Below are positions 1-64,000 of a stretch of DNA of 64,000 nt, piece by piece. The stretch comes from Parafrankia discariae (GTDB taxonomy: Bacteria > Actinomycetota > Actinomycetes > Frankiales > Frankiaceae). Below the pieces are notes generated by a model. It was not told the DNA's origin and ran no database searches. It saw only the letters and a list, made by a program, of their open reading frames with translations. Positions within the stretch are counted from its first letter, which is position 1. Each line of letters opens with the position of its first letter. The stretch covers positions 62,106-126,105 of the forward strand of contig NZ_KB891126.1 in NCBI RefSeq assembly GCF_000373365.1, written 5' to 3'. The position numbers and the translations under genes are program-made.

Positions 1-471
1 CCGTTCATGCTGAAGACCGACGACAATCCCGGCGGCGTTCCGATCGAGGTTTTCGACGGCCTGCGGGCCGCCTCGCTCGCCGACCGCTCGCAGGCCTACC
101 GGGATCTCGCCGACGGGCCGTTCTTCGGCGCCAACCGCCCCGGGCAGGAACGCTCCCAGGGCATCCGTGACTCGTTCTGGCTGCAGGGGATGCAGACCGG
201 CGCGCGCAACGCCTACGAATGCATCGCCGCGTTCTCGGCCACCGACTTCCGGCCCGATCTCGCCGCGTTCGACGTGCCGACGCTGGTGATCCACGGGGAC
301 GACGACCAGGTGGTCCCGATCGAGGTCGGCGGCAGGCGTTCGGTGGAACTGGTCAAGGGCGCCGAGCTGACGGTGTACGAAGGTGCTCCGCACGGCCTCA
401 CCGAAACGCACAAGGACCGGCTGAACGCCGACCTGCTCGCTTTTCTCGCCACCCATCCCGCCTCCGTCTGA
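1..471 (+). CDS. Alpha/beta hydrolase (haloperoxidase/arylesterase-like), C-terminal part
   Basis: The reading frame is open from base 1, so the true start and the nucleophile half lie upstream of the window; 156 residues are visible. The visible part fits the cap and C-terminal half of the non-haem chloroperoxidase/arylesterase branch of alpha/beta hydrolases. The strand carrying the acidic residue reads [11 protein letters not shown], and the catalytic-His loop reads [10 protein letters not shown] near the end. Family members hydrolyse esters, and some perhydrolyse; the substrate cannot be told from this fragment. It is followed after 16 bp by a second alpha/beta hydrolase on the same strand, so the two probably form an operon. 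Confidence 0.8.
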
Positions 472-487
472 CCGACAAGGAGACACG

Positions 488-1345
488 TTGAGCATCGACA
501 GCGGCTCGGCCGGCCCCGCCGGCCCCGGCGAACCCGACACGATCGTCCTGGTGCACGGCCTGTGGATGACTCCACGCAGCTGGGAGGGCTGGGTCAGCCG
601 GTTCGAGGAGAAGGGGTACCGGGTCATCGCGCCGGCCTACCCCGGTTTCGAGGTGGAGGTCGAGGCACTGCGGGCGGACCCGCAGGTCATCGCGGACCTC
701 ACCGTCCCGGCCACCGTCGACCATCTGGCCGCGGTGATCGAGGGCCTCGACTCCCCGCCGATCATCATCGGACACTCGTTCGGGGGCACTCTCACCCAGC
801 TGCTGCTCGCTCGCGGGCTGGGCGCCGCGGGGGTCGTCGTCGACTCGGCGCCGACCGAGGGAGTGCACGTCAACCCGCTGTCCCAGGTGAAGTCGCTGTT
901 CCCGATCCTGAAGAATCCCGGGAACTTCCACAAGGCGGTCGGGTTCACCCCGGAGGAGTTCCACTACGCCTTCGCCAACACCCTCAGCCGGGAGGATTCC
1001 GACAAGGTCCACGAGCGTTACCACATCCCGGCTCCGGGGAACTGGGTGTGGGTCTACGGCCTGATCGCCAACTTCAAACCGGGACACCAGGAGACCTGGG
1101 TCGACTACGACCGCGACGACCGGGCACCGCTGCTGTTCATCGGCGGCGGGTCGGACCACATCATGCCGCCGTCGGTGAACAGGTCGAACGCGAAGAAGTA
1201 CCACAACTCCGCCGCACTGACCGAGTACTTCGAGTTCGAGGGCCGGTCGCACTGGACCTGCGCCGAGCCCGGCTGGGAGGCCGTCGCCGACCACGCGCTG
1301 CAGTGGGCCCTGAAGCACGCCGGCCAGCGCCCGGCCACCGGCTGA
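488..1345 (+). CDS. Alpha/beta hydrolase
   Basis: Predicted 285-residue cytoplasmic alpha/beta hydrolase. The start is TTG, with an AAGGAG ribosome binding site just upstream. The oxyanion motif LVHGLW lies near residues 21-26, and the nucleophile elbow GHSFGG places the serine at about residue 97. An acidic residue sits in FIGGGSDHIMPP, and the catalytic His is in GRSHWTC near the C-terminus, so the triad looks complete. Length and motifs are normal for the family. It lies 16 bp behind another hydrolase and ends before a very strong hairpin, so this is the last gene of its transcript. The substrate is unknown. Confidence 0.87.
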   Translation: MSIDSGSAGPAGPGEPDTIVLVHGLWMTPRSWEGWVSRFEEKGYRVIAPAYPGFEVEVEALRADPQVIADLTVPATVDHLAAVIEGLDSPPIIIGHSFGGTLTQLLLARGLGAAGVVVDSAPTEGVHVNPLSQVKSLFPILKNPGNFHKAVGFTPEEFHYAFANTLSREDSDKVHERYHIPAPGNWVWVYGLIANFKPGHQETWVDYDRDDRAPLLFIGGGSDHIMPPSVNRSNAKKYHNSAALTEYFEFEGRSHWTCAEPGWEAVADHALQWALKHAGQRPATG

Positions 1346-1397
1346 CCCCGCCCGTCCCACTTCACCCGCTGATACCGGGGTGACCTTCGGTCGCCCT

Positions 1398-1450
1398 CCG
1401 GGCGCGCCGGCGCCGCGACCTGCGTGCGGTAGCGGCGCCGGCGCGCCCGG
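1398..1450. terminator. Bidirectional terminator hairpin, 19-bp perfect stem
   Basis: Perfect inverted repeat with 19-bp arms at 1398-1416 and 1432-1450 and a 15-nt loop. It lies between convergent genes ending at 1345 and 1459. There is no T-run, which is usual in high-GC actinobacteria. It would serve both strands. Confidence 0.75.
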
Positions 1451-1458
1451 ACGTCAAC

Positions 1459-2223
1459 TCAGGACGCGTAGTTCCGCAGGACTCGCAGTGCCAGTTCGGC
1501 GTGCGGCCCGCGGGCGACCAGGCCGGAGGCGGCCGGGTCCAGCCGGCCTGCCCCGACCCGGCAGAACGCGCCCGCGGAGCCCGTGACGGTCGAGGCGGCC
1601 GCGGGGGGTCCGTACCGCCAGGCCGAGCCGTCCGGCGCGGTCAGCTCGCAGTACACCTCGTGCGGTTCCGCGCCGGCGATGATGAAGGAGTAGGGAAGCG
1701 TGCGGTGCCCCAGCCACGCGATGTGGCGCAGCCGGGCGGTGTCGGGAAAGTCGATCCCGAACGGGCTGGTGATGTCGAGCCCGTGCGCCCAGTGCTCCGC
1801 GATCCGGGTGACCGCAAGCGTCGCCGGCCGCAGTGGTGCCGCCACCCAGCGGAGCTGGCTGCCCGGATCGGCTCGCCGCAGCGCGGCGAGCGCGGCGTGC
1901 CGCGCGGTGCGCCAGCGTTCGAAGACGGCGCTGGGCGCGGCGCGCTCCCGGCGCACCCAGACATCCATGAGGTCGTCCACGGTGGACGTGCCGCCGTCCG
2001 AGCCGGACGTGCCGGTCAGCAGCGGTGACGGGCGGCCGTCGACGCTCGCCGCGACGGCTTCCTCGCTCTGGGCCAGATGCAGCACCACGTCGGCGACGGA
2101 CCAGCCCGCGGCGGCGGACGGAGCGGCCCACCGGGCGTCGCCGAGACCGTCGAGGATGGCTTCGAGGCGATCACCCTCGGCCGCGAGGTCGTCGAAGATC
2201 TCCACAGTCGAGATGATCCCCAT
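1459..2223 (-). CDS. TIGR03084-like DinB/MDMPI metal-binding protein
   Basis: About 254 residues. The N-terminal half has the DinB/maleylpyruvate-isomerase four-helix pattern: LAAEGDRLEAIL, then WSVADVVLHLAQSEEAV (metal-ligand His) and later RIAEHWAHGLDI (E-H-x2-H-type ligands). These residues match the actinobacterial mycothiol-dependent isomerase superfamily and the TIGR03084 group within it. Members are predicted metal-binding enzymes acting on small thiol adducts; no substrate is established here. I chose the ATG at 2223 (MGIIST) over the ATG six codons upstream because family proteins begin close to the first helix. It is transcribed alone, convergent to the hydrolase operon. Confidence 0.72.
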   Translation of the reverse strand: MGIISTVEIFDDLAAEGDRLEAILDGLGDARWAAPSAAAGWSVADVVLHLAQSEEAVAASVDGRPSPLLTGTSGSDGGTSTVDDLMDVWVRRERAAPSAVFERWRTARHAALAALRRADPGSQLRWVAAPLRPATLAVTRIAEHWAHGLDITSPFGIDFPDTARLRHIAWLGHRTLPYSFIIAGAEPHEVYCELTAPDGSAWRYGPPAAASTVTGSAGAFCRVGAGRLDPAASGLVARGPHAELALRVLRNYAS

Positions 2224-2280
2224 GGCCGCAGCATAGATCATTCCGCGACCGCCGTTTCACCGGACGCCCACTGCCCGCCA

Positions 2281-2320
2281 CCCGAGCAGCCGAGTGGTCG
2301 TGCCCGGTCGGCTGCTCGGG
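2281..2320 (-). terminator. Terminator hairpin after acyl-CoA dehydrogenase
   Basis: Perfect 13-bp inverted repeat (2281-2293 with 2308-2320) and a 14-nt loop. It lies immediately downstream, on the minus strand, of the stop codon at 2352. Confidence 0.6.
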
Positions 2321-2351
2321 CGGCGCATGCGGTGCGCCGCGTGCGGCGTGC

Positions 2352-3518
2352 TCAGTACGACTTGGGCAGGCCGAGCACGTGCTGGGAGACGTAGTTGAGG
2401 ACCATCTCCTGGCTGACCGGGGCCAGCCGCATGATCCGCGACTCGCGGAAGTAGCGCTCCACGTGGTACTCGCGGGCGTAGCCCATCCCGCCGTGGGTCT
2501 GGATGGCCTGGTCGGCGGCCTTGAAGCCGGCGTCCGCGCACAGCCACTTCGCCATGTTCGCCTCGGGCCCGCAGGGCAGCCCCTGGTCGTAGCGCCAGGC
2601 GGCCTTGCGCGCCATCAGCTCGGCGGCGTCCAGCCGGATCTGGGCCTCCGCCAGCGGGAAGGCGATCCCCTGGTTCTGCCCGATCGGCCGGTCGAAGACG
2701 ATCCGCTCCTTGGCGTAGCGGGTGGCCTTCTCCACCGCGGCCCGCCCGATGCCCAGCGCCTCGTGGGCGAGCAGGATTCGCTCCGGGTTCAGCCCGTCGA
2801 GCAGGTACTTGAACCCCTTGCCCTCCTCGCCGATGCGGGTGGACTCGGGCACGAAGTAGTTGTCGATGAAGACCTCGTAGGACGAGACCGCGTTGCGCCC
2901 CATCTTCGGGATGGCGCGCAGGTCGATGTGGTTGCGGTCGATGTCGATGAGGAACAGCGACATTCCCTCGGTGGGCTTGGTGACCTCCTCGCGCTTCGTC
3001 GTCCGCGCGATGAGGATCATCTTCTGCGAGTCGCCGGCCTTGGTGATCCAGACCTTCCGGCCGTTGATCCGGTAACCGCCGTCCACCTTCTCGGCGAAGG
3101 TGGTGATCCGGGTGGTGTCCGTCCCGGCGTTCGGCTCGGTGACGCCGAAACACACGTGCAGCGAGCCGTCCGCCGCCGACGGCAGGATCTCCTTCTGCAG
3201 GTCCGGGCTGCCGTGCTTGACGATCGTGTTCAGGCCGAAAATCGTCAGGTGCATGATGCTGCACCCGTTCATGCCGGCACCGGAGGCGGCGATCTCCTCA
3301 AGCAGCAGTGACGCCTCGGCGATCCCCAGGCCGCCGCCGCCGAACTCCGTCGGGATGGCGATGCCGAGCCAGCCGCCCTCGGCGAACGCGTTGTAGAAAT
3401 CCCATGGGAACTCGCCCTGCTGGTCCTTCTCCGCCCAGTACTCGTCCCCGAAGCTGCGGGCGAGCTCCCGCGCACCGGCCCTGAGCTGCTCCTGATCCTC
3501 GGTGAGTTCGAAGTGCAT
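2352..3518 (-). CDS. Acyl-CoA dehydrogenase
   Basis: A 388-residue flavoprotein predicted to oxidise an acyl-CoA at C2-C3 with FAD, passing electrons to ETF. The N-terminal helical domain begins MHFELTEDQEQLR; the FAD/substrate strand reads FGVTEPNAGTDTTR; RKVWITKAGD follows; the C-terminal helices contain QTHGGMGYAREYHVERYFRESR. The catalytic-Glu position of MCAD-type enzymes reads LAPVSQ here (no Glu), whereas a Glu is present in helix G (NPERILLA), where isovaleryl-CoA-type dehydrogenases have it. This suggests a branched- or medium-chain substrate. The start at 3518 is favoured by GGAAGG seven bases upstream. A clean operator-like repeat lies 66 bp upstream. Confidence 0.9.
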   Translation of the reverse strand: MHFELTEDQEQLRAGARELARSFGDEYWAEKDQQGEFPWDFYNAFAEGGWLGIAIPTEFGGGGLGIAEASLLLEEIAASGAGMNGCSIMHLTIFGLNTIVKHGSPDLQKEILPSAADGSLHVCFGVTEPNAGTDTTRITTFAEKVDGGYRINGRKVWITKAGDSQKMILIARTTKREEVTKPTEGMSLFLIDIDRNHIDLRAIPKMGRNAVSSYEVFIDNYFVPESTRIGEEGKGFKYLLDGLNPERILLAHEALGIGRAAVEKATRYAKERIVFDRPIGQNQGIAFPLAEAQIRLDAAELMARKAAWRYDQGLPCGPEANMAKWLCADAGFKAADQAIQTHGGMGYAREYHVERYFRESRIMRLAPVSQEMVLNYVSQHVLGLPKSY

Positions 3519-3583
3519 CGGCTGACCTTCCACTGGACGAGGCGGGGACGAGATGGGCGGGACGGCAGTCGCCTGCCGGACTG

Positions 3584-3603
3584 CTGTTAGACAGCGCTAA
3601 CAG
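3584..3603. promoter_or_regulatory. Inverted-repeat operator upstream of acyl-CoA dehydrogenase
   Basis: CTGTTAG-N6-CTAACAG, a perfect 7-bp-arm repeat, sits 66 bp upstream of the acyl-CoA dehydrogenase start. Size and symmetry fit a TetR-family site, as is common for fatty-acid genes. No TetR gene is adjacent, so the regulator would act from elsewhere. Confidence 0.5.
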
Positions 3604-3668
3604 ACTGGCACGTCACGGAGCCTCCGGTCGCGGGCCTGTTCCGATTTTCACGGACCGGCGCTCGGCGC

Positions 3669-4430
3669 TCAGCGCAGGACCGTGCCGCCGTCGACGTTCA
3701 CGACCTGCCCGTTGATCCAGGATCCCTCGTCCGAGAGCAGGTAGGCGACCATGCTCGAGATGTCCCGGGCCTCGCCGTGCCGGGTGCTGCGGGTGCGGGC
3801 CAGCATCGCCGACAGCATGTCCGGCGGGGCGCCCTCCCGGATCTCGGTGGTGAGGATCAGCCCGGGCGTCACCGCGTTCGCGCGGATCCCCTCGGTGCCC
3901 CACCGGGACGCGACGTGCCGGGCGAGCGCGTTGATGCCCGCCTTGGTCACCGCGTACGCGGGGCGCTGCGGCTCGCCGGTGAACGACGCGATGGACGACG
4001 TGTAGACGAGCGCGCCGCCGCCGCGTTCCAGCAGCCGCGGGATGGCGTGCCGGCTGACGAGCATGTGGCCGCGCAGGTTCACCGCGACCGTGCGGTCCCA
4101 GATCGCCAGGTCGATGTCGACGACGTTGCTGTCCTTCTGGACGGCGCCCATGTCGCCGGCGTTGACGTGCACGGCGTCCAGGCCGCCGTGGGTGCGCACG
4201 GTGAAGGCGACCAGTTCGGCGACGGAGGCGTCGTCGGAGATGTCGAAGCCCGCCGCGACCGCGTCGCCGCCGGCCTCCCGGATGGCCGCCGCGGTCCGCT
4301 GCGCGCCGGCGAGGTCCAGATCGCCGACGACGACCTTGGCGCCCTCCCGGGCCAGCCGCCCGGCCGAGTCGGCCCCGAGCCCGGTGGCCGCGCCCGCCAC
4401 CAGGATGATCTTTCCCTGTAGTCCGTCCAT
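3669..4430 (-). CDS. Short-chain dehydrogenase/reductase (SDR)
   Basis: A 253-residue classical SDR. The cofactor loop GAATGLG is at residues 14-20, a conserved VNAG-type strand is near 89, the SSIAS serine region near 145, and the catalytic YxxxK is Y159/K163 (YAVTK). The C-terminus INGQVVNVDGG is typical. DLDL at the end of beta-strand 2 (residues 37-40) suggests NAD(H) rather than NADP(H). It probably oxidises or reduces a hydroxyacyl-CoA or alcohol together with the neighbouring acyl-CoA dehydrogenase on the same strand, though about 150 bp and an operator separate them. The frame continues far upstream without a stop, but the ATG at 4430 gives the normal family length. Confidence 0.87.
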   Translation of the reverse strand: MDGLQGKIILVAGAATGLGADSAGRLAREGAKVVVGDLDLAGAQRTAAAIREAGGDAVAAGFDISDDASVAELVAFTVRTHGGLDAVHVNAGDMGAVQKDSNVVDIDLAIWDRTVAVNLRGHMLVSRHAIPRLLERGGGALVYTSSIASFTGEPQRPAYAVTKAGINALARHVASRWGTEGIRANAVTPGLILTTEIREGAPPDMLSAMLARTRSTRHGEARDISSMVAYLLSDEGSWINGQVVNVDGGTVLR

Positions 4431-4634
4431 ATCCCGCTTCTCCCACAGTCTCGCGGCGGGGCGCCACCAACCGCTGCCCAGGTCCGTCCGCCGCGTCCGG
4501 CCGGCCGCGCGGGAAAGCGGTGCCTCTGACCTGGGCAGTGGTGCTGTGGACCGGCGCCGCTGTCCCGCCGCACGTGAGACCATGTGCCCCGCATGCGGGC
4601 AGGGCCCGCCAACGACGGAGCGGAGAGCCAACGG

Positions 4635-4832
4635 ATGTTCGACCGGCTGAAAGATCTCAAGGACAAGGCCGAGGATCTCGCCGAGGAGCACGACGACAAG
4701 ATCGTCGACGGTCTGGAGAAGGCCGGTGACATCGCCGACGACCGGACCGGCGGCAAGTACGGCGACAAGATCGACATCGGTGTCGACAAGGCTCAGGACT
4801 ACGTCCGGAAGCTCGGCGAGACCGACAGCTGA
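4635..4832 (+). CDS. Small charged MT0933/Rv0909-like antitoxin-family protein
   Basis: A 65-residue, very hydrophilic, Lys/Asp/Glu-rich, predicted helical protein (MFDRLKDLKDKAEDL...). It resembles the MT0933-like family described as an antitoxin of a mycobacterial toxin-antitoxin pair. The start at 4635 has a GGAGCGGAGAG-type ribosome binding site. The partner gene expected in a true TA pair is not next to it: the following gene is a membrane LtrA protein on the same strand. It may therefore be a solitary stress-related small protein. The toxin-antitoxin role rests on family naming only. Confidence 0.65.
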   Translation: MFDRLKDLKDKAEDLAEEHDDKIVDGLEKAGDIADDRTGGKYGDKIDIGVDKAQDYVRKLGETDS

Positions 4833-4937
4833 ACGCCTGCGCCGGCGCCCACGAGCTGTCGTCTCCCGGAACCGCTCGTAACGCGGTCGTTGGCTCGGCT
4901 CCGGTGTCGTACGCGAATGATCACGAAGGGGTCGACC

Positions 4938-6158
4938 GTGCCGGAGACGTCCGAGCCGACCGCCCCCGTCGGGCGCCGCTGGCGGGTGCCGATGGGGGCC
5001 CGCTCCGCCGATGAGAGCCACCGGGCGTCGACGCCGCTGGAGCTGCTGTTCGACCTGACCTTCGTGGTCGCCGTCGCCGCCGCGGCGGTCGAGCTGGCGC
5101 ACGCCGTCGCCGACGACCACGTCGGGGACGGCCTCGTCAGCTTCCTGATGGTCTTCTTCGCCATCTGGTGGGCGTGGATGAACTTCACCTGGTTCGCCTC
5201 CGCCTACGACTGCGACGACGTCCCGTACCGACTGCTGACGCTGCTGCAGATGGGCGGTGTGCTCGTGCTCGCCGCGGGCGTGCCCGCCGCGTTCGAGGAC
5301 ACCGACTTCACCGCGGTGACGGCCGGCTACGTGATCATGCGGGCGGCGATGGTGACGCAGTGGCTGCGTGCCGGGCACGGCGACCCGGCGAGCCGGGCGA
5401 CCGCCTACCGCTACGCCGCCGGCACCGTCGTGATCCAGGCCGGCTGGCTGGCCCGGCTGGCTCTGCCGGAGACCGCGGGGTTCGTCGGCTTCTTCGTGCT
5501 CGTCGCGCTGGAGCTGGCCGTCCCGCTGTGGGCCGAGCGGCACACGGCGACCACCTGGCACCCGCACCACATCGCCGAGCGGTACGGCCTGTTCACGATC
5601 ATCGTGCTCGGCGAGAGCGTGCTCGCGGCCTCCCGCGCGCTCACCCCGGCGGTCGAGGCCGGCGTCACCACCGACGCCGTCCTGCTCGGCGGCGGCGGGC
5701 TGGGCGTGCTGTTCGGCTGCTGGTGGCTGTACTTCGCCGCGCCCGCCGGCCGGGGCCTGGCCACCCACCGCGGGATGTCGTTCTACTGGGGCTACGGGCA
5801 CTACGGGATCTTCGCCGCCCTCGCCGCGCTCGGCGCGGGCCTCGAGGTCACGGCGGAGACCCTCGTGCACGACATCCACGCCTCGGACGGCGTCGCCGGG
5901 TTCGCCGTCGCGCTGCCCCTGATCGCGTTCCTGCTGCTGCTCTGGGCCCTGCACGCGCCGCTGGAGGCCGCGCCGGTCACCTACCTCGGTGTCGTCGTGG
6001 CCGCCTGCGGCGCGCTGGCCGTGATCGCCTGGACGGCGGCCGCCGGCCTCGCCCTGCCGTGGGCCGTCGTCGCGCTGAACCTGCCGATCTGGGCCGCCAT
6101 CGCGCTCCAGGTCATCGTGGACGACCGCCGCGCCCGGACGTCCACCGTGTTCGGATGA
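4938..6158 (+). CDS. LtrA-family (low temperature requirement A) integral membrane protein
   Basis: About 406 residues with many predicted membrane helices throughout. The N-terminal signature STPLELLFDLTFVVAVAAAA is the hallmark LtrA opening, followed by WWAWMNFTWFASAYDCDD and HHIAERYGLFTIIVLGESVLA, both conserved in the family. LtrA was named from Listeria growth in the cold; its biochemical function is unknown. I prefer GTG at 4938 because AAGGGG lies seven bases upstream; ATG at 4917 is an alternative. It ends before a perfect hairpin, convergent with the next gene. Confidence 0.87.
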   Translation: MPETSEPTAPVGRRWRVPMGARSADESHRASTPLELLFDLTFVVAVAAAAVELAHAVADDHVGDGLVSFLMVFFAIWWAWMNFTWFASAYDCDDVPYRLLTLLQMGGVLVLAAGVPAAFEDTDFTAVTAGYVIMRAAMVTQWLRAGHGDPASRATAYRYAAGTVVIQAGWLARLALPETAGFVGFFVLVALELAVPLWAERHTATTWHPHHIAERYGLFTIIVLGESVLAASRALTPAVEAGVTTDAVLLGGGGLGVLFGCWWLYFAAPAGRGLATHRGMSFYWGYGHYGIFAALAALGAGLEVTAETLVHDIHASDGVAGFAVALPLIAFLLLLWALHAPLEAAPVTYLGVVVAACGALAVIAWTAAAGLALPWAVVALNLPIWAAIALQVIVDDRRARTSTVFG

Positions 6159-6197
6159 CCACCCCCGTGCTCGGATGACCACCGTGGACGCCTGACC

Positions 6198-6221
6198 GCC
6201 CGTGGGCGTGGGCCCACGGGC
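6198..6221. terminator. Bidirectional terminator hairpin
   Basis: Perfect 10-bp arms (6198-6207 with 6212-6221) and a 4-nt loop, between convergent stops at 6158 and 6222. Confidence 0.7.
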
Positions 6222-6668
6222 TCAGCGTGCCGGCGGGGTGAACTCGGGCTGGTCGAGCAGCCGCAGCCAACTCCCGTCCGGCTGGCGGCGGACGACCTGC
6301 GCCCGGGCGCCGGCCCCGTCCCTCGGCGGCGTCGACGTGAGCGCGATGTCGCCGCTGACCAGGGTGGGCAGCGGCTGCTCCGGCTCGAAGCGGGGGCCGC
6401 CGGCCAGCACCGCCGCCCACAGCTTCCGGATGGCCTCCCGGCCGACCGTCCGTCCGCCGGGCGGGTAGGCCAGCACCGCGTTCTCCTCGTAGAGCGCGGC
6501 GACGCCGGTGGCGTCACCGGCGTTGGAACGCTCGACGAACAGCCGGGTGATGTCCTCGGGCCGCATGGCCTTCTCGTAGTCCTGGTAGCGCCGCTCCTGG
6601 CCCTGGTCAAGGTCCTGCTCCTGCTCCTGCCGGCGCGCTTCCTGCCGGTCCGCCTGCTGCTGCGGCAT
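6222..6668 (-). CDS. SnoaL/NTF2-like domain protein
   Basis: 148 residues. The first 35 are a low-complexity Gln/Arg/Glu-rich segment (MPQQQADRQEARRQEQEQ). The rest is an NTF2-like cone domain: EDITRLFVERSNAGDATGVAALYEENAVLAYPPG, TVGREAIRKLWAAVLAGGPRFEP, ending in the LDQPEFTPPAR strand. Such domains bind small hydrophobic ligands or catalyse isomerisation; no catalytic pair is evident here. The start at 6668 has GGAGG upstream. It is divergent from a LysR gene 98 bp away, a classic LysR target arrangement. Confidence 0.72.
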   Translation of the reverse strand: MPQQQADRQEARRQEQEQDLDQGQERRYQDYEKAMRPEDITRLFVERSNAGDATGVAALYEENAVLAYPPGGRTVGREAIRKLWAAVLAGGPRFEPEQPLPTLVSGDIALTSTPPRDGAGARAQVVRRQPDGSWLRLLDQPEFTPPAR

Positions 6669-6766
6669 GGCTGCCTCCCTGGTCGGCTGTGTCCTGCCGT
6701 CCAGCCTGCGACCGGGGGAATCAGAAGTCCAACAGATGGATCTACTCACGGCTAGCATCATTGCTT

Positions 6767-7690
6767 ATGGAACTGCGTCAGCTGGAGTACTTCGTCGCGG
6801 TCGCCGAGGAGCGGAACTTCACCCGGGCGGCCGAGCGCAGCCACGTCAGCCAGTCCGGGGTCAGCGCACAGATCCGCCAGCTCGAACGGGATCTCGGCGC
6901 CGAGCTGTTCGACCGGTCAGGACGCGCGGTGACGCTCACCGCCGCCGGGGAGGCCGCGCTGGGCTGCGCCCGGGCCGCGCTCGCCGCCACCGCGGCCCTG
7001 CGCCAGGCGGTCGGCGAGGTCACCGGCCTGATCCGCGGCCAGCTCACCGTCGGCATGGTCACCGGCTGCACCGTCACACCGTTGTTCGACGCCCTCGCCG
7101 GTTTCCGCGGCGCCCACCCAGGGGTGGACGTCTCCCTGCTGGAAGGCAACTCCGACCAGCTCGTCTCGGAGGTCCGCGCCGGGACGGTAGACCTGGCCCT
7201 GGTGGGCAGCGCCGCCCCGGCCCCCGAGGGGCTGGGGGCGCTGACGATCGTCGAGGAGCTGCTGGTGGCGGCGGTCCAGCCCGGTCACCCCCTGGCGGAG
7301 CGGCCCCGGATCACCCTGCGTGACCTGTGTCGGCACCCGGTCGTGTGCATGCCGCCCGGCACCGGCCTGCGCACCGTGTTCGACCGGGCCTGCCAGGCCC
7401 GCGACCTTCACCCCAGGATCGCGTTGCAGGCCAGCGCGCCCGATGCCATAGCCGACCTCGCCAGCCGCGGCCTGGCCGTGGCCGTCCTCAGCACGTCGAT
7501 GGCGGCGGCGTACGGCGACCGCCTCGTCGCGCTCCCCGTGGAGGGCCTCGACCTGCCGGCGCTGCTCACCCTCGTCTGGCGCGCCCCGGCCGGCCCCGCG
7601 GTCCGAGAACTGCTCGCCCACGCCCGCCGGGCCTTCGCCGTCCCCGATCCGGACAGTCCCCGAACGGCGCTCCAGCCCCGCCACGCCTGA
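6767..7690 (+). CDS. LysR-family transcriptional regulator
   Basis: A 307-residue LysR regulator. The N-terminal winged HTH is ELRQLEYFVAVAEERNFTRAA...SQSGVSAQIRQLERDLG at residues 2-46. An effector-binding domain follows from about residue 88 (QLTVGMVTG onwards) with the two alpha/beta lobes usual in the family. I start it at ATG 6767, immediately before the canonical MELRQLEYF opening. It is divergent from the SnoaL-like gene, which is the most likely regulated partner. The effector is unknown. Confidence 0.9.
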   Translation: MELRQLEYFVAVAEERNFTRAAERSHVSQSGVSAQIRQLERDLGAELFDRSGRAVTLTAAGEAALGCARAALAATAALRQAVGEVTGLIRGQLTVGMVTGCTVTPLFDALAGFRGAHPGVDVSLLEGNSDQLVSEVRAGTVDLALVGSAAPAPEGLGALTIVEELLVAAVQPGHPLAERPRITLRDLCRHPVVCMPPGTGLRTVFDRACQARDLHPRIALQASAPDAIADLASRGLAVAVLSTSMAAAYGDRLVALPVEGLDLPALLTLVWRAPAGPAVRELLAHARRAFAVPDPDSPRTALQPRHA

Positions 7691-7706
7691 TCCGCCATGG
7701 CGGATC
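7689..7706. terminator. Perfect 18-bp palindrome at the end of the LysR gene
   Basis: GATCCGCCA followed by its exact complement TGGCGGATC. It overlaps the LysR stop and precedes the convergent hydrolase stop at 7741. With no real loop it is a weak terminator candidate; it could instead be a protein-binding palindrome. Confidence 0.35.
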
Positions 7707-7740
7707 CCTCGGTGAGCCGGCCCGGGGGCGGCGAGGTCCG

Positions 7741-8553
7741 TCACGCGCTCACGGCACCGTCCCGGCCGACGTCGGTGAGCCGGTCCAGGAAGGGGACGAG
7801 GGCCGCGAGGTAGGCGTCGGGATCACCGCTCCACAGGTCGTGGCCGGCGCCGGGGATGGTCTCGATCTCGACCGCCGGCAGCGCGCGGCGCCACTGGTCG
7901 GCGACCTGGTCGGTCACCACCGTGCTGCGGCGCCCGCCCCTGATCACCAGGACGGGGAAGTTCAGTCCGGAAAGCCGGTCCCACAGCGGTACGTCCCGGC
8001 TCTCGGCGAAGATCGCCCGTGCCGCGTGGTCCGCCATCCGGTCGATCATCGGCACACCGCGGATCTCCGCCCGCAGCTGCCGCTCGACGACGGCGTCGGG
8101 CGGGCGCACGTGCCGTGCCCCGTAGTCGCCGACCACCAGCCCACGCACCCGCTCCGGATGCGCCAGCGCATGACCGAGCGCGTAGGACGACCCGCGTGAG
8201 AACGCGACGAGGACCGGCCGCTCCACCTCGAGCGCGCTGATGACCGTGCCCAGGTCGCCGACGTGGTCCTCCCAGGTGTACCCGCTGGCCGGCGCGTCGC
8301 TGCCGCCCCGCCCCCGCAGGTCGACGACGACGACCCGTCGCCCGGTGGACCGGTGCTCGTGGACCCGCTGCTCACCGAGCCGGTCGAGTAGCCAGCCGTA
8401 CTCGGCCGCGGACTCGCCCATGCCCGGCACCACCACGACCGGCGGCGCGGCGGCGCCCCGTCGTCCGTTGTCGAGCGCGTGCAGCCGGACCCCGCCGTTG
8501 CTGACGAAGACGGACCCCCCGGCGCCACGCGGCTCGGTCACCGCCGCCGTCAC
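7741..8553 (-). CDS. Alpha/beta hydrolase, translationally coupled to enoyl-CoA hydratase
   Basis: 270 residues. Its GTG start at 8553 overlaps the upstream hydratase stop by four bases (GTGA), so the two are translated together. The oxyanion region is VVVVPGMGES, the nucleophile elbow is AFSRGSS (Ser in a G/A-x-S-x-G variant), the acidic loop follows VLVIRGGRRSTVV, and the catalytic His is in GAGHDLW. The sequence resembles hydrolases that act on small esters or thioesters. Coupling to a crotonase suggests removal of CoA or opening of a ring in the same degradation pathway; that is inference. Confidence 0.83.
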   Translation of the reverse strand: MTAAVTEPRGAGGSVFVSNGGVRLHALDNGRRGAAAPPVVVVPGMGESAAEYGWLLDRLGEQRVHEHRSTGRRVVVVDLRGRGGSDAPASGYTWEDHVGDLGTVISALEVERPVLVAFSRGSSYALGHALAHPERVRGLVVGDYGARHVRPPDAVVERQLRAEIRGVPMIDRMADHAARAIFAESRDVPLWDRLSGLNFPVLVIRGGRRSTVVTDQVADQWRRALPAVEIETIPGAGHDLWSGDPDAYLAALVPFLDRLTDVGRDGAVSA

Positions 8554-9482
8554 GAGGACCTGCCGCGGTTCTTCATGGATGTCAGCCCGGCGAGGGAGGG
8601 AGTGCCGTTGTTCCGCAGCGCGGCGCGGGCGTGGGCGAGGTGGTGCATGTCGAACACCGAGTCGACGGCGGTGGTGAAACCCTGGACGTCGAGGGTGTGG
8701 TTGACGGCGCGCTTGGCCATGCGCAGCGCGAACGGGTCCTGGCGGGCGATGCGGCGGGCAAGCTCCAACGTGGCCGGGTACAGGTCGTCGAGCGGGACGA
8801 CCCTGTTGACCATGCCGAGCCCGAGCGCTTCGGCGGCCGTGACGGGACCACCGGTGAACAGCAGCTCCTTGGCCTTGCGAGCCCCGAGCTCCCAGGTGTG
8901 ACCGTGGTACTCGACCCCGCCGATGCCCATGTGCAGGACGGGGTCGGAGAACTCGGCGTCGTCGGCGGCGACGATGAGATCGCAGGGCCAGCAGAGCATG
9001 AGCCCACCGGCGATGCACTTGCCCTGGACGGCGGCGATCGACGGTTTCGGGATGTCCCGCCAGGTCTTCGCGTAGTGCAGGTAGTGCCGGGTCTCCCAGT
9101 CGTAACCACTGTCGGGCGTCCACGCCGGGCGCGGGACGTCACTCTCGGTTCCGGACATGTCGTGGCCGGCCGAGAAGTGCTTCCCGGTAGATCTCAGGAT
9201 GATGACCCGGACCTCGGCGTCGGCGTCGGCGGCCTGCCAGGCCTCGTCGAGCTCGCGCAGGACCGTGGCGTTCTGTGCGTTGGCGGCCTGCGGCCGGTTC
9301 AGTGTGATGACGGCGATGTGCTCGTCGACGACCTCGTAGTCGACGTGCTCGGCCTTGTGGTCGACGTGCTCGGGCCGCGTCGCGCTGTCACCCGCGCCGC
9401 CGGCCGGGTTCGTGGTCGGGCTGTCGTTCGCGTTGCCGGTCGAGCTCAGGGCCGGGCTGTCGGTCGCGTTGTCGGGATGCAT
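8550..9482 (-). CDS. Enoyl-CoA hydratase/isomerase (crotonase) family protein
   Basis: 310 residues. The first ~45 are a Ser/Asn/Asp-rich extension uncommon in the family. The crotonase core then starts at YEVVDEHIAVITLNRPQAANAQN, with the oxyanion-hole segment KHFSAGHDMSG and the second one AAVQGKCIAGGLMLCWPCDLIVAADDAEFSDP. The usual catalytic Glu of hydratases is not obvious (HMGIGGVEYHGH), so another crotonase reaction is possible. AAGGAG precedes the ATG at 9482. It is the first gene of a two-gene operon with an alpha/beta hydrolase. Confidence 0.85.
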   Translation of the reverse strand: MHPDNATDSPALSSTGNANDSPTTNPAGGAGDSATRPEHVDHKAEHVDYEVVDEHIAVITLNRPQAANAQNATVLRELDEAWQAADADAEVRVIILRSTGKHFSAGHDMSGTESDVPRPAWTPDSGYDWETRHYLHYAKTWRDIPKPSIAAVQGKCIAGGLMLCWPCDLIVAADDAEFSDPVLHMGIGGVEYHGHTWELGARKAKELLFTGGPVTAAEALGLGMVNRVVPLDDLYPATLELARRIARQDPFALRMAKRAVNHTLDVQGFTTAVDSVFDMHHLAHARAALRNNGTPSLAGLTSMKNRGRSS

Positions 9483-9558
9483 CGGGTCTCCTTCGCCGGT
9501 GCTGGGCGGACGGGAGCGGGACCGCGGTCGACGGGAACCCGGGGGAGCTGTCCGACAT

Positions 9559-9572
9559 TGACGTCGACATCA
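9559..9572. promoter_or_regulatory. Near-perfect palindrome in a divergent promoter region
   Basis: TGACGTCGACATCA is a 14-bp palindrome with one mismatched pair. It lies between the divergent starts at 9482 and 9756. This is the AT-richest part of the gap and could be an operator for either gene. Confidence 0.3.
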
Positions 9573-9755
9573 GTATTCATCCACGGGAGTCGGAAAAGGT
9601 CAACGCTCACCCCCAGCCTCGCCCCCATCCCATGCTTCCCGCCACCCCTGCGCCCCTTCCCGCCCCGCTCACAGCCCCACTCGTCCGGGTGGGTGTTCTG
9701 GGAGGCTCGGGCTCGCTTTGATGGTGTCCCGCTGGACGCGAGGGGGTCGGTTGCC

Positions 9756-10616
9756 GTGGAGATCGACGGGATGATGCTGGCGTTGCTGGAGATCCCGGCT
9801 GAGTGCACGGTCGAGTACAACCGGTGGTACGACCTCGACCACATGCCCGAGCACCTGGCCAAGCCCGACGTGCTCCTGGGACGTCGCTACGTCGCCCCCC
9901 GCGACCTGCGGGAAGCGCCGGGGGTCGTCCGTTCCGACCTGCTCGGCGGGTATCCGCCGTACCTGACCACCTACTGGTTCGGCGGTCCGCTCGACATGAC
10001 CAGTGAGCAGGCCCGGGAGGGCTGGCTCGCCCTGGACCGGACGCTCCTGCGGGGCGGGCGCTTCTGGCGGATCGGGCGGCCTCGCCACAGCTCGCGGTGG
10101 CGGGTCGCCGCGGCCTGGAGCCGCCCGGGGTGCCTGGTGCGGTCCGTGGCCGTCCCGTATCTCGCGCACCGGGGGGTGATCGTGGCTCTCGGGCGGGCGC
10201 CGTCGGCGGCCCGGCTGGACGAGGCGGTGGCCTGGTGGGAACGGGTGCACCTGCCCGACCTGGCGGCCGTCCCCGGGCTGCTCGGCGCCGTCCGACTGAA
10301 ATGGGCGGACGGGGCCGGCGCGGGCGGGGCCGGCGGAGGCGAGCCTGGGGCCGACGGGGATGGCGCGGCGGCGTCGGGGTCGGATCTCGTGCTGCACCTG
10401 CTGCTGTGCGAGGACCAGCCCGAGCTGGTGATGGGGCGGATCGAGGAGGCCAAGCGGTACTGGCGGGCCGTCGGTCGGTTCCCCGCGCACCGCGGGGCTT
10501 ACGAGGAGCTGGCCTTCCTGCCCTACCGGCTGATCGTGCCGCTCGAGTACGACTTCGACATCACCGAGGACGCGGCCGAGGAGGTCGCCGCCGCGACCAC
10601 GGACGTCGTCGGCTGA
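9756..10616 (+). CDS. Conserved hypothetical, two dimeric alpha/beta-barrel-like halves
   Basis: 286 residues. I do not recognise a named family. The N-terminal part contains LLEIPAECTVEYNRWYDLDHMPEHLAKPDV, which has the W-Y-x2-E/D-H-x-P pattern of EthD/ABM-like dimeric ferredoxin-fold proteins. The second half repeats a similar layout (EAVAWWERVHLPDLAAVPGLL), so the protein may be an internal duplication. A Gly/Ala-rich linker (about residues 185-210) lies in the second half. GTG at 9756 is chosen because GAGGGGG lies nine bases upstream. It is divergent from the crotonase/hydrolase operon, which suggests a shared degradation role; this is inference. Confidence 0.62.
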   Translation: MEIDGMMLALLEIPAECTVEYNRWYDLDHMPEHLAKPDVLLGRRYVAPRDLREAPGVVRSDLLGGYPPYLTTYWFGGPLDMTSEQAREGWLALDRTLLRGGRFWRIGRPRHSSRWRVAAAWSRPGCLVRSVAVPYLAHRGVIVALGRAPSAARLDEAVAWWERVHLPDLAAVPGLLGAVRLKWADGAGAGGAGGGEPGADGDGAAASGSDLVLHLLLCEDQPELVMGRIEEAKRYWRAVGRFPAHRGAYEELAFLPYRLIVPLEYDFDITEDAAEEVAAATTDVVG

Positions 10617-10833
10617 CGGGGCTGGCTCGCGCCGTCCCCGGCCGTCCCCGGCCGGCTCGGCGCGGCTGGTGCCGGGTGGGTGGCGCGGGTGCGGGAATAT
10701 CACGATGGTCCGGCGCCGCTGAGCGTTCGGGCGGCGACGTTCACGACCGGTGGCGTCGTCCAGGCGGGGTGGGGCCGCGGGGCGGTCGAGGTCGCCGTGC
10801 CGTGCCGGTACCCACGACGACGGAGGTAAGGAC

Positions 10834-11232
10834 ATGGGCAAGCTCGAGGACGGGGCGAAGGCGCTGCTGGAGCAGCCCTTCCACGGGTGGGTGACCACGC
10901 TGACCGCGGACGGCTCGCCGCACAGCACGGTGGTCTGGGTCGACGTGGACGGCGACGACGTCCTGTTCAACACCGCGGTCGGGCGGGTCAAGGAGAAGCA
11001 CCTGCGCAAGGACCCGCGGGTGTCCGTGGGCGTGCTCGACCCGGAGGACCGCTACCACGTGGTCAGCGTGACGGGCACGGCCACCCTGGACACGGAGGGC
11101 GCCGACGCCCACATCGACCGGTTGGCCAAGAAGTACCTCGGGGTCGACAGCTACCCGTTCCGCCAGCCCGGCGAGCAGCGGATCATCGTGCGCATCACGC
11201 CGACGAAGGTGATCTACAGCGCCGGCTCCTGA
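10834..11232 (+). CDS. PPOX-class F420-dependent split-barrel flavoprotein family
   Basis: 132 residues with the pyridoxamine-phosphate-oxidase-like split barrel: FHGWVTTLTADGSPHSTVVWVDVDGDDVLFNTA, then KEKHLRKDPRVSVGVLDPEDRYHVVSVTGTA. This order and length are typical of actinobacterial F420-dependent PPOX proteins, which reduce quinones, biliverdin-like or other small compounds. The start at 10834 has CGGAGGTAAG upstream. It appears to be a single-gene unit. Cofactor choice (F420 versus FMN) is inferred from family resemblance. Confidence 0.82.
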   Translation: MGKLEDGAKALLEQPFHGWVTTLTADGSPHSTVVWVDVDGDDVLFNTAVGRVKEKHLRKDPRVSVGVLDPEDRYHVVSVTGTATLDTEGADAHIDRLAKKYLGVDSYPFRQPGEQRIIVRITPTKVIYSAGS

Positions 11233-11439
11233 GCGCCGGCCCCGGCGTCGGTCTCCGCCGGGGCCGCCCGCGGTCGCCGCTCCGGCTCGGACCCGCCTGG
11301 CTCCGGCCCGCCCCGGCGACCTTCTGGCGACCGCCCGGGCACCGTCCGTGGGATTCCGGTCGCAGGGTCCCCGGGTGGGCCGGTTCCGTCACCGCGTCAG
11401 GGGTGGGATCGGGGGTTCCCGGCGGTACCGGGGTAACTG

Positions 11440-11467
11440 TTGAAGTTCTGTCAAAAATCGCTATACG
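11440..11467 (+). promoter_or_regulatory. Vegetative-type promoter for the acyl-CoA dehydrogenase pair
   Basis: TTGAAG at 11440-11445 and TATACG at 11462-11467, 16 bp apart, in a locally AT-rich patch 70 bp before the GTG at 11537. This is a good fit to the sigma-70-type consensus for such a GC-rich genome. Confidence 0.5.
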
Positions 11468-11536
11468 TTTTCAGTCTGACCTCTTGCGGTGCCAGGTGGC
11501 GCGCGAGGGCCTCAAGCGTCGTGGAGGTAACAGACT

Positions 11537-12676
11537 GTGCTGCTGGAGTTGGATCCCGATCAGGAAGTCCTGCGGGAGGCGACGGCTCGGTATCTGACCG
11601 ACCGGGTGCCCACCGAGAAGATCCGGCGGCTGCGGAACGACGTCTCGGGATTCGAGGCGGATTACTGGCGTGCCGGCGCCGAGCTCGGCTGGACGTCCCT
11701 GCTGGTGGCCGAGGAGCACGGCGGCGGTTCGATCAGCGGGGCGGGCCTGGTCGACCTGACCGTGGCCGCGCACGAGTTCGGGCTCCGGGCGGCGCCCGGA
11801 CCGCTGGTGCCGACGAACGTCGTCGCGGCGGCGCTGAGCGCCGTCGGCGGCGCGGCGCACGAGGCCGTGCTGGCGGGGCTGCTGGAGGGCACGGCGATCG
11901 CCTCGTGGGGCTACGCCGAGCCGGCGCCGAACGACCGGCTGGGCACGGTGGAGCTGACCTGCCGGGTCGAGGGCGACGAGATCGTCCTCGACGGGGTCAA
12001 GCGGCCGGTCGAGTCGGCGGGCGTGGCGCAGTTCCTGCTGGTCACGGGGCGCGGCGAGGCGGGCCTCACCCAGGTGCTCGTCCCGACCGACACGCCGGGC
12101 GTGACGGTCGAGCCGCTGCGCACCGTCGACCTGACCCGGCGCTTCTCCAGCGTCCGGTTCGACGGGGCGCGGGTGCCGGCGAGCGCGCTGGTCGGTGAGC
12201 TCGGCGGGGCCGCGGAGCAGGTGGAGCGCCAGCTTCAGCTCGCCCTGGTGATTCTCAGCGCGGAGAGCGTCGGCGCGATGCAGGCCGCCTTCGACATGAC
12301 GGTGCAGTGGGCGTTCGAGCGTTACTCGTTCGGCCGGCCGCTGGCCTCCTACCAGGAGCTCAAGCACCGGTTCGCGGACATGAAGTCGTGGCTGGAGGCG
12401 GCGCACGCCATCAGCGACACGGCGGCGAGCGCCGTCGGCGCGGAGTCGCCGGACGCCCCCGAGCTGGTCAGCGCCGCGAAGGCGTTCATCGGTGAGTACG
12501 GGGTCGAGCTGCTCCAGGACTGTGTCCAGATCCACGGCGGGATCGGCGTGACCTTCGAGCACGACCTGCATCTCTTCCTGCGCCGGGTCGTCCTCGACCG
12601 CGCGCTGTACGGCACCCCCGCCGAGCACCGGCAGCGGATCGCCGGCGTGGTCGAACATCTCAAGGAGCGGGCATGA
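11537..12676 (+). CDS. Acyl-CoA dehydrogenase subunit (FadE-like, smaller partner)
   Basis: 379 residues, starting at GTG with GGAGG upstream. It has the acyl-CoA dehydrogenase fold: N-terminal helices (LELDPDQEVLREATARYL), a middle beta domain that is less conserved than usual (CRVEGDEIVLDGVKRPV), and C-terminal helices with WAFERYSFGRPLASYQELKHRFADM and QDCVQIHGGIGVTFEHDLHLFLRR. It overlaps the next acyl-CoA dehydrogenase by ATGA. Paired, dissimilar, coupled dehydrogenases are known from actinobacterial steroid side-chain degradation, where they form alpha2beta2 enzymes with one FAD per heterodimer; I infer the same here. Confidence 0.87.
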   Translation: MLLELDPDQEVLREATARYLTDRVPTEKIRRLRNDVSGFEADYWRAGAELGWTSLLVAEEHGGGSISGAGLVDLTVAAHEFGLRAAPGPLVPTNVVAAALSAVGGAAHEAVLAGLLEGTAIASWGYAEPAPNDRLGTVELTCRVEGDEIVLDGVKRPVESAGVAQFLLVTGRGEAGLTQVLVPTDTPGVTVEPLRTVDLTRRFSSVRFDGARVPASALVGELGGAAEQVERQLQLALVILSAESVGAMQAAFDMTVQWAFERYSFGRPLASYQELKHRFADMKSWLEAAHAISDTAASAVGAESPDAPELVSAAKAFIGEYGVELLQDCVQIHGGIGVTFEHDLHLFLRRVVLDRALYGTPAEHRQRIAGVVEHLKERA

Positions 12677-13941
12677 GCACGGGCGACATCGAGGACGTCG
12701 AGACCTTCCGCCAGCGGGCGCGGGCCTGGATCCGGGGCAACCTCGCGCCGCTGCCGGCGGGCAGCGGGATCGGCGTGATGCGCGCGGGGGAGAGCGACGA
12801 GGCGGAGCTCGCCGCCGTCGCGCGCCAGCGCGAGATCCAGCGGATGTTCTACGACGCGGGTTTCGCCGGGATCGCCTTCCCCCGTGAATACGGCGGCCAG
12901 GGGCTCACCGCGGACCACCAGAAGGCCTTCAGCGAGGAGATCTCGGGCTACGAGTATCCCGCCGACATCCAGGCCCCGACCTTCTCGCCGTGCGCCGCGG
13001 TGCTGCTCGACTTCGGCACCGAGGAGCAGAAGCGCCAGCACATCCCGGCGATTCTGAAGGGCGAGGAGCTGTGGATGCAGTTCCTGTCCGAGCCGAGTGC
13101 CGGTTCGGACGTCGCCGCCGCGCTGACCAGCGCCGTCCGCGACGGTGACGACTGGATTCTGAACGGCTCGAAGATCTGGACGACCGGCGCCTGGTGGTCG
13201 GACTGGGGCCTCGTCCTGGCCCGGACGAACTGGGACGTCCCGAAGCACCGCGGGCTGACCGTGTTCATCCTGCCGATTCACCAGCCGGGTATCGAGGTGA
13301 ACCGCATCGAGATGCTGAACGGCAACAAGGAGTTCTGCCAGGAGTACCTCACCGACGTGCGGGTCCCGGACACCGACCGCATCGGCGAGGTCGACGACGG
13401 CTGGACGGTCGGCACCCGGTGGATGTTCCACGAGCGGATGCTGCACAACTCGCCGCTGGTCACCATCCCCGCCGACGGGGCGCGCGGCACGATCCGCGCC
13501 ACCCACCTGGTGGAGATCGCGCGTGACGCCGGCCGGCTCGAGGACCCGCTGGCCCGCGACCTGATCGGCGAGGGCCGCATGCTCGACCTCGTCACGCACG
13601 CGCTGCAGGGTCGGCTGTCCCGCGGCCTGCGGTCGGGCAGGATGCCTGACCAGTCGGCGGCCATCGGCCGGCTGTTCACCGGTGTGACGGCCGCCCGGAC
13701 CACGACGCTCTCGTTCAACCTCGCCGGCGGGGCGAGCGCGGCCTGGACGGACGACGACGGCGCGACCGCCGAGTGCGGCAACGACTTCCTGCTGCGGCAG
13801 GTGAGCTGCATCGGCGGCGGCACCACCGAGATGGCCCGCAACGTCGTCAGCGAGCGGGTGCTCGGCATGCCCCGCGAACCGGCGAAGGACCGCGGGATCG
13901 CCTTCCGGGACGTCCCGCGGGGCGCCTCGAACCGGGGCTGA
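12673..13941 (+). CDS. Acyl-CoA dehydrogenase subunit (FadE-like, larger partner)
   Basis: 422 residues, starting at the ATG that overlaps the previous stop (ATGA). The active domain is well conserved: FPREYGGQGLTADHQKAF, FLSEPSAGSDVAAALTSA (FAD contact), LNGSKIWTTGAWWSDW, FHERMLHNSP in helix G (a Glu where isovaleryl-type enzymes have their base), and C-terminal SCIGGGTTEMARNVVSERVLGMP. These features resemble mycobacterial FadE proteins of sterol and long-chain acid catabolism. It should associate with the upstream partner. Downstream is a 14-bp-stem terminator. Confidence 0.9.
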   Translation: MSTGDIEDVETFRQRARAWIRGNLAPLPAGSGIGVMRAGESDEAELAAVARQREIQRMFYDAGFAGIAFPREYGGQGLTADHQKAFSEEISGYEYPADIQAPTFSPCAAVLLDFGTEEQKRQHIPAILKGEELWMQFLSEPSAGSDVAAALTSAVRDGDDWILNGSKIWTTGAWWSDWGLVLARTNWDVPKHRGLTVFILPIHQPGIEVNRIEMLNGNKEFCQEYLTDVRVPDTDRIGEVDDGWTVGTRWMFHERMLHNSPLVTIPADGARGTIRATHLVEIARDAGRLEDPLARDLIGEGRMLDLVTHALQGRLSRGLRSGRMPDQSAAIGRLFTGVTAARTTTLSFNLAGGASAAWTDDDGATAECGNDFLLRQVSCIGGGTTEMARNVVSERVLGMPREPAKDRGIAFRDVPRGASNRG

Positions 13942-13960
13942 CCCCACCGGTCTCCCGAAC

Positions 13961-13995
13961 AGCGGCCGGGCGCGTCACCCACGCGCCCGGCCGCT
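13961..13995 (+). terminator. Terminator after the acyl-CoA dehydrogenase pair
   Basis: Perfect 14-bp arms (13961-13974 with 13982-13995) and a 7-nt loop, starting 20 bp after the stop at 13941. Confidence 0.75.
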
Positions 13996-14005
13996 GTCGT
14001 TCGCC

Positions 14006-14032
14006 CGTCACATCCGACCTGCGAGATCCGAC
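14006..14032 (+). promoter_or_regulatory. Possible ECF41-type promoter before the oxidoreductase/sigma pair
   Basis: CGTCACA, then 16 bp, then CGAC, about 80 bp before the start at 14113. From memory, the ECF41 consensus is TGTCACA-N16-CGTC, so this differs at two positions. The downstream sigma factor could recognise it for autoregulation. Confidence 0.35.
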
Positions 14033-14112
14033 GTATCCGTGGAGCGCCCGCGGCGCGGGAACCAGACCGCGCCATCGGGCGGACACGAGCGCAGGCGAGG
14101 GACGGCAGCTTT

Positions 14113-14808
14113 ATGAAGATCACGGTTTTCGGAGCCGGCGGGGCCACCGGGCGCCTCCTGGCGCGACAGGCACTCGACGCGGGCCACGCCGTGACGGCGG
14201 TGACCCGCCGCCCCGCGGAGTTCCCGCTGGCCGGTGAGCGGCTCACCGTCATCGGGGCCGACGTGTCCGACGGGGCCGCCGTCACGCCGGCGATCGCGGG
14301 CGCCGACGCGGTGCTGTCCAGCCTGGGGGTTCCGTTCACCCGTGCCCCGATCACCGTCTACAGCCAGGGGACCGCGCGGATTCTCGAAGCGATGGCGCGG
14401 CACGGCGTGAAACGGCTGGCCGTCGTCAGCTCGACGGCGGTCGACCCCCACCCGCACAGCGAGGGCGGGTTCGTGCTCAACCGGATCATGCAGCCGATGA
14501 TCGCCAGGACGATCGGCCGGACCACGTACGCGGACATGCGGGCCATGGAGGGGATCGTCCGCGAGAGCGGCGCGGAATGGACGATCATCCGGTCCGCCGG
14601 GCTGTTCGACGCCGACCGAGTCTCGCGCTACACCGTCAGCGAGAGCCCACTGGACGGAGTCTTCACCAGCCGCGCCGACCTGGCCGACTGCCTGCTGACG
14701 CAGGCCACCGGGAGGAGCCTCGTCGGCCGGACGGTCGAGATCACGACCGGCGAGAACGCCCCGACCCTCCTGCGGGTGATCCGCCGGGAGGCGTTCGGCC
14801 GTGACTGA
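14113..14808 (+). CDS. NAD(P)-binding oxidoreductase/epimerase (atypical SDR)
   Basis: 231 residues. The Rossmann N-terminus MKITVFGAGGATGRLLARQALDAGH carries the GxxGxxG motif at residues 7-13. The strand RLAVVSSTAVD follows, and the C-terminal part (RTTYADMRAMEGIVRESGAEWTIIRSAGLFD) matches NmrA/flavin-reductase-type atypical SDRs. No classical YxxxK is evident, so it may act as a reductase on a redox-active small molecule or as a redox sensor. Its end overlaps the sigma-factor start by 8 bp. ECF41-like sigma genes are typically paired with carboxymuconolactone decarboxylase, oxidoreductase or epimerase genes, and this fits that association. Confidence 0.82.
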   Translation: MKITVFGAGGATGRLLARQALDAGHAVTAVTRRPAEFPLAGERLTVIGADVSDGAAVTPAIAGADAVLSSLGVPFTRAPITVYSQGTARILEAMARHGVKRLAVVSSTAVDPHPHSEGGFVLNRIMQPMIARTIGRTTYADMRAMEGIVRESGAEWTIIRSAGLFDADRVSRYTVSESPLDGVFTSRADLADCLLTQATGRSLVGRTVEITTGENAPTLLRVIRREAFGRD

Positions 14809-15679
14809 CCCCGCCTGGTGCGCCGAACAGTTCGAACGCCAGCGTCCCCAGCTGCGCGCCGTCGCCTACCGCATGCTCGGCTCCTTCGCGGACGCCGACG
14901 ACGCGGTCCAGGAGGCCTGGCTGCGGCTCAGCCGGGCCGACGGGACGGCGATCAACAACCTGGCCGGTTGGCTGACCACCGTCGTCGGGCGCGTCTGCGT
15001 CGACCTGCTGCGCGCCCGCCGGGCTCGGCGCGAGGACCTGCCAGGCACCTGGCTGCCCGACCCGGTCATCATCGAGACCGACAGCCCCGATCCCGAACAA
15101 CACGTCCTGCTGGCCGACTCGGTCGGTCTGGCGCTCCTCGTCGTCCTGGACAGTCTCCAACCGGCGGAGCGGCTCGCGTTCGTGCTGCACGACATGTTCG
15201 GCGTCCCGTTCGACGACATCGCCCCCGTCCTCGAAAGGACCCCGGCGGCGACCCGGCAGCTGGCCAGCCGCGCCCGCCGTCGTGTCCAGGGCAGCGGCAC
15301 CCGGCCGGATCCCGACCTGCCCACCCAGCGTCGCGTGGCCGAGGCCTTCCTCGCCGCCGCCCGCGACGGTGACTTCGCCGCGCTCGTCGGACTCCTCGAC
15401 CCGAACGTCCGGCTCCGGGTCGACACCGGGCCCCGCGCCTGGCTCGCCCCGCGGCTGCTCACCGGAGCCGGTGACGTCGCCGGCCACGCCGCCGCGCAGG
15501 GCCCACGCTTCGCCGGTCTCTGGGAACCCGCCCTCGTCAACGGCGCCGCCGGCATGATCGCGCGCGGCCGGGCCGGGCTGATCGCGGTCGTCGGCCTCAC
15601 CGTCGTGAACGGCCGGATCCGCGAGATCGACCTGATTCTGGACGCCGACAGGCTGGCCGCCGTCGACGTCAACAGGTGA
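14801..15679 (+). CDS. ECF sigma factor, SigJ/ECF41-like with C-terminal SnoaL-like domain
   Basis: 292 residues, GTG start overlapping the preceding gene. Sigma region 2 is LRAVAYRMLGSFADADDAVQEAWLRL (residues 18-43); region 4 is LQPAERLAFVLHDMFGVPFDDIAPVLERTPAATRQLASRARRR (about 118-162). A SnoaL-like domain (about 175-285) replaces an anti-sigma partner. The DGGGK motif usual in ECF41 C-domains reads DTGPR here, so it may belong to the related SigJ branch. In this group the C-domain itself controls activity. Coupling to the oxidoreductase suggests co-regulation with its presumed target or co-factor gene. Confidence 0.88.
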   Translation: MTDPAWCAEQFERQRPQLRAVAYRMLGSFADADDAVQEAWLRLSRADGTAINNLAGWLTTVVGRVCVDLLRARRARREDLPGTWLPDPVIIETDSPDPEQHVLLADSVGLALLVVLDSLQPAERLAFVLHDMFGVPFDDIAPVLERTPAATRQLASRARRRVQGSGTRPDPDLPTQRRVAEAFLAAARDGDFAALVGLLDPNVRLRVDTGPRAWLAPRLLTGAGDVAGHAAAQGPRFAGLWEPALVNGAAGMIARGRAGLIAVVGLTVVNGRIREIDLILDADRLAAVDVNR

Positions 15680-15692
15680 CGCGCCCGGAGCC

Positions 15693-17351
15693 CTAGCCGA
15701 ACGCCTCCACGATCTCGGTGACGATGGCGCGGGTGGCCGGGGAGAGGTCGTGCCAGCCGGTGCCCAGGTCGGCGGCGAACGAGCGCCGGTAGCCGGCGCC
15801 GGGGGAGCGGAGGGTCTCCGTGTAGCCGGAGTGGGACAGCACGGGCATGCGCAGGCCCGGGGCCGTCGCCACGGCGCACGGGCCGTGACCGAGCGCCAGG
15901 GCGTCGAAGACCTGCAGCTCGGTGCGGTCCCCGTGCTTGACGAAGACCACCACCCAGCCGTCGCCACCGGCCCCGTCGGGCACGAAGACCGGGGACTCGC
16001 AGATCGTCCCGGCCGGGAACGTCCACGCCGACCGCTCGGTCATCGACTCCAGCTCGACGCAGACCAGCGACGACGGGATCTCGGCCGTGGGCAGGTCGTC
16101 GACGTCCACCACCCGGAACGGATGGTCGGCGTACATCTCGACGATCGCCGAGACCATCGTGTCGGGGGTGGCGCCCCAGTACGCCTGCCACAGGTACCGG
16201 CCGCGCTCGAGCGCGGCCGGCCGGGTGTCGCGGGCGTACAGCAGGGTTCCCCAGTGCCGCCGCGGGTCGAGGAAGTACCTGCTCTGCCGCACCTGCCCGG
16301 TCCGGCCGTCGATGACGTGCCGCCCGACCGGCGCGGCGTCGACCGGCGTCGGCATGAACCCGGACAGGCAGCTGGGCAGCCGGGCCCCGGTGCGCCACAC
16401 GGTGTCCGAGCGGGTGATCGCGTAGTTGATGTCCCAGCCGTTCGAGTGCGCGACGTACAGCGTGACGTCGTCGCCGTCCTGGCCGTAGTCGGCGAACTCG
16501 TGGAAGGACTCGTACGGGACCCGCGCGTGCGTCACCGGCACGGCGGAGCCGACCCGGGCCCGGGTCAGCTCCCGCTTGGCGACCAGGTAGATGTCGGTGA
16601 ACGGCAGGTGCGGCTTGGTGCGGCCGCGGCCGGCGACGCTGCCGGGCTCCGGCTGGAAGCCGATCTCGGTGAAGACGACGTAGTCGCGGGTCACCGCGAT
16701 CTCGTGGGTGCCCTGCGAGATGCGCGCCCCGGGGACCTCCCAGGTCTCCAGCTCGCCGTGGCCGTCCCAGCGCACCACCGACAGCGGGCCCTCCACGTCC
16801 GTGGTCGACCGGCCGCGCGGACGCAGGTGGATGTTGCTCCACCACAGGCAGCCCTCGTCGGGGTCGACCACCGGGTGCGAGGTCGTCTGCACCCCGGGGA
16901 ACAGCGGGTGCGCCCTGACCTGGGGGTACTCGGACAGCGCGCCGAGGAACGTGCGGTAGGTCATCGTGACCGGGTCGAGCTCCACCGGCCGCTGTCGGTC
17001 GGCGGTGAGCAGCAGCCGGTCACCGAAGAAGTGCGGCGCGGTGTGGCTCAGTGCCGGACGGGTGCCGGCCAGCAGCCGCTGGAGCTCCTCCGGGGCCAGC
17101 GCGGCCCGCAGCCCGCCGAGCATCGCCAGGTCCGGGGTGACCACCCGACGGGTCCGCCAGGTGCGTCTCGCCAGGTCGACCCGGGTCAGCATTCCCGGGC
17201 CGCTCGGCGCGAAGTCCAGTACCGTCGGCTGGGCCGGCCCGACGACGAACACGAATCCGGTCAGTCCGTCCGGCCACCGGCCGTCGGTGACGACGAGATC
17301 GACCTCGTATTCCCGGCTCTGTTCGAGCACGTGGTAAACCGCGTGGTCCAC
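15693..17351 (-). CDS. Carotenoid cleavage oxygenase family protein (divergent member)
   Basis: 552 residues. GTG at 17351 is chosen for its GGGAGG seven bases upstream, although the frame continues further. The seven-bladed propeller family needs four iron-binding His; candidates are in QTTSHPVVDPDEG, GTHEIAVTRDYVVFTE (matching the HDFA-TENYxVF motif), ESFHEFADYGQDGDDV and LSHSGYTETL. It therefore looks like an active non-haem iron dioxygenase cleaving a carotenoid, stilbene or lignin-like alkene. Several surrounding motifs are diverged, so the substrate is open. It is divergent from a dehydrogenase gene over an 8-bp-arm operator. Confidence 0.75.
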   Translation of the reverse strand: MDHAVYHVLEQSREYEVDLVVTDGRWPDGLTGFVFVVGPAQPTVLDFAPSGPGMLTRVDLARRTWRTRRVVTPDLAMLGGLRAALAPEELQRLLAGTRPALSHTAPHFFGDRLLLTADRQRPVELDPVTMTYRTFLGALSEYPQVRAHPLFPGVQTTSHPVVDPDEGCLWWSNIHLRPRGRSTTDVEGPLSVVRWDGHGELETWEVPGARISQGTHEIAVTRDYVVFTEIGFQPEPGSVAGRGRTKPHLPFTDIYLVAKRELTRARVGSAVPVTHARVPYESFHEFADYGQDGDDVTLYVAHSNGWDINYAITRSDTVWRTGARLPSCLSGFMPTPVDAAPVGRHVIDGRTGQVRQSRYFLDPRRHWGTLLYARDTRPAALERGRYLWQAYWGATPDTMVSAIVEMYADHPFRVVDVDDLPTAEIPSSLVCVELESMTERSAWTFPAGTICESPVFVPDGAGGDGWVVVFVKHGDRTELQVFDALALGHGPCAVATAPGLRMPVLSHSGYTETLRSPGAGYRRSFAADLGTGWHDLSPATRAIVTEIVEAFG

Positions 17352-17496
17352 GAGAAAACCTCCCGCCGACCCGTCGGCGGAGCGGCTGAGAGAAATTCTC
17401 GGAGTCCGCGACGGCCGGGCGGTTGACTCAGGGTGAACGCCGCGGGAAAGCACCTGTGCCGGGTTTGTTCGCATGGATCGATCGTCGGAGCGCATC

Positions 17497-17518
17497 AAGT
17501 AGACGCATCAGTCTACTT
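17497..17518. promoter_or_regulatory. Inverted-repeat operator between divergent oxygenase and dehydrogenase genes
   Basis: AAGTAGAC-N6-GTCTACTT, a perfect 8-bp-arm repeat centred about 30 bp before the GTG at 17537 and 156 bp before the oxygenase start at 17351. Symmetry and AT-content suggest a TetR- or GntR-type dimer site. Confidence 0.5.
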
Positions 17519-17536
17519 TCTGCGAGGCTGTCGTCC

Positions 17537-18430
17537 GTGGCGGGAACGAGGGCGACGGTCGGATTCGTGGGCCTGGGGAGCATGGGCGGTGCCCTGGCCG
17601 CGAACCTGGTCGCCGCCGGGTTCGACGTCGTCGCCCATGACGCGGCCGGCCCGGACCGGGTGCCGGCGGGGGCGGCCGGCGCGGCCGACGTCGCCGAGGT
17701 CGCCGGCCGGGCGGACACCGTCGTGTGCAGCCTGCCCGACGGGGCGGCGTCCGAGCAGGTCGCCGGTGAGATCGTCGCGCTGGCCGGCCGGCGGGCGGCG
17801 CACGTCGTCGACACCTCGACGGTCGGGGTGGCCGCCGCGCGCCGGATCGCCGCCCGGCTGGCCGGTGCCGGTGTCGGCTACGTCGACGCGCCGGTGTCGG
17901 GTGGCGTGGCGGGCGCCCGGGCGCGCACGATCACGGTGATGTTCGCCGGGTCCGCCGCCGACTGCGCGGCGGTCACGCCCGTCCTGGCCGGCCTGAGTGA
18001 CCGCCGGGTCAGGGTGGGCGACGAGCCGGGCCTGGCACAGGCGCTGAAGCTGGCGAACAACTTCCTCTCCGCGACGGCGCTGGCGGCGACCAGTGAGGCG
18101 ATAGCCTTCGGCACCGCGGCCGGACTCGACCCGGTCACGATGCTCGAGGCGCTGAACGGCGCGAGCGGCCGGAGCTCGGCGACCGGCGACAAGTTCCCCA
18201 ACCACGTACTGACCGGGCGCTACGCGGCGGGTTTCACCAACTCGCTGATGGCGAAGGACGTCGCGCTCTATCTGGCGGCCGTGCGGGAACGCGACGGCGC
18301 CGTGGGGGACTCGGACAATTCGCGGAATTCGCGGATCGGGTCGGTCACGGCGGCGGTGTGGGAGCGGTTCGCGGTCGTCGATCCGGGCGTCGACTTCACC
18401 CGGATCTATCCCTTCGTGAAGGGCACCTGA
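17537..18430 (+). CDS. NAD(P)-dependent beta-hydroxyacid dehydrogenase (3-hydroxyisobutyrate dehydrogenase-like)
   Basis: 297 residues, GTG start with GAGG upstream. The N-terminal Rossmann motif is GFVGLGSMGGALAANL (residues 9-24), followed by the family substrate-binding signature YVDAPVSGGVAGA (about 115-127), the catalytic-Lys motif ALKLANNFLSA (about 170-180) and LMAKDVALYL near 238. All match beta-hydroxyacid dehydrogenases and imine-reductase relatives. It oxidises a 3-hydroxyacid, or reduces the aldehyde, with NAD(P). A short Asn/Ser-rich insertion (DNSRNSRI) lies near the C-terminus. The divergent carotenoid-oxygenase gene suggests handling of an aldehyde cleavage product; that is inference. 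Confidence 0.87.
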   Translation: MAGTRATVGFVGLGSMGGALAANLVAAGFDVVAHDAAGPDRVPAGAAGAADVAEVAGRADTVVCSLPDGAASEQVAGEIVALAGRRAAHVVDTSTVGVAAARRIAARLAGAGVGYVDAPVSGGVAGARARTITVMFAGSAADCAAVTPVLAGLSDRRVRVGDEPGLAQALKLANNFLSATALAATSEAIAFGTAAGLDPVTMLEALNGASGRSSATGDKFPNHVLTGRYAAGFTNSLMAKDVALYLAAVRERDGAVGDSDNSRNSRIGSVTAAVWERFAVVDPGVDFTRIYPFVKGT

Positions 18431-18990
18431 CCCCGCCGGAGGTCTGCTCCGAGTATCACCAAGTCGGCTCCGGGCCGGGATCCGTCTCGCTTGTGGATCT
18501 TTTGGAAGTCGGTGTCCGGAAACTGATCCGGACTAATCTTATTCTCGCTGATGATCGATATTGGTCCTCTTTTTTGCGAGAGGGAAATTTTCAAAAAGTG
18601 CAACCGACGACTGGCGAAGCTCCTGTCCGCCGTCGGACCGCGCCCGCCCGGGGCGGAGGTGGGGGCTGGCTCTGGCGCTTAATCCGGTGGGATCGCGGGC
18701 GGTAGGGTGGTTCTCGGATGCGTGATATCTGTTTTCCGGACATTGCGGTGGCGTCGGAATTTCCGGGGGGTCCAATACCGTCCGTGACGCGGTGCCGGAG
18801 GTGATGATCGGACGGCCGGAATCGATCTACGGGTCTTGACCGGTGCAACGCCAGGTGATAGTTATTTTTTGGGATTCGTTCGGTTCGGACGGCTCGCGCC
18901 GATTATCACAGTACTATTAACTTGCTGTGTGATCGACATCACTATCGGTTGCCGGGCGTTCACCGGTGCATGGGCGGAGGAACCTCTGAT
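18431..18990 (+). other. AT-rich 560-bp intergenic region
   Basis: No convincing gene. Base composition drops clearly (for example 18,530-18,600 and 18,860-18,950), unlike the flanks. Short frames here lack family features. It carries a CRP-like site and is the likely promoter region for the downstream CMD/dioxygenase/ferredoxin genes; part may be a remnant of acquired DNA. Confidence 0.5.
18928..18943 (+). promoter_or_regulatory. CRP-like binding site
   Basis: TGTGA-TCGACA-TCACT, one base from the TGTGA-N6-TCACA consensus of the CRP/GlxR family. It lies 47 bp upstream of the start at 18991 within the AT-rich gap. Confidence 0.4.
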
Positions 18991-19563
18991 ATGGCACGGA
19001 TCGAACCGCTTCCCCTCAGGCAATGGCCCAAGGAGATGCGTCCGGCCCTGGCAGCCCTGACGCCGCCCGTGCCGCTGCACCCTCCGATGCCCTCCGAGGG
19101 CAAGCCCAAGGCGCTGAACACGCTGGGGACGCTCGCCCACCACCCCACGCTGGCGCACGCCTTCTTCACGTTCAACGGCCACATCCAGCGCGCGACGACG
19201 CTGACGCTGCGGCAGCGGGAGATCGTCATCCTGCGGGTGGCGGCACTGCGTAAGTGCTACTACGAGTGGACGCAGCACGTCGTCATGGGCCACGACATCG
19301 GCCTGACCGACGACGAGATCACCCGCATCGCGCTGGGTCCGGACGCGCCCTTCTGGGACCCGGTCGACGCGGCGCTGATCCGCGCGGTGGACGAGCTCCT
19401 CACCGAGGGCGCGATCGGCGCCGGCACCTGGGAGACCCTCGCGGCCAAGCACGACACCCAGCAGCTGCTGGACATCATCTTCACGGTCGGCGCCTACGAG
19501 ACCCTGGCGCTGATGATGCGCTCGTTCGAGCTCGAGCTCGACGACGACCTCATTCAGACCTGA
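18991..19563 (+). CDS. Carboxymuconolactone decarboxylase (AhpD-like) family protein
   Basis: 190 residues, ATG at 18991 with GGAGG upstream. The CMD helical domain is visible: LTLRQREIVILRVAALRKCYYEWTQHVVMGHDIGLTDDEI contains the conserved Arg/Glu, then Cys and downstream His (CYYEWTQH) that stand where AhpD has its CxxC. Only one Cys is present, so a peroxidase role is unlikely. Members of this subgroup occur with dioxygenases and CoA-pathway genes in actinobacteria; function is mostly unassigned. It is the first gene of a run of three on this strand (CMD, TauD-like dioxygenase, ferredoxin), with gaps of about 100-120 bp. Confidence 0.8.
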   Translation: MARIEPLPLRQWPKEMRPALAALTPPVPLHPPMPSEGKPKALNTLGTLAHHPTLAHAFFTFNGHIQRATTLTLRQREIVILRVAALRKCYYEWTQHVVMGHDIGLTDDEITRIALGPDAPFWDPVDAALIRAVDELLTEGAIGAGTWETLAAKHDTQQLLDIIFTVGAYETLALMMRSFELELDDDLIQT

Positions 19564-19660
19564 CCACCGGGCGAGACCCGGACCTGACCGGCGGGAGAGT
19601 GACCCGGCCCGGCGCCGTCCCCAGCGGGTGGTGGCACACCCGGATCCGACAGGAGTAGTC

Positions 19661-20494
19661 ATGGCCGTGACCGTCACCGAGATCAGCCCGGAGGTCGGCG
19701 TCGAGATCGCCGGCCTCGCCGGTCACCGGCTCGCCGATCCGGCGGTCGCGGCCGACTGCCAGGCCCTGCTGGCCCGCCACGGCGTCGTCGTCTACCGCGA
19801 GACCCACGTCGGCGACGACGACCTGGTCGCCTTCAGTCGCCTGCTCGGCCAGGTGGTCGTCGCCCCCGTGGGCGGCACGGACACCCACCCCGAGATCTCG
19901 AAGATCACCCTGGACCCGGCCGAGAGCGTCCTGGCCGCCTACCGGCGGGGAACCTTCTTCTGGCACATCGACGGCGCCAACGACGAGCTGCCGCAGAAGG
20001 CCACCCTGCTGACGGCCCGGCAGGTCTCCGACGAGGGCGGCGACACCGAGTTCGCGAACACCTTCGCCGCCTACGAGGCGCTCACCGCGGCCGAGAAGGA
20101 GCAGTTCGCGAAGCTGCGCGTCGTGCACAGCTTCGCGGCCTCGCAGTCACTGGCCGAACCCGACGCGTCGGAGCGGACCCGCGCGCTGTGGGCCCGGGTG
20201 CCGGCGCGCGAGCACCCGCTGGTCTGGACCCGCGGCAACGGCCGAAAGTCGCTGCTGGTCGGCGCGACGACCGACCACGTCGTCGGCTGGCCGGCGGAGG
20301 AGAGCCGCGCCCTGCTCGACCGGCTCCTCGAGTGGTCCACCCAGCCGAGGTTCGTCCTGCGCCACCACTGGCGCCGAGGCGACCTCGTGATCTGGGACAA
20401 CACCGGCATGCTGCACCGGGCGATCCCATACACGGCGACGTCGCACCGGTTGATGCACCGAACGACCCTCGTGGGCGAAGAAGTCGTAGCCTGA
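19661..20494 (+). CDS. TauD/TfdA-family Fe(II)/2-oxoglutarate dioxygenase
   Basis: 277 residues, ATG at 19661 with AGGAG upstream. It has the double-stranded beta-helix layout with FFWHIDGANDE supplying the His-x-Asp iron ligands (about residue 105), the distal His in GMLHRAIPY, and the 2-oxoglutarate-binding Arg in HRLMHRTTL near the C-terminus. It should hydroxylate or oxidatively cleave a small carboxylate, sulfonate or similar substrate with O2 and 2-oxoglutarate. The Asp/Glu-rich N-terminus (EISPEVGVEIAGL) is typical. It sits between a CMD-family gene and a ferredoxin gene. The substrate is not predictable from sequence. Confidence 0.88.
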   Translation: MAVTVTEISPEVGVEIAGLAGHRLADPAVAADCQALLARHGVVVYRETHVGDDDLVAFSRLLGQVVVAPVGGTDTHPEISKITLDPAESVLAAYRRGTFFWHIDGANDELPQKATLLTARQVSDEGGDTEFANTFAAYEALTAAEKEQFAKLRVVHSFAASQSLAEPDASERTRALWARVPAREHPLVWTRGNGRKSLLVGATTDHVVGWPAEESRALLDRLLEWSTQPRFVLRHHWRRGDLVIWDNTGMLHRAIPYTATSHRLMHRTTLVGEEVVA

Positions 20495-20616
20495 CCTCCG
20501 CGCGCGGCACCCCCGCGCGAAGTTCTGACGTCCATCGGACGGTCGGCCCACGGGCGAGGCCGAGGCCGGCGAGACGACGGACGTCCGCACTGTCGAACTG
20601 CCCGATGGAGGTCAGC

Positions 20617-20811
20617 ATGAAAGTGGTCGTGGACTTCAAGCTCTGCGAGAGCAACGCGCTGTGCGTGGGGCTCGCTCCCACGGTGTTCGAGCTTGACGAC
20701 AACGACTATCTGAACATCCTGGACGAGACTCCCGATGAGGACCTCGCGAAGGATGTCCGCGCGGCCGTCACCGCCTGCCCCAAGCAGGCCATCAAGATTG
20801 TCGACGACTGA
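20617..20811 (+). CDS. Small [3Fe-4S]-type ferredoxin
   Basis: 64 residues, ATG at 20617 with GGAGG upstream. Cys10, Cys16 and Cys54 are the only cysteines; the motif is C-x5-C ... C-P, with Ala at the position (A13-like) where a [4Fe-4S] ferredoxin has its second Cys. This is the signature of the single-cluster ferredoxins that feed electrons to actinobacterial cytochrome P450s. No P450 or ferredoxin reductase lies in the window. The nearest oxygenase is the TauD-like enzyme, which does not need a ferredoxin, so its partner is probably encoded elsewhere. Confidence 0.87.
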   Translation: MKVVVDFKLCESNALCVGLAPTVFELDDNDYLNILDETPDEDLAKDVRAAVTACPKQAIKIVDD

Positions 20812-20999
20812 GCGGCACGGCACGCACAGCCTGAACGGCACGTAGAGCACACGCAGAACACACAGCGGGTCAGCGCCGGGCGGACCGCCGCCGTCCGGCG
20901 CGTCGGCCGTGTGTCGCGGTGACGTGAATAGGGGATGACGGTCACGCAGACGATCTCTGGCTGGCAGGTGAACGCCTCGTCCTCTTATCGTTGAGGTTG

Positions 21000-21869
21000 A
21001 TGACCCGCGTTCACTCAAGTCCCCGTGACCAGGCCCGCTTCGGGGTCGGCGGGGATGATGTGGCCGGCGGGGCCCGATTCGCCCGACATCGGCACGCCGC
21101 GCAGCGATTCTGGCAGCTCTCCGACACCGATCTCGACGACCTGCTGGCGCTGACCGGTGAGGCCGACCGGGTCGAGCTGAAACTGGTCGTGCCCGTCGCG
21201 GCGCACGAGGCGACCTGCGCCGCGCTCGGCATCGAGTTCACCCGTGCCCGGTCACTGCGGGTCTTCTACCTGGACACCCCCGAACGCACGCTGCATCGCA
21301 ACGGCGTGGTGGCCCGGGTGCGCAGCATCGCCGGGCGCGCCGACGACGCGGTGGTGAAGCTGCGGCCCGTCGTCCCGGCCGAGGTGCCGCCACGGCTGCG
21401 CCGTTCGCGGAACTTCGTCGTCGAGATCGACGGCATGCCCGGCCGGTACGTCTGCTCCGGGGCGCTGCGGGCCCGCCTGGACACCGTCGACGTCGACCGG
21501 GCGATGGCCCGGCGGCGCGCGCTGCACCGGCTGTTCACCCCGGCGCAGCTGCGGCTGCTGGCCAGCCGCCTACCGGCCCGGCTCAACGTCGACGATCTCG
21601 CGGTGTTCGGCCCGGTGGACGCCCGCCGGATCAAGATCGTTCCTGCCGGCCACGACCGCGTGCTGCTCGCGGAACGCTGGACGTATCCCGACGGCTCGCG
21701 CATCCTCGAGCTCTCCACCCGCTGCCGACCCGCCGAGGCACTGCGCGTCGCCGGGCGCACGGCGGACGTCCTGTGCCGGTACGGCGTCGACCTCAGCGGG
21801 CCGCAACAGACGAAGACCCGCGCCACCCTGGACTTCTTCGCCGGTGAGCTGACCACCCGCCGGCGGTGA
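21000..21869 (+). CDS. CYTH-domain-like protein
   Basis: 289 residues. After a ~45-residue polar N-terminus there is a triphosphate-tunnel-like pattern: DRVELKLVVPV (the ExExK-type strand in variant form), LRVFYLDTPERTLHRNGVVARVRSIAGRADDAVVKLRPV (alternating Arg/Lys strands) and RNFVVEIDG. These fit the CYTH superfamily (adenylate cyclase IV/thiamine triphosphatase/polyphosphate enzymes). The C-terminal half has further basic strands and a final helix. Catalysis on a triphosphate or binding of polyphosphate is plausible, but the first acidic residue pair is reduced. The start is uncertain; ATG at 21000 has only a weak, close ribosome binding site. Confidence 0.7.
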   Translation: MTRVHSSPRDQARFGVGGDDVAGGARFARHRHAAQRFWQLSDTDLDDLLALTGEADRVELKLVVPVAAHEATCAALGIEFTRARSLRVFYLDTPERTLHRNGVVARVRSIAGRADDAVVKLRPVVPAEVPPRLRRSRNFVVEIDGMPGRYVCSGALRARLDTVDVDRAMARRRALHRLFTPAQLRLLASRLPARLNVDDLAVFGPVDARRIKIVPAGHDRVLLAERWTYPDGSRILELSTRCRPAEALRVAGRTADVLCRYGVDLSGPQQTKTRATLDFFAGELTTRRR

Positions 21870-21962
21870 GGGCGGCGGGCGGCGGGCGTTCCCGCGCGGC
21901 CTGTCGGCGACCATCCGTGGTGCTCTGACGGAGCCGGTCCAGGGAGCTTCGCCCCGAGAGGG

Positions 21963-22655
21963 TCACGGGGCCGCCGGCCGGTAGCCGCGCACGAACAGCG
22001 CGACGCCGGAGCGGACCGCGGTGTCCAGCTGCTCGCCGTCCACGCCCGGCGGCGGCGGGTAGAGGAAGACACCCAGTTCGGTGATCTGCCAGGCCGTGCC
22101 GGTGACCAGGACGATGAACTGGCTCGCGGCCCGGATCGGGTCGTCGACGCGCAGCGCGCCCGCGTGCGTGAGGCGGGTCAGCTGGCTGATCACCTCCGAC
22201 CAGACGGGCCCGGCGACGCGGGTGCGCCACAGATCGAGCAGCTGTGGCTGGCGGGGGCCCTCCGCCTGGAGGAGCCGTCGCAGCAGCGCCGTCCGGGGAT
22301 TGAGGAAGATCGCCGTCAGTCGTCTCGCGAGATCGTTCAGCTGTGACTCGGCGTCGGCCGGAAGCTCGGCCGGGCCGGTGGCCGGGCTGCTGGTCAGGCC
22401 GCTGATCGGCGCGTGCAACGTCTCGAGGGTCGCGTTCAGATGCGTGTCGATGACCGCCCGGAACAGCGTCTCCTTGTCGCCGAAGTGGTTGTAGACGGTC
22501 TGCCGCGAGACCGGGGTCGCGGTGGCGATGTCGTCGAGGGTCGTGGCCGCGTACCCCTGGCGGACGAAGAGATCGAGCGCCGCCTCCACGATCGCTTCCC
22601 GCTTGGCGGGAAGACCGCGCCGCGCTCGCCGGGGCCCACCTTCGCTGCCTGACAT
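21963..22655 (-). CDS. TetR-family transcriptional regulator
   Basis: 230 residues. The N-terminal HTH is clear: REAIVEAALDLFVRQGYAATTLDDIATATPVSRQTVYNHFGDKETLFRAVI (about residues 19-68). The ligand-binding C-terminal domain carries a Pro-rich short loop (YPPPPGVDGE). It is divergent from the UGM-like flavoprotein gene at 22784, and the 128-bp gap carries two similar inverted repeats that are almost certainly its operators. It is likely autoregulated and represses the flavoprotein gene. Ligand unknown. Confidence 0.92.
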   Translation of the reverse strand: MSGSEGGPRRARRGLPAKREAIVEAALDLFVRQGYAATTLDDIATATPVSRQTVYNHFGDKETLFRAVIDTHLNATLETLHAPISGLTSSPATGPAELPADAESQLNDLARRLTAIFLNPRTALLRRLLQAEGPRQPQLLDLWRTRVAGPVWSEVISQLTRLTHAGALRVDDPIRAASQFIVLVTGTAWQITELGVFLYPPPPGVDGEQLDTAVRSGVALFVRGYRPAAP

Positions 22656-22670
22656 CGGGTCAGGCTAGCC

Positions 22671-22710
22671 TTGGACACTGATGTCCAACTTTCTAGACCT
22701 GAACGTCCAA
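22671..22710. promoter_or_regulatory. Tandem TetR-type operators
   Basis: Site 1 (22671-22688) is TTGGACA-CTGA-TGTCCAA with perfect 7-bp arms. Site 2 (22694-22709) is TAGAC-N6-GTCCA, matching 11 of 16 positions of site 1 including the outer half-sites. Centre-to-centre distance is 22 bp, about two helical turns, so two dimers could bind the same face. They lie between the TetR start (22655) and the divergent gene (22784). Confidence 0.65.
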
Positions 22711-22783
22711 TCTGGCCGCTGGCCGCGGCTGGTGAGCGGGACGGCCGCCCGCGCCCGTCCCGTTTTCGACCAAGGAGAGATCG

Positions 22784-24292
22784 GTGCCCAACCCCGACAC
22801 CCCGCCCGGCGACCGCCCGCACACCGTCGTGATCGGGGCCGGACCGGCGGGTCTGACCGCCGCCTACCGGCTCGCCGCCAGAGGGGCGCCGGTCTCCTGC
22901 TACGAGGCCGACGACGTGGTCGGCGGCATCAGCCGCACCGTCGTGCGTGACGGGTGGCGTTTCGACATCGGGGGCCATCGCTTCTTCACGAAGGTCTCGC
23001 AGGTGGACGCGCTCTGGCGGGAGATCCTGCCCGAGGAGGATTTTCTGCTGCGTCCCCGGATGAGCAGGATCTACTACAACGGGAAGCTTTACGACTACCC
23101 GCTGAAGGCGCTCAACGCTCTCCGGAATCTCGGCCTGGCCGAATCGTCGCTCGCCATCGGGTCGTACCTGTGGGCGCGCGCCCGGCCGCCGAAGGAACGG
23201 GCGAACAACTACGAGGCCTGGCTGGTGGCGCGGTTCGGCTGGCGTCTCTACCGGACCTTCTTCAAGACCTACACCGAGAAGGTGTGGGGGATACCGGTCA
23301 GCCAGATGCCGATCGACTGGGCGGCCCAGCGGGTGAAAAGCCTGTCACTCGCCGCCGCCATCGTGAACGCGGTGTTGCCGAAGCGGAACCAGAAGAAGAT
23401 CACCAGCCTCATCGAGGAGTTCCGCTACCCCAAGTACGGGCCGGGAATGATGTGGGAGGCGGCGGCCCAGGTCGAGAAGCTGGGCGGGCGGATCGTGCTG
23501 AACGCGTCCGCGACCAGGGTCCACCACGAGGACGGCCGGGCGGTCGCGGTCACCGTGCGGACGCCGACCGGTGAGCGCTCGCGGGTGCCGGCCGATCACG
23601 TCGTCTCGTCGATGCCGATGTCGACCCTGCTCGCCAGCATGGACCCGCCGCCACCCGCGCACGTGCTCGAGGCGGCCGGCGATCTGCGCTACCGCGACTA
23701 CCTGACCGTCGCGCTCATCGTGCCGGAGGAGTTCGGCTTCCCGGACAACTGGATCTACATCCACGACCCCGGGGTTCGGGTGGGGCGCATCCAGAACTAC
23801 GGATCGTGGTCCCCGTACCTGGTCAAGGAGGGGCGGACCTGCCTCGGGCTGGAGTTCTTCGTCTTCGAGGGGGACGACATGTGGATCCGCCCGGACGACG
23901 AGCTGGTCGCGCTGGGCACCGCCGAGCTCGAGGCCCTCGGGCTGGTACGCCCCGGCGCGGTCGAGAAGGGCTACGTCGTCCGCGTCCCCAAGGCGTATCC
24001 GACCTATGACCAGTTCTACCGGCGCAACGTGGAGGTGATGCGGGAATGGCTGGCGCGCCACGTTCCCAACGTCCACCCGGTCGGCCGGAACGGCATGCAC
24101 CGGTACAACAACTCCGACCACTCGATGCTGACCGCCATGCTCACGGTGGAGAACATCCTCGACGGCACCGGGCACGACGTCTGGACGGTCAACGTCGAGG
24201 AGGAGTACCACGAGGAGAAGACAAGGGGGGGCGGTCGGCCCACGGGCGGGGGGACCGGTCGGGACGCCCCGGTGATTCCCCGTCCAGTGTGA
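22784..24292 (+). CDS. FAD-dependent oxidoreductase, UDP-galactopyranose-mutase/protoporphyrinogen-oxidase-like
   Basis: 502 residues, GTG start with AAGGAGA upstream. The N-terminal dinucleotide fold is HTVVIGAGPAGLTAAYRLAARG (residues 13-34), followed by VGGISRTVVRDGWRFDIGGHRFF, the GG-doublet region of NAD(P)/FAD-dependent amine-oxidase-like flavoproteins. The substrate region FKTYTEKVWGIPVSQMPIDWAAQR and the final NNSDHSMLTAML resemble a UGM-like subgroup often found beside glycosyltransferases. Here no glycosyltransferase is adjacent. The Gly-rich tail after residue 480 is variable. It is probably repressed by the divergent TetR protein. Confidence 0.82.
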   Translation: MPNPDTPPGDRPHTVVIGAGPAGLTAAYRLAARGAPVSCYEADDVVGGISRTVVRDGWRFDIGGHRFFTKVSQVDALWREILPEEDFLLRPRMSRIYYNGKLYDYPLKALNALRNLGLAESSLAIGSYLWARARPPKERANNYEAWLVARFGWRLYRTFFKTYTEKVWGIPVSQMPIDWAAQRVKSLSLAAAIVNAVLPKRNQKKITSLIEEFRYPKYGPGMMWEAAAQVEKLGGRIVLNASATRVHHEDGRAVAVTVRTPTGERSRVPADHVVSSMPMSTLLASMDPPPPAHVLEAAGDLRYRDYLTVALIVPEEFGFPDNWIYIHDPGVRVGRIQNYGSWSPYLVKEGRTCLGLEFFVFEGDDMWIRPDDELVALGTAELEALGLVRPGAVEKGYVVRVPKAYPTYDQFYRRNVEVMREWLARHVPNVHPVGRNGMHRYNNSDHSMLTAMLTVENILDGTGHDVWTVNVEEEYHEEKTRGGGRPTGGGTGRDAPVIPRPV

Positions 24293-24390
24293 GAGCCCGC
24301 CGGAAGTCCGCCCCCCTCGGGCGACCTGTGCGCCTCGGACCCCACCGTCCGGCGAGGTGTGGTTGTTGAGTGGGTCCCGGCTGTCGCTGA

Positions 24391-24412
24391 GGCGCCGCGG
24401 TTCCGCGGCGCC
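24391..24412 (+). terminator. GC-rich hairpin after the flavoprotein gene
   Basis: Arms 24391-24400 and 24403-24412 are exactly complementary around a 2-nt centre. It lies 100 bp after the stop at 24292 and is followed by a second hairpin at 24469-24491. Confidence 0.5.
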
Positions 24413-24468
24413 GTTCCTGGGAGCCTCACTGGGTGCCCCGGCCCCGGCCTCCCGGCGGGTGCGGACCG

Positions 24469-24491
24469 GTGGGAGGCGGTCGGCCTCCCAC
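24469..24491 (+). terminator. Second hairpin downstream of the flavoprotein gene
   Basis: GTGGGAGGC (24469-24477) pairs with GCCTCCCAC (24483-24491) across a 5-nt loop. The 374-bp gap 24293-24666 holds these two hairpins and otherwise no gene that I can support. Confidence 0.5.
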
Positions 24492-24666
24492 GATCGCCGG
24501 CTCACGACCGTCGCCCTGGATGACCGCCGTCCCGATGGTGCGGTCATCTGACGGGTACGTGAGCGTCATCGTTTCCGGTCAACGGGTGCGTGGGCGGCGT
24601 GTTGTGGGAGAAGCTGGGAGAAACGCGTCGCATCCGGCCGGCGCGATGGACGAGGAGGTCGACGCC

Positions 24667-24954
24667 GTGATCCGGCTCAGCGTGTTCTACCCGAAGACCG
24701 AGGGCGCGACGTTCGACATCGACTACTACGTGAACAAGCACATCCCGATGGCCTGCCGGATGTGGGGGCTCACCGAGGTCGAGGTCGACCAGGGCATCCG
24801 CGGGCCGTACGTGGCCGCGTCGCACTTCCTCTTCGAGTCGGCGGAGGCGCTCCAGGCGGCGATGAGTGCCGACAGCACGGCCATCAGCGCCGACCTGACG
24901 AACTACACGACGATCACTCCCGTCATGCAGATCAGCGAGATCGTCAGCAGCTGA
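24667..24954 (+). CDS. EthD-family dimeric ferredoxin-fold protein
   Basis: 95 residues, GTG at 24667 with GAGGAGG nine bases upstream (an ATG at 24646 is possible but would place the ribosome binding site inside the gene). The pattern VIRLSVFYPKTEGATFDIDYYVNKHIPMACRMWG has the Y-Y-x3-H-x-P signature of EthD proteins, and it ends in a typical TPVMQISEIV strand. EthD proteins assist ether/alkane catabolism (the ethABCD system) or act as small dimeric enzymes. It stands alone, with 478 bp of non-coding DNA after it. Confidence 0.8.
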   Translation: MIRLSVFYPKTEGATFDIDYYVNKHIPMACRMWGLTEVEVDQGIRGPYVAASHFLFESAEALQAAMSADSTAISADLTNYTTITPVMQISEIVSS

Positions 24955-25384
24955 GTCCGCCGGCCCTTGGTCGCCGGTCCTGAGTCCACCGCAGGTCATC
25001 AGGTCACCGGCGGCAGGGGCTGGCCCGGGGTAGGACGGTCCCGTCCGGAGCGTTCCCGCACCTCAGCGTTCCCGCACCTCCCGCTTTCAGCTCACCAGCT
25101 CCGGCGTGACGGCTCCGCCGGTGCGGGAGAGCCGCTCGACCCGGTCCCCGGTGTCGTCGACATCGAGCCCGGGCTCGATCGGCACCCAGATGCCGAAGTT
25201 CCCCCGGCCCTCGGCGTGCGGATACTCCGCCAGCCGCGGCGAGGGCCACGCGGACCGCTCGCCCGCGCCGCGCCTCCCGGGTTCGAGCCGTCCCGTTTCG
25301 CCTGCCGGCTCCGGCGGGCGATGACATCGCCACGCGACGCTCCGAGCACGGACGCGTGCCGGGCTCTGTTGTCCCTCAAGATTA

Positions 25385-25414
25385 CCTAGCAGTACTATGC
25401 ATGGAGCTTCTAGG
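25385..25414. promoter_or_regulatory. Possible PadR-type autoregulatory site
   Basis: CCTAG at 25385-25389 mirrors CTAGG at 25410-25414 in an AT-rich patch (with TACTATGCATG between), 19 bp before the padR GTG. The rest of the gap 24955-25384 shows nothing I can name. Confidence 0.35.
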
Positions 25415-25432
25415 GTACCGAGGGGAGGTGTC

Positions 25433-25825
25433 GTGAAGGTCGCGAAGGATCTGGTGGCCGCCTCGGCGACGCCGATCGTGCTCGGCATCCTGGCGGAGGA
25501 GGAGAGCTACGGCTACGCCATCCTCAAGCGGATCGACGAGCTGTCCGGCGGCGAGCTGGCCTGGACGGAGGGCCTGCTCTACCCGTTGCTGCACCGGCTC
25601 GAGCGGCTCGGGCACGTGGAGTCGAGCTGGCGGTCGGCCACCGGCGAGCGCCGGCGCAAGTACTACCGCATCACCGACACCGGCCTGGCCGAACTGGCCG
25701 AGCAGCGCCGCCAGTGGGCCACCGTCGTCGACGCGCTCAAGGAGATCTGGACGGGCCTCGGCGACCGCGGCCCACTGACGGCCATCCCGGCCATCTCGGC
25801 GATCCCAGTGGAGGGCCACGCATGA
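25433..25825 (+). CDS. PadR-family transcriptional regulator
   Basis: 130 residues, GTG at 25433 with GGGGAGG upstream. The PadR winged helix is complete: IVLGILAEEESYGYAILKRIDELSGGELAWTEGLLYPLLHRLERLGHVESSW, then GERRRKYYRITDTGLAELAEQR. It ends by overlapping the next start (ATGA), and that next gene encodes a permease-prefix membrane protein. This coupled pair is common in Gram-positive bacteria, where the PadR protein controls a membrane or stress gene. Confidence 0.92.
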   Translation: MKVAKDLVAASATPIVLGILAEEESYGYAILKRIDELSGGELAWTEGLLYPLLHRLERLGHVESSWRSATGERRRKYYRITDTGLAELAEQRRQWATVVDALKEIWTGLGDRGPLTAIPAISAIPVEGHA

Positions 25826-27219
25826 CGGCACAGGAGGGCCCGCGGGCGCTGGAGGCACAGCAGCCGCTGGACGCGTTGGAGGCGCAGTTCGCGCAGTGGC
25901 GGCACTACGCGCAGCGCCGCCGGGAGCTGCGCTCCGCCGACGCCGACGAGCTCGAGGACCATCTCCGCGGCTCCGTCGACGAGCTCGTCGAGGTCGGCCT
26001 GAGCGCGGACGAGGCGTTCCTGGTCGCGGTCAAACGGATGGGCAGCCTCGACGAGCTGTCCCGCGAGTTCGCCCGGGAGCACTCGGAGCGGCTGTGGAAG
26101 CAGCTGGTCCTGACCGGCGGCCCGGCCGCGGACAGCCGCTCGCGGCGCGACCTGCGGATGCTGGTGCTCTGCGCCGCGGGCGCGGCGGTGTCGGTCAAGG
26201 CGCCGGAGCTGTTCGGCGTGCGGATGACCGACGACGGCTCGGCTTCGTTCTACGGGCCGAACCTCAGCCTGTTCGTGCTGCCCTGGCTGGCCGGCTTCCT
26301 CGCCTGGCGCCGCCAGGCCGGGCGCACGCTGATCGGGATCATGGGAGCGCTGTTCGCGCTCGGCGCGGTGGCGGCCAACGTCTACCGCGTCGCCGACGAC
26401 TCGCAGTCGTTGGTCCTCACCAGCATCCACCTGCCGATCGCCCTGTGGCTCGTGGTGGGCCTGGCCTACGCCGCGGACGACTGGCGCTCGTCCCGCAGAC
26501 GCATGGACTTCATCCGCTTCACCGGCGAGTGGTTCGTCTACTTCGTGCTCATCGCGCTCGGCGGCGGTGTGCTCACCGTGTTCACGGCCGGCACCTTCGA
26601 AGCCATCGGAATCGCTCCGGACGGCTTCATCTCGCAGTGGCTCCTTCCCTGCGGCGCGGCGGCCGGGGTCATCGTGGCCGGGTGGCTCGTCGAGGCGAAA
26701 CAGAGCGTGGTCGAGAACATCGCCCCGGTGCTCACCAGGCTGTTCACCCCGCTGTTCACCGTGGTCCTGCTGGCCTTCCTCATCGCCGTCTGCTGGACCG
26801 GCACCGGCGTCGACGTCGAGCGGGACGCGCTGATCCTGTTCGACCTGCTGCTGGTCGTCGTCCTGGGGCTGCTGCTCTACTCGATGTCGGCCCGCGATCC
26901 GCTGGCCCCGCCCGACCTGTTCGACCGGCTGCAGCTCGCCCTGGTGGTGAGCGCGCTGGCCATCGACGTGCTGGTCCTGCTGGCGGTCACCGGGCGGATG
27001 ACCGAGTACGGCACCACGCCCAACAAGACCGCGGCGCTCGGGGAGAACGTCATCCTGCTGGCGAACCTCGCCTGGTCGGCGTGGCTCCTGCTGCGGCTGG
27101 TCCGCCGGCGCGCGCCCTTCGCGGCGCTGGAACGCTGGCAGACCTCCTACCTGCCGGTCTACGCCGCCTGGGCCTGGGTCGTGGTCCTCGTCTTCCCGCC
27201 GCTGTTCGGCTACGCCTGA
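25822..27219 (+). CDS. Permease-prefix-domain membrane protein
   Basis: 465 residues. Residues 1-95 form a soluble helical permease prefix domain 1 (LDALEAQFAQWRHYAQRRRELRSADADELEDHLRGSVDEL ... DEAFLVAVKRMGSLDELSREFA). The remainder has about 11 predicted membrane helices (for example LSLFVLPWLAGFLAW, ALFALGAVAANVY, LLVVVLGLLLYSM). The prefix domain is normally found before FtsX-like or DUF4153-like membrane parts and next to PadR regulators, exactly as here. The transported substrate, if any, is unknown. Start chosen by ATGA overlap with padR. Confidence 0.82.
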   Translation: MTAQEGPRALEAQQPLDALEAQFAQWRHYAQRRRELRSADADELEDHLRGSVDELVEVGLSADEAFLVAVKRMGSLDELSREFAREHSERLWKQLVLTGGPAADSRSRRDLRMLVLCAAGAAVSVKAPELFGVRMTDDGSASFYGPNLSLFVLPWLAGFLAWRRQAGRTLIGIMGALFALGAVAANVYRVADDSQSLVLTSIHLPIALWLVVGLAYAADDWRSSRRRMDFIRFTGEWFVYFVLIALGGGVLTVFTAGTFEAIGIAPDGFISQWLLPCGAAAGVIVAGWLVEAKQSVVENIAPVLTRLFTPLFTVVLLAFLIAVCWTGTGVDVERDALILFDLLLVVVLGLLLYSMSARDPLAPPDLFDRLQLALVVSALAIDVLVLLAVTGRMTEYGTTPNKTAALGENVILLANLAWSAWLLLRLVRRRAPFAALERWQTSYLPVYAAWAWVVVLVFPPLFGYA

Positions 27220-27229
27220 CCAGCGGGCG

Positions 27230-27252
27230 GCCCGGACCTCCGGGGTCCGGGC
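27230..27252. terminator. Hairpin between convergent genes
   Basis: GCCCGGACC (27230-27238) and GGTCCGGGC (27244-27252) with a 5-nt loop. It lies between the stops at 27219 and 27271. Confidence 0.6.
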
Positions 27253-27270
27253 CGGATCCCGGCCGGATCC

Positions 27271-31029
<3,759 letters not shown>

Positions 31030-31037
31030 CGCGAACA

Positions 31038-31122
31038 CCTCCCACGTGAGGGAGGCGCCCTTGCCGGAGTGTTTCAGACCGAGCGTGGCGGACCTTCGTC
31101 CGTTGCAGCGCCCCTCGACCTG
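31038..31122 (-). promoter_or_regulatory. SAH (S-adenosylhomocysteine) riboswitch candidate in the metH leader
   Basis: On the minus strand, 31122-31114 and 31083-31075 form a 9-bp P1. The strand GAGGGGCGCTGCAA follows, then a CGGAC-GAAG-GTCCG hairpin (31102-31089), then CCACGCTCGG. Downstream, GCGCCTC (31058-31052) can pair with GGGGCGC (31114-31108) as the pseudoknot. This order matches the SAH riboswitch architecture as I remember it. CCTCCC (31055-31050) can alternatively pair with the metH Shine-Dalgarno GGGAGG (31043-31038). Pseudoknot formation would compete with that sequestering stem, giving an ON switch by SAH, which is logical for a homocysteine-recycling gene. Confidence 0.78.
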
Positions 31123-31150
31123 GTACCCGACGATACCGTGCCCGTCCTGA

Positions 31151-32038
31151 TCACTTCGAGTCCGGTCCGGGTGTGTTTCGGGTCAGGTGGTCCGTCAGCA
31201 GGGTCCGCAGAGCCAGTCGTTCACTCCACATCGGCGCCGTCGCGGGAAAGACGTGCACGCGCGCGTGGGGGAGGGCCGCCGCCAGCTCGTGCGCGGTCCC
31301 GGTCCGGTGGATCAGATCGCCGTCCTGGCCGACGACCAGCGTCCGCGCCCGCACCCGGACCAGCCGGGCCCGGTCCGGAACGGGCGCGTTGCCCGGCCGT
31401 TCGGTCGGCGCCGAGCAGGCCATCAGCATGAGCGCGTACGCGCGCAGATAGACGGCGCCGCCGCGGGCGTCCCGCAGCTGCGGGGACATGCACCGCGCGA
31501 TCTCGGCCCGCAGCGCCTCCGGTTCACCGGCCAGCCTGGCGACGTGGACCCGCCGGAACATCTCGTGGATCTCGGCCGGGATCGGTTCGTCGACCGCCGG
31601 GGGCAGCAGCAGCGCCAGGGTCGTGAACAGGTCCGGTTCCTGGTCGGCCAGGGCGAGCAGCGCGCCCGCGCCCATGCTCTGCCCGACCGCCGCGCTCGCC
31701 CCGACCACGCGGGCGACACCGGCCAGCTCCGCGGCGAGGTCGGCGTACGTCCAGCCGTCCGGCCGGGGCGACGAGCCCCCGTAGCCGCGGAAGTTCACCG
31801 CGACCAGCGTCCCGGGGACACCCGCCACCGTCGGCAGCATGACCCGCGCCGACGCGCCCCACGCGTGCGCGACCAGCACCACCGGGTCGCCGTCGCCCAT
31901 GACGAGGACCTCGTTCACGGCGTCCGGGGCGCCCACCGCCCGAACCTCCGGCGTCCGCCGGTTCACCCGAACCTCCGGTGTCCGCCCGTTCACCTGTGCT
32001 TCCGGTGTCCGCCCGTTCGTCCGTGCGCTCACCGACAC
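31151..32038 (-). CDS. Alpha/beta hydrolase
   Basis: About 295 residues from the GTG at 32038 (GTG at 32032 equally possible; the frame stays open upstream). A 30-residue N-terminal segment is a degenerate triple repeat of N-G/R-R-T-P-E-x-x-V. The hydrolase core then begins [19 protein letters not shown] (oxyanion region), with the nucleophile in [14 protein letters not shown], an acidic residue in [13 protein letters not shown], and [12 protein letters not shown] at the C-terminus where the catalytic His should lie. No clear His follows the last strand, so the triad may be incomplete. It ends 122 bp before metH on the same strand. Confidence 0.72.
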
Positions 32039-32419
32039 CTGCTTCCCCGCCCCGTTCCGACTTCCCCGCCCCGTTCCGACAGCCGCGTCCTGACACCCGC
32101 GATCCGACAGCCACCATCGTGGACGGTGCCGGCCCGCGCCCCGCGCGCGCCCCTCGAGCTCTGACAGCCCTCGAGTCCTTGACAGCCCTCGGCCAGGTGG
32201 CCTGTGCGGGAGCTCCCGGGCTCCCGCCGGCCGGGGCCGCACGGCATGACCATGATTAAACGGACGAATCCCTCGAACGTTGGGGCGTCCTTCTTGCCGG
32301 TTGGCATCTTTCTCGCCCTTTCGGAGTGGATTTCGCCGGTAGTTCTGTCTGAAACGGCGAGAAAGAAATCAAATGGCGAGTAGCCGAGCGCCAGAAACCG
32401 ACCCGGAGCATTCACCTTC

Positions 32420-32470
32420 AGACCGAGACCGCTGACAGACCGAGACCGCTGACAGACCGAGACCGCTGAC
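32420..32470. repeat. Three perfect tandem copies of a 17-bp unit
   Basis: AGACCGAGACCGCTGAC occurs at 32420-32436, 32437-32453 and 32454-32470. It lies just downstream, on the minus strand, of the gene ending at 32486, within the 447-bp gap 32039-32485, which shows no gene I can support. Confidence 0.85.
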
Positions 32471-32485
32471 GAGACCCGCCAATGG

Positions 32486-34579
32486 TCAGGGTGCCGTGGA
32501 CCGCGCGCCGGCGGCCGTCGGGCCACCCGTTCCCGGCGCGGTGGTCGTCGCGGGGCCGGATCCCACCGCGGCCGGCGTCGAGGTGGTCGGCGTCGAGGTG
32601 GTCGGCGTAGCGGGCGGTGGCACCGTGGCGGCCGGTGGTTTGGCCGCGGATGGTGTGACGGCCGGTGGTGTGGCGGGCTGGACGGGAGTGCCCGGCGTGC
32701 CGGTGGACGCCCCGGGTGCGGCCGCTGGCGGCTCCGGGGACGCCGGGTGCCCGGTGGACGCGGTGCTGGTGGGCACCGGGCGGGCGGCGAAAGCCTTCGC
32801 GTCGAGCTGGCCGATCAGCAGGCGCACCGTGTACACCCGACCGGACCCGGCGTGCGCTTCGAGGGCGAGGACGAACCGTCCGCCGGGCAGGCCCGCCGCG
32901 GCGAGGTCCCCGCCGGAGAGCCGGGCGAGCAGGATCGGCTCGTTCTCCACGGCCGGCGTTCCCGTGCCTCCGGGTGCGGTTCCCGCGGTGTCGGGGGACG
33001 CCGGCGCGGGTCGGCCCGGCTCGGCGGGAATCGTGAGCTCGCTTCTCGTGATCGGGCGACCGGCCTCCGTCGTGGCGGTGGCTACCACCCGCAGCGGTCC
33101 GGCCGGAGCCGGGCGGCGTGCCGCGGTGAGATCCAGCGCCTCGAAGCCGGCGGTGGCGCCGTCCAGCTCGACCGGAACGGCAGCGAGATCACCTACCGAG
33201 AGACCGAGACCGCGCAGTGCCGCCGCCCCAGGGTCCTCGCCGGCCTGGCCGCCGCCACCCGGCGCGGGTTCCGCCGGGATGACCTCGACGCGGGGACGCT
33301 TCTCCTCGCCGGCCGGCAGCGTCGGCCCCGGGGCCGCGGGTCCGGTCGGCCCGGCCGGGGTGGGGGACCCGGTCGACGGCCCGCCGGAGGACGGTGTGCC
33401 CGGCCCGACCGGCACCAGCGGCTCGCCAGCCGGCTCCGGGGCGGTCAGCTCGGGGACGGGCGGCTCCGGCGCGGTCGGCGCGGGGTCGCCGGCCTGCGCC
33501 GGCTCGCCGGGCAGCGCGGTCGCGCCGTCCTCCTGATAGGCGGTCATCCAGGTCAGCACGGCGTTCACATAGGACGCCGACGGGTTGTAGGCGAAGATCG
33601 CGGCGCGCAGCTGGTCGGGCCGGCTCACATCCCGCCCGTGGGCGCAGAGATAGCCGCCCGCGGCGAGCGTCGCGTCGTGGATGTTCTGCGGATCGCGCCG
33701 CCCGTCGCCCGACCCGTCCCGGCCGGACGTCCGCCAGGTGGTCGGGATGAACTGCATCGGGCCGACCGCGCGGTCCAGCGTGGCGTCGCCGTCGAACACG
33801 CCGTCGTCCGAGTCGGGGATCAACGCGCGCCCGTCCCGGCCGTCCAGGACGGGACCGAGGATCGGCCGGGTCACCGTTCCGTCCGCGGCCATCGGCCGGC
33901 CCGCCGCGTGGCCGGACTCGATCTTCCCGATGGCGGCGAGAAGCTCCCACGGCAGGTGGCAACCGGGTAGTTCTTGTTCGACGCGCCCGGCGGCCTGTCG
34001 GTAGGCGTCGAGGACGCGGTCGGGGATACCCCGCCCACCCGTGATGACGGTGCCCGCCGACCCCGGGCCGTCGTCGCTCCCGGTTCCGTCCTTCCCGGTG
34101 CTCCCGTTCCCGGCGGTTTCGTCCCCGGCGGGGGCTGTCGCGTCCGAACCGTCCTCGTCGGCTGCTCCGGGCTCCTCCCCGAGGGGGTCGAGCCCGAGCG
34201 GGTCGACGCCCGCGGGGATCTCGGTGAGGCTCGCCGCGTCGGTCGGCGCCGTACCCGGTGGTCTGGAGTCCGCCAGGTCCCACCGGCCGGCCCGGTCGGG
34301 CGGCAACGGCTCCGGCCGGGCCGCCGCGCCGGAGCAGAGCAGCAGCAGCCCCGCCGTGGCGACCACCGGCAACGCCGCCCGGACACGGCCGTCACGGGGC
34401 TGCCGGGGCTGCCGTCGGGGCCGCCGGTGGCGGCCGGTCGGTGTGTCGCCGTCCGTCGGCGTCGTCGGACCGCCCGTCGACGTTGACGGATCGTTCGCCG
34501 ACGTCATCGGATCGGACGAGGGGCAGGATCCGCCGGGAAGTACCGCACCCGGGCAATTGTGGCTGCCCGGCGCGACCAT
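32486..34579 (-). CDS. Membrane-anchored lytic-transglycosylase-like protein with Pro/Thr-rich tails
   Basis: 697 residues. A Pro/Thr/Arg-rich cytoplasmic N-terminus precedes one membrane segment (about residues 67-86, AALPVVATAGLLLLCSG), so the rest is outside the cell. Residues ~195-345 are an SLT/MltB-like transglycosylase domain: PWELLAAIGKIESGHAAG (catalytic Glu in KIESGH), DRAVGPMQFIPTTWRT, NIHDATLAAGGYLCAHG and IFAYNPSASYVNAVL. The C-terminal 330 residues are Pro/Ala/Thr-rich with one beta-rich segment. It probably cleaves peptidoglycan glycan strands. Neither candidate start (34579, 34507) has a good ribosome binding site. Confidence 0.82.
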   Translation of the reverse strand: MVAPGSHNCPGAVLPGGSCPSSDPMTSANDPSTSTGGPTTPTDGDTPTGRHRRPRRQPRQPRDGRVRAALPVVATAGLLLLCSGAAARPEPLPPDRAGRWDLADSRPPGTAPTDAASLTEIPAGVDPLGLDPLGEEPGAADEDGSDATAPAGDETAGNGSTGKDGTGSDDGPGSAGTVITGGRGIPDRVLDAYRQAAGRVEQELPGCHLPWELLAAIGKIESGHAAGRPMAADGTVTRPILGPVLDGRDGRALIPDSDDGVFDGDATLDRAVGPMQFIPTTWRTSGRDGSGDGRRDPQNIHDATLAAGGYLCAHGRDVSRPDQLRAAIFAYNPSASYVNAVLTWMTAYQEDGATALPGEPAQAGDPAPTAPEPPVPELTAPEPAGEPLVPVGPGTPSSGGPSTGSPTPAGPTGPAAPGPTLPAGEEKRPRVEVIPAEPAPGGGGQAGEDPGAAALRGLGLSVGDLAAVPVELDGATAGFEALDLTAARRPAPAGPLRVVATATTEAGRPITRSELTIPAEPGRPAPASPDTAGTAPGGTGTPAVENEPILLARLSGGDLAAAGLPGGRFVLALEAHAGSGRVYTVRLLIGQLDAKAFAARPVPTSTASTGHPASPEPPAAAPGASTGTPGTPVQPATPPAVTPSAAKPPAATVPPPATPTTSTPTTSTPAAVGSGPATTTAPGTGGPTAAGARSTAP

Positions 34580-34633
34580 GGGGCGAAGAACAGGTGACGC
34601 GAACGCGACCCGCCCCCCAGCGGACGCCCCCGT

Positions 34634-35068
34634 TCAGCCCTCCTGCGCCGGCGGGCAGAGACAGAACGGGTGGCCGGTCGGGTCGAGCAGCACCCGCCAG
34701 CGCTCGCCGCCCGGCTGGAAAGCGGCCTGCGTCGCCCCGAGTTTCTCCGCGAGGCTGATCGAGGCCTCCAGATCCGCCACGCGGAAGTCGAGGTGGACCT
34801 GCTGGGGCGCGGACTGGTCGGGCCAGCGCGGCGGCTGGTAGCCCGCGACGCGCTGGAAACCGATCATGATTCCGGTGCCCGGCGGGCTCAGGAAGGCCCA
34901 GGCACCCTCCTCATCCGCGCCGCCGACGCCCCAACCCGTCAGCTCGCCGTAGAAGGTCGCCAGCTCCTTCGCGTCCGGGCAGTCGAGCATCAGCCCGGCC
35001 CAGGTCACCGGCGCGGCCTGGGGCGGCTGGGTGGTCTCCGCGGTCTCAGTGGTCTCAGTGGTCGCCAT
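34634..35068 (-). CDS. VOC-superfamily (glyoxalase/bleomycin-resistance-like) protein
   Basis: 144 residues, ATG with AAGGAG upstream. A Thr/Glu-rich N-terminus is followed by two beta-alpha-beta3 modules: AGLMLDCPDAKELATFYGELTGWGV and VHLDFRVADLEASISLAEKLGA, ending LLDPTGHPFCLC. The metal-binding residues are only partly kept (H in VHLDF; no clear Glu in the last strand), as in many resistance or binding-type VOC proteins. It is divergent from a WYL regulator with a perfect palindromic operator between, so it is the likely regulated target. Confidence 0.87.
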   Translation of the reverse strand: MATTETTETAETTQPPQAAPVTWAGLMLDCPDAKELATFYGELTGWGVGGADEEGAWAFLSPPGTGIMIGFQRVAGYQPPRWPDQSAPQQVHLDFRVADLEASISLAEKLGATQAAFQPGGERWRVLLDPTGHPFCLCPPAQEG

Positions 35069-35161
35069 CGTCGAACTCCTTCACTCGTCTGCCAGCCGGC
35101 TGAGCGGCTGCCTGCCGGCCTCGGATCCGTCTTGCCGGTGCGGGTGTCTCCATCCTGGCGC

Positions 35162-35190
35162 CGATACCTGACTTCTTCTGTCAGGTATCG
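35162..35190. promoter_or_regulatory. Perfect 11-bp-arm operator between VOC and WYL-regulator genes
   Basis: CGATACCTGAC (35162-35172), 7-bp spacer, GTCAGGTATCG (35180-35190). The arms are exactly complementary. It lies 39 bp before the WYL-regulator start and 94 bp before the divergent VOC start. An extra half-site-like TGACAGGA follows at about 35199. Confidence 0.75.
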
Positions 35191-35228
35191 CCGGGAGATG
35201 ACAGGAAGAGACGGGGGAGAATCCGGTC

Positions 35229-36389
35229 GTGCGCGCCAGCCGGCTCCTTTCCGTCCTTTTGCTGCTGCAGACCCGCGGCCGGCTGACGGCCCGCGAGATG
35301 GCCGCCGAGCTGGAGGTCTCGGTCCGGACGGTCTACCGGGACCTGGACGCGCTCGCCGAGGCCGGCGTCCCCGTGCTGGCGGAGCGCGGGGCCACCGGCG
35401 GATACGAGCTGCTCGCCGGCTACCGCACCCGGCTGACCGGGCTGACCGCGGCCGAGGCCGACTCCCTGCTGCTCGCCGGGCTCCCGGACACCGCCGCCGA
35501 GCTCGGCTTCGGCGCGGTCGCCGCCGCCGCCGAGCTCAAGCTGCTCGCCGCGCTCCCGGCCGAGGCCCGGGAGCGGGCGCTCCGGGTGCGGGAGCTCTTC
35601 CACCTGGACGCGCCCGGCTGGTTCCGCGCCGCCGAGCCGGTGCCGCTGCTCGCCGAGGTCGCCGGCGCGGTGTGGGGGCGGCGGCGCGTCCGGATCGACT
35701 ACCTGCGCTGGCGCGCCCCGCGCCGGGTGGTCCGTGAGCTCGAGCCGCTCGGGGTCGTCCTCAAGAGCGGCACCTGGTACGTCGTTGCCGCCGCTCGCGC
35801 CGGCGACGGCCAGGCCGACACCGCGGACGCTCCGCCCGCGGAACCCGCGGAACCCGCGGAACCCGCGGAGACGCCGGAAGCGGCTGGGACGTCCGCGTCG
35901 GCCGAGGTGACGGAGGCGGCTGACCCGGCTGACCCGGCCTCGGCCTTCGACGGGTCCGTGCGGGTGTACCGGGTCGCGAAGATCCTCGGCTTCGCGGCGC
36001 TGCCGGAGACGTTCGAGCGGCCGGAGCACTTCGACCTGCCGGCCTACTGGCAGCGGTGGACCGCCGGGTACGAGGCCGGGGTCTACCGCGGGACCGCCAC
36101 GGTGCGGCTGTCCCCGGAGGGCCGGCGGATGGTCCCCTTCCGGCTCGCCCCGGCGGTGGCGTGGGCGGTCGAGCAGACCGCGGGCGAGCCGGACGCCGAC
36201 GGCTGGGTGCGCGCCGAGCTGCCGATCGAGTCGGTCCGGCACGCCCGGGGCGACCTGCTCGTGCTCGGCCCCGACCTGGAGGTGCTCGGTCCTCCGGAGC
36301 TGCGCGCGGCGATGGCGGAGGCGGCCGCGGGCCTGGCGGCACGCTACAGCCCGCCCGCGAACCCGCCCGCCCGCCGACCCGGATGCTGA
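35229..36389 (+). CDS. YafY-type HTH/WYL-domain transcriptional regulator
   Basis: 386 residues, GTG start. The N-terminal HTH is RASRLLSVLLLLQTRGRLTAREMAAELEVSVRTVYRDLDALAEAGVPV (residues 2-49); the WYL domain region includes RRVRIDYLRWR and GVVLKSGTWYVVAAARA. An Ala/Glu/Pro-rich insertion with tandem AEP triplets (about residues 197-236) interrupts it before VYRVAKILGFAAL and the WCX-like C-domain. WYL regulators respond to nucleic acid or other small ligands. It is divergent from a VOC gene over a perfect palindrome, so repression of both genes is likely. Confidence 0.9.
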   Translation: MRASRLLSVLLLLQTRGRLTAREMAAELEVSVRTVYRDLDALAEAGVPVLAERGATGGYELLAGYRTRLTGLTAAEADSLLLAGLPDTAAELGFGAVAAAAELKLLAALPAEARERALRVRELFHLDAPGWFRAAEPVPLLAEVAGAVWGRRRVRIDYLRWRAPRRVVRELEPLGVVLKSGTWYVVAAARAGDGQADTADAPPAEPAEPAEPAETPEAAGTSASAEVTEAADPADPASAFDGSVRVYRVAKILGFAALPETFERPEHFDLPAYWQRWTAGYEAGVYRGTATVRLSPEGRRMVPFRLAPAVAWAVEQTAGEPDADGWVRAELPIESVRHARGDLLVLGPDLEVLGPPELRAAMAEAAAGLAARYSPPANPPARRPGC

Positions 36390-36502
36390 CCCGGGTGCTG
36401 AGATGCCCGGCCCCCGGCCCGGCCCCCGGCCGGGAAGCGCTGGCATGCTGAACGGATAACGCGCGGACCACAGTGGTAGCCGCGCGAGGAGGAGCGCAGC
36501 GC

Positions 36503-37816
36503 ATGACGACGTCCGCCCCCGAATCCGAGCGCGCCCAGGTGATCGGGGACGTCTTCACCGCGGCGTTCGGTGAGCTGATGGCCGCCGAGCCGGGCGCGTT
36601 CCGGCGCAAGTTCCGGAAGATGGCGGCCTCACCGTTCGCGTTCTACCGGGGTTCGGCCGCGCTTTTCTACGCCGATGTCCACGACCTCGACGACCCGTTC
36701 CTCGACGAGCGGACGAGCCGGGTGTGGATTCACGGTGACCTGCACGCGGAGAACTTCGGTACCTACATGAGCAGCAACGGGGTGCTGGTCTTCAACGTCA
36801 ACGACTTCGACGAGGCCTACGTCGGGCCGTTTCGCTGGGACCTGCGCCGGCTGGTGGCCAGCCTCGCGCTGCTCGGCCGGGCCAAGGCGCTCAGCGACGC
36901 CGTGATCACCGGCCTCGTCGAGGCCTGCGCGGACGCCTACCGGGAGAAGATCCGCGACCTCGCCGAGGGCGGGTCGTCGGCGGACCTGCTGACCCGGACG
37001 TCCACCTCGGGTGTGGTGCACGCGTTCCTGCAGCAGGCGCGGCGCTCCACCCGGGTCGGCCTGCTCGACGACCTCACGGTGGTCGAGCACTACGACCGGC
37101 GCTTCGCCCGGGTGGACGGCGTCACCGCGGTTGACGAGGAGACCCGTGCGAAGGTCCTCGAGGCGTTCGACCGTTACCTGGCGACGGTGCCGCCGGGCCG
37201 GCGCACCCGTCCGGTGTCGCTGACCGTCAAGGACGTCGTCGCCCGGCGCGGGGTGGGCATCGGCAGCGCCGGCCTGCCGTCCTACAACCTGCTCGTCGAG
37301 GGCCAGACCGAGGCGCTCGACAACGACGTCGTCCTGTACATGAAGCAGGGGCAGGTCCCGGCGGTCAGCCGTTTCGTCTCCGACGAGCGGATCCGCGAGT
37401 ACTTCCACCACCAGGGCCATCGGACGGCCGTCTCGCAGCGGGCGCTGCAGGCCGACAGCGACACCTGGCTCGGCCACACCGAGGTCGACGGTGTCGGCCA
37501 GCTCGTCGCCGAGGTGTCGCCGTACGCGCAGGACCTGGACTGGTCCGAGGTGAACGAGCGGGAGCAGATGTTCGCCCTGGTCGCCGACCTCGGCCGGTCG
37601 ACCGCGCGGATGCACGCCGTCGCCGACGACGAGAGCGAGCACGACCTGGTCAGCTTCTCCACCGAGGACGCGATCCACGAGGCGATCTCGGCGGACGAGA
37701 AGTCGTTCACGGCGTCCCTGGTCGAGTTCGCGCACGACTACGGCGCCCAGGTCCACCACGACCACGCGCTGTTCGTCGACATGTTCCGCAACGGGCAGAT
37801 CATCGACGTCGACTGA
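36503..37816 (+). CDS. DUF2252 protein (kinase-like fold)
   Basis: 437 residues, ATG at 36503 with GAGGAGGAG upstream. Conserved DUF2252 blocks are present: KMAASPFAFYRGSAALFY, RVWIHGDLHAENFGTY (an HGDxHxxNF loop like the catalytic loop of aminoglycoside-phosphotransferase-fold kinases), VFNVNDFDEAYVGPFRWDLRRL (DFD, metal-binding-like) and LYMKQGQVPAVSRF (Lys). It may phosphorylate a small molecule, but no member's reaction is firmly known to me. It is a single-gene unit ending in a 22-bp-stem hairpin. Confidence 0.88.
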   Translation: MTTSAPESERAQVIGDVFTAAFGELMAAEPGAFRRKFRKMAASPFAFYRGSAALFYADVHDLDDPFLDERTSRVWIHGDLHAENFGTYMSSNGVLVFNVNDFDEAYVGPFRWDLRRLVASLALLGRAKALSDAVITGLVEACADAYREKIRDLAEGGSSADLLTRTSTSGVVHAFLQQARRSTRVGLLDDLTVVEHYDRRFARVDGVTAVDEETRAKVLEAFDRYLATVPPGRRTRPVSLTVKDVVARRGVGIGSAGLPSYNLLVEGQTEALDNDVVLYMKQGQVPAVSRFVSDERIREYFHHQGHRTAVSQRALQADSDTWLGHTEVDGVGQLVAEVSPYAQDLDWSEVNEREQMFALVADLGRSTARMHAVADDESEHDLVSFSTEDAIHEAISADEKSFTASLVEFAHDYGAQVHHDHALFVDMFRNGQIIDVD

Positions 37817-37820
37817 GGCC

Positions 37821-37866
37821 AGGCGCGCGGCCAGGCACCGACCCGTCGGTGCCTGGCCGCGCGCCT
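37821..37866. terminator. Very long bidirectional terminator hairpin, 22-bp arms
   Basis: 37821-37842 and 37845-37866 are perfectly complementary; the two-base centre means a slightly shorter stem in practice. It starts 5 bp after the DUF2252 stop and ends 13 bp before the convergent stop at 37880. Confidence 0.8.
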
Positions 37867-37879
37867 GCCGGCCGGGCGG

Positions 37880-38563
37880 TCAGACGCCGAGGAAGTCCAG
37901 CACGGCGTTCATCGCCCGCGGGTTGGCCTGCACGGAGAAGTGGTCGGCGCCCTCGATGGTCCGTCCGGTGGCCTTGGGGAACAGCGCGGCCAGCTCCTCG
38001 GGGGAGCCCGCCCCCTCGTCCCGCTCGCCGGTGACGATCAGGACCTCGCAGCCGACGGTGGCCAGCTCGGCCGCCGTGAGCGTCCGCCGCGGCCGGCGGG
38101 CGAACGCGTCCACCGCCGCCATGTCGTTGCCGGCGCGCCGGGCGAGCCCGCGGATCAGCCGGGCCAGGATGTCGGTGCCGTCGTCCTGCGCCGGGGTGGC
38201 GCCGAGCACCGGGCCCCGCTGCGGGCGGGGCTCCAGCAGCCGCGGGCCCACGCCCATCAGGGCGAGCCGGTTGAACGGCGCCAGCCCGCGCACCGCGCAC
38301 TCGAGCAGCAGGTGGGCGCCCGCGGAGAAACCGACGGCGTCGACGGGCCCGCGCCCGGCGAACGCCTCGGCGATCTCGGCGGCGGCGTCCGGGTAGGCCG
38401 CCGGATCGGTGTCCCGGCGGGAGCGGCCGTGCCCGGGGAGGTCGACGGCGATGACCTCGCGGCCCGCCTCCTGGAGCAGGTCGATCCAGCCGGACCCACG
38501 CCAGCCGTGGTCGCTCGACGACGCGAGGCCGTGGACCAGGACCACCGGCGAGATGTCAGCCAT
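37880..38563 (-). CDS. Alpha/beta hydrolase
   Basis: 227 residues, ATG at 38563. A compact hydrolase with the oxyanion motif VVLVHGLASSSDHG (residues 7-20), VIAVDLPGHGRSRRD, the nucleophile elbow VGFSAGAHLL (Ser80), an acidic residue in IVTGERDEGAGSPEEL and the His in IEGADHFSVQANP. The triad is complete and the short cap resembles small esterases and 3-oxoadipate enol-lactonase-like proteins. It is divergent from the MarR/MFS efflux pair 109 bp away; whether they share control is unknown. Confidence 0.83.
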   Translation of the reverse strand: MADISPVVLVHGLASSSDHGWRGSGWIDLLQEAGREVIAVDLPGHGRSRRDTDPAAYPDAAAEIAEAFAGRGPVDAVGFSAGAHLLLECAVRGLAPFNRLALMGVGPRLLEPRPQRGPVLGATPAQDDGTDILARLIRGLARRAGNDMAAVDAFARRPRRTLTAAELATVGCEVLIVTGERDEGAGSPEELAALFPKATGRTIEGADHFSVQANPRAMNAVLDFLGV

Positions 38564-38647
38564 ATCGGGACAGTAATCCCAGCTCGCCGGCCGGCGCGCC
38601 CGATTCCGGACCTGGCCGGGGCTGTCGGCGTACATCTGGTCAGTCCG

Positions 38648-38659
38648 GACTTGTAAGTC
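38648..38659. promoter_or_regulatory. Short palindrome before marR, possible MarR operator
   Basis: GACTT-GT-AAGTC lies 12 bp upstream of the MarR start codon at 38672. Its closeness to the start suggests that bound protein would block transcription initiation. Confidence 0.4.
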
Positions 38660-38671
38660 TAGGCTGATGGA

Positions 38672-39142
38672 ATGCTCGCAGACGCTGAGATCGCCCAGGC
38701 CGGCGCACCCGAGGCGGGTGACGTCCTCGAGATCGCCGCCAGGCTGCGGCTGAGCGTGAGCCTGCTGGTGCGGCGGCTGCGCCTGGTGCAGCCGGCCGGC
38801 GAGCTGACCGTCGGCGAGATCGCGGCCCTCGTGCGCCTCGAGCGCGGCGGCCCGTCCACCGCCGCGGCCCTCGCGAAGAAAGAGACGATCAGCCCACAGT
38901 CGATGGGAGCGACGCTCGCCGGGCTCGAGGATCGCGGCCTCGTCGAGCGCCGGCCGGATCCGGCCGACGGCCGGCGGGTGATCCTCTCGCTGGCCGACGC
39001 CGGGCACGAGGCGCTGCGCGACCGGCGTAACGCCCGCAGCGAGCAGCTCGCGCGGGCGCTCTCCACCGGCTTCAGTGACGCCGAGCTCGACTGCCTGAAA
39101 GCCGCCGGGCCGCTGCTCGAGCGCCTGGCGCAGAGCCTGTGA
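38672..39142 (+). CDS. MarR-family transcriptional regulator
   Basis: 156 residues. The winged-helix core is VGEIAALVRLERGGPSTAAALAKKETISPQSMGATLAGLEDRGLVERRPDPADGRRVILSLADAG (about residues 47-112), with the DxRR wing motif typical of MarR (DPADGRR). Helices at both ends form the dimer domain. Its stop overlaps the start of an MFS exporter (TGATG), the textbook arrangement of a drug-responsive repressor with its efflux pump. Confidence 0.92.
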   Translation: MLADAEIAQAGAPEAGDVLEIAARLRLSVSLLVRRLRLVQPAGELTVGEIAALVRLERGGPSTAAALAKKETISPQSMGATLAGLEDRGLVERRPDPADGRRVILSLADAGHEALRDRRNARSEQLARALSTGFSDAELDCLKAAGPLLERLAQSL

Positions 39143-40983
39143 TGGCGAAGGCGACCACCACCACCGGAAAGCACCGCTGGGCCGTCCTCGCGAACACGAC
39201 CGCCGCCGTCTTCATGTCGGCGCTGGACGGCTCCATCGTCCTGATCGCCCTGCCGCCGATCTTCCTCGGCATCGACCTGGATCCGCTCGCGCCCGGCAAC
39301 GTCAGCTACCTGCTCTGGATGATCATGGGATACCGCCTGGTGCAGGCGGTGCTCGTCGTCCCACTGGGGCGGTTGGGCGACATGTTCGGCCGGGTGCGGA
39401 TCTACAACGCCGGTTTCGTGGTCTTCACCGTCGCCTCCATCCTGCTGTCCTTCGATCCCTTCCACGGGCGCTCCGCCGCGACCTGGCTGATCGGCTGGCG
39501 GGTGCTGCAGGCGGTGGGCGGCTCCATGCTGGCCGCGAACTCGGCCGCGATCCTCACCGACGTCTTCCCGGCCGACCAGCGTGGTCTCGCGCTCGGCATC
39601 AACCAGGTCGCCGCGCTCGCCGGACAGTTCATCGGCCTGGTCGCCGGCGGGGTGCTGGCCGTCCTGGACTGGCGCGCGGTGTTCTGGGTGAACGTGCCCG
39701 TCGGTGTCTTCGGCACCATCTGGGCCTACCGGACGCTGCGCGAGCCCGAGCGCCGGGAGCGCCCGAAACGGGACCGTTTCGACTGGTGGGGCAACGTCAC
39801 CTTCTCGGTGGGCCTGGGCGCGGTGCTGATCGCCGTCACCGAGGGCCTGCAGCCCTACAAGAACCACACGATGGCCTGGACCAGTCCGAAGGTCCTGGCG
39901 CTGCTCATCGGCGGTGTGCTGCTCCTGGTGGCCTTCGTCGTCATCGAGAAACGGTTCGAGTCACCGATGTTCGAGCTCGCGCTGTTCCGCATCCGGGCCT
40001 TCAGCGCCGGGAACGCGGCGAGCCTGGCGGTGTCGGTCGCGCGCGGCGGCCTACAGTTCATGCTGATCATCTGGTTGCAGGGAATCTGGCTGCCCCTGCA
40101 CGGCTACGACTTCGACGACACCCCCTTCTGGGCCGGGATCTACCTGCTGCCGCTGACCGCCGGCGTCCTCGTCGCGGGCCCGCTGGCCGGGTTCCTGTCC
40201 GACCGTTCCGGCGCCCGCGGCCTGGCCACCACCGGAATGCTGGTGTTCGCGGGCAGCTTCATCGGCCTCATGCTGCTGCCCGTCAACTTCTCGTACTGGG
40301 CGTTCGGCCTGCTGATCACCGTGAACGGCATCGGCGCCGGGATGTTCTCCGCGCCGAACTCGTCCTCGATCATGACCAGCATCCCGTCCCACCTGCGCGG
40401 GGTCGGATCCGGGATGCGCTCGACCTTCCAGAACGCCGGCAGCGCGCTGTCCATCGGCATCTTCTTCTCGCTGATGGTCGCCGGGCTCTCGGGCAGCCTG
40501 CCGGGAGCCTTCTCCACCGGCCTGCGGGCGGAGGGCGTGCCCGCCGACGTCGCCCAGCAGGTCGGCTCGCTGCCTCCGGTGGCGTCGCTGTTCGCCGCGG
40601 TGCTCGGCCTGAACCCGGTCGAGCACCTGCTGAGCTCGACCGGCACGTTGGACGCCCTGGCGCCGGACCACCGGGCGACCGTGACCGGCCGGGAGTTCTT
40701 CCCCAACCTCATCTCGGCGCCGTTCCACGACGGCCTGGTCGTCGTGTTCGCCGCCTCGGCGCTGCTCAGCCTGCTCGCCGCCGCGGCGTCGGCGTTGCGC
40801 GGCGCCCACCAGGCCGCGCGGGACCCGCTCGAACCGGTCCCGCTCGAGGTGGGCCTGCTCGAGATGGTGCCGGCGGAGCCCGTCCTCGTCGAGCCGGCGG
40901 GCCGCGAGCGCGGCGGCTCCGGGACGGCCGGCGCGGGCCCACCCGAAGCCGATGACCCGGGCGCTACCGACCCCCCGGGGTGA
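39142..40983 (+). CDS. MFS transporter, DHA2 (14-TM) drug-efflux type
   Basis: 613 residues. ATG at 39142 overlaps the marR stop by one base; GTG at 39139 is the alternative. It has about 14 predicted membrane helices. Motif A-like sequence VPLGRLGDMFGRVRIYNAG follows helix 2, and RVLQAVGGSMLAANSAAIL is the motif-B/C region of DHA2 exporters. After the last helix (about residue 553) there is an acidic/Pro-rich cytoplasmic tail. It probably exports a toxic small molecule using the proton gradient and is repressed by the coupled MarR protein. Its last 20 bp overlap the convergent response-regulator gene. Confidence 0.92.
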   Translation: MAKATTTTGKHRWAVLANTTAAVFMSALDGSIVLIALPPIFLGIDLDPLAPGNVSYLLWMIMGYRLVQAVLVVPLGRLGDMFGRVRIYNAGFVVFTVASILLSFDPFHGRSAATWLIGWRVLQAVGGSMLAANSAAILTDVFPADQRGLALGINQVAALAGQFIGLVAGGVLAVLDWRAVFWVNVPVGVFGTIWAYRTLREPERRERPKRDRFDWWGNVTFSVGLGAVLIAVTEGLQPYKNHTMAWTSPKVLALLIGGVLLLVAFVVIEKRFESPMFELALFRIRAFSAGNAASLAVSVARGGLQFMLIIWLQGIWLPLHGYDFDDTPFWAGIYLLPLTAGVLVAGPLAGFLSDRSGARGLATTGMLVFAGSFIGLMLLPVNFSYWAFGLLITVNGIGAGMFSAPNSSSIMTSIPSHLRGVGSGMRSTFQNAGSALSIGIFFSLMVAGLSGSLPGAFSTGLRAEGVPADVAQQVGSLPPVASLFAAVLGLNPVEHLLSSTGTLDALAPDHRATVTGREFFPNLISAPFHDGLVVVFAASALLSLLAAAASALRGAHQAARDPLEPVPLEVGLLEMVPAEPVLVEPAGRERGGSGTAGAGPPEADDPGATDPPG

Positions 40984-41629
40984 CCAGCCCCGTCTCGTAG
41001 GCGACGACGACCGCCTGGACCCGGTCCCGTAGCCGTAGCTTGGCGAGGATCCGGGCCACATGGGTCTTCACCGTGGCCTCACTGAGCTGGAAACGCGCCG
41101 CCAGCTCGGCGTTGCTCAGGCCACGGGCGAGAAACCGGAGGACCTCCAGCTCCCGTGGGGTCAGCGTCGCCAGGTCGCGATGCGTCGCGGCGGCCACCCG
41201 CTCCGGCGCGGCGAACCGCTCCACCAGCCGGCGGGTGATCGTCGGTGCGAGCAGCGCGTCCCCCGCGCGGACCAGCCGGACGGCGGCCACCAGTTGCTCG
41301 GGGCTGACGTCCTTGAGCAGGAAGCCGCTGGCGCCGGCGGTCAGCGCCGAGTAGACGTACTGGTCGACGTCGAACGTGGTCAGGATGATCACCCGGGGTG
41401 CCTCCGCCGGGGTGCTCAGGATCCGGCGGGTGGCCTCCAGCCCGTCCATCACCGGCATGCGGATGTCCATGAGCACGACATCCGGGCAGGTCCGCCGGAC
41501 GGCGTCGACGGCCTGGGCGCCGTCGGCGGCGTCCGCGGCGACCTCGATCCCGTCGGCGGTGAGAATCATCCGGAACCCCGCGCGGACCAGCGCCTGATCG
41601 TCGGCGACGACCACCCGCAGCGGCGTCAC
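40964..41629 (-). CDS. NarL/LuxR-type response regulator
   Basis: 221 residues. The receiver domain has VVVADDQALVRAGF (acid pair at 9-10), the phospho-acceptor Asp in VVLMDIRMPVMDG and the conserved Lys in FLLKDVSP. The LuxR HTH is LTPRELEVLRFLARGLSNAELAARFQLSEATVKTHVARILAKLRLRDR (about residues 155-203). Its GTG start overlaps the upstream kinase stop (GTGA). It likely activates the divergent ABC/FtsX exporter 43292-46527 or its own operon. Its 3' end overlaps the MFS gene tail. Confidence 0.95.
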   Translation of the reverse strand: MTPLRVVVADDQALVRAGFRMILTADGIEVAADAADGAQAVDAVRRTCPDVVLMDIRMPVMDGLEATRRILSTPAEAPRVIILTTFDVDQYVYSALTAGASGFLLKDVSPEQLVAAVRLVRAGDALLAPTITRRLVERFAAPERVAAATHRDLATLTPRELEVLRFLARGLSNAELAARFQLSEATVKTHVARILAKLRLRDRVQAVVVAYETGLVTPGGR

Positions 41630-43077
41630 GGGTTGTCCGGGCCGTCCGGGCCGTCCAGCGGGATCTCCGCCAGCACCCGGTACCCGCCGGTCGGGCGCGG
41701 GCCCGCCGTCAGCGTGCCACCGTAGACGGCGAGCCGTTCCCGCAGGCCGATCAGCCCGGTGCCGCCGCCCGCCCCGACCGCCGACGCCGAGCCGACCATC
41801 GAGCCCGCGCCGACCGCCGACACCGCCCCGCCCACCGAGGCCCGAACGCCGCCGGTGTCGATCACTTCGACCCGGACCAGCTCCGGCGAGTAGGTGACGG
41901 TGACGCGGACCCGCGCGCCGGCGGCATGCCGGACGGCGTTGGTCAACGCCTCCTGCCCCACCCGGAACGCGGCCAGGTCGACGCCGCCGGGCAACGGCAC
42001 CGGTGTTCCCACCGTGCTCAGCTCGACGTCGACACCCGTATCGCGGACGCGCCGCACCAGCCCGTCGAGGCGACCGAGCCCCGGCTGGGGAGTGAGGTCG
42101 TCGCCGCCGGTCGTGGTCAGCAGGCCCATGACGTGCCGAAGTTCGGTCATCGCGCTGCGGCCGCTGGCCTCCACCGCGCGCAGGGCCTCCCGCGCCTGGT
42201 CGGGCGCGGCGTCGAGCACCTTGCGGGCGGCGCCGGCCTGGATGACCATCACGCTCACATTGTGCGTGACCACGTCGTGCAGTTCGCGCGCGATACGGGC
42301 CCGTTCCTGATCGGTGGCCTGCCGGCGCTCCGCGGCCCGCTCCGCGTCCCGTACCCGCGCGCGCTGGGTGCGGGTGTGCGCGGCGTTCGCGGCCAGACCG
42401 AGCGGGATGAGCAGGAGGAAGGGGAAGTAGTCAGGGGCGATCTCGGGGATGCTCGTCCGGTGGTCGAGGCTGAGCACCACGACACCACCGGCCAGGCCCG
42501 CCGCCGCCCACGCCCGGTGCGGGCTGTACATCGCGGCGCTGTAGCCGGCGATCAGGCAGGCCGCGAACGCGAACGTCGTCAGGTCGTCGATGTGCACCCC
42601 GAGCTTCAGCAGCGCCGCCGCGGCGATGACGACTCCGTAGGTCGCCAGCGGGAAGCGCCGGCGCGCGGCCAGCGGCAGCGCGATGAGAACGGCCAGCGCC
42701 AGCTGCCAGTCCGCGACCTCCACCTGGACGGCGATGAGCCGCGGCGCCTCGGCCGGGTCCGGCGGTTCGGCCGGGTCCGGCGGCCCGGCCCGGCCCGCCG
42801 GTAGTGGCGCGGTCGGCGGCGCGGGCGCGGGCGGGGGCACCCGCACCGGCCGGTCCGGTCGCTCGACGGACCAGGCCTGACTCTCCCGTTGTTCCGGTAC
42901 GGCGAGGAGACGGTCACCGTGGATGGCGGTCATCGCGCCCAGGGCCAGCACCACGGCGAGGATCGCGTCGGCTGACCACGCCCAGACGGTGAGGCTGGCC
43001 GGGCCGGTCCGTTCCCGGTGCCGCCGCACCGCCGCCCAGATCACCGGCCCAGTCTGGCGCGAGTGGCGTCCGGCCAC
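41626..43077 (-). CDS. Sensor histidine kinase (HisKA_3/NarL-type)
   Basis: 483 residues from GTG 43077 (a later GTG is possible; no clear ribosome binding site). The N-terminal half has several membrane helices, interrupted after the first by a Pro-rich extracellular-type loop (PPPAPAPPTAPLPA, then PPDPAEPPDPAEAP). The dimerisation/phospho-acceptor region is RARIARELHDVVTHNVSVMVIQAGAARKVL (His in RELHD), the ATPase N box GQEALTNAVRHA, and the G box GGGTGLIGLRERLAVYGG. A Gly/Ser/Val-rich loop is inserted before the G box. It is coupled to the response regulator and divergent from an ABC transporter, suggesting it senses a membrane-active compound. Confidence 0.93.
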   Translation of the reverse strand: MAGRHSRQTGPVIWAAVRRHRERTGPASLTVWAWSADAILAVVLALGAMTAIHGDRLLAVPEQRESQAWSVERPDRPVRVPPPAPAPPTAPLPAGRAGPPDPAEPPDPAEAPRLIAVQVEVADWQLALAVLIALPLAARRRFPLATYGVVIAAAALLKLGVHIDDLTTFAFAACLIAGYSAAMYSPHRAWAAAGLAGGVVVLSLDHRTSIPEIAPDYFPFLLLIPLGLAANAAHTRTQRARVRDAERAAERRQATDQERARIARELHDVVTHNVSVMVIQAGAARKVLDAAPDQAREALRAVEASGRSAMTELRHVMGLLTTTGGDDLTPQPGLGRLDGLVRRVRDTGVDVELSTVGTPVPLPGGVDLAAFRVGQEALTNAVRHAAGARVRVTVTYSPELVRVEVIDTGGVRASVGGAVSAVGAGSMVGSASAVGAGGGTGLIGLRERLAVYGGTLTAGPRPTGGYRVLAEIPLDGPDGPDNP

Positions 43078-43291
43078 ATCCGCCGAGGTGCGCAGCGGCC
43101 GTACATCGCCGGCCTACCTCGCGGGGATGACGTCGCGCCCGCTCCGCCGAACGGAGCAGTGGACATCGGCATGACGGCCGACGCGCCCGCCCCGCGCCGG
43201 CCCCTAGCGTCCCGACCGACGCGGCCGAGACGGCGGCCGAGACGCGGCCGACCGACGCGGCCCACCGACGCCCGGACCTTGTGGAGGACCC

Positions 43292-44077
43292 ATGCCCGTG
43301 CCCCCAGCCATCGCCGTTCATGAGATCACCAAGAGATACGACGGCGCCGCCGCGGCGCTGTCCGGGATCTCGCTCACCGCGGCACCCGGCGAATCGCTGG
43401 CGATCGTCGGGCCGTCCGGCAGCGGCAAGTCGACGCTGCTGAACATGGTGGCCGGGCTGGACCGGCCGAGTACCGGCAGCGTCACGGTCGACGGTGTGCG
43501 GGTCGACCGGCTGAGCGAGACCGCCGCGGCGAAGTTCCGCCGCGCACGGATCGGAATGATCTTCCAGTTCTTCAACCTGCTCAATGATCTGACGGTCCTC
43601 GACAACGTGCTGCTGCCGGCCCAGCTGGCCGGCACGCCGGCCGCCCGGGCACGTGCCCGCGCCGACGAGCTGCTCGGCTACCTCGGCATGGCCGGGCACG
43701 CCGGCGCCTACCCGGGACGGCTCTCCGGCGGCGAGCGTCAGCGGGTCGCCGTCGCCCGCGCACTGATGAACCGGCCCGCGCTGCTCCTCGCGGACGAGCC
43801 GACCGGCGCGCTGGACAGCGCCGCCGCCGCCCAGGTCCGGGATCTGCTGGCCGCCGTCAACGCCGACGGGCAGACCATCCTGCTGGTCACCCATGACGCG
43901 GCGCTCGCCGCCTCCTGCGCGGGCCGCACCGTCGAACTGGTGGACGGGACCGTCGCCCGCGACACCGGTGCCCGCGACACCGGCACCGACACCGGCACCG
44001 ACACCGGGGACGGCGGTGCCGGTGCCGGCGGCGCCCGCGACACCGGCTCCGGTGACCCGGCTCCGGTGGCCCGGTGA
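43292..44077 (+). CDS. ABC transporter ATP-binding protein (MacB/LolD-like)
   Basis: 261 residues, ATG with GGAGG upstream. Walker A is GPSGSGKST (about residues 41-49), Q-loop IGMIFQFFNLLNDLTV, signature LSGGERQRVAVARAL, Walker B LLLADEPTGALD and H-loop VTHDAA. The C-terminal ~35 residues are a Thr/Asp/Gly-rich repeat (RDTGARDTGTDTGTDTG) absent from relatives. It energises the FtsX-type permease encoded next, which overlaps by GTGA. Such pairs export peptides, antibiotics or lipoproteins, or detoxify, and are often controlled by an adjacent two-component system as here. Confidence 0.95.
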   Translation: MPVPPAIAVHEITKRYDGAAAALSGISLTAAPGESLAIVGPSGSGKSTLLNMVAGLDRPSTGSVTVDGVRVDRLSETAAAKFRRARIGMIFQFFNLLNDLTVLDNVLLPAQLAGTPAARARARADELLGYLGMAGHAGAYPGRLSGGERQRVAVARALMNRPALLLADEPTGALDSAAAAQVRDLLAAVNADGQTILLVTHDAALAASCAGRTVELVDGTVARDTGARDTGTDTGTDTGDGGAGAGGARDTGSGDPAPVAR

Positions 44078-46527
44078 ACCCCGCCGGGCCGCTGGTGCGC
44101 GTCGTGCTCGCCGGTGTCGGCCGGCGCCGGGCCCAGGCGTCGGTGGTGGCGCTGACCGCGCTGCTCGCCGTGACGGCCTCGGTGCTCGCGCTCGGCCTGC
44201 TCGCCGGGTCACGCGCGCCGTTCGACCGCGCGTTCGCCGCTCAGCGCGGCGCGCATCTCACCGTTCAGTTCGACGCGACGAAGGCCACGGCCGCCCAGCT
44301 CGCCGCTACCGGGTCGGCGACGCCGGTCGCGCGGGCCGCCGGCCCGTTCCCGCTCGCCGAGCTGCGGCCCCGCATCGTCAGCGGCGCCCCGGGACTCCCC
44401 GTCGGACTCGGACTGCCACCTATGACGGTCGTCGGCAGGGACCGGCCGGGCGGCGGCCCTGACTCGATCGACCAGGTCGCCGTCGTCGAGGGCCGCTGGG
44501 CCACCGGCCAGGGAGAGATCGTTCTCGATCCGGAGAACCTGCCACCCTCGCTGCTCGGTGCCCGGCTCGAGCTGCCCGACCTGCCCGGCGCCCCCGCCCT
44601 GACCGTGGTGGGCCTCGCCCACTCGACGGGTGGCAGCGCCCGGGCCTGGGTCGCGGCGGACGCCCTGGCGGCGCTGGTTCCAGGGGACGGCCCCGCGGGT
44701 TTCCAGATGCTCTACCGGCTCACCGCCGCCGGCACCGAGGGCGCGATCGACTCCGGCCGGGCGGCGATCTCGGCCGGTGTACCCGCCGGCGCGGTCACCG
44801 GGAGCAGGTCCTACCTGGACGTCCGGGCCGGCGCCCTGGTCCGGACCGCGGTGTTCACCCCGTTCGTGGCGGCGTTCGGCGTACTCGGCCTGGCCATGTC
44901 CGTGCTGATCGTCGGCACCGTCGTCGCGGGCGGCGTCGGCGCGACGATCTGGCGCACCGGAGTGCTGAGATCACTGGGGCTCACCCCGGCCCAGGCGGCC
45001 GGGGCGCATGTCGCCCAGGTGCTCGTCCCGGCCACGGGTGGTGTCGGCCTGGGCATCCTGTGCGGCAACCTGCTCGCCCAGGTCGTCTTCGACGAGTCGG
45101 CGAGTGCCTACGGCGCCGTCACGCCGTCCGTGCCGCTGTGGGTGGACGCGGCCGTCGGCGCGGGTGCTCTGGTGCTCGTCGCCGTCGCGGCGCTGCTGCC
45201 CGCCCTGCACGCCGGGCGGCGCAGCCCCGTCGAGGCGATGCGGCTCGGGCGCGTGCCCCGACCGGGGCGGGGCCGGTGGGCCGGCCGGCTCGCCGCCCGG
45301 CTGCCGCTGCCGCGGCCGCTGAGCCTGGGGCTCGCCCATCCGTTCGCCCGTCCCGCCCGTTCAGGCGTGCTCGCCGTCGCGGTGGCGTTCGGGGCGATGG
45401 GGGTTTCGTTCGCGGTCGGCCTGGCCGCGACCCTCGACTCCATCACGACGGACAACAGCCGGGACGAGGCCGGAGCGGTCGTCGTGGACAACCACGTCCA
45501 GGTGGAGCATGACCGGAGCCCGGGAGCCGCGGCGCCGGTGCCGGTGCCGGCACCGGCCCAGGCGCCGGCCCGGGCACCGGCTGCCGTGGACGGGGCGGCG
45601 GTCGCGGTCCAGGCGGCGGACGTGGCCAAGGTGATCGCGGCACAGCCGGGCACCGGCCGATTCTTCACCAGCGCGTCCGCCGAGGTGCGCGCGCTCGGGA
45701 TCGTCGGGCCGGTGACGGTCACCGCCCACACCGGCGACTCGTCCTGGGGCGCCCGCCCGCTGATCGCCGGCCACTGGTTCCGCGGGCCGGGCGAGGTGGT
45801 CGCCGACACGCGACTCCTGGACGAGACCGGCGCGGGGATCGGCGACACCGTGACCGTCTCCGCGAACGGGGCGTCGGTGGTCCTGCGGATCGTCGGGGAG
45901 GTCTTCGACCTCGATGACGACACCGTCGACCTGGCAACCGACGAGGCCTCCCTGCGTGGCCTCGACCTTGGCCTGGTCCCCGACAGCTTCAGCATCGATC
46001 TTCGGCCCGGGACCGACCTGGTGCGCTACGTGGACACCTTGCGGGCCGCGCTCGCCTCGCACTCGGTGGAGGTGCGGGCGAACACCGGGGAGGGCTCCGA
46101 GGTGATTGCGATCATGGACGCGCTCATCGCCACCCTCACCCTGCTTCTGGTCGTCGTCGCGGGCCTCGGCGTGCTCAACACCGTCGTTCTGGACACCAGG
46201 GAGCGCGTCCACGACCTCGGCATCGTCAAGGCGATCGGCATGACACCGCGGCAGGTCCTCGCGATGGTGCTCACCTCGGCCGCGGGCATCGGGGCCTGCG
46301 CCGCGGCGGTCGGGGTGCCGGCCGGCGTCGCGCTGCACCACCGCGTCGTGCCGCTGATGGGCAACGCCGCGAGAACGGACATGCCGCGGACCTACATCGA
46401 CGTCTACGCTCCGGTGCCGGTCGCCCTGCTGCTCCTCGGCGGCCTCCTCATCGCGGTGCTCGGTGCCCTGGCCCCGGCCGGATGGGCGGCCGGGACCAGG
46501 GCCACGACCGCACTGCGGGCCGAATGA
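44074..46527 (+). CDS. FtsX-like ABC transporter permease
   Basis: 817 residues, GTG overlapping the ATPase stop. The layout is a duplicated FtsX/MacB-like permease. An N-terminal helix (SVVALTALLAVTASVLALGLLAGS) is followed by a large extracellular domain and then three helices (about 265-375: FVAAFGVLGLAMSVLIVGTVVAGG ...). A second unit follows with helix AVAFGAMGVSFAVGLAATL, another extracellular domain containing an Ala/Pro-rich insertion (PVPVPAPAQAPARAPA), and final helices (ALIATLTLLLVVVAGLGVLNTVV to the C-terminus). Together with the ATPase it forms an exporter or mechanotransmitter. Confidence 0.92.
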   Translation: MNPAGPLVRVVLAGVGRRRAQASVVALTALLAVTASVLALGLLAGSRAPFDRAFAAQRGAHLTVQFDATKATAAQLAATGSATPVARAAGPFPLAELRPRIVSGAPGLPVGLGLPPMTVVGRDRPGGGPDSIDQVAVVEGRWATGQGEIVLDPENLPPSLLGARLELPDLPGAPALTVVGLAHSTGGSARAWVAADALAALVPGDGPAGFQMLYRLTAAGTEGAIDSGRAAISAGVPAGAVTGSRSYLDVRAGALVRTAVFTPFVAAFGVLGLAMSVLIVGTVVAGGVGATIWRTGVLRSLGLTPAQAAGAHVAQVLVPATGGVGLGILCGNLLAQVVFDESASAYGAVTPSVPLWVDAAVGAGALVLVAVAALLPALHAGRRSPVEAMRLGRVPRPGRGRWAGRLAARLPLPRPLSLGLAHPFARPARSGVLAVAVAFGAMGVSFAVGLAATLDSITTDNSRDEAGAVVVDNHVQVEHDRSPGAAAPVPVPAPAQAPARAPAAVDGAAVAVQAADVAKVIAAQPGTGRFFTSASAEVRALGIVGPVTVTAHTGDSSWGARPLIAGHWFRGPGEVVADTRLLDETGAGIGDTVTVSANGASVVLRIVGEVFDLDDDTVDLATDEASLRGLDLGLVPDSFSIDLRPGTDLVRYVDTLRAALASHSVEVRANTGEGSEVIAIMDALIATLTLLLVVVAGLGVLNTVVLDTRERVHDLGIVKAIGMTPRQVLAMVLTSAAGIGACAAAVGVPAGVALHHRVVPLMGNAARTDMPRTYIDVYAPVPVALLLLGGLLIAVLGALAPAGWAAGTRATTALRAE

Positions 46528-46561
46528 GGCCCCTGCCGCCCGGTCAGTGCTGGCTGAAGGG

Positions 46562-48688
46562 TCAGTGCTGGTTGATCAGGTACGCGACGTCGTTGTCGAC
46601 GATCCGGTCCAGCTGCTCGGGCAGGATCGGATGCCCGGTGAACCGCTCGACGACGACGAGACCCTTGGCGACCCGGTCCGTCGCGCCGGCCAGGTCGACG
46701 TCCCGGAGCAGCGGGACGACCGCGTCGGGGACGGCGTCCGGCCCCGGTTCGAACGCGGCGAGCACCTCGCCGTCCCGGGCGAGCGAGAGCCGGGTGAGCG
46801 CGTTGATGTTCCAGAACATGCTCGCCGCCAGGCCGTGCCGGGAGACCGCGGACAGCACCGGATGCCGCGAGCCCTGGAAGCCGTTGTCCTCGACGGCGAG
46901 CACCGCGCGGTCGTCGCCGTCGAGCGGCAGGACCAGCACGTACGGGTCGGTACGCCGGTCGTCGCGCAGCCGGGACAGTGAGCACGGGGCGCCGGGATCG
47001 GCGTCGAAGCAGCGCACGACGTCCTCGGCCGAGGCGCCGACCACGACGGTGAACGTGGCGGCCTCGCGGAAGGCGCTGCGCCGGCGCACCCACCGGTACC
47101 GGGTCTCGGGCAGCGTCACGACCGGCGGGAGCTCCTCGCCACGCAGCCGGTGCCCCAGCTGGTCGGTGCGCCGGTGGACGGTCTCGGGTGCGGCCGGGGC
47201 GCTCCAGACCACCAGGTCGTAGGTCTCGTCCTCGCCGGCGCCGTCCCGCCCGCGGGCGTGAACCCGCAGCCGGTAGTCCCCGGGCCAGGGCGGTGTCGTC
47301 AGGTGAGCGAGCTCGGTGGCCGGGCCGGCACCGGCCGGCCCGCCGGCGCCCGTTCCCGCCGCCGTTCCCGCCGCTCCCGCACCCGTTCCGGATCCCACTC
47401 GGGTGTGGGCTCCGGTCGCCGCGGCGGCACCGTTCGCGGCCGTCCAGCTCACATCGACGATCTCGTCCCAGCGGACGGCGTCGGCGGGGGCGGGCGGGAC
47501 CGGCGGTGTCGCCAGCACCCGCAGCGACACCCGCACCCGGCCGGTACCCACGCCCGTCCGGACGAGGACGCCGCCCGCGACGGCCTCCACCAGACCGTTG
47601 CGGGCGAAGCTCGGCGGGTTCGGCAGTTCGCCCTCCACCAGCCCGAAACAGTTCCCGTCGACGGTGACGCAGCCGGCGGCCTGCCGCGGCAGCCGGTACT
47701 CCGCGCGCCGTCGGGTCAGGAGCGCGGCCGGGTAGGCGGGCGGCATCGGCCGCGACGGGAGTACCAGCGCGGCGGATCCCACGGCCGTGCCGACGATGCC
47801 CGGCGCGCCGGTGCCGATCATCGGCGGGTCCAGCTCGCGCAGGACGGCGGCGGCGACGGTGACCGCGAGTGCCAGGTGGGCGGCTCCGTGCCGGGCGGCC
47901 AGGGTGGGCTCGTCGGCGAGCTCGTCCGGCGGCCCGAACAAACTCCCGCCGAGTGTGGCCCCGTCGAGTGTGGTGTCGTCGAGTGTGGTGTCGCCGAGCC
48001 GGCTGTCGTCCGGGCCGCCGCCCTCGAACGGGGCGTCGCCCTCGAACGGGGCGCCGCCGAGCGGGCCGTCCGCACCGGCGGGGTGGTCCGCCGCCAGCAG
48101 CGGGGCCACGGCGGGATGCCCGACCAGCGCACGCAGGTAACCGTGGATCAGATCGGACACCCCGGGGTGGAGCTCGTCCAGGAGCGCGACCGCCTGGACC
48201 GCCTCGGACTCACCCGCCGCGGCGGCCGAGGCGCGCGTGCCGTTCCCGCCGAGCGGGGCGCCCGGCCGGGCGTCGACCAGGAATCGGGCCAGGCCGCGCG
48301 GGGCACGCAGCGGAAGCTCGTCGACGGCGAGCTCGAGCGCGCCGAGCAGCCGTTCGGGCAGGCACGGCCCGGCCGAGCGCAACGCGGTCAGCACCGGTCC
48401 CCCGGCCGCGGCCGGCAGCGGGAGCGCTGCCGGCAACGCTCCCGCTACGCCGAGCCGGCCGAGCTCAGCCGCCGGGGTGGGCGGAATATGGGCCACCAGC
48501 TGGGGAAATACCTCCGCGACGACGTGTGCGAGCGGATCCAGGAGGTCCGCCGGCAGCTCGACGGTCTGCTCGGGGAGGGAAATCTGACGGCTTTCCAGGT
48601 CCGGTCGAAACACCCACGAAACTTTACTGACCGGCCGCTCTTTTCGGCTTGATCGGCGCTCTGACAGCGTGACGATCAGGCAACACAC
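46562..48688 (-). CDS. Large uncharacterised protein with a DUF6461-like C-terminal region
   Basis: Up to 708 residues; the start is unresolved (ATG 48688 has no ribosome binding site, and the coding signal seems firm from about 48613). I recognise no family over most of it. The N-terminal ~350 residues are Ala/Leu/Pro-rich and helical, with no membrane segment obvious. A middle Gly/Thr/Ala-rich linker is near 445-470. The last ~190 residues contain RRRSAFREAATFTVVVGAS, AVLAVEDNGFQGSRHPVLSAVS and LAASMFWNINALTRLSLARDGEVLAAFEP, which resemble the DUF6461 pattern of a bacterial immunity- or structure-type domain. Internal short tandem repeats (DTTLD, PFEG) suggest recent slippage. Confidence 0.55.
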   Translation of the reverse strand: MCCLIVTLSERRSSRKERPVSKVSWVFRPDLESRQISLPEQTVELPADLLDPLAHVVAEVFPQLVAHIPPTPAAELGRLGVAGALPAALPLPAAAGGPVLTALRSAGPCLPERLLGALELAVDELPLRAPRGLARFLVDARPGAPLGGNGTRASAAAAGESEAVQAVALLDELHPGVSDLIHGYLRALVGHPAVAPLLAADHPAGADGPLGGAPFEGDAPFEGGGPDDSRLGDTTLDDTTLDGATLGGSLFGPPDELADEPTLAARHGAAHLALAVTVAAAVLRELDPPMIGTGAPGIVGTAVGSAALVLPSRPMPPAYPAALLTRRRAEYRLPRQAAGCVTVDGNCFGLVEGELPNPPSFARNGLVEAVAGGVLVRTGVGTGRVRVSLRVLATPPVPPAPADAVRWDEIVDVSWTAANGAAAATGAHTRVGSGTGAGAAGTAAGTGAGGPAGAGPATELAHLTTPPWPGDYRLRVHARGRDGAGEDETYDLVVWSAPAAPETVHRRTDQLGHRLRGEELPPVVTLPETRYRWVRRRSAFREAATFTVVVGASAEDVVRCFDADPGAPCSLSRLRDDRRTDPYVLVLPLDGDDRAVLAVEDNGFQGSRHPVLSAVSRHGLAASMFWNINALTRLSLARDGEVLAAFEPGPDAVPDAVVPLLRDVDLAGATDRVAKGLVVVERFTGHPILPEQLDRIVDNDVAYLINQH
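47951..48056. repeat. Short in-frame tandem repeats inside the large uncharacterised gene
   Basis: Three 15-bp units beginning GAGTGTGG at 47951, 47966 and 47981, and two 18-bp units beginning CCCTCGAACGGGG at 48021 and 48039. All unit lengths are multiples of three, so the reading frame is preserved. Confidence 0.8.
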
Positions 48689-48898
48689 ATTCGTGGGGAT
48701 CAGCCGCGGGTACCGGGGACTCGGCTATTTCTGACACCGGCGGCCGCGATCAGATGTTTGTGTCGAAGCAGGCAAGACGCTGCTTGAACTGGTGTGACGC
48801 GGAAATGATCCGAACCGCGGCGGCACGGAAACCGACAGCGCCGCCGCCCGTCCGTCCGGTGCGCCGGGCCCGGGCGGGCCCGGCGCACCTCGTTCCAC

Positions 48899-48929
48899 CA
48901 TCGGGCCAGGCGGCGGGCCTGGCCCGATG
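48899..48929 (-). terminator. Terminator hairpin after the GH6 gene
   Basis: CATCGGGCCAGGC (48899-48911) pairs with GCCTGGCCCGATG (48917-48929), 13 bp with a 5-nt loop, right after the minus-strand stop at 48934. Confidence 0.7.
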
Positions 48930-48933
48930 CTCC

Positions 48934-50388
48934 TCAGCCGGTGCGGCTGCCCAGGCCAACGGCGTAGTCCGGCCAGAACTGGCCGGCGGCGGGGCCGCCG
49001 TTGCAGGTGCCGTCCGACTCTCCGGGGACCTTGACCCAGAAGAACGCGTCGACGTCACTGTCGCCCGTCGCGGCGGTGGGCGTGGTGCCGAGCGCGCGCC
49101 CCGGCGGGTTGCACCAGGCGTTGTCCGGCGCGGGGCCCAGCCCGTTGCGACTGGTGTCCACGATGAAGTGGGCTCCGCCGCCCAGCGTGGCGTCGACCGC
49201 GTCACCGAAGGCGACCTCGCCGGCGGTGGCACCGAAGTTCGACACGTTCAGCGCGAATCCGCGCGCCCGGTCGACCCCCGCCGACTTCAGCCGGGCGGCC
49301 ATGGTGGCTGCGCTGTGCCAACCGGCGTTGCCTGCGTCGAGGTAGACGGTCGCCCCCGCGGCGTCCAGGACGTCCACCGCGTTCGACAGCATTCCGTAGC
49401 GGGTCTGCTGATCGGCGGGGGAGAGGCAGTCGATCTGGGCGATGGCGTCGGGCTCGAGCACGACCGCGGCCGGCCCGCCGGAGAGCCCGGCGGCGAAGGC
49501 GGCGATCCAGTCGCGATAGGCCTGCGTGCCGCCGGCGCCGCCGGCGGAATAGCTTCCGCAGTCGCGGTTCGGGATCGCGTAGGCCACGAAGACCGGCAGC
49601 GCGCCGCTACCCCTGATGGTGGTGGCGCGGCCGGCCACGTTGCGCTGGGTCGTGGCCGGATCGGCATAGCCGAACCAGTCCGCGTGCGCGCCACGCAGGA
49701 TCTTCTCCAGCGCCGCGATGGCGGATGGATTCCCGCCGCGCAGCGCGTTGATCGCGGCGGCGACCTGGTCGGCCGGATCGATGTAGAACCTGGCGCCGGC
49801 GAACGGGTTCCCCGCCGTCGCGGCGGCGGGCGCCGGCGGCGCGGCCACCGGCGGGGCCTGGGCGGCGACGGACGGTGCGGCGCCGGTGAGTGGTGCCACG
49901 GGCACCTGTACCGCGGTCAGCCCGGACGGGGCCGGTCGTGCGGGGCCGGTCGCGGTCGGCCCGGTCGTGCGCCCGGCGGCGGGCGGGGGCACGCGGTCGG
50001 CGACGGCCGCCGCGAGCGCGTCCACCGCTGGTTCGGAGCTGTCGGGGCCGGCGAGGCCCCGGCCGAGACCGACCCCGCCGAGCAGAGTCAGCGCCGCCGT
50101 GACCGCGAACGCCGTGCGGGCGAGCCCGCCCGCCAGCGGCGACCGTCGTGATCCGGGGGCGCCGCGCGAGGGCGCTGTGGCCGGGCGGTGCGTCGCGGCT
50201 GGGCGAGCCGCGGCCGGGCGCCGCACCGACGAGCGGTGTGTGGCCGAGTGGTGCGAGGTCCGGCGGGTGCCGGCCGGGTGAATCGACGTCTGGTGGTCGG
50301 TGTCCGCGCCGGCGGCGTCGCCGCCGAAGCCGTATTCGACGGTGCGCGGCCGGGCGGCGGGATTCCTGTTGGGGCGAGCCGCGGGCAC
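48934..50388 (-). CDS. Glycoside hydrolase family 6 protein (cellulase/cellobiohydrolase family), membrane-anchored or secreted
   Basis: 484 residues from GTG 50388, which has GGGAGG four bases upstream; the open frame extends further but has no better start. Residues 1-85 are Arg/Pro/His-rich, followed by one membrane segment (about 87-105) that is either a signal anchor or a late-cleaved signal. A Pro/Ala-rich linker leads to the GH6 domain (about 190-484): NPFAGARFYIDP, PNRDCGSYSAGG (the catalytic-acid loop with Asp), AVVLEPDAIAQIDCL, NVSNF, FIVDTSRNGLGP, NPPGRALG and VKVPGESDGTC. These are hallmark GH6 motifs, so beta-1,4-glucan hydrolysis outside the cell is likely. No carbohydrate-binding module is visible. 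Confidence 0.9.
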   Translation of the reverse strand: MPAARPNRNPAARPRTVEYGFGGDAAGADTDHQTSIHPAGTRRTSHHSATHRSSVRRPAAARPAATHRPATAPSRGAPGSRRSPLAGGLARTAFAVTAALTLLGGVGLGRGLAGPDSSEPAVDALAAAVADRVPPPAAGRTTGPTATGPARPAPSGLTAVQVPVAPLTGAAPSVAAQAPPVAAPPAPAAATAGNPFAGARFYIDPADQVAAAINALRGGNPSAIAALEKILRGAHADWFGYADPATTQRNVAGRATTIRGSGALPVFVAYAIPNRDCGSYSAGGAGGTQAYRDWIAAFAAGLSGGPAAVVLEPDAIAQIDCLSPADQQTRYGMLSNAVDVLDAAGATVYLDAGNAGWHSAATMAARLKSAGVDRARGFALNVSNFGATAGEVAFGDAVDATLGGGAHFIVDTSRNGLGPAPDNAWCNPPGRALGTTPTAATGDSDVDAFFWVKVPGESDGTCNGGPAAGQFWPDYAVGLGSRTG

Positions 50389-50849
50389 GTGCCCTCCCGT
50401 CTTCACAATGCGTTGCCTCGGTGGGTCCCCTCCCGCCCAGAACTGTAGCAGTGCCAGGCGCTGGAACATGACCGTGCTCATCGAGAATGGGGCAACAACC
50501 TGTGTCGGGAAATCCAATTCCGCCCCAACGTGCCCGGTCGGTGGGCGCCCGGCGAGTTCGCATCCGTACCCGGATCTACTCTCACGTGACTGCTGGTCCG
50601 GCTCCGGCGCGCCGGCCGGTCCAGGTCTGGCCCGGCCGGGGCGGGTCACCGGCTCACCGCGAATTCCGGTGCGCTGGGAATCGTTGTCCGCGTGGCCCGT
50701 AGGTGCCGGCCGGGGTGGTTCGCGGTGGCGTCCGTCCGACCACCGTCGTTGCCGGACGGGAACTTCGACGTGACGCAACCGTCACAGTGACGACTGTTAC
50801 GTGCGAGTAGGTGCCGGCACAATGCGTCGTAACCCGGGGCGCCGAGGAT
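50389..50849. other. 461-bp non-coding gap with GTGACG/CGTCAC repeats
   Basis: Holds the upstream region of the GH6 gene and the downstream region of the dehydroquinase gene, both minus strand. At 50770-50785, GTGACG-N4-CGTCAC forms a 6-bp hairpin that overlaps the palindrome GTCACAGTGAC (50781-50791). This may be a terminator for the dehydroquinase gene or an operator. No gene supported. Confidence 0.45.
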
Positions 50850-51287
50850 TCAGGACGCTGTGACGGTCTTCATGAGCGCGTCGGCGGCCAGTTCGTAGCC
50901 GAGCGGGCCGAGTCCGGCGATGATTCCGGCGGCCAGCGGCGAGATGACCGATTCGTGCCTGAACGATTCGCGTGCCCACACGTTCGACAGGTGCACCTCG
51001 ATCCACGGCCGCGGGTAGTTGGCCAGCGCGTCGCGCAGGCTCCAGCCGGCGACCATGAGCGCGCCCGGGTTGACGACCGCGCCCACGGAGTCGTAGTTGT
51101 CCTGGATGGCATGGATCAGCTCACCCTCGGACTCGCGCTGGATCGACACGATCTTCCAGCCCCGGGCGGCGACGCGCTCGGCCATCGCCTCCTCAATGTC
51201 GCGGAGTGTGGCCGTTCCGTAGATCTCGGGCTGACGCCTGCCAAGAATCCCCAGGTTCGGGCCGTTCAGCAGGAGAAGATTGCTCAC
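50850..51287 (-). CDS. aroQ: Type II 3-dehydroquinate dehydratase family (presumed aminodehydroquinate dehydratase, RifJ role)
   Basis: 145 residues, GTG start with AGAGG upstream. The AroQ fold is clear: NGPNLGILGRRQPEIYG (Arg17/18, Tyr23), EVHLSNVWARESFRHES (His99, Arg110) and GIIAGLGPLGYELA. In an AHBA locus it should convert aminodehydroquinate to aminodehydroshikimate, the AHBA synthase substrate. The substrate loop that usually reads NxGxxTHTS is NPGALMVAGW here, so the conserved His (His81 in the mycobacterial enzyme) is Val79. This is either adaptation to an amino-substrate or a changed reaction. Divergent from the AHBA synthase gene. Confidence 0.9.
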   Translation of the reverse strand: MSNLLLLNGPNLGILGRRQPEIYGTATLRDIEEAMAERVAARGWKIVSIQRESEGELIHAIQDNYDSVGAVVNPGALMVAGWSLRDALANYPRPWIEVHLSNVWARESFRHESVISPLAAGIIAGLGPLGYELAADALMKTVTAS

Positions 51288-51623
51288 AGTGTACCTCTAC
51301 AAGGGTGTAGCGGATGTTCGGGCACGGTGTTTATAACAGGGCGCATGCTTCACCGCCGGCCAGGGCCGGCTGTGCGGCGCTGCTCCTACCCGCTCTCGGC
51401 GTGATTCGCAAGCTCGATGGTGGTGGGGGCCCGTGGTGTCGGGGTGGTGACAGCGTCGTCCGCGGCCATCCGGGAGAGCGCTGCCAGTTGCCTGGTGTTC
51501 CCGTAGTACCGTCCTTTGCGCACCGGGTTCGATGGATTTCGTCCGTCGAAGGCCGGCATGGGGGGGCTGTCGACATCGCCGCAGCCTCGCAGGCATCTGT
51601 ATCCGTCATGAAGGGTTAGGTAT
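51288..51623. other. Divergent promoter region of the AHBA locus
   Basis: 336 bp without a supported gene. CTACA-AGGG-TGTAG (51297-51310) is a 5-bp-arm repeat close to the dehydroquinase start. TTTATAAC at 51330-51337 is the only strongly AT-rich patch and may be a -10 region. AAGGGTTAGG precedes the AHBA synthase ATG. Confidence 0.45.
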
Positions 51624-52790
51624 ATGAGCGACAGTCGACGCCCGGCGCCCGAGTTTCCCGCCTGGCCGCAGTTCGACGGCGCGGAACGTGACGGACTGAT
51701 CCGCGCACTGGAACAAGGTCAGTGGTGGCGCATGGGCGGTGGCGAGGTCGACGCCTTCGAGCGGGAGTTCGCCGAGTACCACGGCTCGCGCTACGCCCTC
51801 GCGGTGACGAACGGCACCCACGCGCTTGAGCTGGCGCTGCAGGTGCTCGGGGTCGGCCCCGGCACGGAGGTCATCGTCCCCGGGTTCACGTTCATCTCGT
51901 CGTCGCAGGCCGCCCAGCGGCTCGGCGCCGTCGCCGTCCCGGTCGACGTCGACCTCGACACGTACTGCATCGACCCGGCGGCGGTGGAGGCCGCGATCAC
52001 GCCGCGGACGAAGGCGATCATGCCGGTGCACATGGCCGGCCACCTCTCGGACATGGACGCGCTCGCCAAGATCTCCGCGAACTCCGGTGTCGCGATCATC
52101 CAGGACGCCGCACACGCCCACGGCACCCGGTGGCAGGGCCGCAAGGTCGGCGAGCACGGCAGCGTCGCGGCCTTCAGCTTCCAGAACGGCAAGCTGATGA
52201 CGGCCGGCGAGGGCGGCGCGGTGACCTTCCCGGACGCCGAGCTGTACGAGCAGGCGTTCCTGCGGCACAGCTGCGGCCGTCCGCGCACGGACCGCCGTTA
52301 CTTCCACCAGACGTCCGGCTCGAACTTCCGGATGAACGAGTTCTCGGCGTCCGTGCTGCGCGCGCAGCTCGCCCGGCTCGGCGGACAGATCGACACCCGG
52401 GAGCAGCGCTGGCCGGTGCTGGCCGGCCTGCTGGCCGAGATCCCCGGTGTGGTCCCGCAGGGCCGCGACCCGCGCTGTGACCGCAACTCGCACTACATGG
52501 CGATGTTCCGGCTGCCCGGCGTCGGCGAGGAGCGGCGCAACGCCCTCGTCGACGCGCTGATCGAGCGCGGCCTGCCGGCGTTCGCGGCGTTCCGCTCGAT
52601 CTACCGCTCGGACGGCTTCTGGGAGACCGGCGCGCCCGACGAGACCGTGGACCAGATCGCCGCGCGCTGCCCGAACGTCGAGGCGCTGAGCGCGGACGGC
52701 ATCTGGCTGCACCACCGCACGCTGCTCGGCACCGAGGAGCAGATGCACGACATCGCGGCGATCGTCGCCGAGACGCTGGCGGACGCGTGA
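51624..52790 (+). CDS. rifK: 3-amino-5-hydroxybenzoate (AHBA) synthase
   Basis: 388 residues, a PLP enzyme of the DegT/DnrJ/EryC1 aminotransferase fold. It matches RifK closely from memory: APEFPAWPQFDGAER, ALEQGQWWRMGG (34-39), the VTNGTHALEL cofactor loop, DAAHAHG (Asp161 to the PLP nitrogen), FSFQNGKLMTAGEGG with PLP Lys190, and RHSCGRPRTDRRYFH. AHBA synthase aromatises 5-deoxy-5-amino-3-dehydroshikimate to AHBA and, with an oxidoreductase partner, may also act earlier on UDP-3-keto-glucose. AHBA starts ansamycins and mitomycins. The next gene (RifL type) overlaps by GTGA, as in rifamycin clusters. Confidence 0.96.
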   Translation: MSDSRRPAPEFPAWPQFDGAERDGLIRALEQGQWWRMGGGEVDAFEREFAEYHGSRYALAVTNGTHALELALQVLGVGPGTEVIVPGFTFISSSQAAQRLGAVAVPVDVDLDTYCIDPAAVEAAITPRTKAIMPVHMAGHLSDMDALAKISANSGVAIIQDAAHAHGTRWQGRKVGEHGSVAAFSFQNGKLMTAGEGGAVTFPDAELYEQAFLRHSCGRPRTDRRYFHQTSGSNFRMNEFSASVLRAQLARLGGQIDTREQRWPVLAGLLAEIPGVVPQGRDPRCDRNSHYMAMFRLPGVGEERRNALVDALIERGLPAFAAFRSIYRSDGFWETGAPDETVDQIAARCPNVEALSADGIWLHHRTLLGTEEQMHDIAAIVAETLADA

Positions 52791-54085
52791 CGACGACCGT
52801 GAGCTCGCCGGCCCCGGGGCCCGGCGACGCGCTCGTCACCGCGAGCGCCCTGGCGTCGTCGGGGGCGCTGGCGTCGTCGGAGGCGCTGGCTTCCACGGGG
52901 GCCCTGGCCGCACCGGTGGCCCTGGCGGCGCCGGCCGCCCCGCCCGCCGCCGCGTCCGCGGTGACCGTGGTCCGCGCGGCACCGGGCCGGGTGCGTGTCG
53001 CCGTGGTCGGGCTCGGCTGGGCCGGGCGGTCGATCTGGCTACCCCGGCTGCGTGACCACGCGGGGTACGACGTGGTCGCGCTGGTCGACCCCGACGCGGC
53101 GGCCCGGGCCGAGCTGGCCGCGGCGCTGTCCGCGCAGACACCGGTCGGGCTGTTCGACCACCCGGACGCGCTGCGTCGGGCAGAGGTGGACCTCGCCGTG
53201 GTGGCCGTCCCCAACCATCTGCACAGCTCTGTAGCCGCACGGTTGCTAAACGCCGGGGTTCCGGTCTTCCTGGAGAAGCCCGTCTGCCTCAGCACCGCCG
53301 AGGCCGACACCCTGGCCGCCGCCGAGCTGGCCGGCGGGGCGATGCTGCTGGCCGGCAGCGCGTCCCGTTTCCGGGCGGACACCCGCGCCCTCTACGAGCT
53401 CGCCGGGCGGCTCGGTGAGATCCGGCATGTGGACGTCTCGTGGGTGCGCGCCCGCGGTGTCCCCGACGCCGGCGGCTGGTTCACCCAGCGCAGCCTCGCC
53501 GGCGGCGGGGCGCTGGTCGACCTCGGCTGGCACCTGCTCGACGCGGTCGCGCCGTTCGTCGGCACCGACGGCTTCACCCAGGCCGTCGGGACCGTCTCCA
53601 GCGACTTCGTCGCCAACGCCGCCTGGGGCGCGGCCTGGCGACACGAGGACGCCGACCAGTCCCGGGCCGGAGGCGACGTGGAGGACACCGTCCGCGCGTT
53701 CCTCGTCGCGGGCAATGGTGTGTCGGTGTCGCTGCGCGCGAGCTGGGCGTCCCACCAGGCGCTCGACGCGACGGTGATCCGGGTCGAGGGCAGCGCCGGC
53801 ACGGCCGAGCTGCGCTGCACCTTCGGCTTCAGCCCGAACCGGCATCCCGCGTCCACGCTGACCTGGACGAAGGATGGCGTGGCCAGCGCCGTCGACGTCG
53901 TCACCGAGCCGATCGGCGCCGAGTACCGCCGTCAGCTCGACGAGCTTCCGGGGCTGCTCGCCGACGCCGGGCAGCACGGCCGGGCGGTCGCCCAGGCCCG
54001 GTCGACGATCGCCGCCATCGAGCGGGTCTACGCCTCCGCGCGGCCCCGCAACCACGCCATCCCGGCCGCCCGGGCCGGGCTCTGA
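52787..54085 (+). CDS. rifL: Gfo/Idh/MocA-family oxidoreductase (RifL type)
   Basis: 432 residues, GTG overlapping the AHBA synthase stop. Residues 1-67 are a low-complexity Ala/Ser/Leu extension with tandem ALASS/GALA repeats. The Rossmann domain starts RVRVAVVGLGWAGRSIWLPRL (69-89); VPNHLHSSVA and FLEKPVCLS (catalytic Lys of the EKP motif) follow; the C-terminal domain has LVDLGWHLLDAV. In the rifamycin pathway RifL is thought to oxidise UDP-glucose at C3 on the way to kanosamine, working with RifK. The extension is probably not essential; a later GTG near residue 59 could give a normal-length protein. Confidence 0.88.
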   Translation: MTTTVSSPAPGPGDALVTASALASSGALASSEALASTGALAAPVALAAPAAPPAAASAVTVVRAAPGRVRVAVVGLGWAGRSIWLPRLRDHAGYDVVALVDPDAAARAELAAALSAQTPVGLFDHPDALRRAEVDLAVVAVPNHLHSSVAARLLNAGVPVFLEKPVCLSTAEADTLAAAELAGGAMLLAGSASRFRADTRALYELAGRLGEIRHVDVSWVRARGVPDAGGWFTQRSLAGGGALVDLGWHLLDAVAPFVGTDGFTQAVGTVSSDFVANAAWGAAWRHEDADQSRAGGDVEDTVRAFLVAGNGVSVSLRASWASHQALDATVIRVEGSAGTAELRCTFGFSPNRHPASTLTWTKDGVASAVDVVTEPIGAEYRRQLDELPGLLADAGQHGRAVAQARSTIAAIERVYASARPRNHAIPAARAGL

Positions 54086-54190
54086 CACCGGAAGCGCCCG
54101 CCGTCAACCGGCCCGCCGCCGCCCACCACCACCCGCCGACCGGCAACCGCAACCCACCGCCGACCGCAACGCCCAGCCCTGGGGGAACCG

Positions 54191-54835
54191 ATGGTCACTC
54201 ACGCGATCGTCTTCGACCTTGACGGTGTGATCGTCGACAGCCACGCCGTCATGCGCGAGGCATTCATGATCGCCTACGCCGAGGTGGTCGGGGAAGGCCC
54301 CGCACCGTTCGAGGAGTACAACCGCCACCTCGGTCGGTACTTCCCGGACATCATGCGGATCATGGGCCTGCCGCTCGAGATGGAGGAGCCCTTCGTCCGG
54401 GAGAGCTACCGGCTCTCCCGGAAGGTCATGCTCTTCGAAGGCGTCCGCGAGCTGCTGGGCGACCTGCGTGAACGCGGCCTGCGGCTGGCGGTGGCGACCG
54501 GCAAGAGCGGCCCGCGGGCCCGCGCGCTGCTCGGTGAGCTGGAGATCGTCGACTACTTCGAGCGGGTCATCGGGTCCGACGAGGTGGCGAACCCCAAGCC
54601 GGCCCCGGACATCGTCCTGCTCGCCCTCGACGTGCTCGGTGCCGCGCCCGGCGAGGCGATGATGATCGGCGACGCGGTGACCGACATCCAGAGTGCCCGC
54701 GGCGCCGGGGTGCGGGCGGTCGCCGCCATGTGGGGGGAGACCGACGAGGCCGAGCTGTTGGCGGCCGGCCCCGACTCGGTGCTGCGCTCACCGCGCGAAC
54801 TCCTCGGCCTGCTCGGCGACCACCGGGTGGGGTGA
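54191..54835 (+). CDS. rifM: HAD-family phosphatase (RifM type)
   Basis: 214 residues, ATG with GGGGGA upstream. It has all four HAD motifs: AIVFDLDGVIVDS (nucleophile Asp9, Asp11), LRLAVATGKSG, the Lys in NPKPAPDIV, and MIGDAVTDIQSARGAG. The cap insertion FEEYNRHLGRYFPDIMRIMGLP fits the AHBA-cluster phosphatase group (RifM relatives). It likely removes a phosphate or nucleotide-derived group in aminosugar formation for the aminoshikimate route. It is the third gene of the rifK-L-M-like unit, 105 bp after the previous stop, and ends before a hairpin facing a convergent operon. Confidence 0.88.
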   Translation: MVTHAIVFDLDGVIVDSHAVMREAFMIAYAEVVGEGPAPFEEYNRHLGRYFPDIMRIMGLPLEMEEPFVRESYRLSRKVMLFEGVRELLGDLRERGLRLAVATGKSGPRARALLGELEIVDYFERVIGSDEVANPKPAPDIVLLALDVLGAAPGEAMMIGDAVTDIQSARGAGVRAVAAMWGETDEAELLAAGPDSVLRSPRELLGLLGDHRVG

Positions 54836-54905
54836 GGCGACGCGGCGGGGACGGCGTCGGGTGACCACCGCGCTGTGCGGACGGCGCGGTGTTCTGGACG
54901 GCCGT

Positions 54906-54940
54906 CGGCGGGACCCGGGTCTCCACGTCGGGCCCCGCCG
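54906..54940. terminator. Bidirectional terminator in the middle of the AHBA locus
   Basis: Arms 54906-54917 and 54929-54940 pair over 12 bp with one mismatch and an 11-nt loop. They lie between the convergent genes ending at 54835 and 55032. Confidence 0.55.
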
Positions 54941-55031
54941 GTCGTCATCGTGACCGGAATCCGTGCTCATGACCGGATCCGCGCCCGGAGTCTCCGCGCC
55001 CGGAGCCGGAGCCGTGGCGGCTGTCGCGGTG

Positions 55032-56117
55032 TCAGCCGGCCCGGTCGCGGTCGTCGCCGCGTTCCGCCTCGGCGTGCCGGGCGAGGATCACCGCGCCCGC
55101 CAGCGAGGACAGGCCGCCCAGCGCCGCCGCCCGGACGGACACCGGCGGATGGCCCGGTCGGGCCATCGTCCGGGCCTGTTCGGTGATCGTGTCGACGAAC
55201 CCGGGTAGCCCGTCCGCGAAGCCGCCGCCGACCACCGCGAGATCCGGCCGCACCAGCTCGGTCAGCCCGACCAGCGTGCCCGCGATCGCGCGCGCTGTGG
55301 CCCCGACCGCGGCGCGGGCCCAGCCCGCACCCGCCAACCAGGCCTCGCGCAGCTCCGGATAGGTCACCTCGGCAGTCACAGGCTCGGCAGTCACAGGTTC
55401 GGCAGCCGCGGGTTCGGCAGCCGCGCCCGGTTCGCCTGGCGCGTGCGGTTCGTCGGGCGCGTGCGGTCGGGTGGTGCCGTCCGGTCGGGTGGCGGCGCGT
55501 AGCTCGGTGGCCCGGCGCAGCGTGGCCGGTCCGGAGGCGAGGGCCTGCAGGCAGCCGTCCCGCCCGCACCGGCACCGCGGCCCGTCCAGCGCCACGATGA
55601 GATGGCCGATCTCGCACGAGCCGCGTGCGGTGCCGGGGCAGAGCCGGCCGTCGAGCACGATGCCACCGCCGATGCCCGTGCCGACCCCCACGTAGATCAG
55701 GTTCGCGCTGTCGGCATGGTCCGCTTCGGCGAGTGCGGCGAGGTCGCCGTCGTCGCCGAGCGCCACCGGCGCGCCCATGGCGAGCTCCCGCACCGCCCGC
55801 CCGAGGTCCAGACCCGTCCACGACGGTCGGCTCGGCCAGGTACTGACCCGACCGGACGGGTCGACCGTGGCCGGCATCGCGACGCCGACGCCGACCAGCC
55901 GTCCGCCCCACTCGCCGAGCAGCGCCGCCACGCCCGCCCCGAGGTCGCGCAGGTCGGTCTCGGCCGGCACGCCCGTCGACCACCGGAAGCTCGCCTCGCG
56001 GGGCGCACCGCCGACCGGCACCAGCCGCAGCGCGACCTTGGTGCCACCGACGTCGATGCCGAGATGTCCGATCGCGCCGGCGTGGCCGGCCGGGCCGGCC
56101 ACGTCGACGGGGCTCAC
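55032..56117 (-). CDS. rifN: ROK-family sugar kinase (RifN, kanosamine kinase type)
   Basis: 361 residues, GTG overlapping the upstream stop (GTGA). ATP-binding DVGGTKVAL lies near residue 22; VGVGTGIGGGIVLDG, EIGHLIVALDGPRCRCGRDGCLQALASG (the His plus CxCGxxGC zinc site of ROK proteins, with Gln where Glu is more common), and RPDLAVVGGGFADG follow. A Pro/Glu/Thr-rich, partly repeated insertion (about residues 218-252, with EPVTAEPVTAE) interrupts the domain. In AHBA pathways RifN phosphorylates kanosamine at O6, feeding aminoDAHP formation. Last gene of the convergent G-I-N unit. Confidence 0.88.
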   Translation of the reverse strand: MSPVDVAGPAGHAGAIGHLGIDVGGTKVALRLVPVGGAPREASFRWSTGVPAETDLRDLGAGVAALLGEWGGRLVGVGVAMPATVDPSGRVSTWPSRPSWTGLDLGRAVRELAMGAPVALGDDGDLAALAEADHADSANLIYVGVGTGIGGGIVLDGRLCPGTARGSCEIGHLIVALDGPRCRCGRDGCLQALASGPATLRRATELRAATRPDGTTRPHAPDEPHAPGEPGAAAEPAAAEPVTAEPVTAEVTYPELREAWLAGAGWARAAVGATARAIAGTLVGLTELVRPDLAVVGGGFADGLPGFVDTITEQARTMARPGHPPVSVRAAALGGLSSLAGAVILARHAEAERGDDRDRAG

Positions 56118-56986
56118 CGCGTGTCCGGCAGGCCGAAGAAGGCGCGGTACAGGTCGACCTGCTCGGCCAGCATGTGGATACCCGGATGGGTGGGCAGGCC
56201 GCGCTCGGCCGCCGCCCGCAGCAGCCGGGTACGCGCCGGCTTCATGATGATGTCCGCCACGACGCAGCCCGCCGGCAGCGCCGCGGGGTCGAACGGCAGC
56301 GGGTCGGCCGGGCGCAGCCCGAGCGGGGTGGCGTTCACGATCAGATCGACCTCCCGGGCCGGCGTGGCCGCCGCCGCACTCGCCCGACCGGGCCAGGGCG
56401 GCTCCAGCCGTCCCAGCAGCTCGCCCGAACGGGCGGTGTCGGGATCGTGGAGGGCCAGGTCCGCGCAGCCGGCCTCGAGCAGTGCCACCGCGATCGCGCT
56501 GCCGGCCCCGCCCGCACCGGCCAGGTGGACCCTGGCCCCCGCCACGCGATGCCCCGCGCGGGCCAGACCGCGGACGAAACCGGCACCGTCGAAGTTGTCG
56601 GCCAGCCACCGCCCGTCCGGCTCGCGGCGCAGGGCGTTCGCGCTGCCGCTGATCCGCGCCGCGGGGGAGCGGACGTCCGCCAGCTCCGCCGCGGCGACCT
56701 TGTGCGGGATCGTGATCAGGATGCCATCCAGATTGGCCATGGCGCACAGCCCGGCCAGCACGGTCGGGAAGTCACGCGGACGGGCGTGCACGGGCACCAG
56801 CACGGCGTCCAGGCCCGCCTCGGTGAACACCGGATTCACCAGCATCGGCGCCTGGACCTGCTCGACCGGGTCACCGACGACGGCGTACAGCCGGGTCGTT
56901 CCGGTGATCTCCCGGGGTCGTGTCGGCTCCCGCCGGGCCGGATCCGGTTCGGCCAGCGTCGCGGACCTTCGACCCGGGCCGGTCAT
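56114..56986 (-). CDS. rifI: Shikimate/quinate dehydrogenase family (RifI type)
   Basis: 290 residues, ATG overlapping the aminodehydroquinate synthase stop by four bases. The substrate domain contains VVGDPVEQVQAPMLVNPVF, ILITIPHKVAAAELAD (catalytic Lys96) and NFDGAGFVRGL (Asp133). The NAD(P) fold has LAGAGGAGSAIAVALLEAG; NATPLGL and GIHMLAEQVDLYRAFFG complete the pattern. RifI-type proteins reduce aminodehydroquinate/aminodehydroshikimate-like compounds and are not strictly needed for AHBA; here it may recycle a shunt product. Its first 30 residues are a polar extension. Confidence 0.9.
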   Translation of the reverse strand: MTGPGRRSATLAEPDPARREPTRPREITGTTRLYAVVGDPVEQVQAPMLVNPVFTEAGLDAVLVPVHARPRDFPTVLAGLCAMANLDGILITIPHKVAAAELADVRSPAARISGSANALRREPDGRWLADNFDGAGFVRGLARAGHRVAGARVHLAGAGGAGSAIAVALLEAGCADLALHDPDTARSGELLGRLEPPWPGRASAAAATPAREVDLIVNATPLGLRPADPLPFDPAALPAGCVVADIIMKPARTRLLRAAAERGLPTHPGIHMLAEQVDLYRAFFGLPDTR

Positions 56987-58077
56987 GCCGCCTCGCGATC
57001 CATCGTGCCCAGCGTCGCGACCACCAGATCGGCCGGGACGTCGGGCACGAGCCGAGGGCCGTCCGCGGAGTCGAGGACGAAGGCGAGGCCGGTGTTCGCG
57101 GACCCACCGGTGTTCGTGGACTTCTTGTCCAGCCGCATGACGGCGACGAGCGCCGCCGCGTCGGCCCCGGCGGGCAGCGCCGTCGGCAACCCGTAGTGCG
57201 AGACCACCTCGAGGTGTTCGTCGGCGCGCCGGTCGTCGATCAGACCCAGCGCGGCGGCGAGCCGGCCGGCGAAGACCGTCCCGACCGCGACGCCCTCGCC
57301 GTGCCGCATCTCGAAGCCGGTGACGATCTCCAGCGCGTGACCCAGGGTGTGGCCGTAGTTGAGGATGTGGCGCAGGCCGGAGTCGCGCTCGTCGCGGGCC
57401 ACGACCGAGGCCTTGAGCGCCACGCTGCGCGCGATCTGTTCCTCGACCGGACGTCCCCGCAGGTCGCCGGCGCCGATGAAGTGCGCTCGGGCGATCTCGC
57501 CGTAGCCGTTCGTCCGCTCGCGGGCGGGCAGCGTCGCCAGGTAGTCGGTGTCGCACAGCACCGCGCTGGGCTGCCAGTACGCGCCGACCAGGTTCTTGCC
57601 GGCGGGCAGGTTCACCGCCGTCTTGCCGCCGACGCTCGCGTCGACCTGCGCCAGCAGCGACGTCGGAAGGTGGATCACCGCGATCCCGCGATGGTAGAGC
57701 GCCGCCGCGAGGCCGACGACATCGGTTGTGGTCCCGCCGCCGCAGGACACCACCGCGTCCGTGCGGGTCAGGCCGAACGCCGCGAACCGCTCGCAGAGCC
57801 CCTGGACGTTGGCCAGGTTCTTGTCCGGCTCGCCGTCGCGGGCGGCGACCCGCAGCGCCGGAACCCCCGGGTCGGGCACCGCGTCGTCCTCGGGCCGGGC
57901 CGAGACGATCACGACCCGGGACGCGCCGATCCGGGCGACGACCTCCGGAAGCGCGCGCCGGACGCCCGGTCCGATGTCGACGGGATAGCCGCGGTCGCCG
58001 AGCTCGACCCACACCCGGTGCGTCCCGGGTCCGCCGGCACGGTCGCCGTGCCCGAGTGTCTCGGACGGTGCCGTCAT
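56983..58077 (-). CDS. rifG: 3-dehydroquinate synthase family (aminodehydroquinate synthase, RifG type)
   Basis: 364 residues, ATG at 58077 with GGAAGGA upstream. The DHQS fold is complete: DGEPDKNLANVQGL, SCGGGTTTDVVGLAAALYHRG (113-131), HLPTSLLAQVDASVGGKTAVNLPAGKN (137-162), GYGEIARAHF (zinc Glu194) and HILNYGHTLGHALE (zinc His). It should cyclise aminoDAHP to aminodehydroquinate. GYGEIAR differs from the GLAEVVK-type sequence usual in primary AroB, in line with a secondary-metabolic role. First gene of the rifG-I-N-like operon, divergent from the A-PCP-TE gene. Confidence 0.92.
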   Translation of the reverse strand: MTAPSETLGHGDRAGGPGTHRVWVELGDRGYPVDIGPGVRRALPEVVARIGASRVVIVSARPEDDAVPDPGVPALRVAARDGEPDKNLANVQGLCERFAAFGLTRTDAVVSCGGGTTTDVVGLAAALYHRGIAVIHLPTSLLAQVDASVGGKTAVNLPAGKNLVGAYWQPSAVLCDTDYLATLPARERTNGYGEIARAHFIGAGDLRGRPVEEQIARSVALKASVVARDERDSGLRHILNYGHTLGHALEIVTGFEMRHGEGVAVGTVFAGRLAAALGLIDDRRADEHLEVVSHYGLPTALPAGADAAALVAVMRLDKKSTNTGGSANTGLAFVLDSADGPRLVPDVPADLVVATLGTMDREAA

Positions 58078-58150
58078 CACGGTCCTTCCGGTGTCCGCTC
58101 GGCCGGTCGCGGATGTCAGGGACACGACAGCGCCGGCTGAGTCACATGGT

Positions 58151-58250
58151 GATATCCGGAGACGAGTCTGCACCCCGGGATCTCTGATAGCCCGAGTGGG
58201 GGAGTGGTTGGAGTTGTCCGGTCGTATCATCGGCGATGCTTCCGGATATC
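58151..58250. promoter_or_regulatory. Divergent promoter region with a widely spaced 10-bp inverted repeat
   Basis: GATATCCGGA at 58151-58160 and its exact complement TCCGGATATC at 58241-58250 flank the AT-rich middle of the 209-bp gap between rifG-like and A-PCP-TE genes. The second site also contains the palindrome GGATATCC. Two copies could be bound by one regulator with DNA looping. No regulator gene is adjacent. Confidence 0.45.
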
Positions 58251-58286
58251 CAGAAACGGAGCGAGAGCGGCCTGGGGGGTCGAAAC

Positions 58287-61085
58287 ATGGTCGGAACGCA
58301 TCCGTTGGCCGTGCTGGCGGCGAATCTCGCGGAACCCGACCCGACAATCGTGGGGCGGTTCTCTCGGATCGTCACAGCGCGTGCCAACGACATTGCGGTA
58401 CGCGATGAGAAAACCGTACTGAGCTATGCCGAGCTGGACTCGCGTTCATCCGCGCTGGCTCGTTCGCTTGTCGTCGAGGGGGACGGCGGCAACATCGGGA
58501 TCCTGCTCGGCCAGGGAGCGCCCGCGATCGTCGCGATGCTGGGCGCGCTGAAGGCCGGGCGGCCGTTCGTGCCGCTCGACCCGATGCTCCCCGCGGCACG
58601 GCTGGGGCAGATCCTGCGGCTGGCGGGGGTCGCCACCTGCGTGACCGACAGCGCGCACACCGAGCTGCTCGCCGCCGCCCGGCTGGAGGCGGCCGACACC
58701 GGTTCCACGCCCGGTACCGCGACTGGTTTCGGGCCAGGGTCCGGCCGGGGGGCGGAGCGCACCCTGCTCGTCGACGGCGAACTACCCGCCGCGACCACCG
58801 AGACCGACGACGACCTGCTGCCGGGCCGGCGGGCGCTGCCCACCGGTCCTGCCTTCCTGGTGTTCAGCTCCGGCTCCACCGGCGTGCCCAAGGGCGTCGT
58901 CTGGCGGAACCGGACCGTGATGAAGGACCTGGACGCGGGCATCGAGCGGGTCGGGATGAACGCCGCCGACCAGGTCGCCCTCGTGCTGCCGACCGCGTTC
59001 GCCGCCGGCATCACGGTCATGTTCTGGGGGCTGCTCTGCGGCGCCACGCTGCACCCGTTCGACCCGCGGACCAGCGGGATCGGCGCGATGCCCGGCTGGC
59101 TCGTCGACCGCGCCATCACCACGCTGCACCTCACCCCGTCGCTGGTGCGCGCGCTGACCGGTGCCGCCGGGCCCGGCCTGACCCTGCCCGACCTGCGCGC
59201 GGTCACCAGCTCCGGCGAGGCCGTGTACGGCCGGGACGTCGCCGCCCTGCGCGCGCTACTGCCTACAACGTGCACGTTCTACAACTGGTCCGGCTCGACC
59301 GAGACCGCCTCGCTGGCCTTCTTCCCGGTCAGATCCGGCGACGAGATTCCGGCCGGACCGCTGCCGGCGGGATGGGCCGTCGACGGCAAGGACATCGAGA
59401 TCGTGGACGAGCACGGCAAACCCGTGCCGGATGGTGCCACCGGCGAAATATCAGTTACGTCAAGGTATCTTTCCGGCGGCTACTGGAACGCCCCCGAGAT
59501 GACCGCGCAGCGATTTCGGCCGGTACGTCTGTGTGGTGATTCCACGACGGACGGCTCACGGGATTCCAGTGCGCTGGTTTCCGATGACCAGGCCCCGGCC
59601 AGCCCGGCCGGCGGCCTGCCCGTATCCGGTGTCACCGTCACCGGTGAGATCATCCTCGGCGACCTGGGGTCCACCGAGGTCGTGTACCGCGGCGGCGATC
59701 TGGCCCGGCGGCGCCCGGACGGCTGCATCGAACTGCTCGGCCGCGCCGACGCGGCGGTGAAGATCCGCGGCTACCTGGTCGAGCCCGCCGAGATCGAGAC
59801 CGTCCTGCTCACCTCGCCGGACGTCCTCGAGGCCGTCGTCGTCGCCGAGCGGGTCGAGGGCGAGCCACCGCGGCTGATCGCCTACGTCGTGTGCGCCACC
59901 GCCGTGAAGTCGGCGACCGTGGCGATCCGCGGCCTGCTACGGGAGAAACTGCCCGCCTACATGGTGCCCTCCTCTGTGGTCCTGCTCAACGAGCTGCCCC
60001 GCAACGAGCGCGGCAAGATCGACCGACCCGCGCTGCCGGCGCCGCCGCCCCGCCCACCGGCCCGCCGTCCCACCGGGCGCAGCCACTGGGAGTTCGCGCT
60101 GTGCGACCTGTTCGCCCAGATCCTCAAAGTCGACGAGGTCGGCGTCGACGACGACTTCCTCGAGCTCGGCGGAGACTCGCTGCTCGCCCAGCAGCTCCTG
60201 AGCGAGATCGCCACCCGCCTGGGCGTGACCCTGCCGACCTCGGTGCTGGTGGAGGCGCCGACAGTCGCCGCGCTGGCCGTCCGGGTGGCGGGCGCCCAGC
60301 GAGGCATCCCGACCCATCCGACCTGCGTCCCGCTCAACGTCGACGGCGCCCGCCCGCCGCTGTTCTGCGTCGCCGGCGCGGGCGGGCTCGCCATCAACTT
60401 CCTCGGACTCGCCCGCCTGCTCGGCTCCGACCAGCGGGTCTACGGCCTGCAGGCACAGGGGATGGAGAACCGGGCACTCCCCGACTGGAGCGTCGAGCGC
60501 CACGCCCGGCGTCACCTGGCCGTGCTCCGCGTGATCCAGCCGGCGGGTCCCTACTACCTCGCCGGCTTCTCGTTCGGCGGGCTGGTCGCCCTGGAGATGG
60601 CGCACATGCTCGCCGCCGCCGGCGAGGAGGTGGGGATGCTGCTGCTGCTCGACACCACGCTGCCCCGCTCGGCCCAGTCCGCCGCCGGAGCCCGCCCCGG
60701 CGGCGACCCCGGCAACGGGGGACGAATCACCCGACTGCTACCGGACAAGTTCCCGCTGCCGAACGCGTCCAAGCTGCGCAAGGCGGTCCGCCTGCCACTG
60801 ACCGGACTCGTCCGCTACCCCGGCCTCGCCCAGTTCGACGTGTTCTTCGACCAGGCCCGGTTCATCGCCCAGTCGTACCGGGTGCGGCCGTACGCCGGGC
60901 GGACGATCCTCTACCTCGCCGAGGACAACCCCAAGTCCGGCCGGGACGAGTGGCCCACGCACCTGACCGGTGACTCGACCATCGTCACCGTCCCCGGCGA
61001 GCACCACACGATGCTCAACGAGCCGAACGTCGCGGTGCTGGCCGCGGACATGCGCGCCCGCCTCGGAGAGTCGATGAAGCTGTAA
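58287..61085 (+). CDS. NRPS-like A-PCP-TE enzyme (adenylation, carrier, thioesterase)
   Basis: 932 residues. ATG at 58287 follows GGGGGG; ATG at 58236 lacks a ribosome binding site. Adenylation domain ~20-585: A3 FSSGSTGVPKG (194-203), A5 NWSGSTE (333-339), A7 YRGGDLARRRPDG, A8 GRADAAVKIRGY and A10 RNERGKIDR with Lys577. The A4 region reads PTAFAAGITVMFWG: Ala239 stands where the alpha-amino-binding Asp lies, which favours an aryl or other non-alpha-amino acid such as AHBA. Carrier domain ~600-672 has LELGGDSLL (Ser631). Thioesterase ~690-930 has GFSFGG (Ser762), an Asp in LLLLDTT and a His in GEHHTML. There is no condensation domain. An insertion at ~415-462 precedes A7. Confidence 0.92.
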   Translation: MVGTHPLAVLAANLAEPDPTIVGRFSRIVTARANDIAVRDEKTVLSYAELDSRSSALARSLVVEGDGGNIGILLGQGAPAIVAMLGALKAGRPFVPLDPMLPAARLGQILRLAGVATCVTDSAHTELLAAARLEAADTGSTPGTATGFGPGSGRGAERTLLVDGELPAATTETDDDLLPGRRALPTGPAFLVFSSGSTGVPKGVVWRNRTVMKDLDAGIERVGMNAADQVALVLPTAFAAGITVMFWGLLCGATLHPFDPRTSGIGAMPGWLVDRAITTLHLTPSLVRALTGAAGPGLTLPDLRAVTSSGEAVYGRDVAALRALLPTTCTFYNWSGSTETASLAFFPVRSGDEIPAGPLPAGWAVDGKDIEIVDEHGKPVPDGATGEISVTSRYLSGGYWNAPEMTAQRFRPVRLCGDSTTDGSRDSSALVSDDQAPASPAGGLPVSGVTVTGEIILGDLGSTEVVYRGGDLARRRPDGCIELLGRADAAVKIRGYLVEPAEIETVLLTSPDVLEAVVVAERVEGEPPRLIAYVVCATAVKSATVAIRGLLREKLPAYMVPSSVVLLNELPRNERGKIDRPALPAPPPRPPARRPTGRSHWEFALCDLFAQILKVDEVGVDDDFLELGGDSLLAQQLLSEIATRLGVTLPTSVLVEAPTVAALAVRVAGAQRGIPTHPTCVPLNVDGARPPLFCVAGAGGLAINFLGLARLLGSDQRVYGLQAQGMENRALPDWSVERHARRHLAVLRVIQPAGPYYLAGFSFGGLVALEMAHMLAAAGEEVGMLLLLDTTLPRSAQSAAGARPGGDPGNGGRITRLLPDKFPLPNASKLRKAVRLPLTGLVRYPGLAQFDVFFDQARFIAQSYRVRPYAGRTILYLAEDNPKSGRDEWPTHLTGDSTIVTVPGEHHTMLNEPNVAVLAADMRARLGESMKL

Positions 61086-61100
61086 CCGGGCCGCGCGGTT

Positions 61101-61133
61101 CGCCGAGAGAGGGCGGCATAGTCTCTCTCGGCG
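61101..61133 (+). promoter_or_regulatory. Perfect 10-bp inverted repeat overlapping the exporter start
   Basis: CGCCGAGAGA (61101-61110), 13-nt loop, TCTCTCGGCG (61124-61133); the last base is the G of the GTG start. It could attenuate transcription, hide the translation start, or bind a protein. Confidence 0.5.
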
Positions 61134-63007
61134 TGATACCTGAGTCCATGCCCGGCCCCCGCCCGCCGGGCGGGCCGGTGGACGTCCCGTCGACCAGGGT
61201 GACCCGCCTGCACGCCCGGGTGGTGGCGAAACTGACCGGCGTCGACGAGTCCGCCCGCAGCCTGCGCTTCTTCGCCGACCAGGGGCGGGTGATCACCGCC
61301 CTGGTCGGCCTGTCGGTCATCGGTTCGGTCGCGGTCGCGGCCGGCCCGTTCCTGCTGCGCCACCTCATCGACGACTCCCTGCCCACCGGACAGGTCGGCG
61401 ACCTCGTCGTCCCGGTCCTTCTCCTGTGCGTCCTGCTGGTGTTCGAGTCGGCCGTGCTTGCCACCCGAATGGCACTCATCGCCCGACTCGGCGCCGTGAT
61501 CACAGTGCGGACCCGGCAGGCGATCAACGCCCATCTGCAACGCCTGCCCTTCGGCTTCTTCCCCCGCAGTCAGCAGGGCGAGGTGATGACGGTGATGTCC
61601 ACCGACGTCATCACCGCCCAGTACGCGGTCTCCGCCGTTGTCCAGGCGGTGATCTGCCGGGTGGCGGACATCGCCGTCGGTACCGCCGTCGTCTTCGTGC
61701 TGGACTGGCGGCTCAGCCTGGCCGTCATGGTCTTCGCCCCCGCCACACTCCTGATCATGAAATCCGGTCGTCGCCGTCTCGCCGGCATCTCCCACCGTCA
61801 GCGAGAGCTCGACGGCCAGCTCATGGCCCAGGTGGCGGACACCTCCTCGGTCTCGGGCGCGCTGCACGTCCGGCTGTTCGACCGGGCGGACCACGAATGC
61901 GACCGCTTCGACGCCGCCGCCGCCGAACTGCTGGACGCCAGCCGCGAGCAGGCCCAGCTGACCTCGCGGGTTCGCCTCGTCGTGAACCTCGGCATCGTCA
62001 TGACGATGACGGTGGTCGTCACCCTCGGCGCCTGGCTGGTCTCCACCGGACACACCTCGCTCGGTACCGTCGCCGCGCTCGGTGGGGCGCTCCTCGTCTC
62101 CTTCGGCCCGCTCGCCTCCGCCGTCGAGCTCCGTTCCGAGCTCTCCAGCGCCGGCGCGTCGTTCCGTCGGATCTTCGCCCTGCTCGACCTCCCGGCGGAC
62201 ACCGCGGGCCCTGCGGTAATCGCGGACTCTCCGCGGGTCCCCGCCGCGTCGGCGCCGGATCTCACCCTTGACGACATCTGGTTCTCCTATGACATCGCCA
62301 CCACCACCCTGGACGGCGACGACGCGGCATGGAACCTGCGCGGTGTCACCCTGCGGGTCGCGCCAGGGTCGACGACCGCGGTCGTCGGGGCCAGCGGCGC
62401 CGGCAAGACGACCATCACCTACATCGCCAGCGGCATCCACCGTCCCCAGCACGGCGCCATCCGGCTTGGCGGCGTGGCCCTGGACGAGATCCCGTCATCC
62501 GAACTGCATTCGCTGATCGGGGTCGTTCCCCAGGATCCGCACCTGTTTCACGACACCATCGCGGCGAACCTGCGCTACGGACGGCTCGACGCCACCGACG
62601 ACGAACTGCGCGAGGCGCTCGACGCGGCCAATCTCTCGGCGCTGCTCGACCGGCTGCCGGACGGGCTGCGCACCCGTGTCGGCGCCCGCGGCTACCGGCT
62701 CTCCGGCGGCGAGCGCCAGCGGCTCGCCATCGCCCGTGTCCTGCTGCAGTCGCCCCGGGTGCTGATCCTCGACGAGGCCACCTCGGCGCTGGACACCGTC
62801 TCCGAGGCGGCCGTCCGTGCCGCGCTCGACCGGCTCGCGGTCGGCCGGACCTGCCTGGTCATCGCGCACCGGCTCTCCACCGTGATCGACGCCGACCGCA
62901 TCTACGTCATGGACCACGGCCGGGTGGTCGAGGACGGCACCCACGGTGAGTTGCTCGCCGACGGTGGCGCCTACGCCCGCCTGTACCGCCCGGTCGCGGC
63001 GGGTTGA
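61133..63007 (+). CDS. ABC exporter, fused membrane and ATPase domains
   Basis: 624 residues from GTG 61133 (ATG at 61148 possible). About six membrane helices lie in residues 55-330 (for example VITALVGLSVIGSVAVAAGPFLL and LVVPVLLLCVLLVFESAVL), with the coupling segment LQRLPFGFFPRSQQGEVMT. The ATPase domain has Walker A GASGAGKTT, signature LSGGERQRLAIARVLL, Walker B VLILDEATSALD and H-loop IAHRLST. It is an MsbA-like half-transporter that would act as a homodimer to export a drug or lipid. It starts 47 bp after the A-PCP-TE gene on the same strand, so it probably exports the product or gives self-protection. Confidence 0.92.
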   Translation: MIPESMPGPRPPGGPVDVPSTRVTRLHARVVAKLTGVDESARSLRFFADQGRVITALVGLSVIGSVAVAAGPFLLRHLIDDSLPTGQVGDLVVPVLLLCVLLVFESAVLATRMALIARLGAVITVRTRQAINAHLQRLPFGFFPRSQQGEVMTVMSTDVITAQYAVSAVVQAVICRVADIAVGTAVVFVLDWRLSLAVMVFAPATLLIMKSGRRRLAGISHRQRELDGQLMAQVADTSSVSGALHVRLFDRADHECDRFDAAAAELLDASREQAQLTSRVRLVVNLGIVMTMTVVVTLGAWLVSTGHTSLGTVAALGGALLVSFGPLASAVELRSELSSAGASFRRIFALLDLPADTAGPAVIADSPRVPAASAPDLTLDDIWFSYDIATTTLDGDDAAWNLRGVTLRVAPGSTTAVVGASGAGKTTITYIASGIHRPQHGAIRLGGVALDEIPSSELHSLIGVVPQDPHLFHDTIAANLRYGRLDATDDELREALDAANLSALLDRLPDGLRTRVGARGYRLSGGERQRLAIARVLLQSPRVLILDEATSALDTVSEAAVRAALDRLAVGRTCLVIAHRLSTVIDADRIYVMDHGRVVEDGTHGELLADGGAYARLYRPVAAG

Positions 63008-63031
63008 GCCCGTCCGCGGCTCAACCCGCCG
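62997..63031. terminator. Bidirectional terminator at the end of the AHBA locus
   Basis: Perfect 14-bp arms (62997-63010 and 63018-63031) and a 7-nt loop. It covers the exporter stop codon and ends 3 bp before the convergent regulator stop at 63034. Confidence 0.75.
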
Positions 63032-63033
63032 TC

Positions 63034-63630
63034 TCATGTGCGGGATCCCGCCGGACGGGCACGCACGTGCAGGCGTTCCCCCTGCGGGCCGAACAGGCTG
63101 ATGGCCTCAACCGGCTCCGGGCCCGGATTGCTGAACGCGTGCGGGACGTGTGTGTCGAACTCGGCGACCTCGCCTGCGGTCAGGATGACTTCCCGGTCGC
63201 CCAGAAGCAGGTGCAGCCGGCCGGACAACACGTAGATCCATTCGTAGCCCTCGTGCGTCTGCGGTTCCCTCGCACAGGTCGGCCAGCCGGGCGGAAAGAT
63301 CATTTTGAATGACCGCAGCCCGCCTGGACGCCTCGTCAGCGGTACGACGGTCATTCCGTTGCGCTCGACCGGCCGCGGGAGCACCCGTGGGTCGCCCGTC
63401 GGCGGCGTGCCGACGAGCTCGTCGAGCGGAACCTGGTAGGCCTTCGCGAGAGGGAGCAGCAGCTCCAGAGTCAGCCGGCGCTGCCCGGACTCCAACCGCG
63501 ACAGCGTGCTGACCGAGATCCCGGTGGCGCGGGAGAGCGCGGGAAGAGTAGTCCCGTTCTGCTTGCGCAGCGCGCGCAGCCGCGGCCCCACCGCGGCCAG
63601 CACAGCCTCAACGCCCTGTTCGGCTCCCAC
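63034..63630 (-). CDS. XRE-family regulator with C-terminal cupin domain
   Basis: About 198 residues; GTG at 63630 or 63636. The HTH is VGPRLRALRKQNGTTLPALSRATGISVSTLSRLESGQRRLTLELLLPLAKAY (about residues 13-64). A cupin barrel follows (about 120-190): HEGYEWIYVLSGRLHLLLGDREVILTAGEVAEFDTHVPHAFSNPG, with metal-ligand-like His and Glu. Such proteins sense a small molecule or polyamine-like ligand and control an adjacent enzyme. It lies 100 bp behind a PLP aminotransferase gene on the same strand, more likely its partner than the convergent AHBA exporter. Confidence 0.9.
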   Translation of the reverse strand: MGAEQGVEAVLAAVGPRLRALRKQNGTTLPALSRATGISVSTLSRLESGQRRLTLELLLPLAKAYQVPLDELVGTPPTGDPRVLPRPVERNGMTVVPLTRRPGGLRSFKMIFPPGWPTCAREPQTHEGYEWIYVLSGRLHLLLGDREVILTAGEVAEFDTHVPHAFSNPGPEPVEAISLFGPQGERLHVRARPAGSRT

Positions 63631-63730
63631 AACCACCCCACCACTCTCGCCCTGAATCTGCCGTCCTGGCGCGGTAGCCGTCGGTGGCCGCCGCCAGGGA
63701 CGCCGGGGCATGCCCAGCGACTGACCGTCT

Positions 63731-64000
63731 TCAACGGAGTGCTTCGGCCAACCTGGTCATCCCTTCCGCGATCTCCGCCGGGCTGTGCGTGGTGAAGGAC
63801 AAGCGCAGCGTCGCGACATCCGCCGGCCCGGCGTAGAACGGCGCTCCGGGAACGTAGGCCACCTGGCTCCTGACCGCAGCCGGGAGCAGGGCCCCGGCGT
63901 CATAGCCATCGGGCAGCCTGGCCCAGACGAACATCCCGCCCTCCGGTCGGTTCCACGTACTGCCCGCCGGCAGTGCTCGGGGAAGCCCGGCCAGGAGGGC
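63731..64000 (-). CDS. PLP-dependent class I/II aminotransferase, C-terminal end
   Basis: The frame is open to the window edge, so only the last ~89 residues are present. NRPEGGMFVWARLPDG, AYVPGAPFY and TLRLSFTTHSPAEIAEGMTRLAEAL match the C-terminal small domain of LysN/MocR-type aminotransferases (the Arg in TLRLSF binds the substrate carboxylate). The PLP lysine and the presence or absence of a GntR domain lie outside. It is followed by an XRE-cupin regulator gene on the same strand. Confidence 0.8.
   Translation of the reverse strand, partial: ALLAGLPRALPAGSTWNRPEGGMFVWARLPDGYDAGALLPAAVRSQVAYVPGAPFYAGPADVATLRLSFTTHSPAEIAEGMTRLAEALR

Follow-up and report, generated by a model that had tools for sequence, protein, structure and literature searches.

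AHBA, a rare building block of antibiotics, is the precursor of the ansamycins and mitomycins, and in the mitomycins it is used without a polyketide synthase (PKS). The order of steps in its pathway follows the logic of rifamycin. We examined an AHBA locus in Parafrankia, a soil bacterium and kin of nitrogen-fixing root symbionts. The window analysed is a stretch of 64,000 nucleotides from contig NZ_KB891126.1 of Parafrankia discariae. The AHBA cassettes of rifamycin and other ansamycins (RifG-N) share their enzyme set with this locus. It differs from them in having no PKS, RifF or RifH, and it has an A-PCP-TE enzyme and an exporter instead. Mitomycin-type use of AHBA resembles what we propose here in that AHBA stays outside polyketide assembly, a likeness of logic alone. 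We know of no link between AHBA genes and the A-T-TE quinone/furanone synthetases. These include HapA1 (964 aa), HapA2 and CorA, with RalA and EchA as bacterial counterparts, in the part of PMC10316625 available to us. As described there, HapA1-type synthetases share with the window enzyme the A-T-TE order without a condensation domain and a similar length, and it is by order and length that we liken them. The quinone/furanone synthetases join two aromatic alpha-keto acids. The features of the locus are as follows.

46562..48688, minus strand: DUF6461 protein (PF20062), left neighbour and putative member of the locus
50850..51287, minus strand: RifJ-type type II dehydroquinase (aminodehydroquinate dehydratase; PF01220, E 5e-46), in all 18 whole blocks read
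51624..52790, plus strand: RifK, AHBA synthase with QNGK motif (1b9h; tree)
52787..54085, plus strand: RifL, Gfo/Idh/MocA oxidoreductase (PF01408), overlapping the RifK stop
54191..54835, plus strand: RifM, HAD phosphatase (TIGR01454)
55032..56117, minus strand: RifN, ROK-family kanosamine kinase homologue (PF00480), start chosen by us
56114..56986, minus strand: RifI, shikimate/quinate dehydrogenase-like (PF08501)
56983..58077, minus strand: RifG, aminodehydroquinate synthase homologue (PF01761/PF24621)
58287..61085, plus strand (frame open from 58236): A-PCP-TE, stand-alone NRPS-like enzyme (Pfam; starts and motifs of relatives; models)
61133..63007, plus strand: ABC exporter with fused membrane and ATPase domains (PF00664/PF00005)
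62997..63031, no strand: perfect 14-bp inverted repeat with a 7-nt loop in the gap between exporter and regulator (arms 62997-63010 and 63018-63031)
63034..63711, minus strand: XRE-cupin regulator (PF01381/PF07883), possible local regulator, at the locus in 6/6 Parafrankia genomes

The K-L-M and N-I-G arms converge, RifJ is divergent from RifK, and RifG is divergent from the A-PCP-TE gene. A preliminary description of this DNA listed RifK, L, M, N, I and G with a RifJ-type gene, followed by the A-PCP-TE enzyme and an exporter, and every one of these is an intact frame. It was also right about a hairpin at the end of the locus, which is the inverted repeat given above; a terminator scan, in which a T tail is required, passes over it. 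The likelier start of the A-PCP-TE gene is 58287, since its relatives begin at a matching MVGT (L011, L013, L014 and L069 by gene finder, and L015). The arrangement is not chance because it is syntenic in Parafrankia and Frankia contigs. The exporter adjoins the A-PCP-TE gene in 5/6 Parafrankia genomes, the exception being EI5c. The DUF6461 gene is no more than about 3 kb from RifJ in all six, with a GH6 gene intervening in the window and in P. soli. A downstream aminotransferase was considered as a source of an alpha-keto acid and rejected, as only the window and P. soli have one close by (2/5 right flanks read).

Profile matches show homologues of RifG, I, J, K, L, M and N together, a near-complete cassette. 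RifM scores 342 bits against the AHBA-specific model TIGR01454, which has a cut-off of 246.65. The best solved relative of RifK is the AHBA synthase 1b9h (E 7.7e-195, 650 bits). The QNGK motif, whose lysine we take to be the PLP lysine, is kept in 28/28 RifK homologues fetched. A tree of 30 rows, leaving out the fragments of the EUN1f block RifK, places the gene at 51624 among the AHBA synthases and not outside them. The block RifK sequences form one Parafrankia clade and one Frankia clade, each separate from a PKS-linked RifK of Parafrankia. The window RifK is 78% identical to the PKS-linked copy on contig C1 of its own genome. By homology RifL, K, M and N would lead to kanosamine 6-phosphate, RifG and RifJ would carry out the aminoshikimate steps with RifI on a side branch, and RifK would aromatise the product to AHBA. 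No RifH aminoDAHP synthase is encoded in the locus, so aminoDAHP is probably supplied by the housekeeping class II DAHP synthase. The genome encodes one such enzyme (PF01474), and this lies on contig C102; the AHBA-gene match around it is only a 31% ROK match. RifH is usual in AHBA clusters, not universal: by eye it is present in outside AHBA loci L096 and L099 and is not seen in the 20 kb read for L098 or L101.

The block is found in 19/19 Frankia and Parafrankia genomes, as against 0/16 other Frankiaceae. RifM exceeds its cut-off in the same number, 19 of 35 genomes (6/6 of genus g1, 13/13 of g2, 0/16 of the others). All seven genes are present in the same convergent layout in 18 of the 19; in the remaining one, EUN1f, the block is split over contigs and RifL was not seen. 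One can imagine that the locus is left over from an ansamycin cluster whose PKS was lost, and that it now makes nothing. RifH and PKS are indeed absent from the locus. However, its frames are intact, it is kept in every one of the 19 genomes, and dN/dS is 0.04-0.48 over all pairs compared (RifK 0.09-0.15, A-PCP-TE 0.20-0.30), so we regard a dead remnant as very improbable. The block was also considered as a marker of nitrogen fixation and rejected, as nifH is present in 25/35 genomes including 5/5 of genus g6, which have no AHBA block.

The preliminary description reported no PKS, and this holds for the locus. A KS-AT probe has no match in the window, in the 20 kb to its left, or in the 15.5 kb to its right, where the contig ends. 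The claim fails for the genome because contig C1 has an AHBA-loading PKS. This is an ansamycin-type cluster with a loading A domain, PKS genes, its own RifK, L and M, and a RifF-type amide synthase; the last is the only PF00797 gene that the genome has, and the locus itself has none. A genome without any PKS is thus ruled out. The AHBA-loading modular PKS that would sit beside the AHBA genes in an ansamycin cluster is absent here and found on C1 instead. The number of its modules is unsettled since the draft sequence there is partly collapsed or undetermined. In its loading A domain, PKS genes and amide synthase the C1 locus is like the short (pentaketide) ansamycin clusters, e.g. that of the tropansamycins in the passages of PMC13000494 seen. 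Unlike them, it is on a separate contig from the block and has no RifG, I, J or N in the 60 kb read.

This raises the scenario where the block is a precursor factory acting in trans for an ansamycin-type PKS elsewhere in the genome, with the A-PCP-TE enzyme and exporter as unrelated neighbours. The C1 cluster with its RifK, L and M and its missing RifG, I, J and N is what one would expect of it. Four further genomes (G017, G019, G020, G006) have related loci, likewise with no RifG, I, J or N match in the stretches fetched. Against this, in 13 of the 19 block genomes none of the best 42 candidates scored per genome matches the loading domain at E 1e-80 or lower. These 13 include the single-contig genomes G001, G003 and G005, in which the KS-AT probe also finds nothing for about 26-27 kb to the left and right of the block. 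In the same search of the best 42 candidates the other six block genomes do have the loading A domain, and 7/35 genomes are above threshold, several of the genomes being fragmented. We did not count G016 (34%, 516-aa frame) or the second match of the window genome (C91, 40%) as AHBA-loading PKS. The search is sensitive enough to give a 40% match E 3.5e-87, and the query shares 48-58% identity with the loading regions of three further clusters from actinobacteria. Among six outside AHBA loci fetched the loading domain is present in the 20 kb read for three (L097, L098, L101) and not in that of the other three. The A-PCP-TE gene also stays at the block in 6/6 Parafrankia genomes, even in G018 and G021, which have no loading-domain match among their best 42 candidates. 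We therefore consider a pure precursor factory unlikely. Even so, an AHBA-loading PKS is present in 4/6 Parafrankia genomes (best 42 candidates per genome), so there is another sink for AHBA there. Where such a PKS is present the block probably supplies the enzymes its cluster lacks.

Judged by its sequence the window enzyme is an A-T-TE (NRPS-like) synthetase. It has A, PCP and TE domains and no C domain (Pfam), and the PCP serine and TE Ser/Asp/His motifs (GGDSL, GFSFGG, LLD, GEHH) are intact in 7/7 AHBA-linked copies. The preliminary description had this enzyme activating AHBA, so that the A domain loads AHBA and the TE releases it as an ester, amide or short oligomer; the exporter would then secrete the product. 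It also proposed looking for AHBA genes near A-PCP-TE genes, and the link proves constant in 6/6 Parafrankia genomes. EUN1f even has a second copy of the A-PCP-TE gene directly after RifM, without N-I-G. Both facts fit activation of AHBA, as does a tree in which the AHBA-linked A-PCP-TE clade is distinct from its paralogues. However, the enzyme is absent from 13/13 Frankia blocks, and its A domain is only 26% identical to the AHBA-loading domain of the C1 PKS in its own genome. Its specificity code, AATHTSWSLK, is identical at 9/10 positions to the AATHTCWSLK of orphan A-PCP-TE enzymes from three genus-g7 genomes that have no AHBA genes, the positions having been set by motif alignment and not from a solved pocket. 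The pocket has Ala at the position of GrsA D235, and Ser replaces the Pro of the A5 motif. The passages seen of a review (PMC11253843) give such features for A domains that take alpha-hydroxy and alpha-keto acids. The same passages describe McyG, which activates Phe despite Val at the D235 position, so the loss of D235 is by itself compatible with an amino acid as substrate. The code suggests an acid without an alpha-amino group. AHBA is itself an acid of this type, and Ala at 235 is thus compatible with it. Since the code is so like that of the AHBA-free orphans and points to an acid of this kind, AHBA may well not be what the A domain selects. We hold its activation of AHBA to be doubtful. 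The models leave the substrate unfixed. The A model (mean pLDDT 78.2) best matches the amino-acid A domains of LgrA and TycA (Z about 46; feruloyl-CoA synthetase 43.6), and for the TE model (mean pLDDT 74.9) the matches are type I TEs, e.g. 7crn and Pks13.

We argue, tentatively and at a little under an even chance, for a conserved PKS-independent AHBA pathway that in Parafrankia uses the A-PCP-TE enzyme to join AHBA with a second acid and exports the conjugate; it may also feed the PKS. In this scheme the A domain would load an acid without an alpha-amino group (alpha-hydroxy, alpha-keto or similar) onto the PCP. The TE would hand it to AHBA, at the amine or the phenol, and the small conjugate would leave the cell through the ABC exporter. 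AHBA would then not be activated itself but may serve as acceptor, a role drawn from gene proximity alone. In evolutionary terms, AHBA or a small conjugate would be a conserved, vertically inherited, PKS-independent metabolite of Frankia and Parafrankia, to which Parafrankia added the acyltransferase and exporter; this too we put just short of an even chance. Within the genomes examined, the data support confining the constant pairing of AHBA genes with an A-PCP-TE gene to Parafrankia. Close relatives keep the gene set, so AHBA may have a further use. The pathway's presence in all sampled Frankia and Parafrankia, 13 of them without a detected loading domain among their best 42 candidates, implies the same. 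If true, this would add a further use of AHBA to those in ansamycins and mitomycins, and the bacteria concerned include root symbionts that fix nitrogen.

It must be noted that Frankiaceae also have two families of orphan A-PCP-TE enzymes, which we call P and Q. They share the architecture of the AHBA-linked enzyme, with 41-48% overall identity, and differ in their gene neighbours. In the loci read, P is flanked by DUF4230 and Hsp20 genes, Q adjoins an FMN-dependent dehydrogenase, and no AHBA genes were seen at either. Family P has 8-9/10 code positions in common with the AHBA-linked enzyme in 9/11 rows and 7/10 in two rows; family Q has 1/10. The AHBA-linked enzyme was considered as a simple Parafrankia orthologue of core P, but a clade of AHBA-linked and Frankia P enzymes is rejected (AU p 0.00015, with a long-branch warning). 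P is absent from the P site in the 3 Parafrankia genomes looked at, and 6/6 have no P match. For these comparisons 18 places of the Frankiaceae A-PCP-TE match list were fetched. L113_2225, which had passed the motif filter although it is not a homologue, was left out of the trees, and 4/23 rows were dropped from the structure alignments (L011, with one undetermined residue, L113, L117 and L124). Relatives outside Frankiaceae come from a contig scan alone, which gave 7 A-PCP-TE loci: 5 from Parafrankia or Frankia and 2 distant (28% and 23% identity).

The locus is not described in the passages of the literature searched, which are partly on Frankia and include PMC11213898, PMC2764864, PMC4383371, PMC11323853, PMC9760358, PMC5765111, PMC11253843, PMC10316625 and PMC13000494; an earlier notice is possible. 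In a figure legend from 2008, the part of that paper available to us, an EAN1pec N-acetyltransferase is one of the putative amide synthases named. Having AHBA genes is not in itself rare, since AHBA synthase genes are present in almost half of the Micromonospora genomes in the passages seen of PMC5765111.

The AHBA locus of the window (50850-63007) lies on contig C25, which is 141,583 bases of a 7.9 Mb genome. A contig scan gives Parafrankia soli NRRL B-16219 as its nearest named relative, whose A-PCP-TE is 92% identical over the best segment. Pfam and NCBIfam recognise homologues of RifJ, K, L, M, N, I and G, the A-PCP-TE protein, an ABC exporter and an XRE-cupin regulator. RifK aligns over almost its full length to 1b9h, the rifamycin AHBA synthase, and RifM scores far over the cut-off of an AHBA-specific model. 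The arms K-L-M and N-I-G are convergent. Beyond them, separated by 47 bases, are:

58287..61085, plus strand, A-PCP-TE gene
61133..63007, plus strand, ABC exporter gene

A perfect 14-bp hairpin marks the 3' end of the exporter. The right flank holds the regulator and then an aminotransferase. From there to the contig end we recognise by eye a methyltransferase, glycosyltransferase, epimerase and metal ATPase, among others. A KS-AT probe has no match in the window, in the 20 kb to its left or at the right end of the contig. The preliminary description of AHBA genes with an A-PCP-TE and an exporter, and no PKS at the locus, is therefore borne out.

Several other genes are found nearby. A GH6 (cellulase-family) gene at 48934-50778 adjoins the block in the window and in P. 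soli. A DUF6461 protein (46562-48688 in the window) is no more than about 3 kb from RifJ in all 6 Parafrankia genomes. Right of the locus, L009:5735-6343 encodes a methyltransferase-like protein, which could be a tailoring enzyme; P. soli, P. colletiae and EI5c also have this gene near the locus, and in the last two it adjoins that of the XRE-cupin regulator.

RifM is over the cut-off in 19 of 35 Frankiaceae genomes. These are 6/6 Parafrankia and 13/13 Frankia in the strict sense, with 0/16 in five other genera of the family. A class-wide draw of 393 genomes gave 24, the same 19 plus 5 others. All 13 Frankia and 5 of the 6 Parafrankia have the whole seven-gene block, counting G002 although its RifN aligns over only 193 residues. 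In EUN1f the block is split between a contig with DUF6461-RifJ-RifK and another with RifM-N-I-G-A-PCP-TE-exporter-regulator, and RifL was not seen in it. There is no KS-AT match within about 26-27 kb either side of the block in G001 (probably ACN14a), G003 (probably CcI3) or G005; in the first two the surrounding genes look ordinary by eye and include amtB/glnK.

In the RifK tree the block sequences of Parafrankia (5 rows, support 96/97) and those of Frankia (13 rows, 97/95) form one clade each, and the PKS-linked sequences of Parafrankia form another, apart from these (4 rows, 99/98). All 18 block sequences form a single clade in 46% of bootstrap trees. dN/dS is 0.04-0.48 across the genes and pairs compared, on the whole lowest in RifJ and RifK and highest in RifN and RifL.

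The A-PCP-TE adjoins RifG in 6/6 Parafrankia genomes versus 0/13 Frankia blocks. In EI5c the exporter is not at the AHBA locus. A second EUN1f copy lies directly 3' of RifM at a contig end, and a different contig end carries a second block-type RifK beside a related GH6 gene (L160:1343-2185). EUN1f therefore likely has a compact RifK-(RifL)-RifM-A-PCP-TE copy, the join being our reconstruction.

The window genome has a second AHBA locus with RifK, RifL and RifM homologues, a PKS starting with a loading A domain, more PKS genes, a RifF-type NAT and an FAD oxygenase. In the draft assembly its PKS genes are partly collapsed or of undetermined sequence.

C1:223-24493 (L050, L051), ansamycin-type AHBA cluster

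It also has a SARP-like regulator, by eye. Related loci are present in G017, G019, G020 and G006. RifG, I, J and N have no match in the first 60 kb of contig C1, so the window block may also supply this cluster. The C1 loading domain finds matches 58-100% identical in 6 of 19 block-bearing genomes, scoring the best 42 candidates per genome, several genomes being fragmented. Within these limits the misses are informative, because the search still gave E 3.5e-87 for a match of 40% and the query shares 48-58% identity with the loading regions of three other actinobacterial AHBA-PKS clusters. The locus is real, conserved and PKS-independent where it stands, and AHBA likely has a further use. The individual parts are already known; it is their combination that is unfamiliar.

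Homology and the known pathway suggest that the block enzymes make AHBA. The window locus has no RifH. This is not special to it, since two other actinobacterial AHBA loci (L098, L101) have no DAHP-synthase-like gene in 20 kb, by eye; L096 and L099 do have one, also by eye. The single class II DAHP synthase of the genome, on contig C102, would stand in as a housekeeping enzyme.

What does the A-PCP-TE load? Its catalytic motifs are intact in all 7 AHBA-linked copies, which share all ten positions of the specificity code AATHTSWSLK; the positions were placed by motif, so the substrate can only be suggested from them. There is Ala at the D235 position of GrsA and Ser in place of the A5-motif proline. 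According to a review (PMC11253843) both fit alpha-hydroxy or alpha-keto acid domains, if its proline is the A5 proline, as we read the LgrA numbering. The same review notes McyG, which has Val at D235 yet is an amino-acid domain.

At a threshold of E 1e-60, relatives are found in 24/35 Frankiaceae genomes and include two orphan sister families. Family P is found in Frankia and some probable Pseudofrankia genomes, where it is flanked by DUF4230 and Hsp20 genes in a region that is conserved; none of the three Parafrankia genomes inspected (L136, L137, L138) has an A-PCP-TE at this site.

L111:8876-11653, family P A-PCP-TE
L115:7891-10620, family P A-PCP-TE
L120:8132-10912, family P A-PCP-TE

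In three of these probable Pseudofrankia genomes (G029, G030, G034) the family P code is AATHTCWSLK, one position off. None of the three has RifM over the cut-off, and RifK finds either nothing in them or matches no more than 37% identical. This weighs most against AHBA as the activated acid. AHBA as the substrate, as first proposed, is possible but not favoured. A substrate shift inside the AHBA-linked clade is another possible reading of the shared code. With a non-amino acid loaded by the A domain, the TE would hand it to AHBA and the exporter would secrete the product.

Family Q has Ile at D235, as does the alpha-keto domain StsA, and an adjoining FMN-dependent dehydrogenase gene; together these would fit an alpha-keto acid substrate.

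L112:7547-11557, family Q A-PCP-TE with FMN-dependent dehydrogenase
L127:7328-11563, family Q A-PCP-TE with FMN-dependent dehydrogenase

In many Frankia genomes the AHBA block has two neighbours at a distance of a few kb, a tryptophan-halogenase-like FAD protein and a small VOC-like protein, for example:

L053:18079-19728, tryptophan-halogenase-like FAD protein / VOC-like protein
L054:15384-17033, tryptophan-halogenase-like FAD protein / VOC-like protein

Follow-up and report, generated by a model that had tools for sequence, protein, structure and literature searches.

Genetic organization of the AHBA locus

The window, as we call the whole 64,000-nucleotide stretch of Parafrankia discariae DNA that was analysed, includes a set of RifJ-, RifK-, RifL-, RifM-, RifN-, RifI- and RifG-like genes spanning nucleotides 50850-58347, next to a gene coding for an NRPS-like A-T-TE protein. 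The genes of this region, with the basis of each assignment in parentheses, are the following.

50850..51287, minus strand: type II dehydroquinase, RifJ-like (Pfam/NCBIfam)
51624..52790, plus strand: AHBA synthase, RifK-like (E value 8e-195 to the solved AHBA synthase 1b9h, the RifK structure)
52787..54085, plus strand: Gfo/Idh/MocA oxidoreductase, RifL-like (Pfam)
54191..54835, plus strand: AHBA-synthesis-associated HAD phosphatase, RifM-like (TIGR01454, 342 bits, cut-off 247)
55032..56150 (ORF limits), minus strand: ROK sugar kinase, RifN-like (PF00480)
56114..57166 (ORF limits), minus strand: shikimate-dehydrogenase-like protein, RifI-like (PF08501)
56983..58347 (ORF limits; the true start is further in), minus strand: 3-dehydroquinate-synthase-like protein, RifG-like, divergent from the A-T-TE gene (PF01761, PF24621)
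58287..61085, plus strand: A-T-TE NRPS-like protein, 932 amino acids from the conserved start (the ORF, 58236-61085, codes for 949)
61133..63007, plus strand: ABC exporter, MsbA-like, downstream of the A-T-TE gene (PF00005, PF00664)
63034..63711, minus strand: HTH-cupin regulator (PF01381, PF07883)

A homologue of the ABC exporter is found downstream of the A-T-TE gene in four of the six other Parafrankia copies (L044, L045, L047 and L061, the exceptions being L046 and L048). The sole class II DAHP synthase gene of the genome lies outside the AHBA cluster (L125, G000:C102:59314-60609) and as a consequence the aminoDAHP step may be run by this primary-metabolism enzyme.

The A-T-TE protein

The amino terminus of the related proteins is MVGTQPL, and translation of the window gene from the ATG at 58287 renders MVGTHPL (common pattern MVGTxPL); therefore this ATG, rather than position 58236, is probably the real start. 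Counted from it, the alanine at the Asp235 position discussed below is residue 239, as in the original prediction, and the same residue is 256 in the 949-residue ORF. The protein includes the Pfam domains AMP-binding (46-417), AMP-binding_C (519-594), PP-binding (622-681) and Thioesterase (707-929), all in one chain and with no condensation domain, and can thus be considered a free-standing A-T-TE. Its catalytic features are:

60015..60017, plus strand: Lys594, the A10 catalytic lysine (position 517)
60177..60179, plus strand: Ser648, phosphopantetheine attachment site of the T domain (LGGDSLL)
60570..61007, plus strand: TE catalytic residues Ser779 (GFSFGG), Asp806 and His923/924 (GEHHTML), by motif reading

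The presence of Lys594, Ser648 and the Ser779/Asp806/His923-924 set means that there is no sign of a dead enzyme, and a degraded gene was ruled out as the A, T and TE motifs are all intact. The AlphaFold model has a pLDDT of about 90 across most of the core.

Specificity pocket of the A domain

Residue Asp235 normally grips the amino acid in A domains that activate amino acids. The pocket code of the A-T-TE protein, which rests on sequence alignment to solved A domains, was read from the following features.

58989..59030, plus strand: A4 segment PTAFAAGITVMFWG (ungapped alignment to FDVSVWE of Txo1)
59001-59003, plus strand: codon of Ala256, at the Asp235 position
59013-59015, plus strand: codon of Thr260, at the Trp239 position
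59127..59315, plus strand: further pocket residues His298 (278), Thr324 (299), Ser326 (301), Trp351 (322), Ser359 (330) and Leu360 (331)

It had been proposed that the alignment of the A4 segment with the FDxSxWE-type segment of amino-acid domains is free of gaps, and that Ala and Thr replace Asp235 and Trp239. HMMER alignments to Txo1 and Txo2 (FDVSVWE) and to LgrA (FDGSALD) confirmed all three points: the A-T-TE segment reads FAAGITV, Ala256 pairs with the Asp of Txo1, and Thr260 pairs with its Trp. The remaining positions were taken from the same alignments (HFVPS/HLTPS, SGEA and NLYGPTE/NWSGSTE), and the full code is A256 A257 T260 H298 T324 S326 W351 S359 L360 K594, or AATHTSWSLK. The code linked to albicidin is AVKYVANDAK. 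In the model a helix begins at residue 256. The A5 motif is YNWSGSTETASL, in which Ser354 stands where amino-acid domains carry Pro.

No acidic residue is present among the nine variable pocket positions, and these positions are identical in the seven copies found in six Parafrankia genomes, one of which has two; all seven carry Ala at 235, the position of Asp in GrsA. The copies share 68 to 95% pairwise identity and 64% of the core columns are invariant anyway, so that the chance of a fully identical pocket is about 0.015 (hypergeometric P = 0.015). The loss of the anchor for the α-amino group, as read from the alignments, argues strongly against an α-amino acid, and the substrate is very probably of another kind. 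The A-T-TE protein seems to be a functional enzyme that acts on a carboxylic acid lacking an α-amino group.

Distribution of A-T-TE proteins and AHBA cassettes

The A-T-TE gene adjoins AHBA-cassette genes in 6/6 Parafrankia genomes. The full cassette is found beside it in the window and at L044, L045, L046 and L061. Both copies of Parafrankia sp. EUN1f (G004) lie at contig ends, one with the M-, N-, I- and G-like genes (L047) and the other with the M-like gene only (L048); as the two RifM-like genes that they adjoin are near-identical, a duplication of the K-L-M plus A-T-TE set is suggested.

The AHBA cassette is also present in all 13 Frankia (g2) genomes, and the stretches read around it (L062-L073, L080) included neither an A-T-TE gene nor an adenylating enzyme resembling that of the window. 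Away from the cassette, A-T-TE proteins with the code AATxxxWSLK were read in 11 of these 13 genomes; their position 278 is Gln, Leu, Pro or Ala and their position 301 is Cys or Ala. Relatives with the code AATHTCWSLK, one pocket residue off AATHTSWSLK, were found in three g7 Frankiaceae genomes (G029, G030 and G034), in which no AHBA synthase was detected at E values up to 1e-60. As the same Ala/Thr/Trp/Ser/Leu pocket is thus found where AHBA synthase is missing, it cannot be seen as an adaptation specific to AHBA.

Relatives in the class were searched for in 150 genomes using the A region as query; the order-level set contains Frankiaceae genomes only, and L093 was excluded from the family counts. 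The alignment could be read for 33 free-standing A-T-TE relatives, and none of them has Asp or Glu at 235. The loss of the anchor can thus be considered a trait of the A-T-TE family and, judging from the sequences compared, is older than the AHBA link or independent of it. The AHBA-linked proteins, the Frankia and g7 AAT proteins, and a subfamily with Ile235 (ISNVMVSTAK and kin) form three fully supported clades in the tree. Of the sequences compared, those of the AHBA-linked clade are the only ones to combine His278 with Ser301. This combination matches H691/S722 of the EntF serine domain, the pair named for recognition of the Ser side chain (PMC11253843). It is consistent with a substrate bearing a hydroxyl group, but it is weak evidence because the change is a single event on the tree.

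Members of the paralogous subfamily with the code ISNVMVSTAK or nearly so (L089, L094 and L124) adjoin a gene for an FMN-dependent dehydrogenase of the α-hydroxy-acid type (Pfam-tested at L089). A distant A-T-TE from another family of the class, with a different pocket (L117:7177-11805), is tail to tail with a gene for a BenE benzoate transporter. The two annotated matches examined in a plasmid search were large multidomain NRPS proteins rather than free-standing A-T-TE proteins.

Relation to known A domains

The PABA-specific A domains (albicidin, cystobactamid, lapcin) are, as is that of the A-T-TE protein, of the NRPS type with Ala in place of Asp235, the residue by which they are recognised (PMC8837603). 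The published PABA DNA motif decodes to F-A-x-x-x-K-E, with Lys at 239 (PMC8837603, the lapcin paper), and these domains belong to multimodular lines, whereas the Parafrankia protein has F-A-A-G-I-T-V, with Thr at 239, and is a lone A-T-TE.

Ansamycins and mitomycins start from AHBA, whose activation there falls to PKS loading domains or to the CoA ligase MitE (PMC8621148). The RifA-type loading domains and MitE, the mitomycin AHBA-CoA ligase, share with the A-T-TE protein a position beside an AHBA cassette and a presumed activation of AHBA. However, RifA-type loading domains sit in PKSs, and there is no PKS beside the A-T-TE gene; its product falls outside the aryl/acyl-CoA-ligase branch and its PDB neighbours are amino-acid NRPS domains.

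The aryl-acid domains of the DhbE/EntE type also lack Asp235, but DhbE carries Asn at 235 and an A5 motif of its own (PMC11253843), neither of which is found in the A-T-TE protein, and both sequence and fold ranking place the latter closer to the amino-acid NRPS domains. Among the matches listed by Foldseek and VIA-align, the solved folds nearest to the A-T-TE model are those of Txo2, SyAstC, PheA and an engineered TycA, and DhbE and other aryl-acid AMP ligases are absent from the best 50 listed.

The bacterial and fungal quinone and furanone synthetases (EchA, DatA, RalA and the atromentin and polyporic acid synthetases) have the same A-T-TE organization. Arylpyruvates are the substrates of the A-T-TE enzymes that have been characterised (PMC9379647, PMC10316625), whereas the Parafrankia gene is adjacent to genes for AHBA biosynthesis. 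A domains that activate α-keto acids have been reported to lack Asp235, as is the case for the Parafrankia protein.

Possible substrates of the A domain

The original prediction was that the missing Asp235 fits activation of AHBA, whose amine is on the ring. The loss of the anchor, the linkage to the cassette and the precedent of Ala235 in PABA domains stand in its favour; the step from the pocket to AHBA does not hold by itself, since g7 relatives have this pocket with no AHBA synthase and Ala235 also fits keto and hydroxy acids. Ala235 as proof of AHBA was thus ruled out by relatives with a near-identical pocket. What counts for AHBA is the combination of Ala235, a pocket with no acidic residue that is identical in seven copies, and adjacency to the cassette in all six genomes, to which the AHBA synthase very close to 1b9h, the phosphatase above the TIGR01454 cut-off and the PABA Ala235 marker can be added. 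The AATHTCWSLK relatives, the 13 Frankia cassettes with no adjacent A-T-TE, the missing Lys239 of the PABA motif, the known activation of AHBA by enzymes of other kinds (PKS loading domains, a CoA ligase) and the low identity (26%) to the PKS loading domain of the same genome count against it. On the gene context AHBA is the best single candidate, and we consider its chances to be about even.

The main rival to AHBA activation is that the A domain activates an α-keto acid (an arylpyruvate) or an α-hydroxy acid and that AHBA is the nucleophile for release by the TE. A-domains for such acids carry Ala, Gly, Val or Ile at 235 (PMC11253843), and the A-T-TE quinone and furanone synthetases include DatA, which condenses phenylpyruvate (PMC9379647). 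The A5 change from Pro to Ser354 points the same way, StsA having Met there on one reading of its numbering (PMC11253843), and so do the dehydrogenase gene beside the ISNVMVSTAK subfamily and the Frankia and g7 relatives with no evident precursor genes nearby, as expected for a substrate from primary metabolism. This reading is nevertheless unlikely, although it deserves serious consideration: the A-T-TE/AHBA cluster showed no transaminase that would form an arylpyruvate, and the polar set His278/Thr299/Ser301 hardly suggests a side chain that is simply aryl or aliphatic.

A substrate from primary metabolism could also be an aminobenzoate or hydroxybenzoate (PABA, anthranilate, 3- or 4-hydroxybenzoate), activated by the unlinked relatives too, with AHBA as a second building block. 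It would account for the near-identical pocket in genomes with no AHBA synthase, and Ala235 is the mark of PABA domains, but it leaves unexplained why every Parafrankia copy stays beside an AHBA cassette; the BenE gene adjoining the distant L117 protein would fit a benzoate, but this is one instance only and the pocket of L117 is not the same. We therefore consider such a benzoate improbable. Activation of an α-amino acid whose amine is held by another residue is very improbable: while overall sequence and fold are nearest to amino-acid NRPS domains, the nine variable pocket positions include no acid and none of the 33 family members has Asp or Glu at 235.

The A domain is of the NRPS amino-acid type and has probably been re-tooled for a carboxylic acid lacking an α-amino group. 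If AHBA is the substrate, the A domain would adenylate the carboxyl of AHBA supplied by the adjacent cassette, and the thioester would be loaded on Ser648 of the T domain. The Ser-Asp-His TE could then link AHBA units to one another by their ring amine or hydroxyl groups, or transfer AHBA to another nucleophile, and the product may be exported by the ABC transporter encoded next to it. This would define a third mode of AHBA activation, in which an NRPS-type A-T-TE leads to a PKS-free AHBA oligomer or conjugate and is conserved with its own cassette in all Parafrankia, a proposal to which we give somewhat less than an even chance. Parafrankia are soil and plant-associated actinobacteria, and the tie between an AHBA cassette and a lone NRPS-type A-T-TE in each of their genomes would suggest that they make AHBA products of an unknown class; activation of AHBA would also imply a specificity code that prediction tools may lack. 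A missing Asp235 alone should not be taken as an aryl-acid signature.

Other AHBA clusters

A further AHBA synthase gene of this genome (G000:C1:23348-24466) is accompanied by RifL- and RifM-like genes and located beside a PKS gene whose first module includes an AMP-binding loading domain (L078, G000:C1:12001-32000). This is probably an ansamycin-type cluster. Its loading domain belongs to the aryl/acyl-CoA-ligase branch, the best PDB matches being malonyl-, benzoate- and feruloyl-CoA ligases; it is 26% identical to the A domain of the A-T-TE protein, and its A4 segment is PLFHSLSH.

Outside the Frankiaceae, AHBA synthases were detected in three of 297 genomes of the class (E values up to 1e-120). 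A PKS loading domain of the L078 type (67-71% identical) is found near the clusters of two of them, and no A-T-TE gene was found near the AHBA clusters of these three genomes. The literature searched yielded no paper on AHBA clusters in Frankia or Parafrankia. One Frankia genome has a gene for a tryptophan-halogenase-like flavoprotein close to its AHBA cassette (L073:16384-18033).
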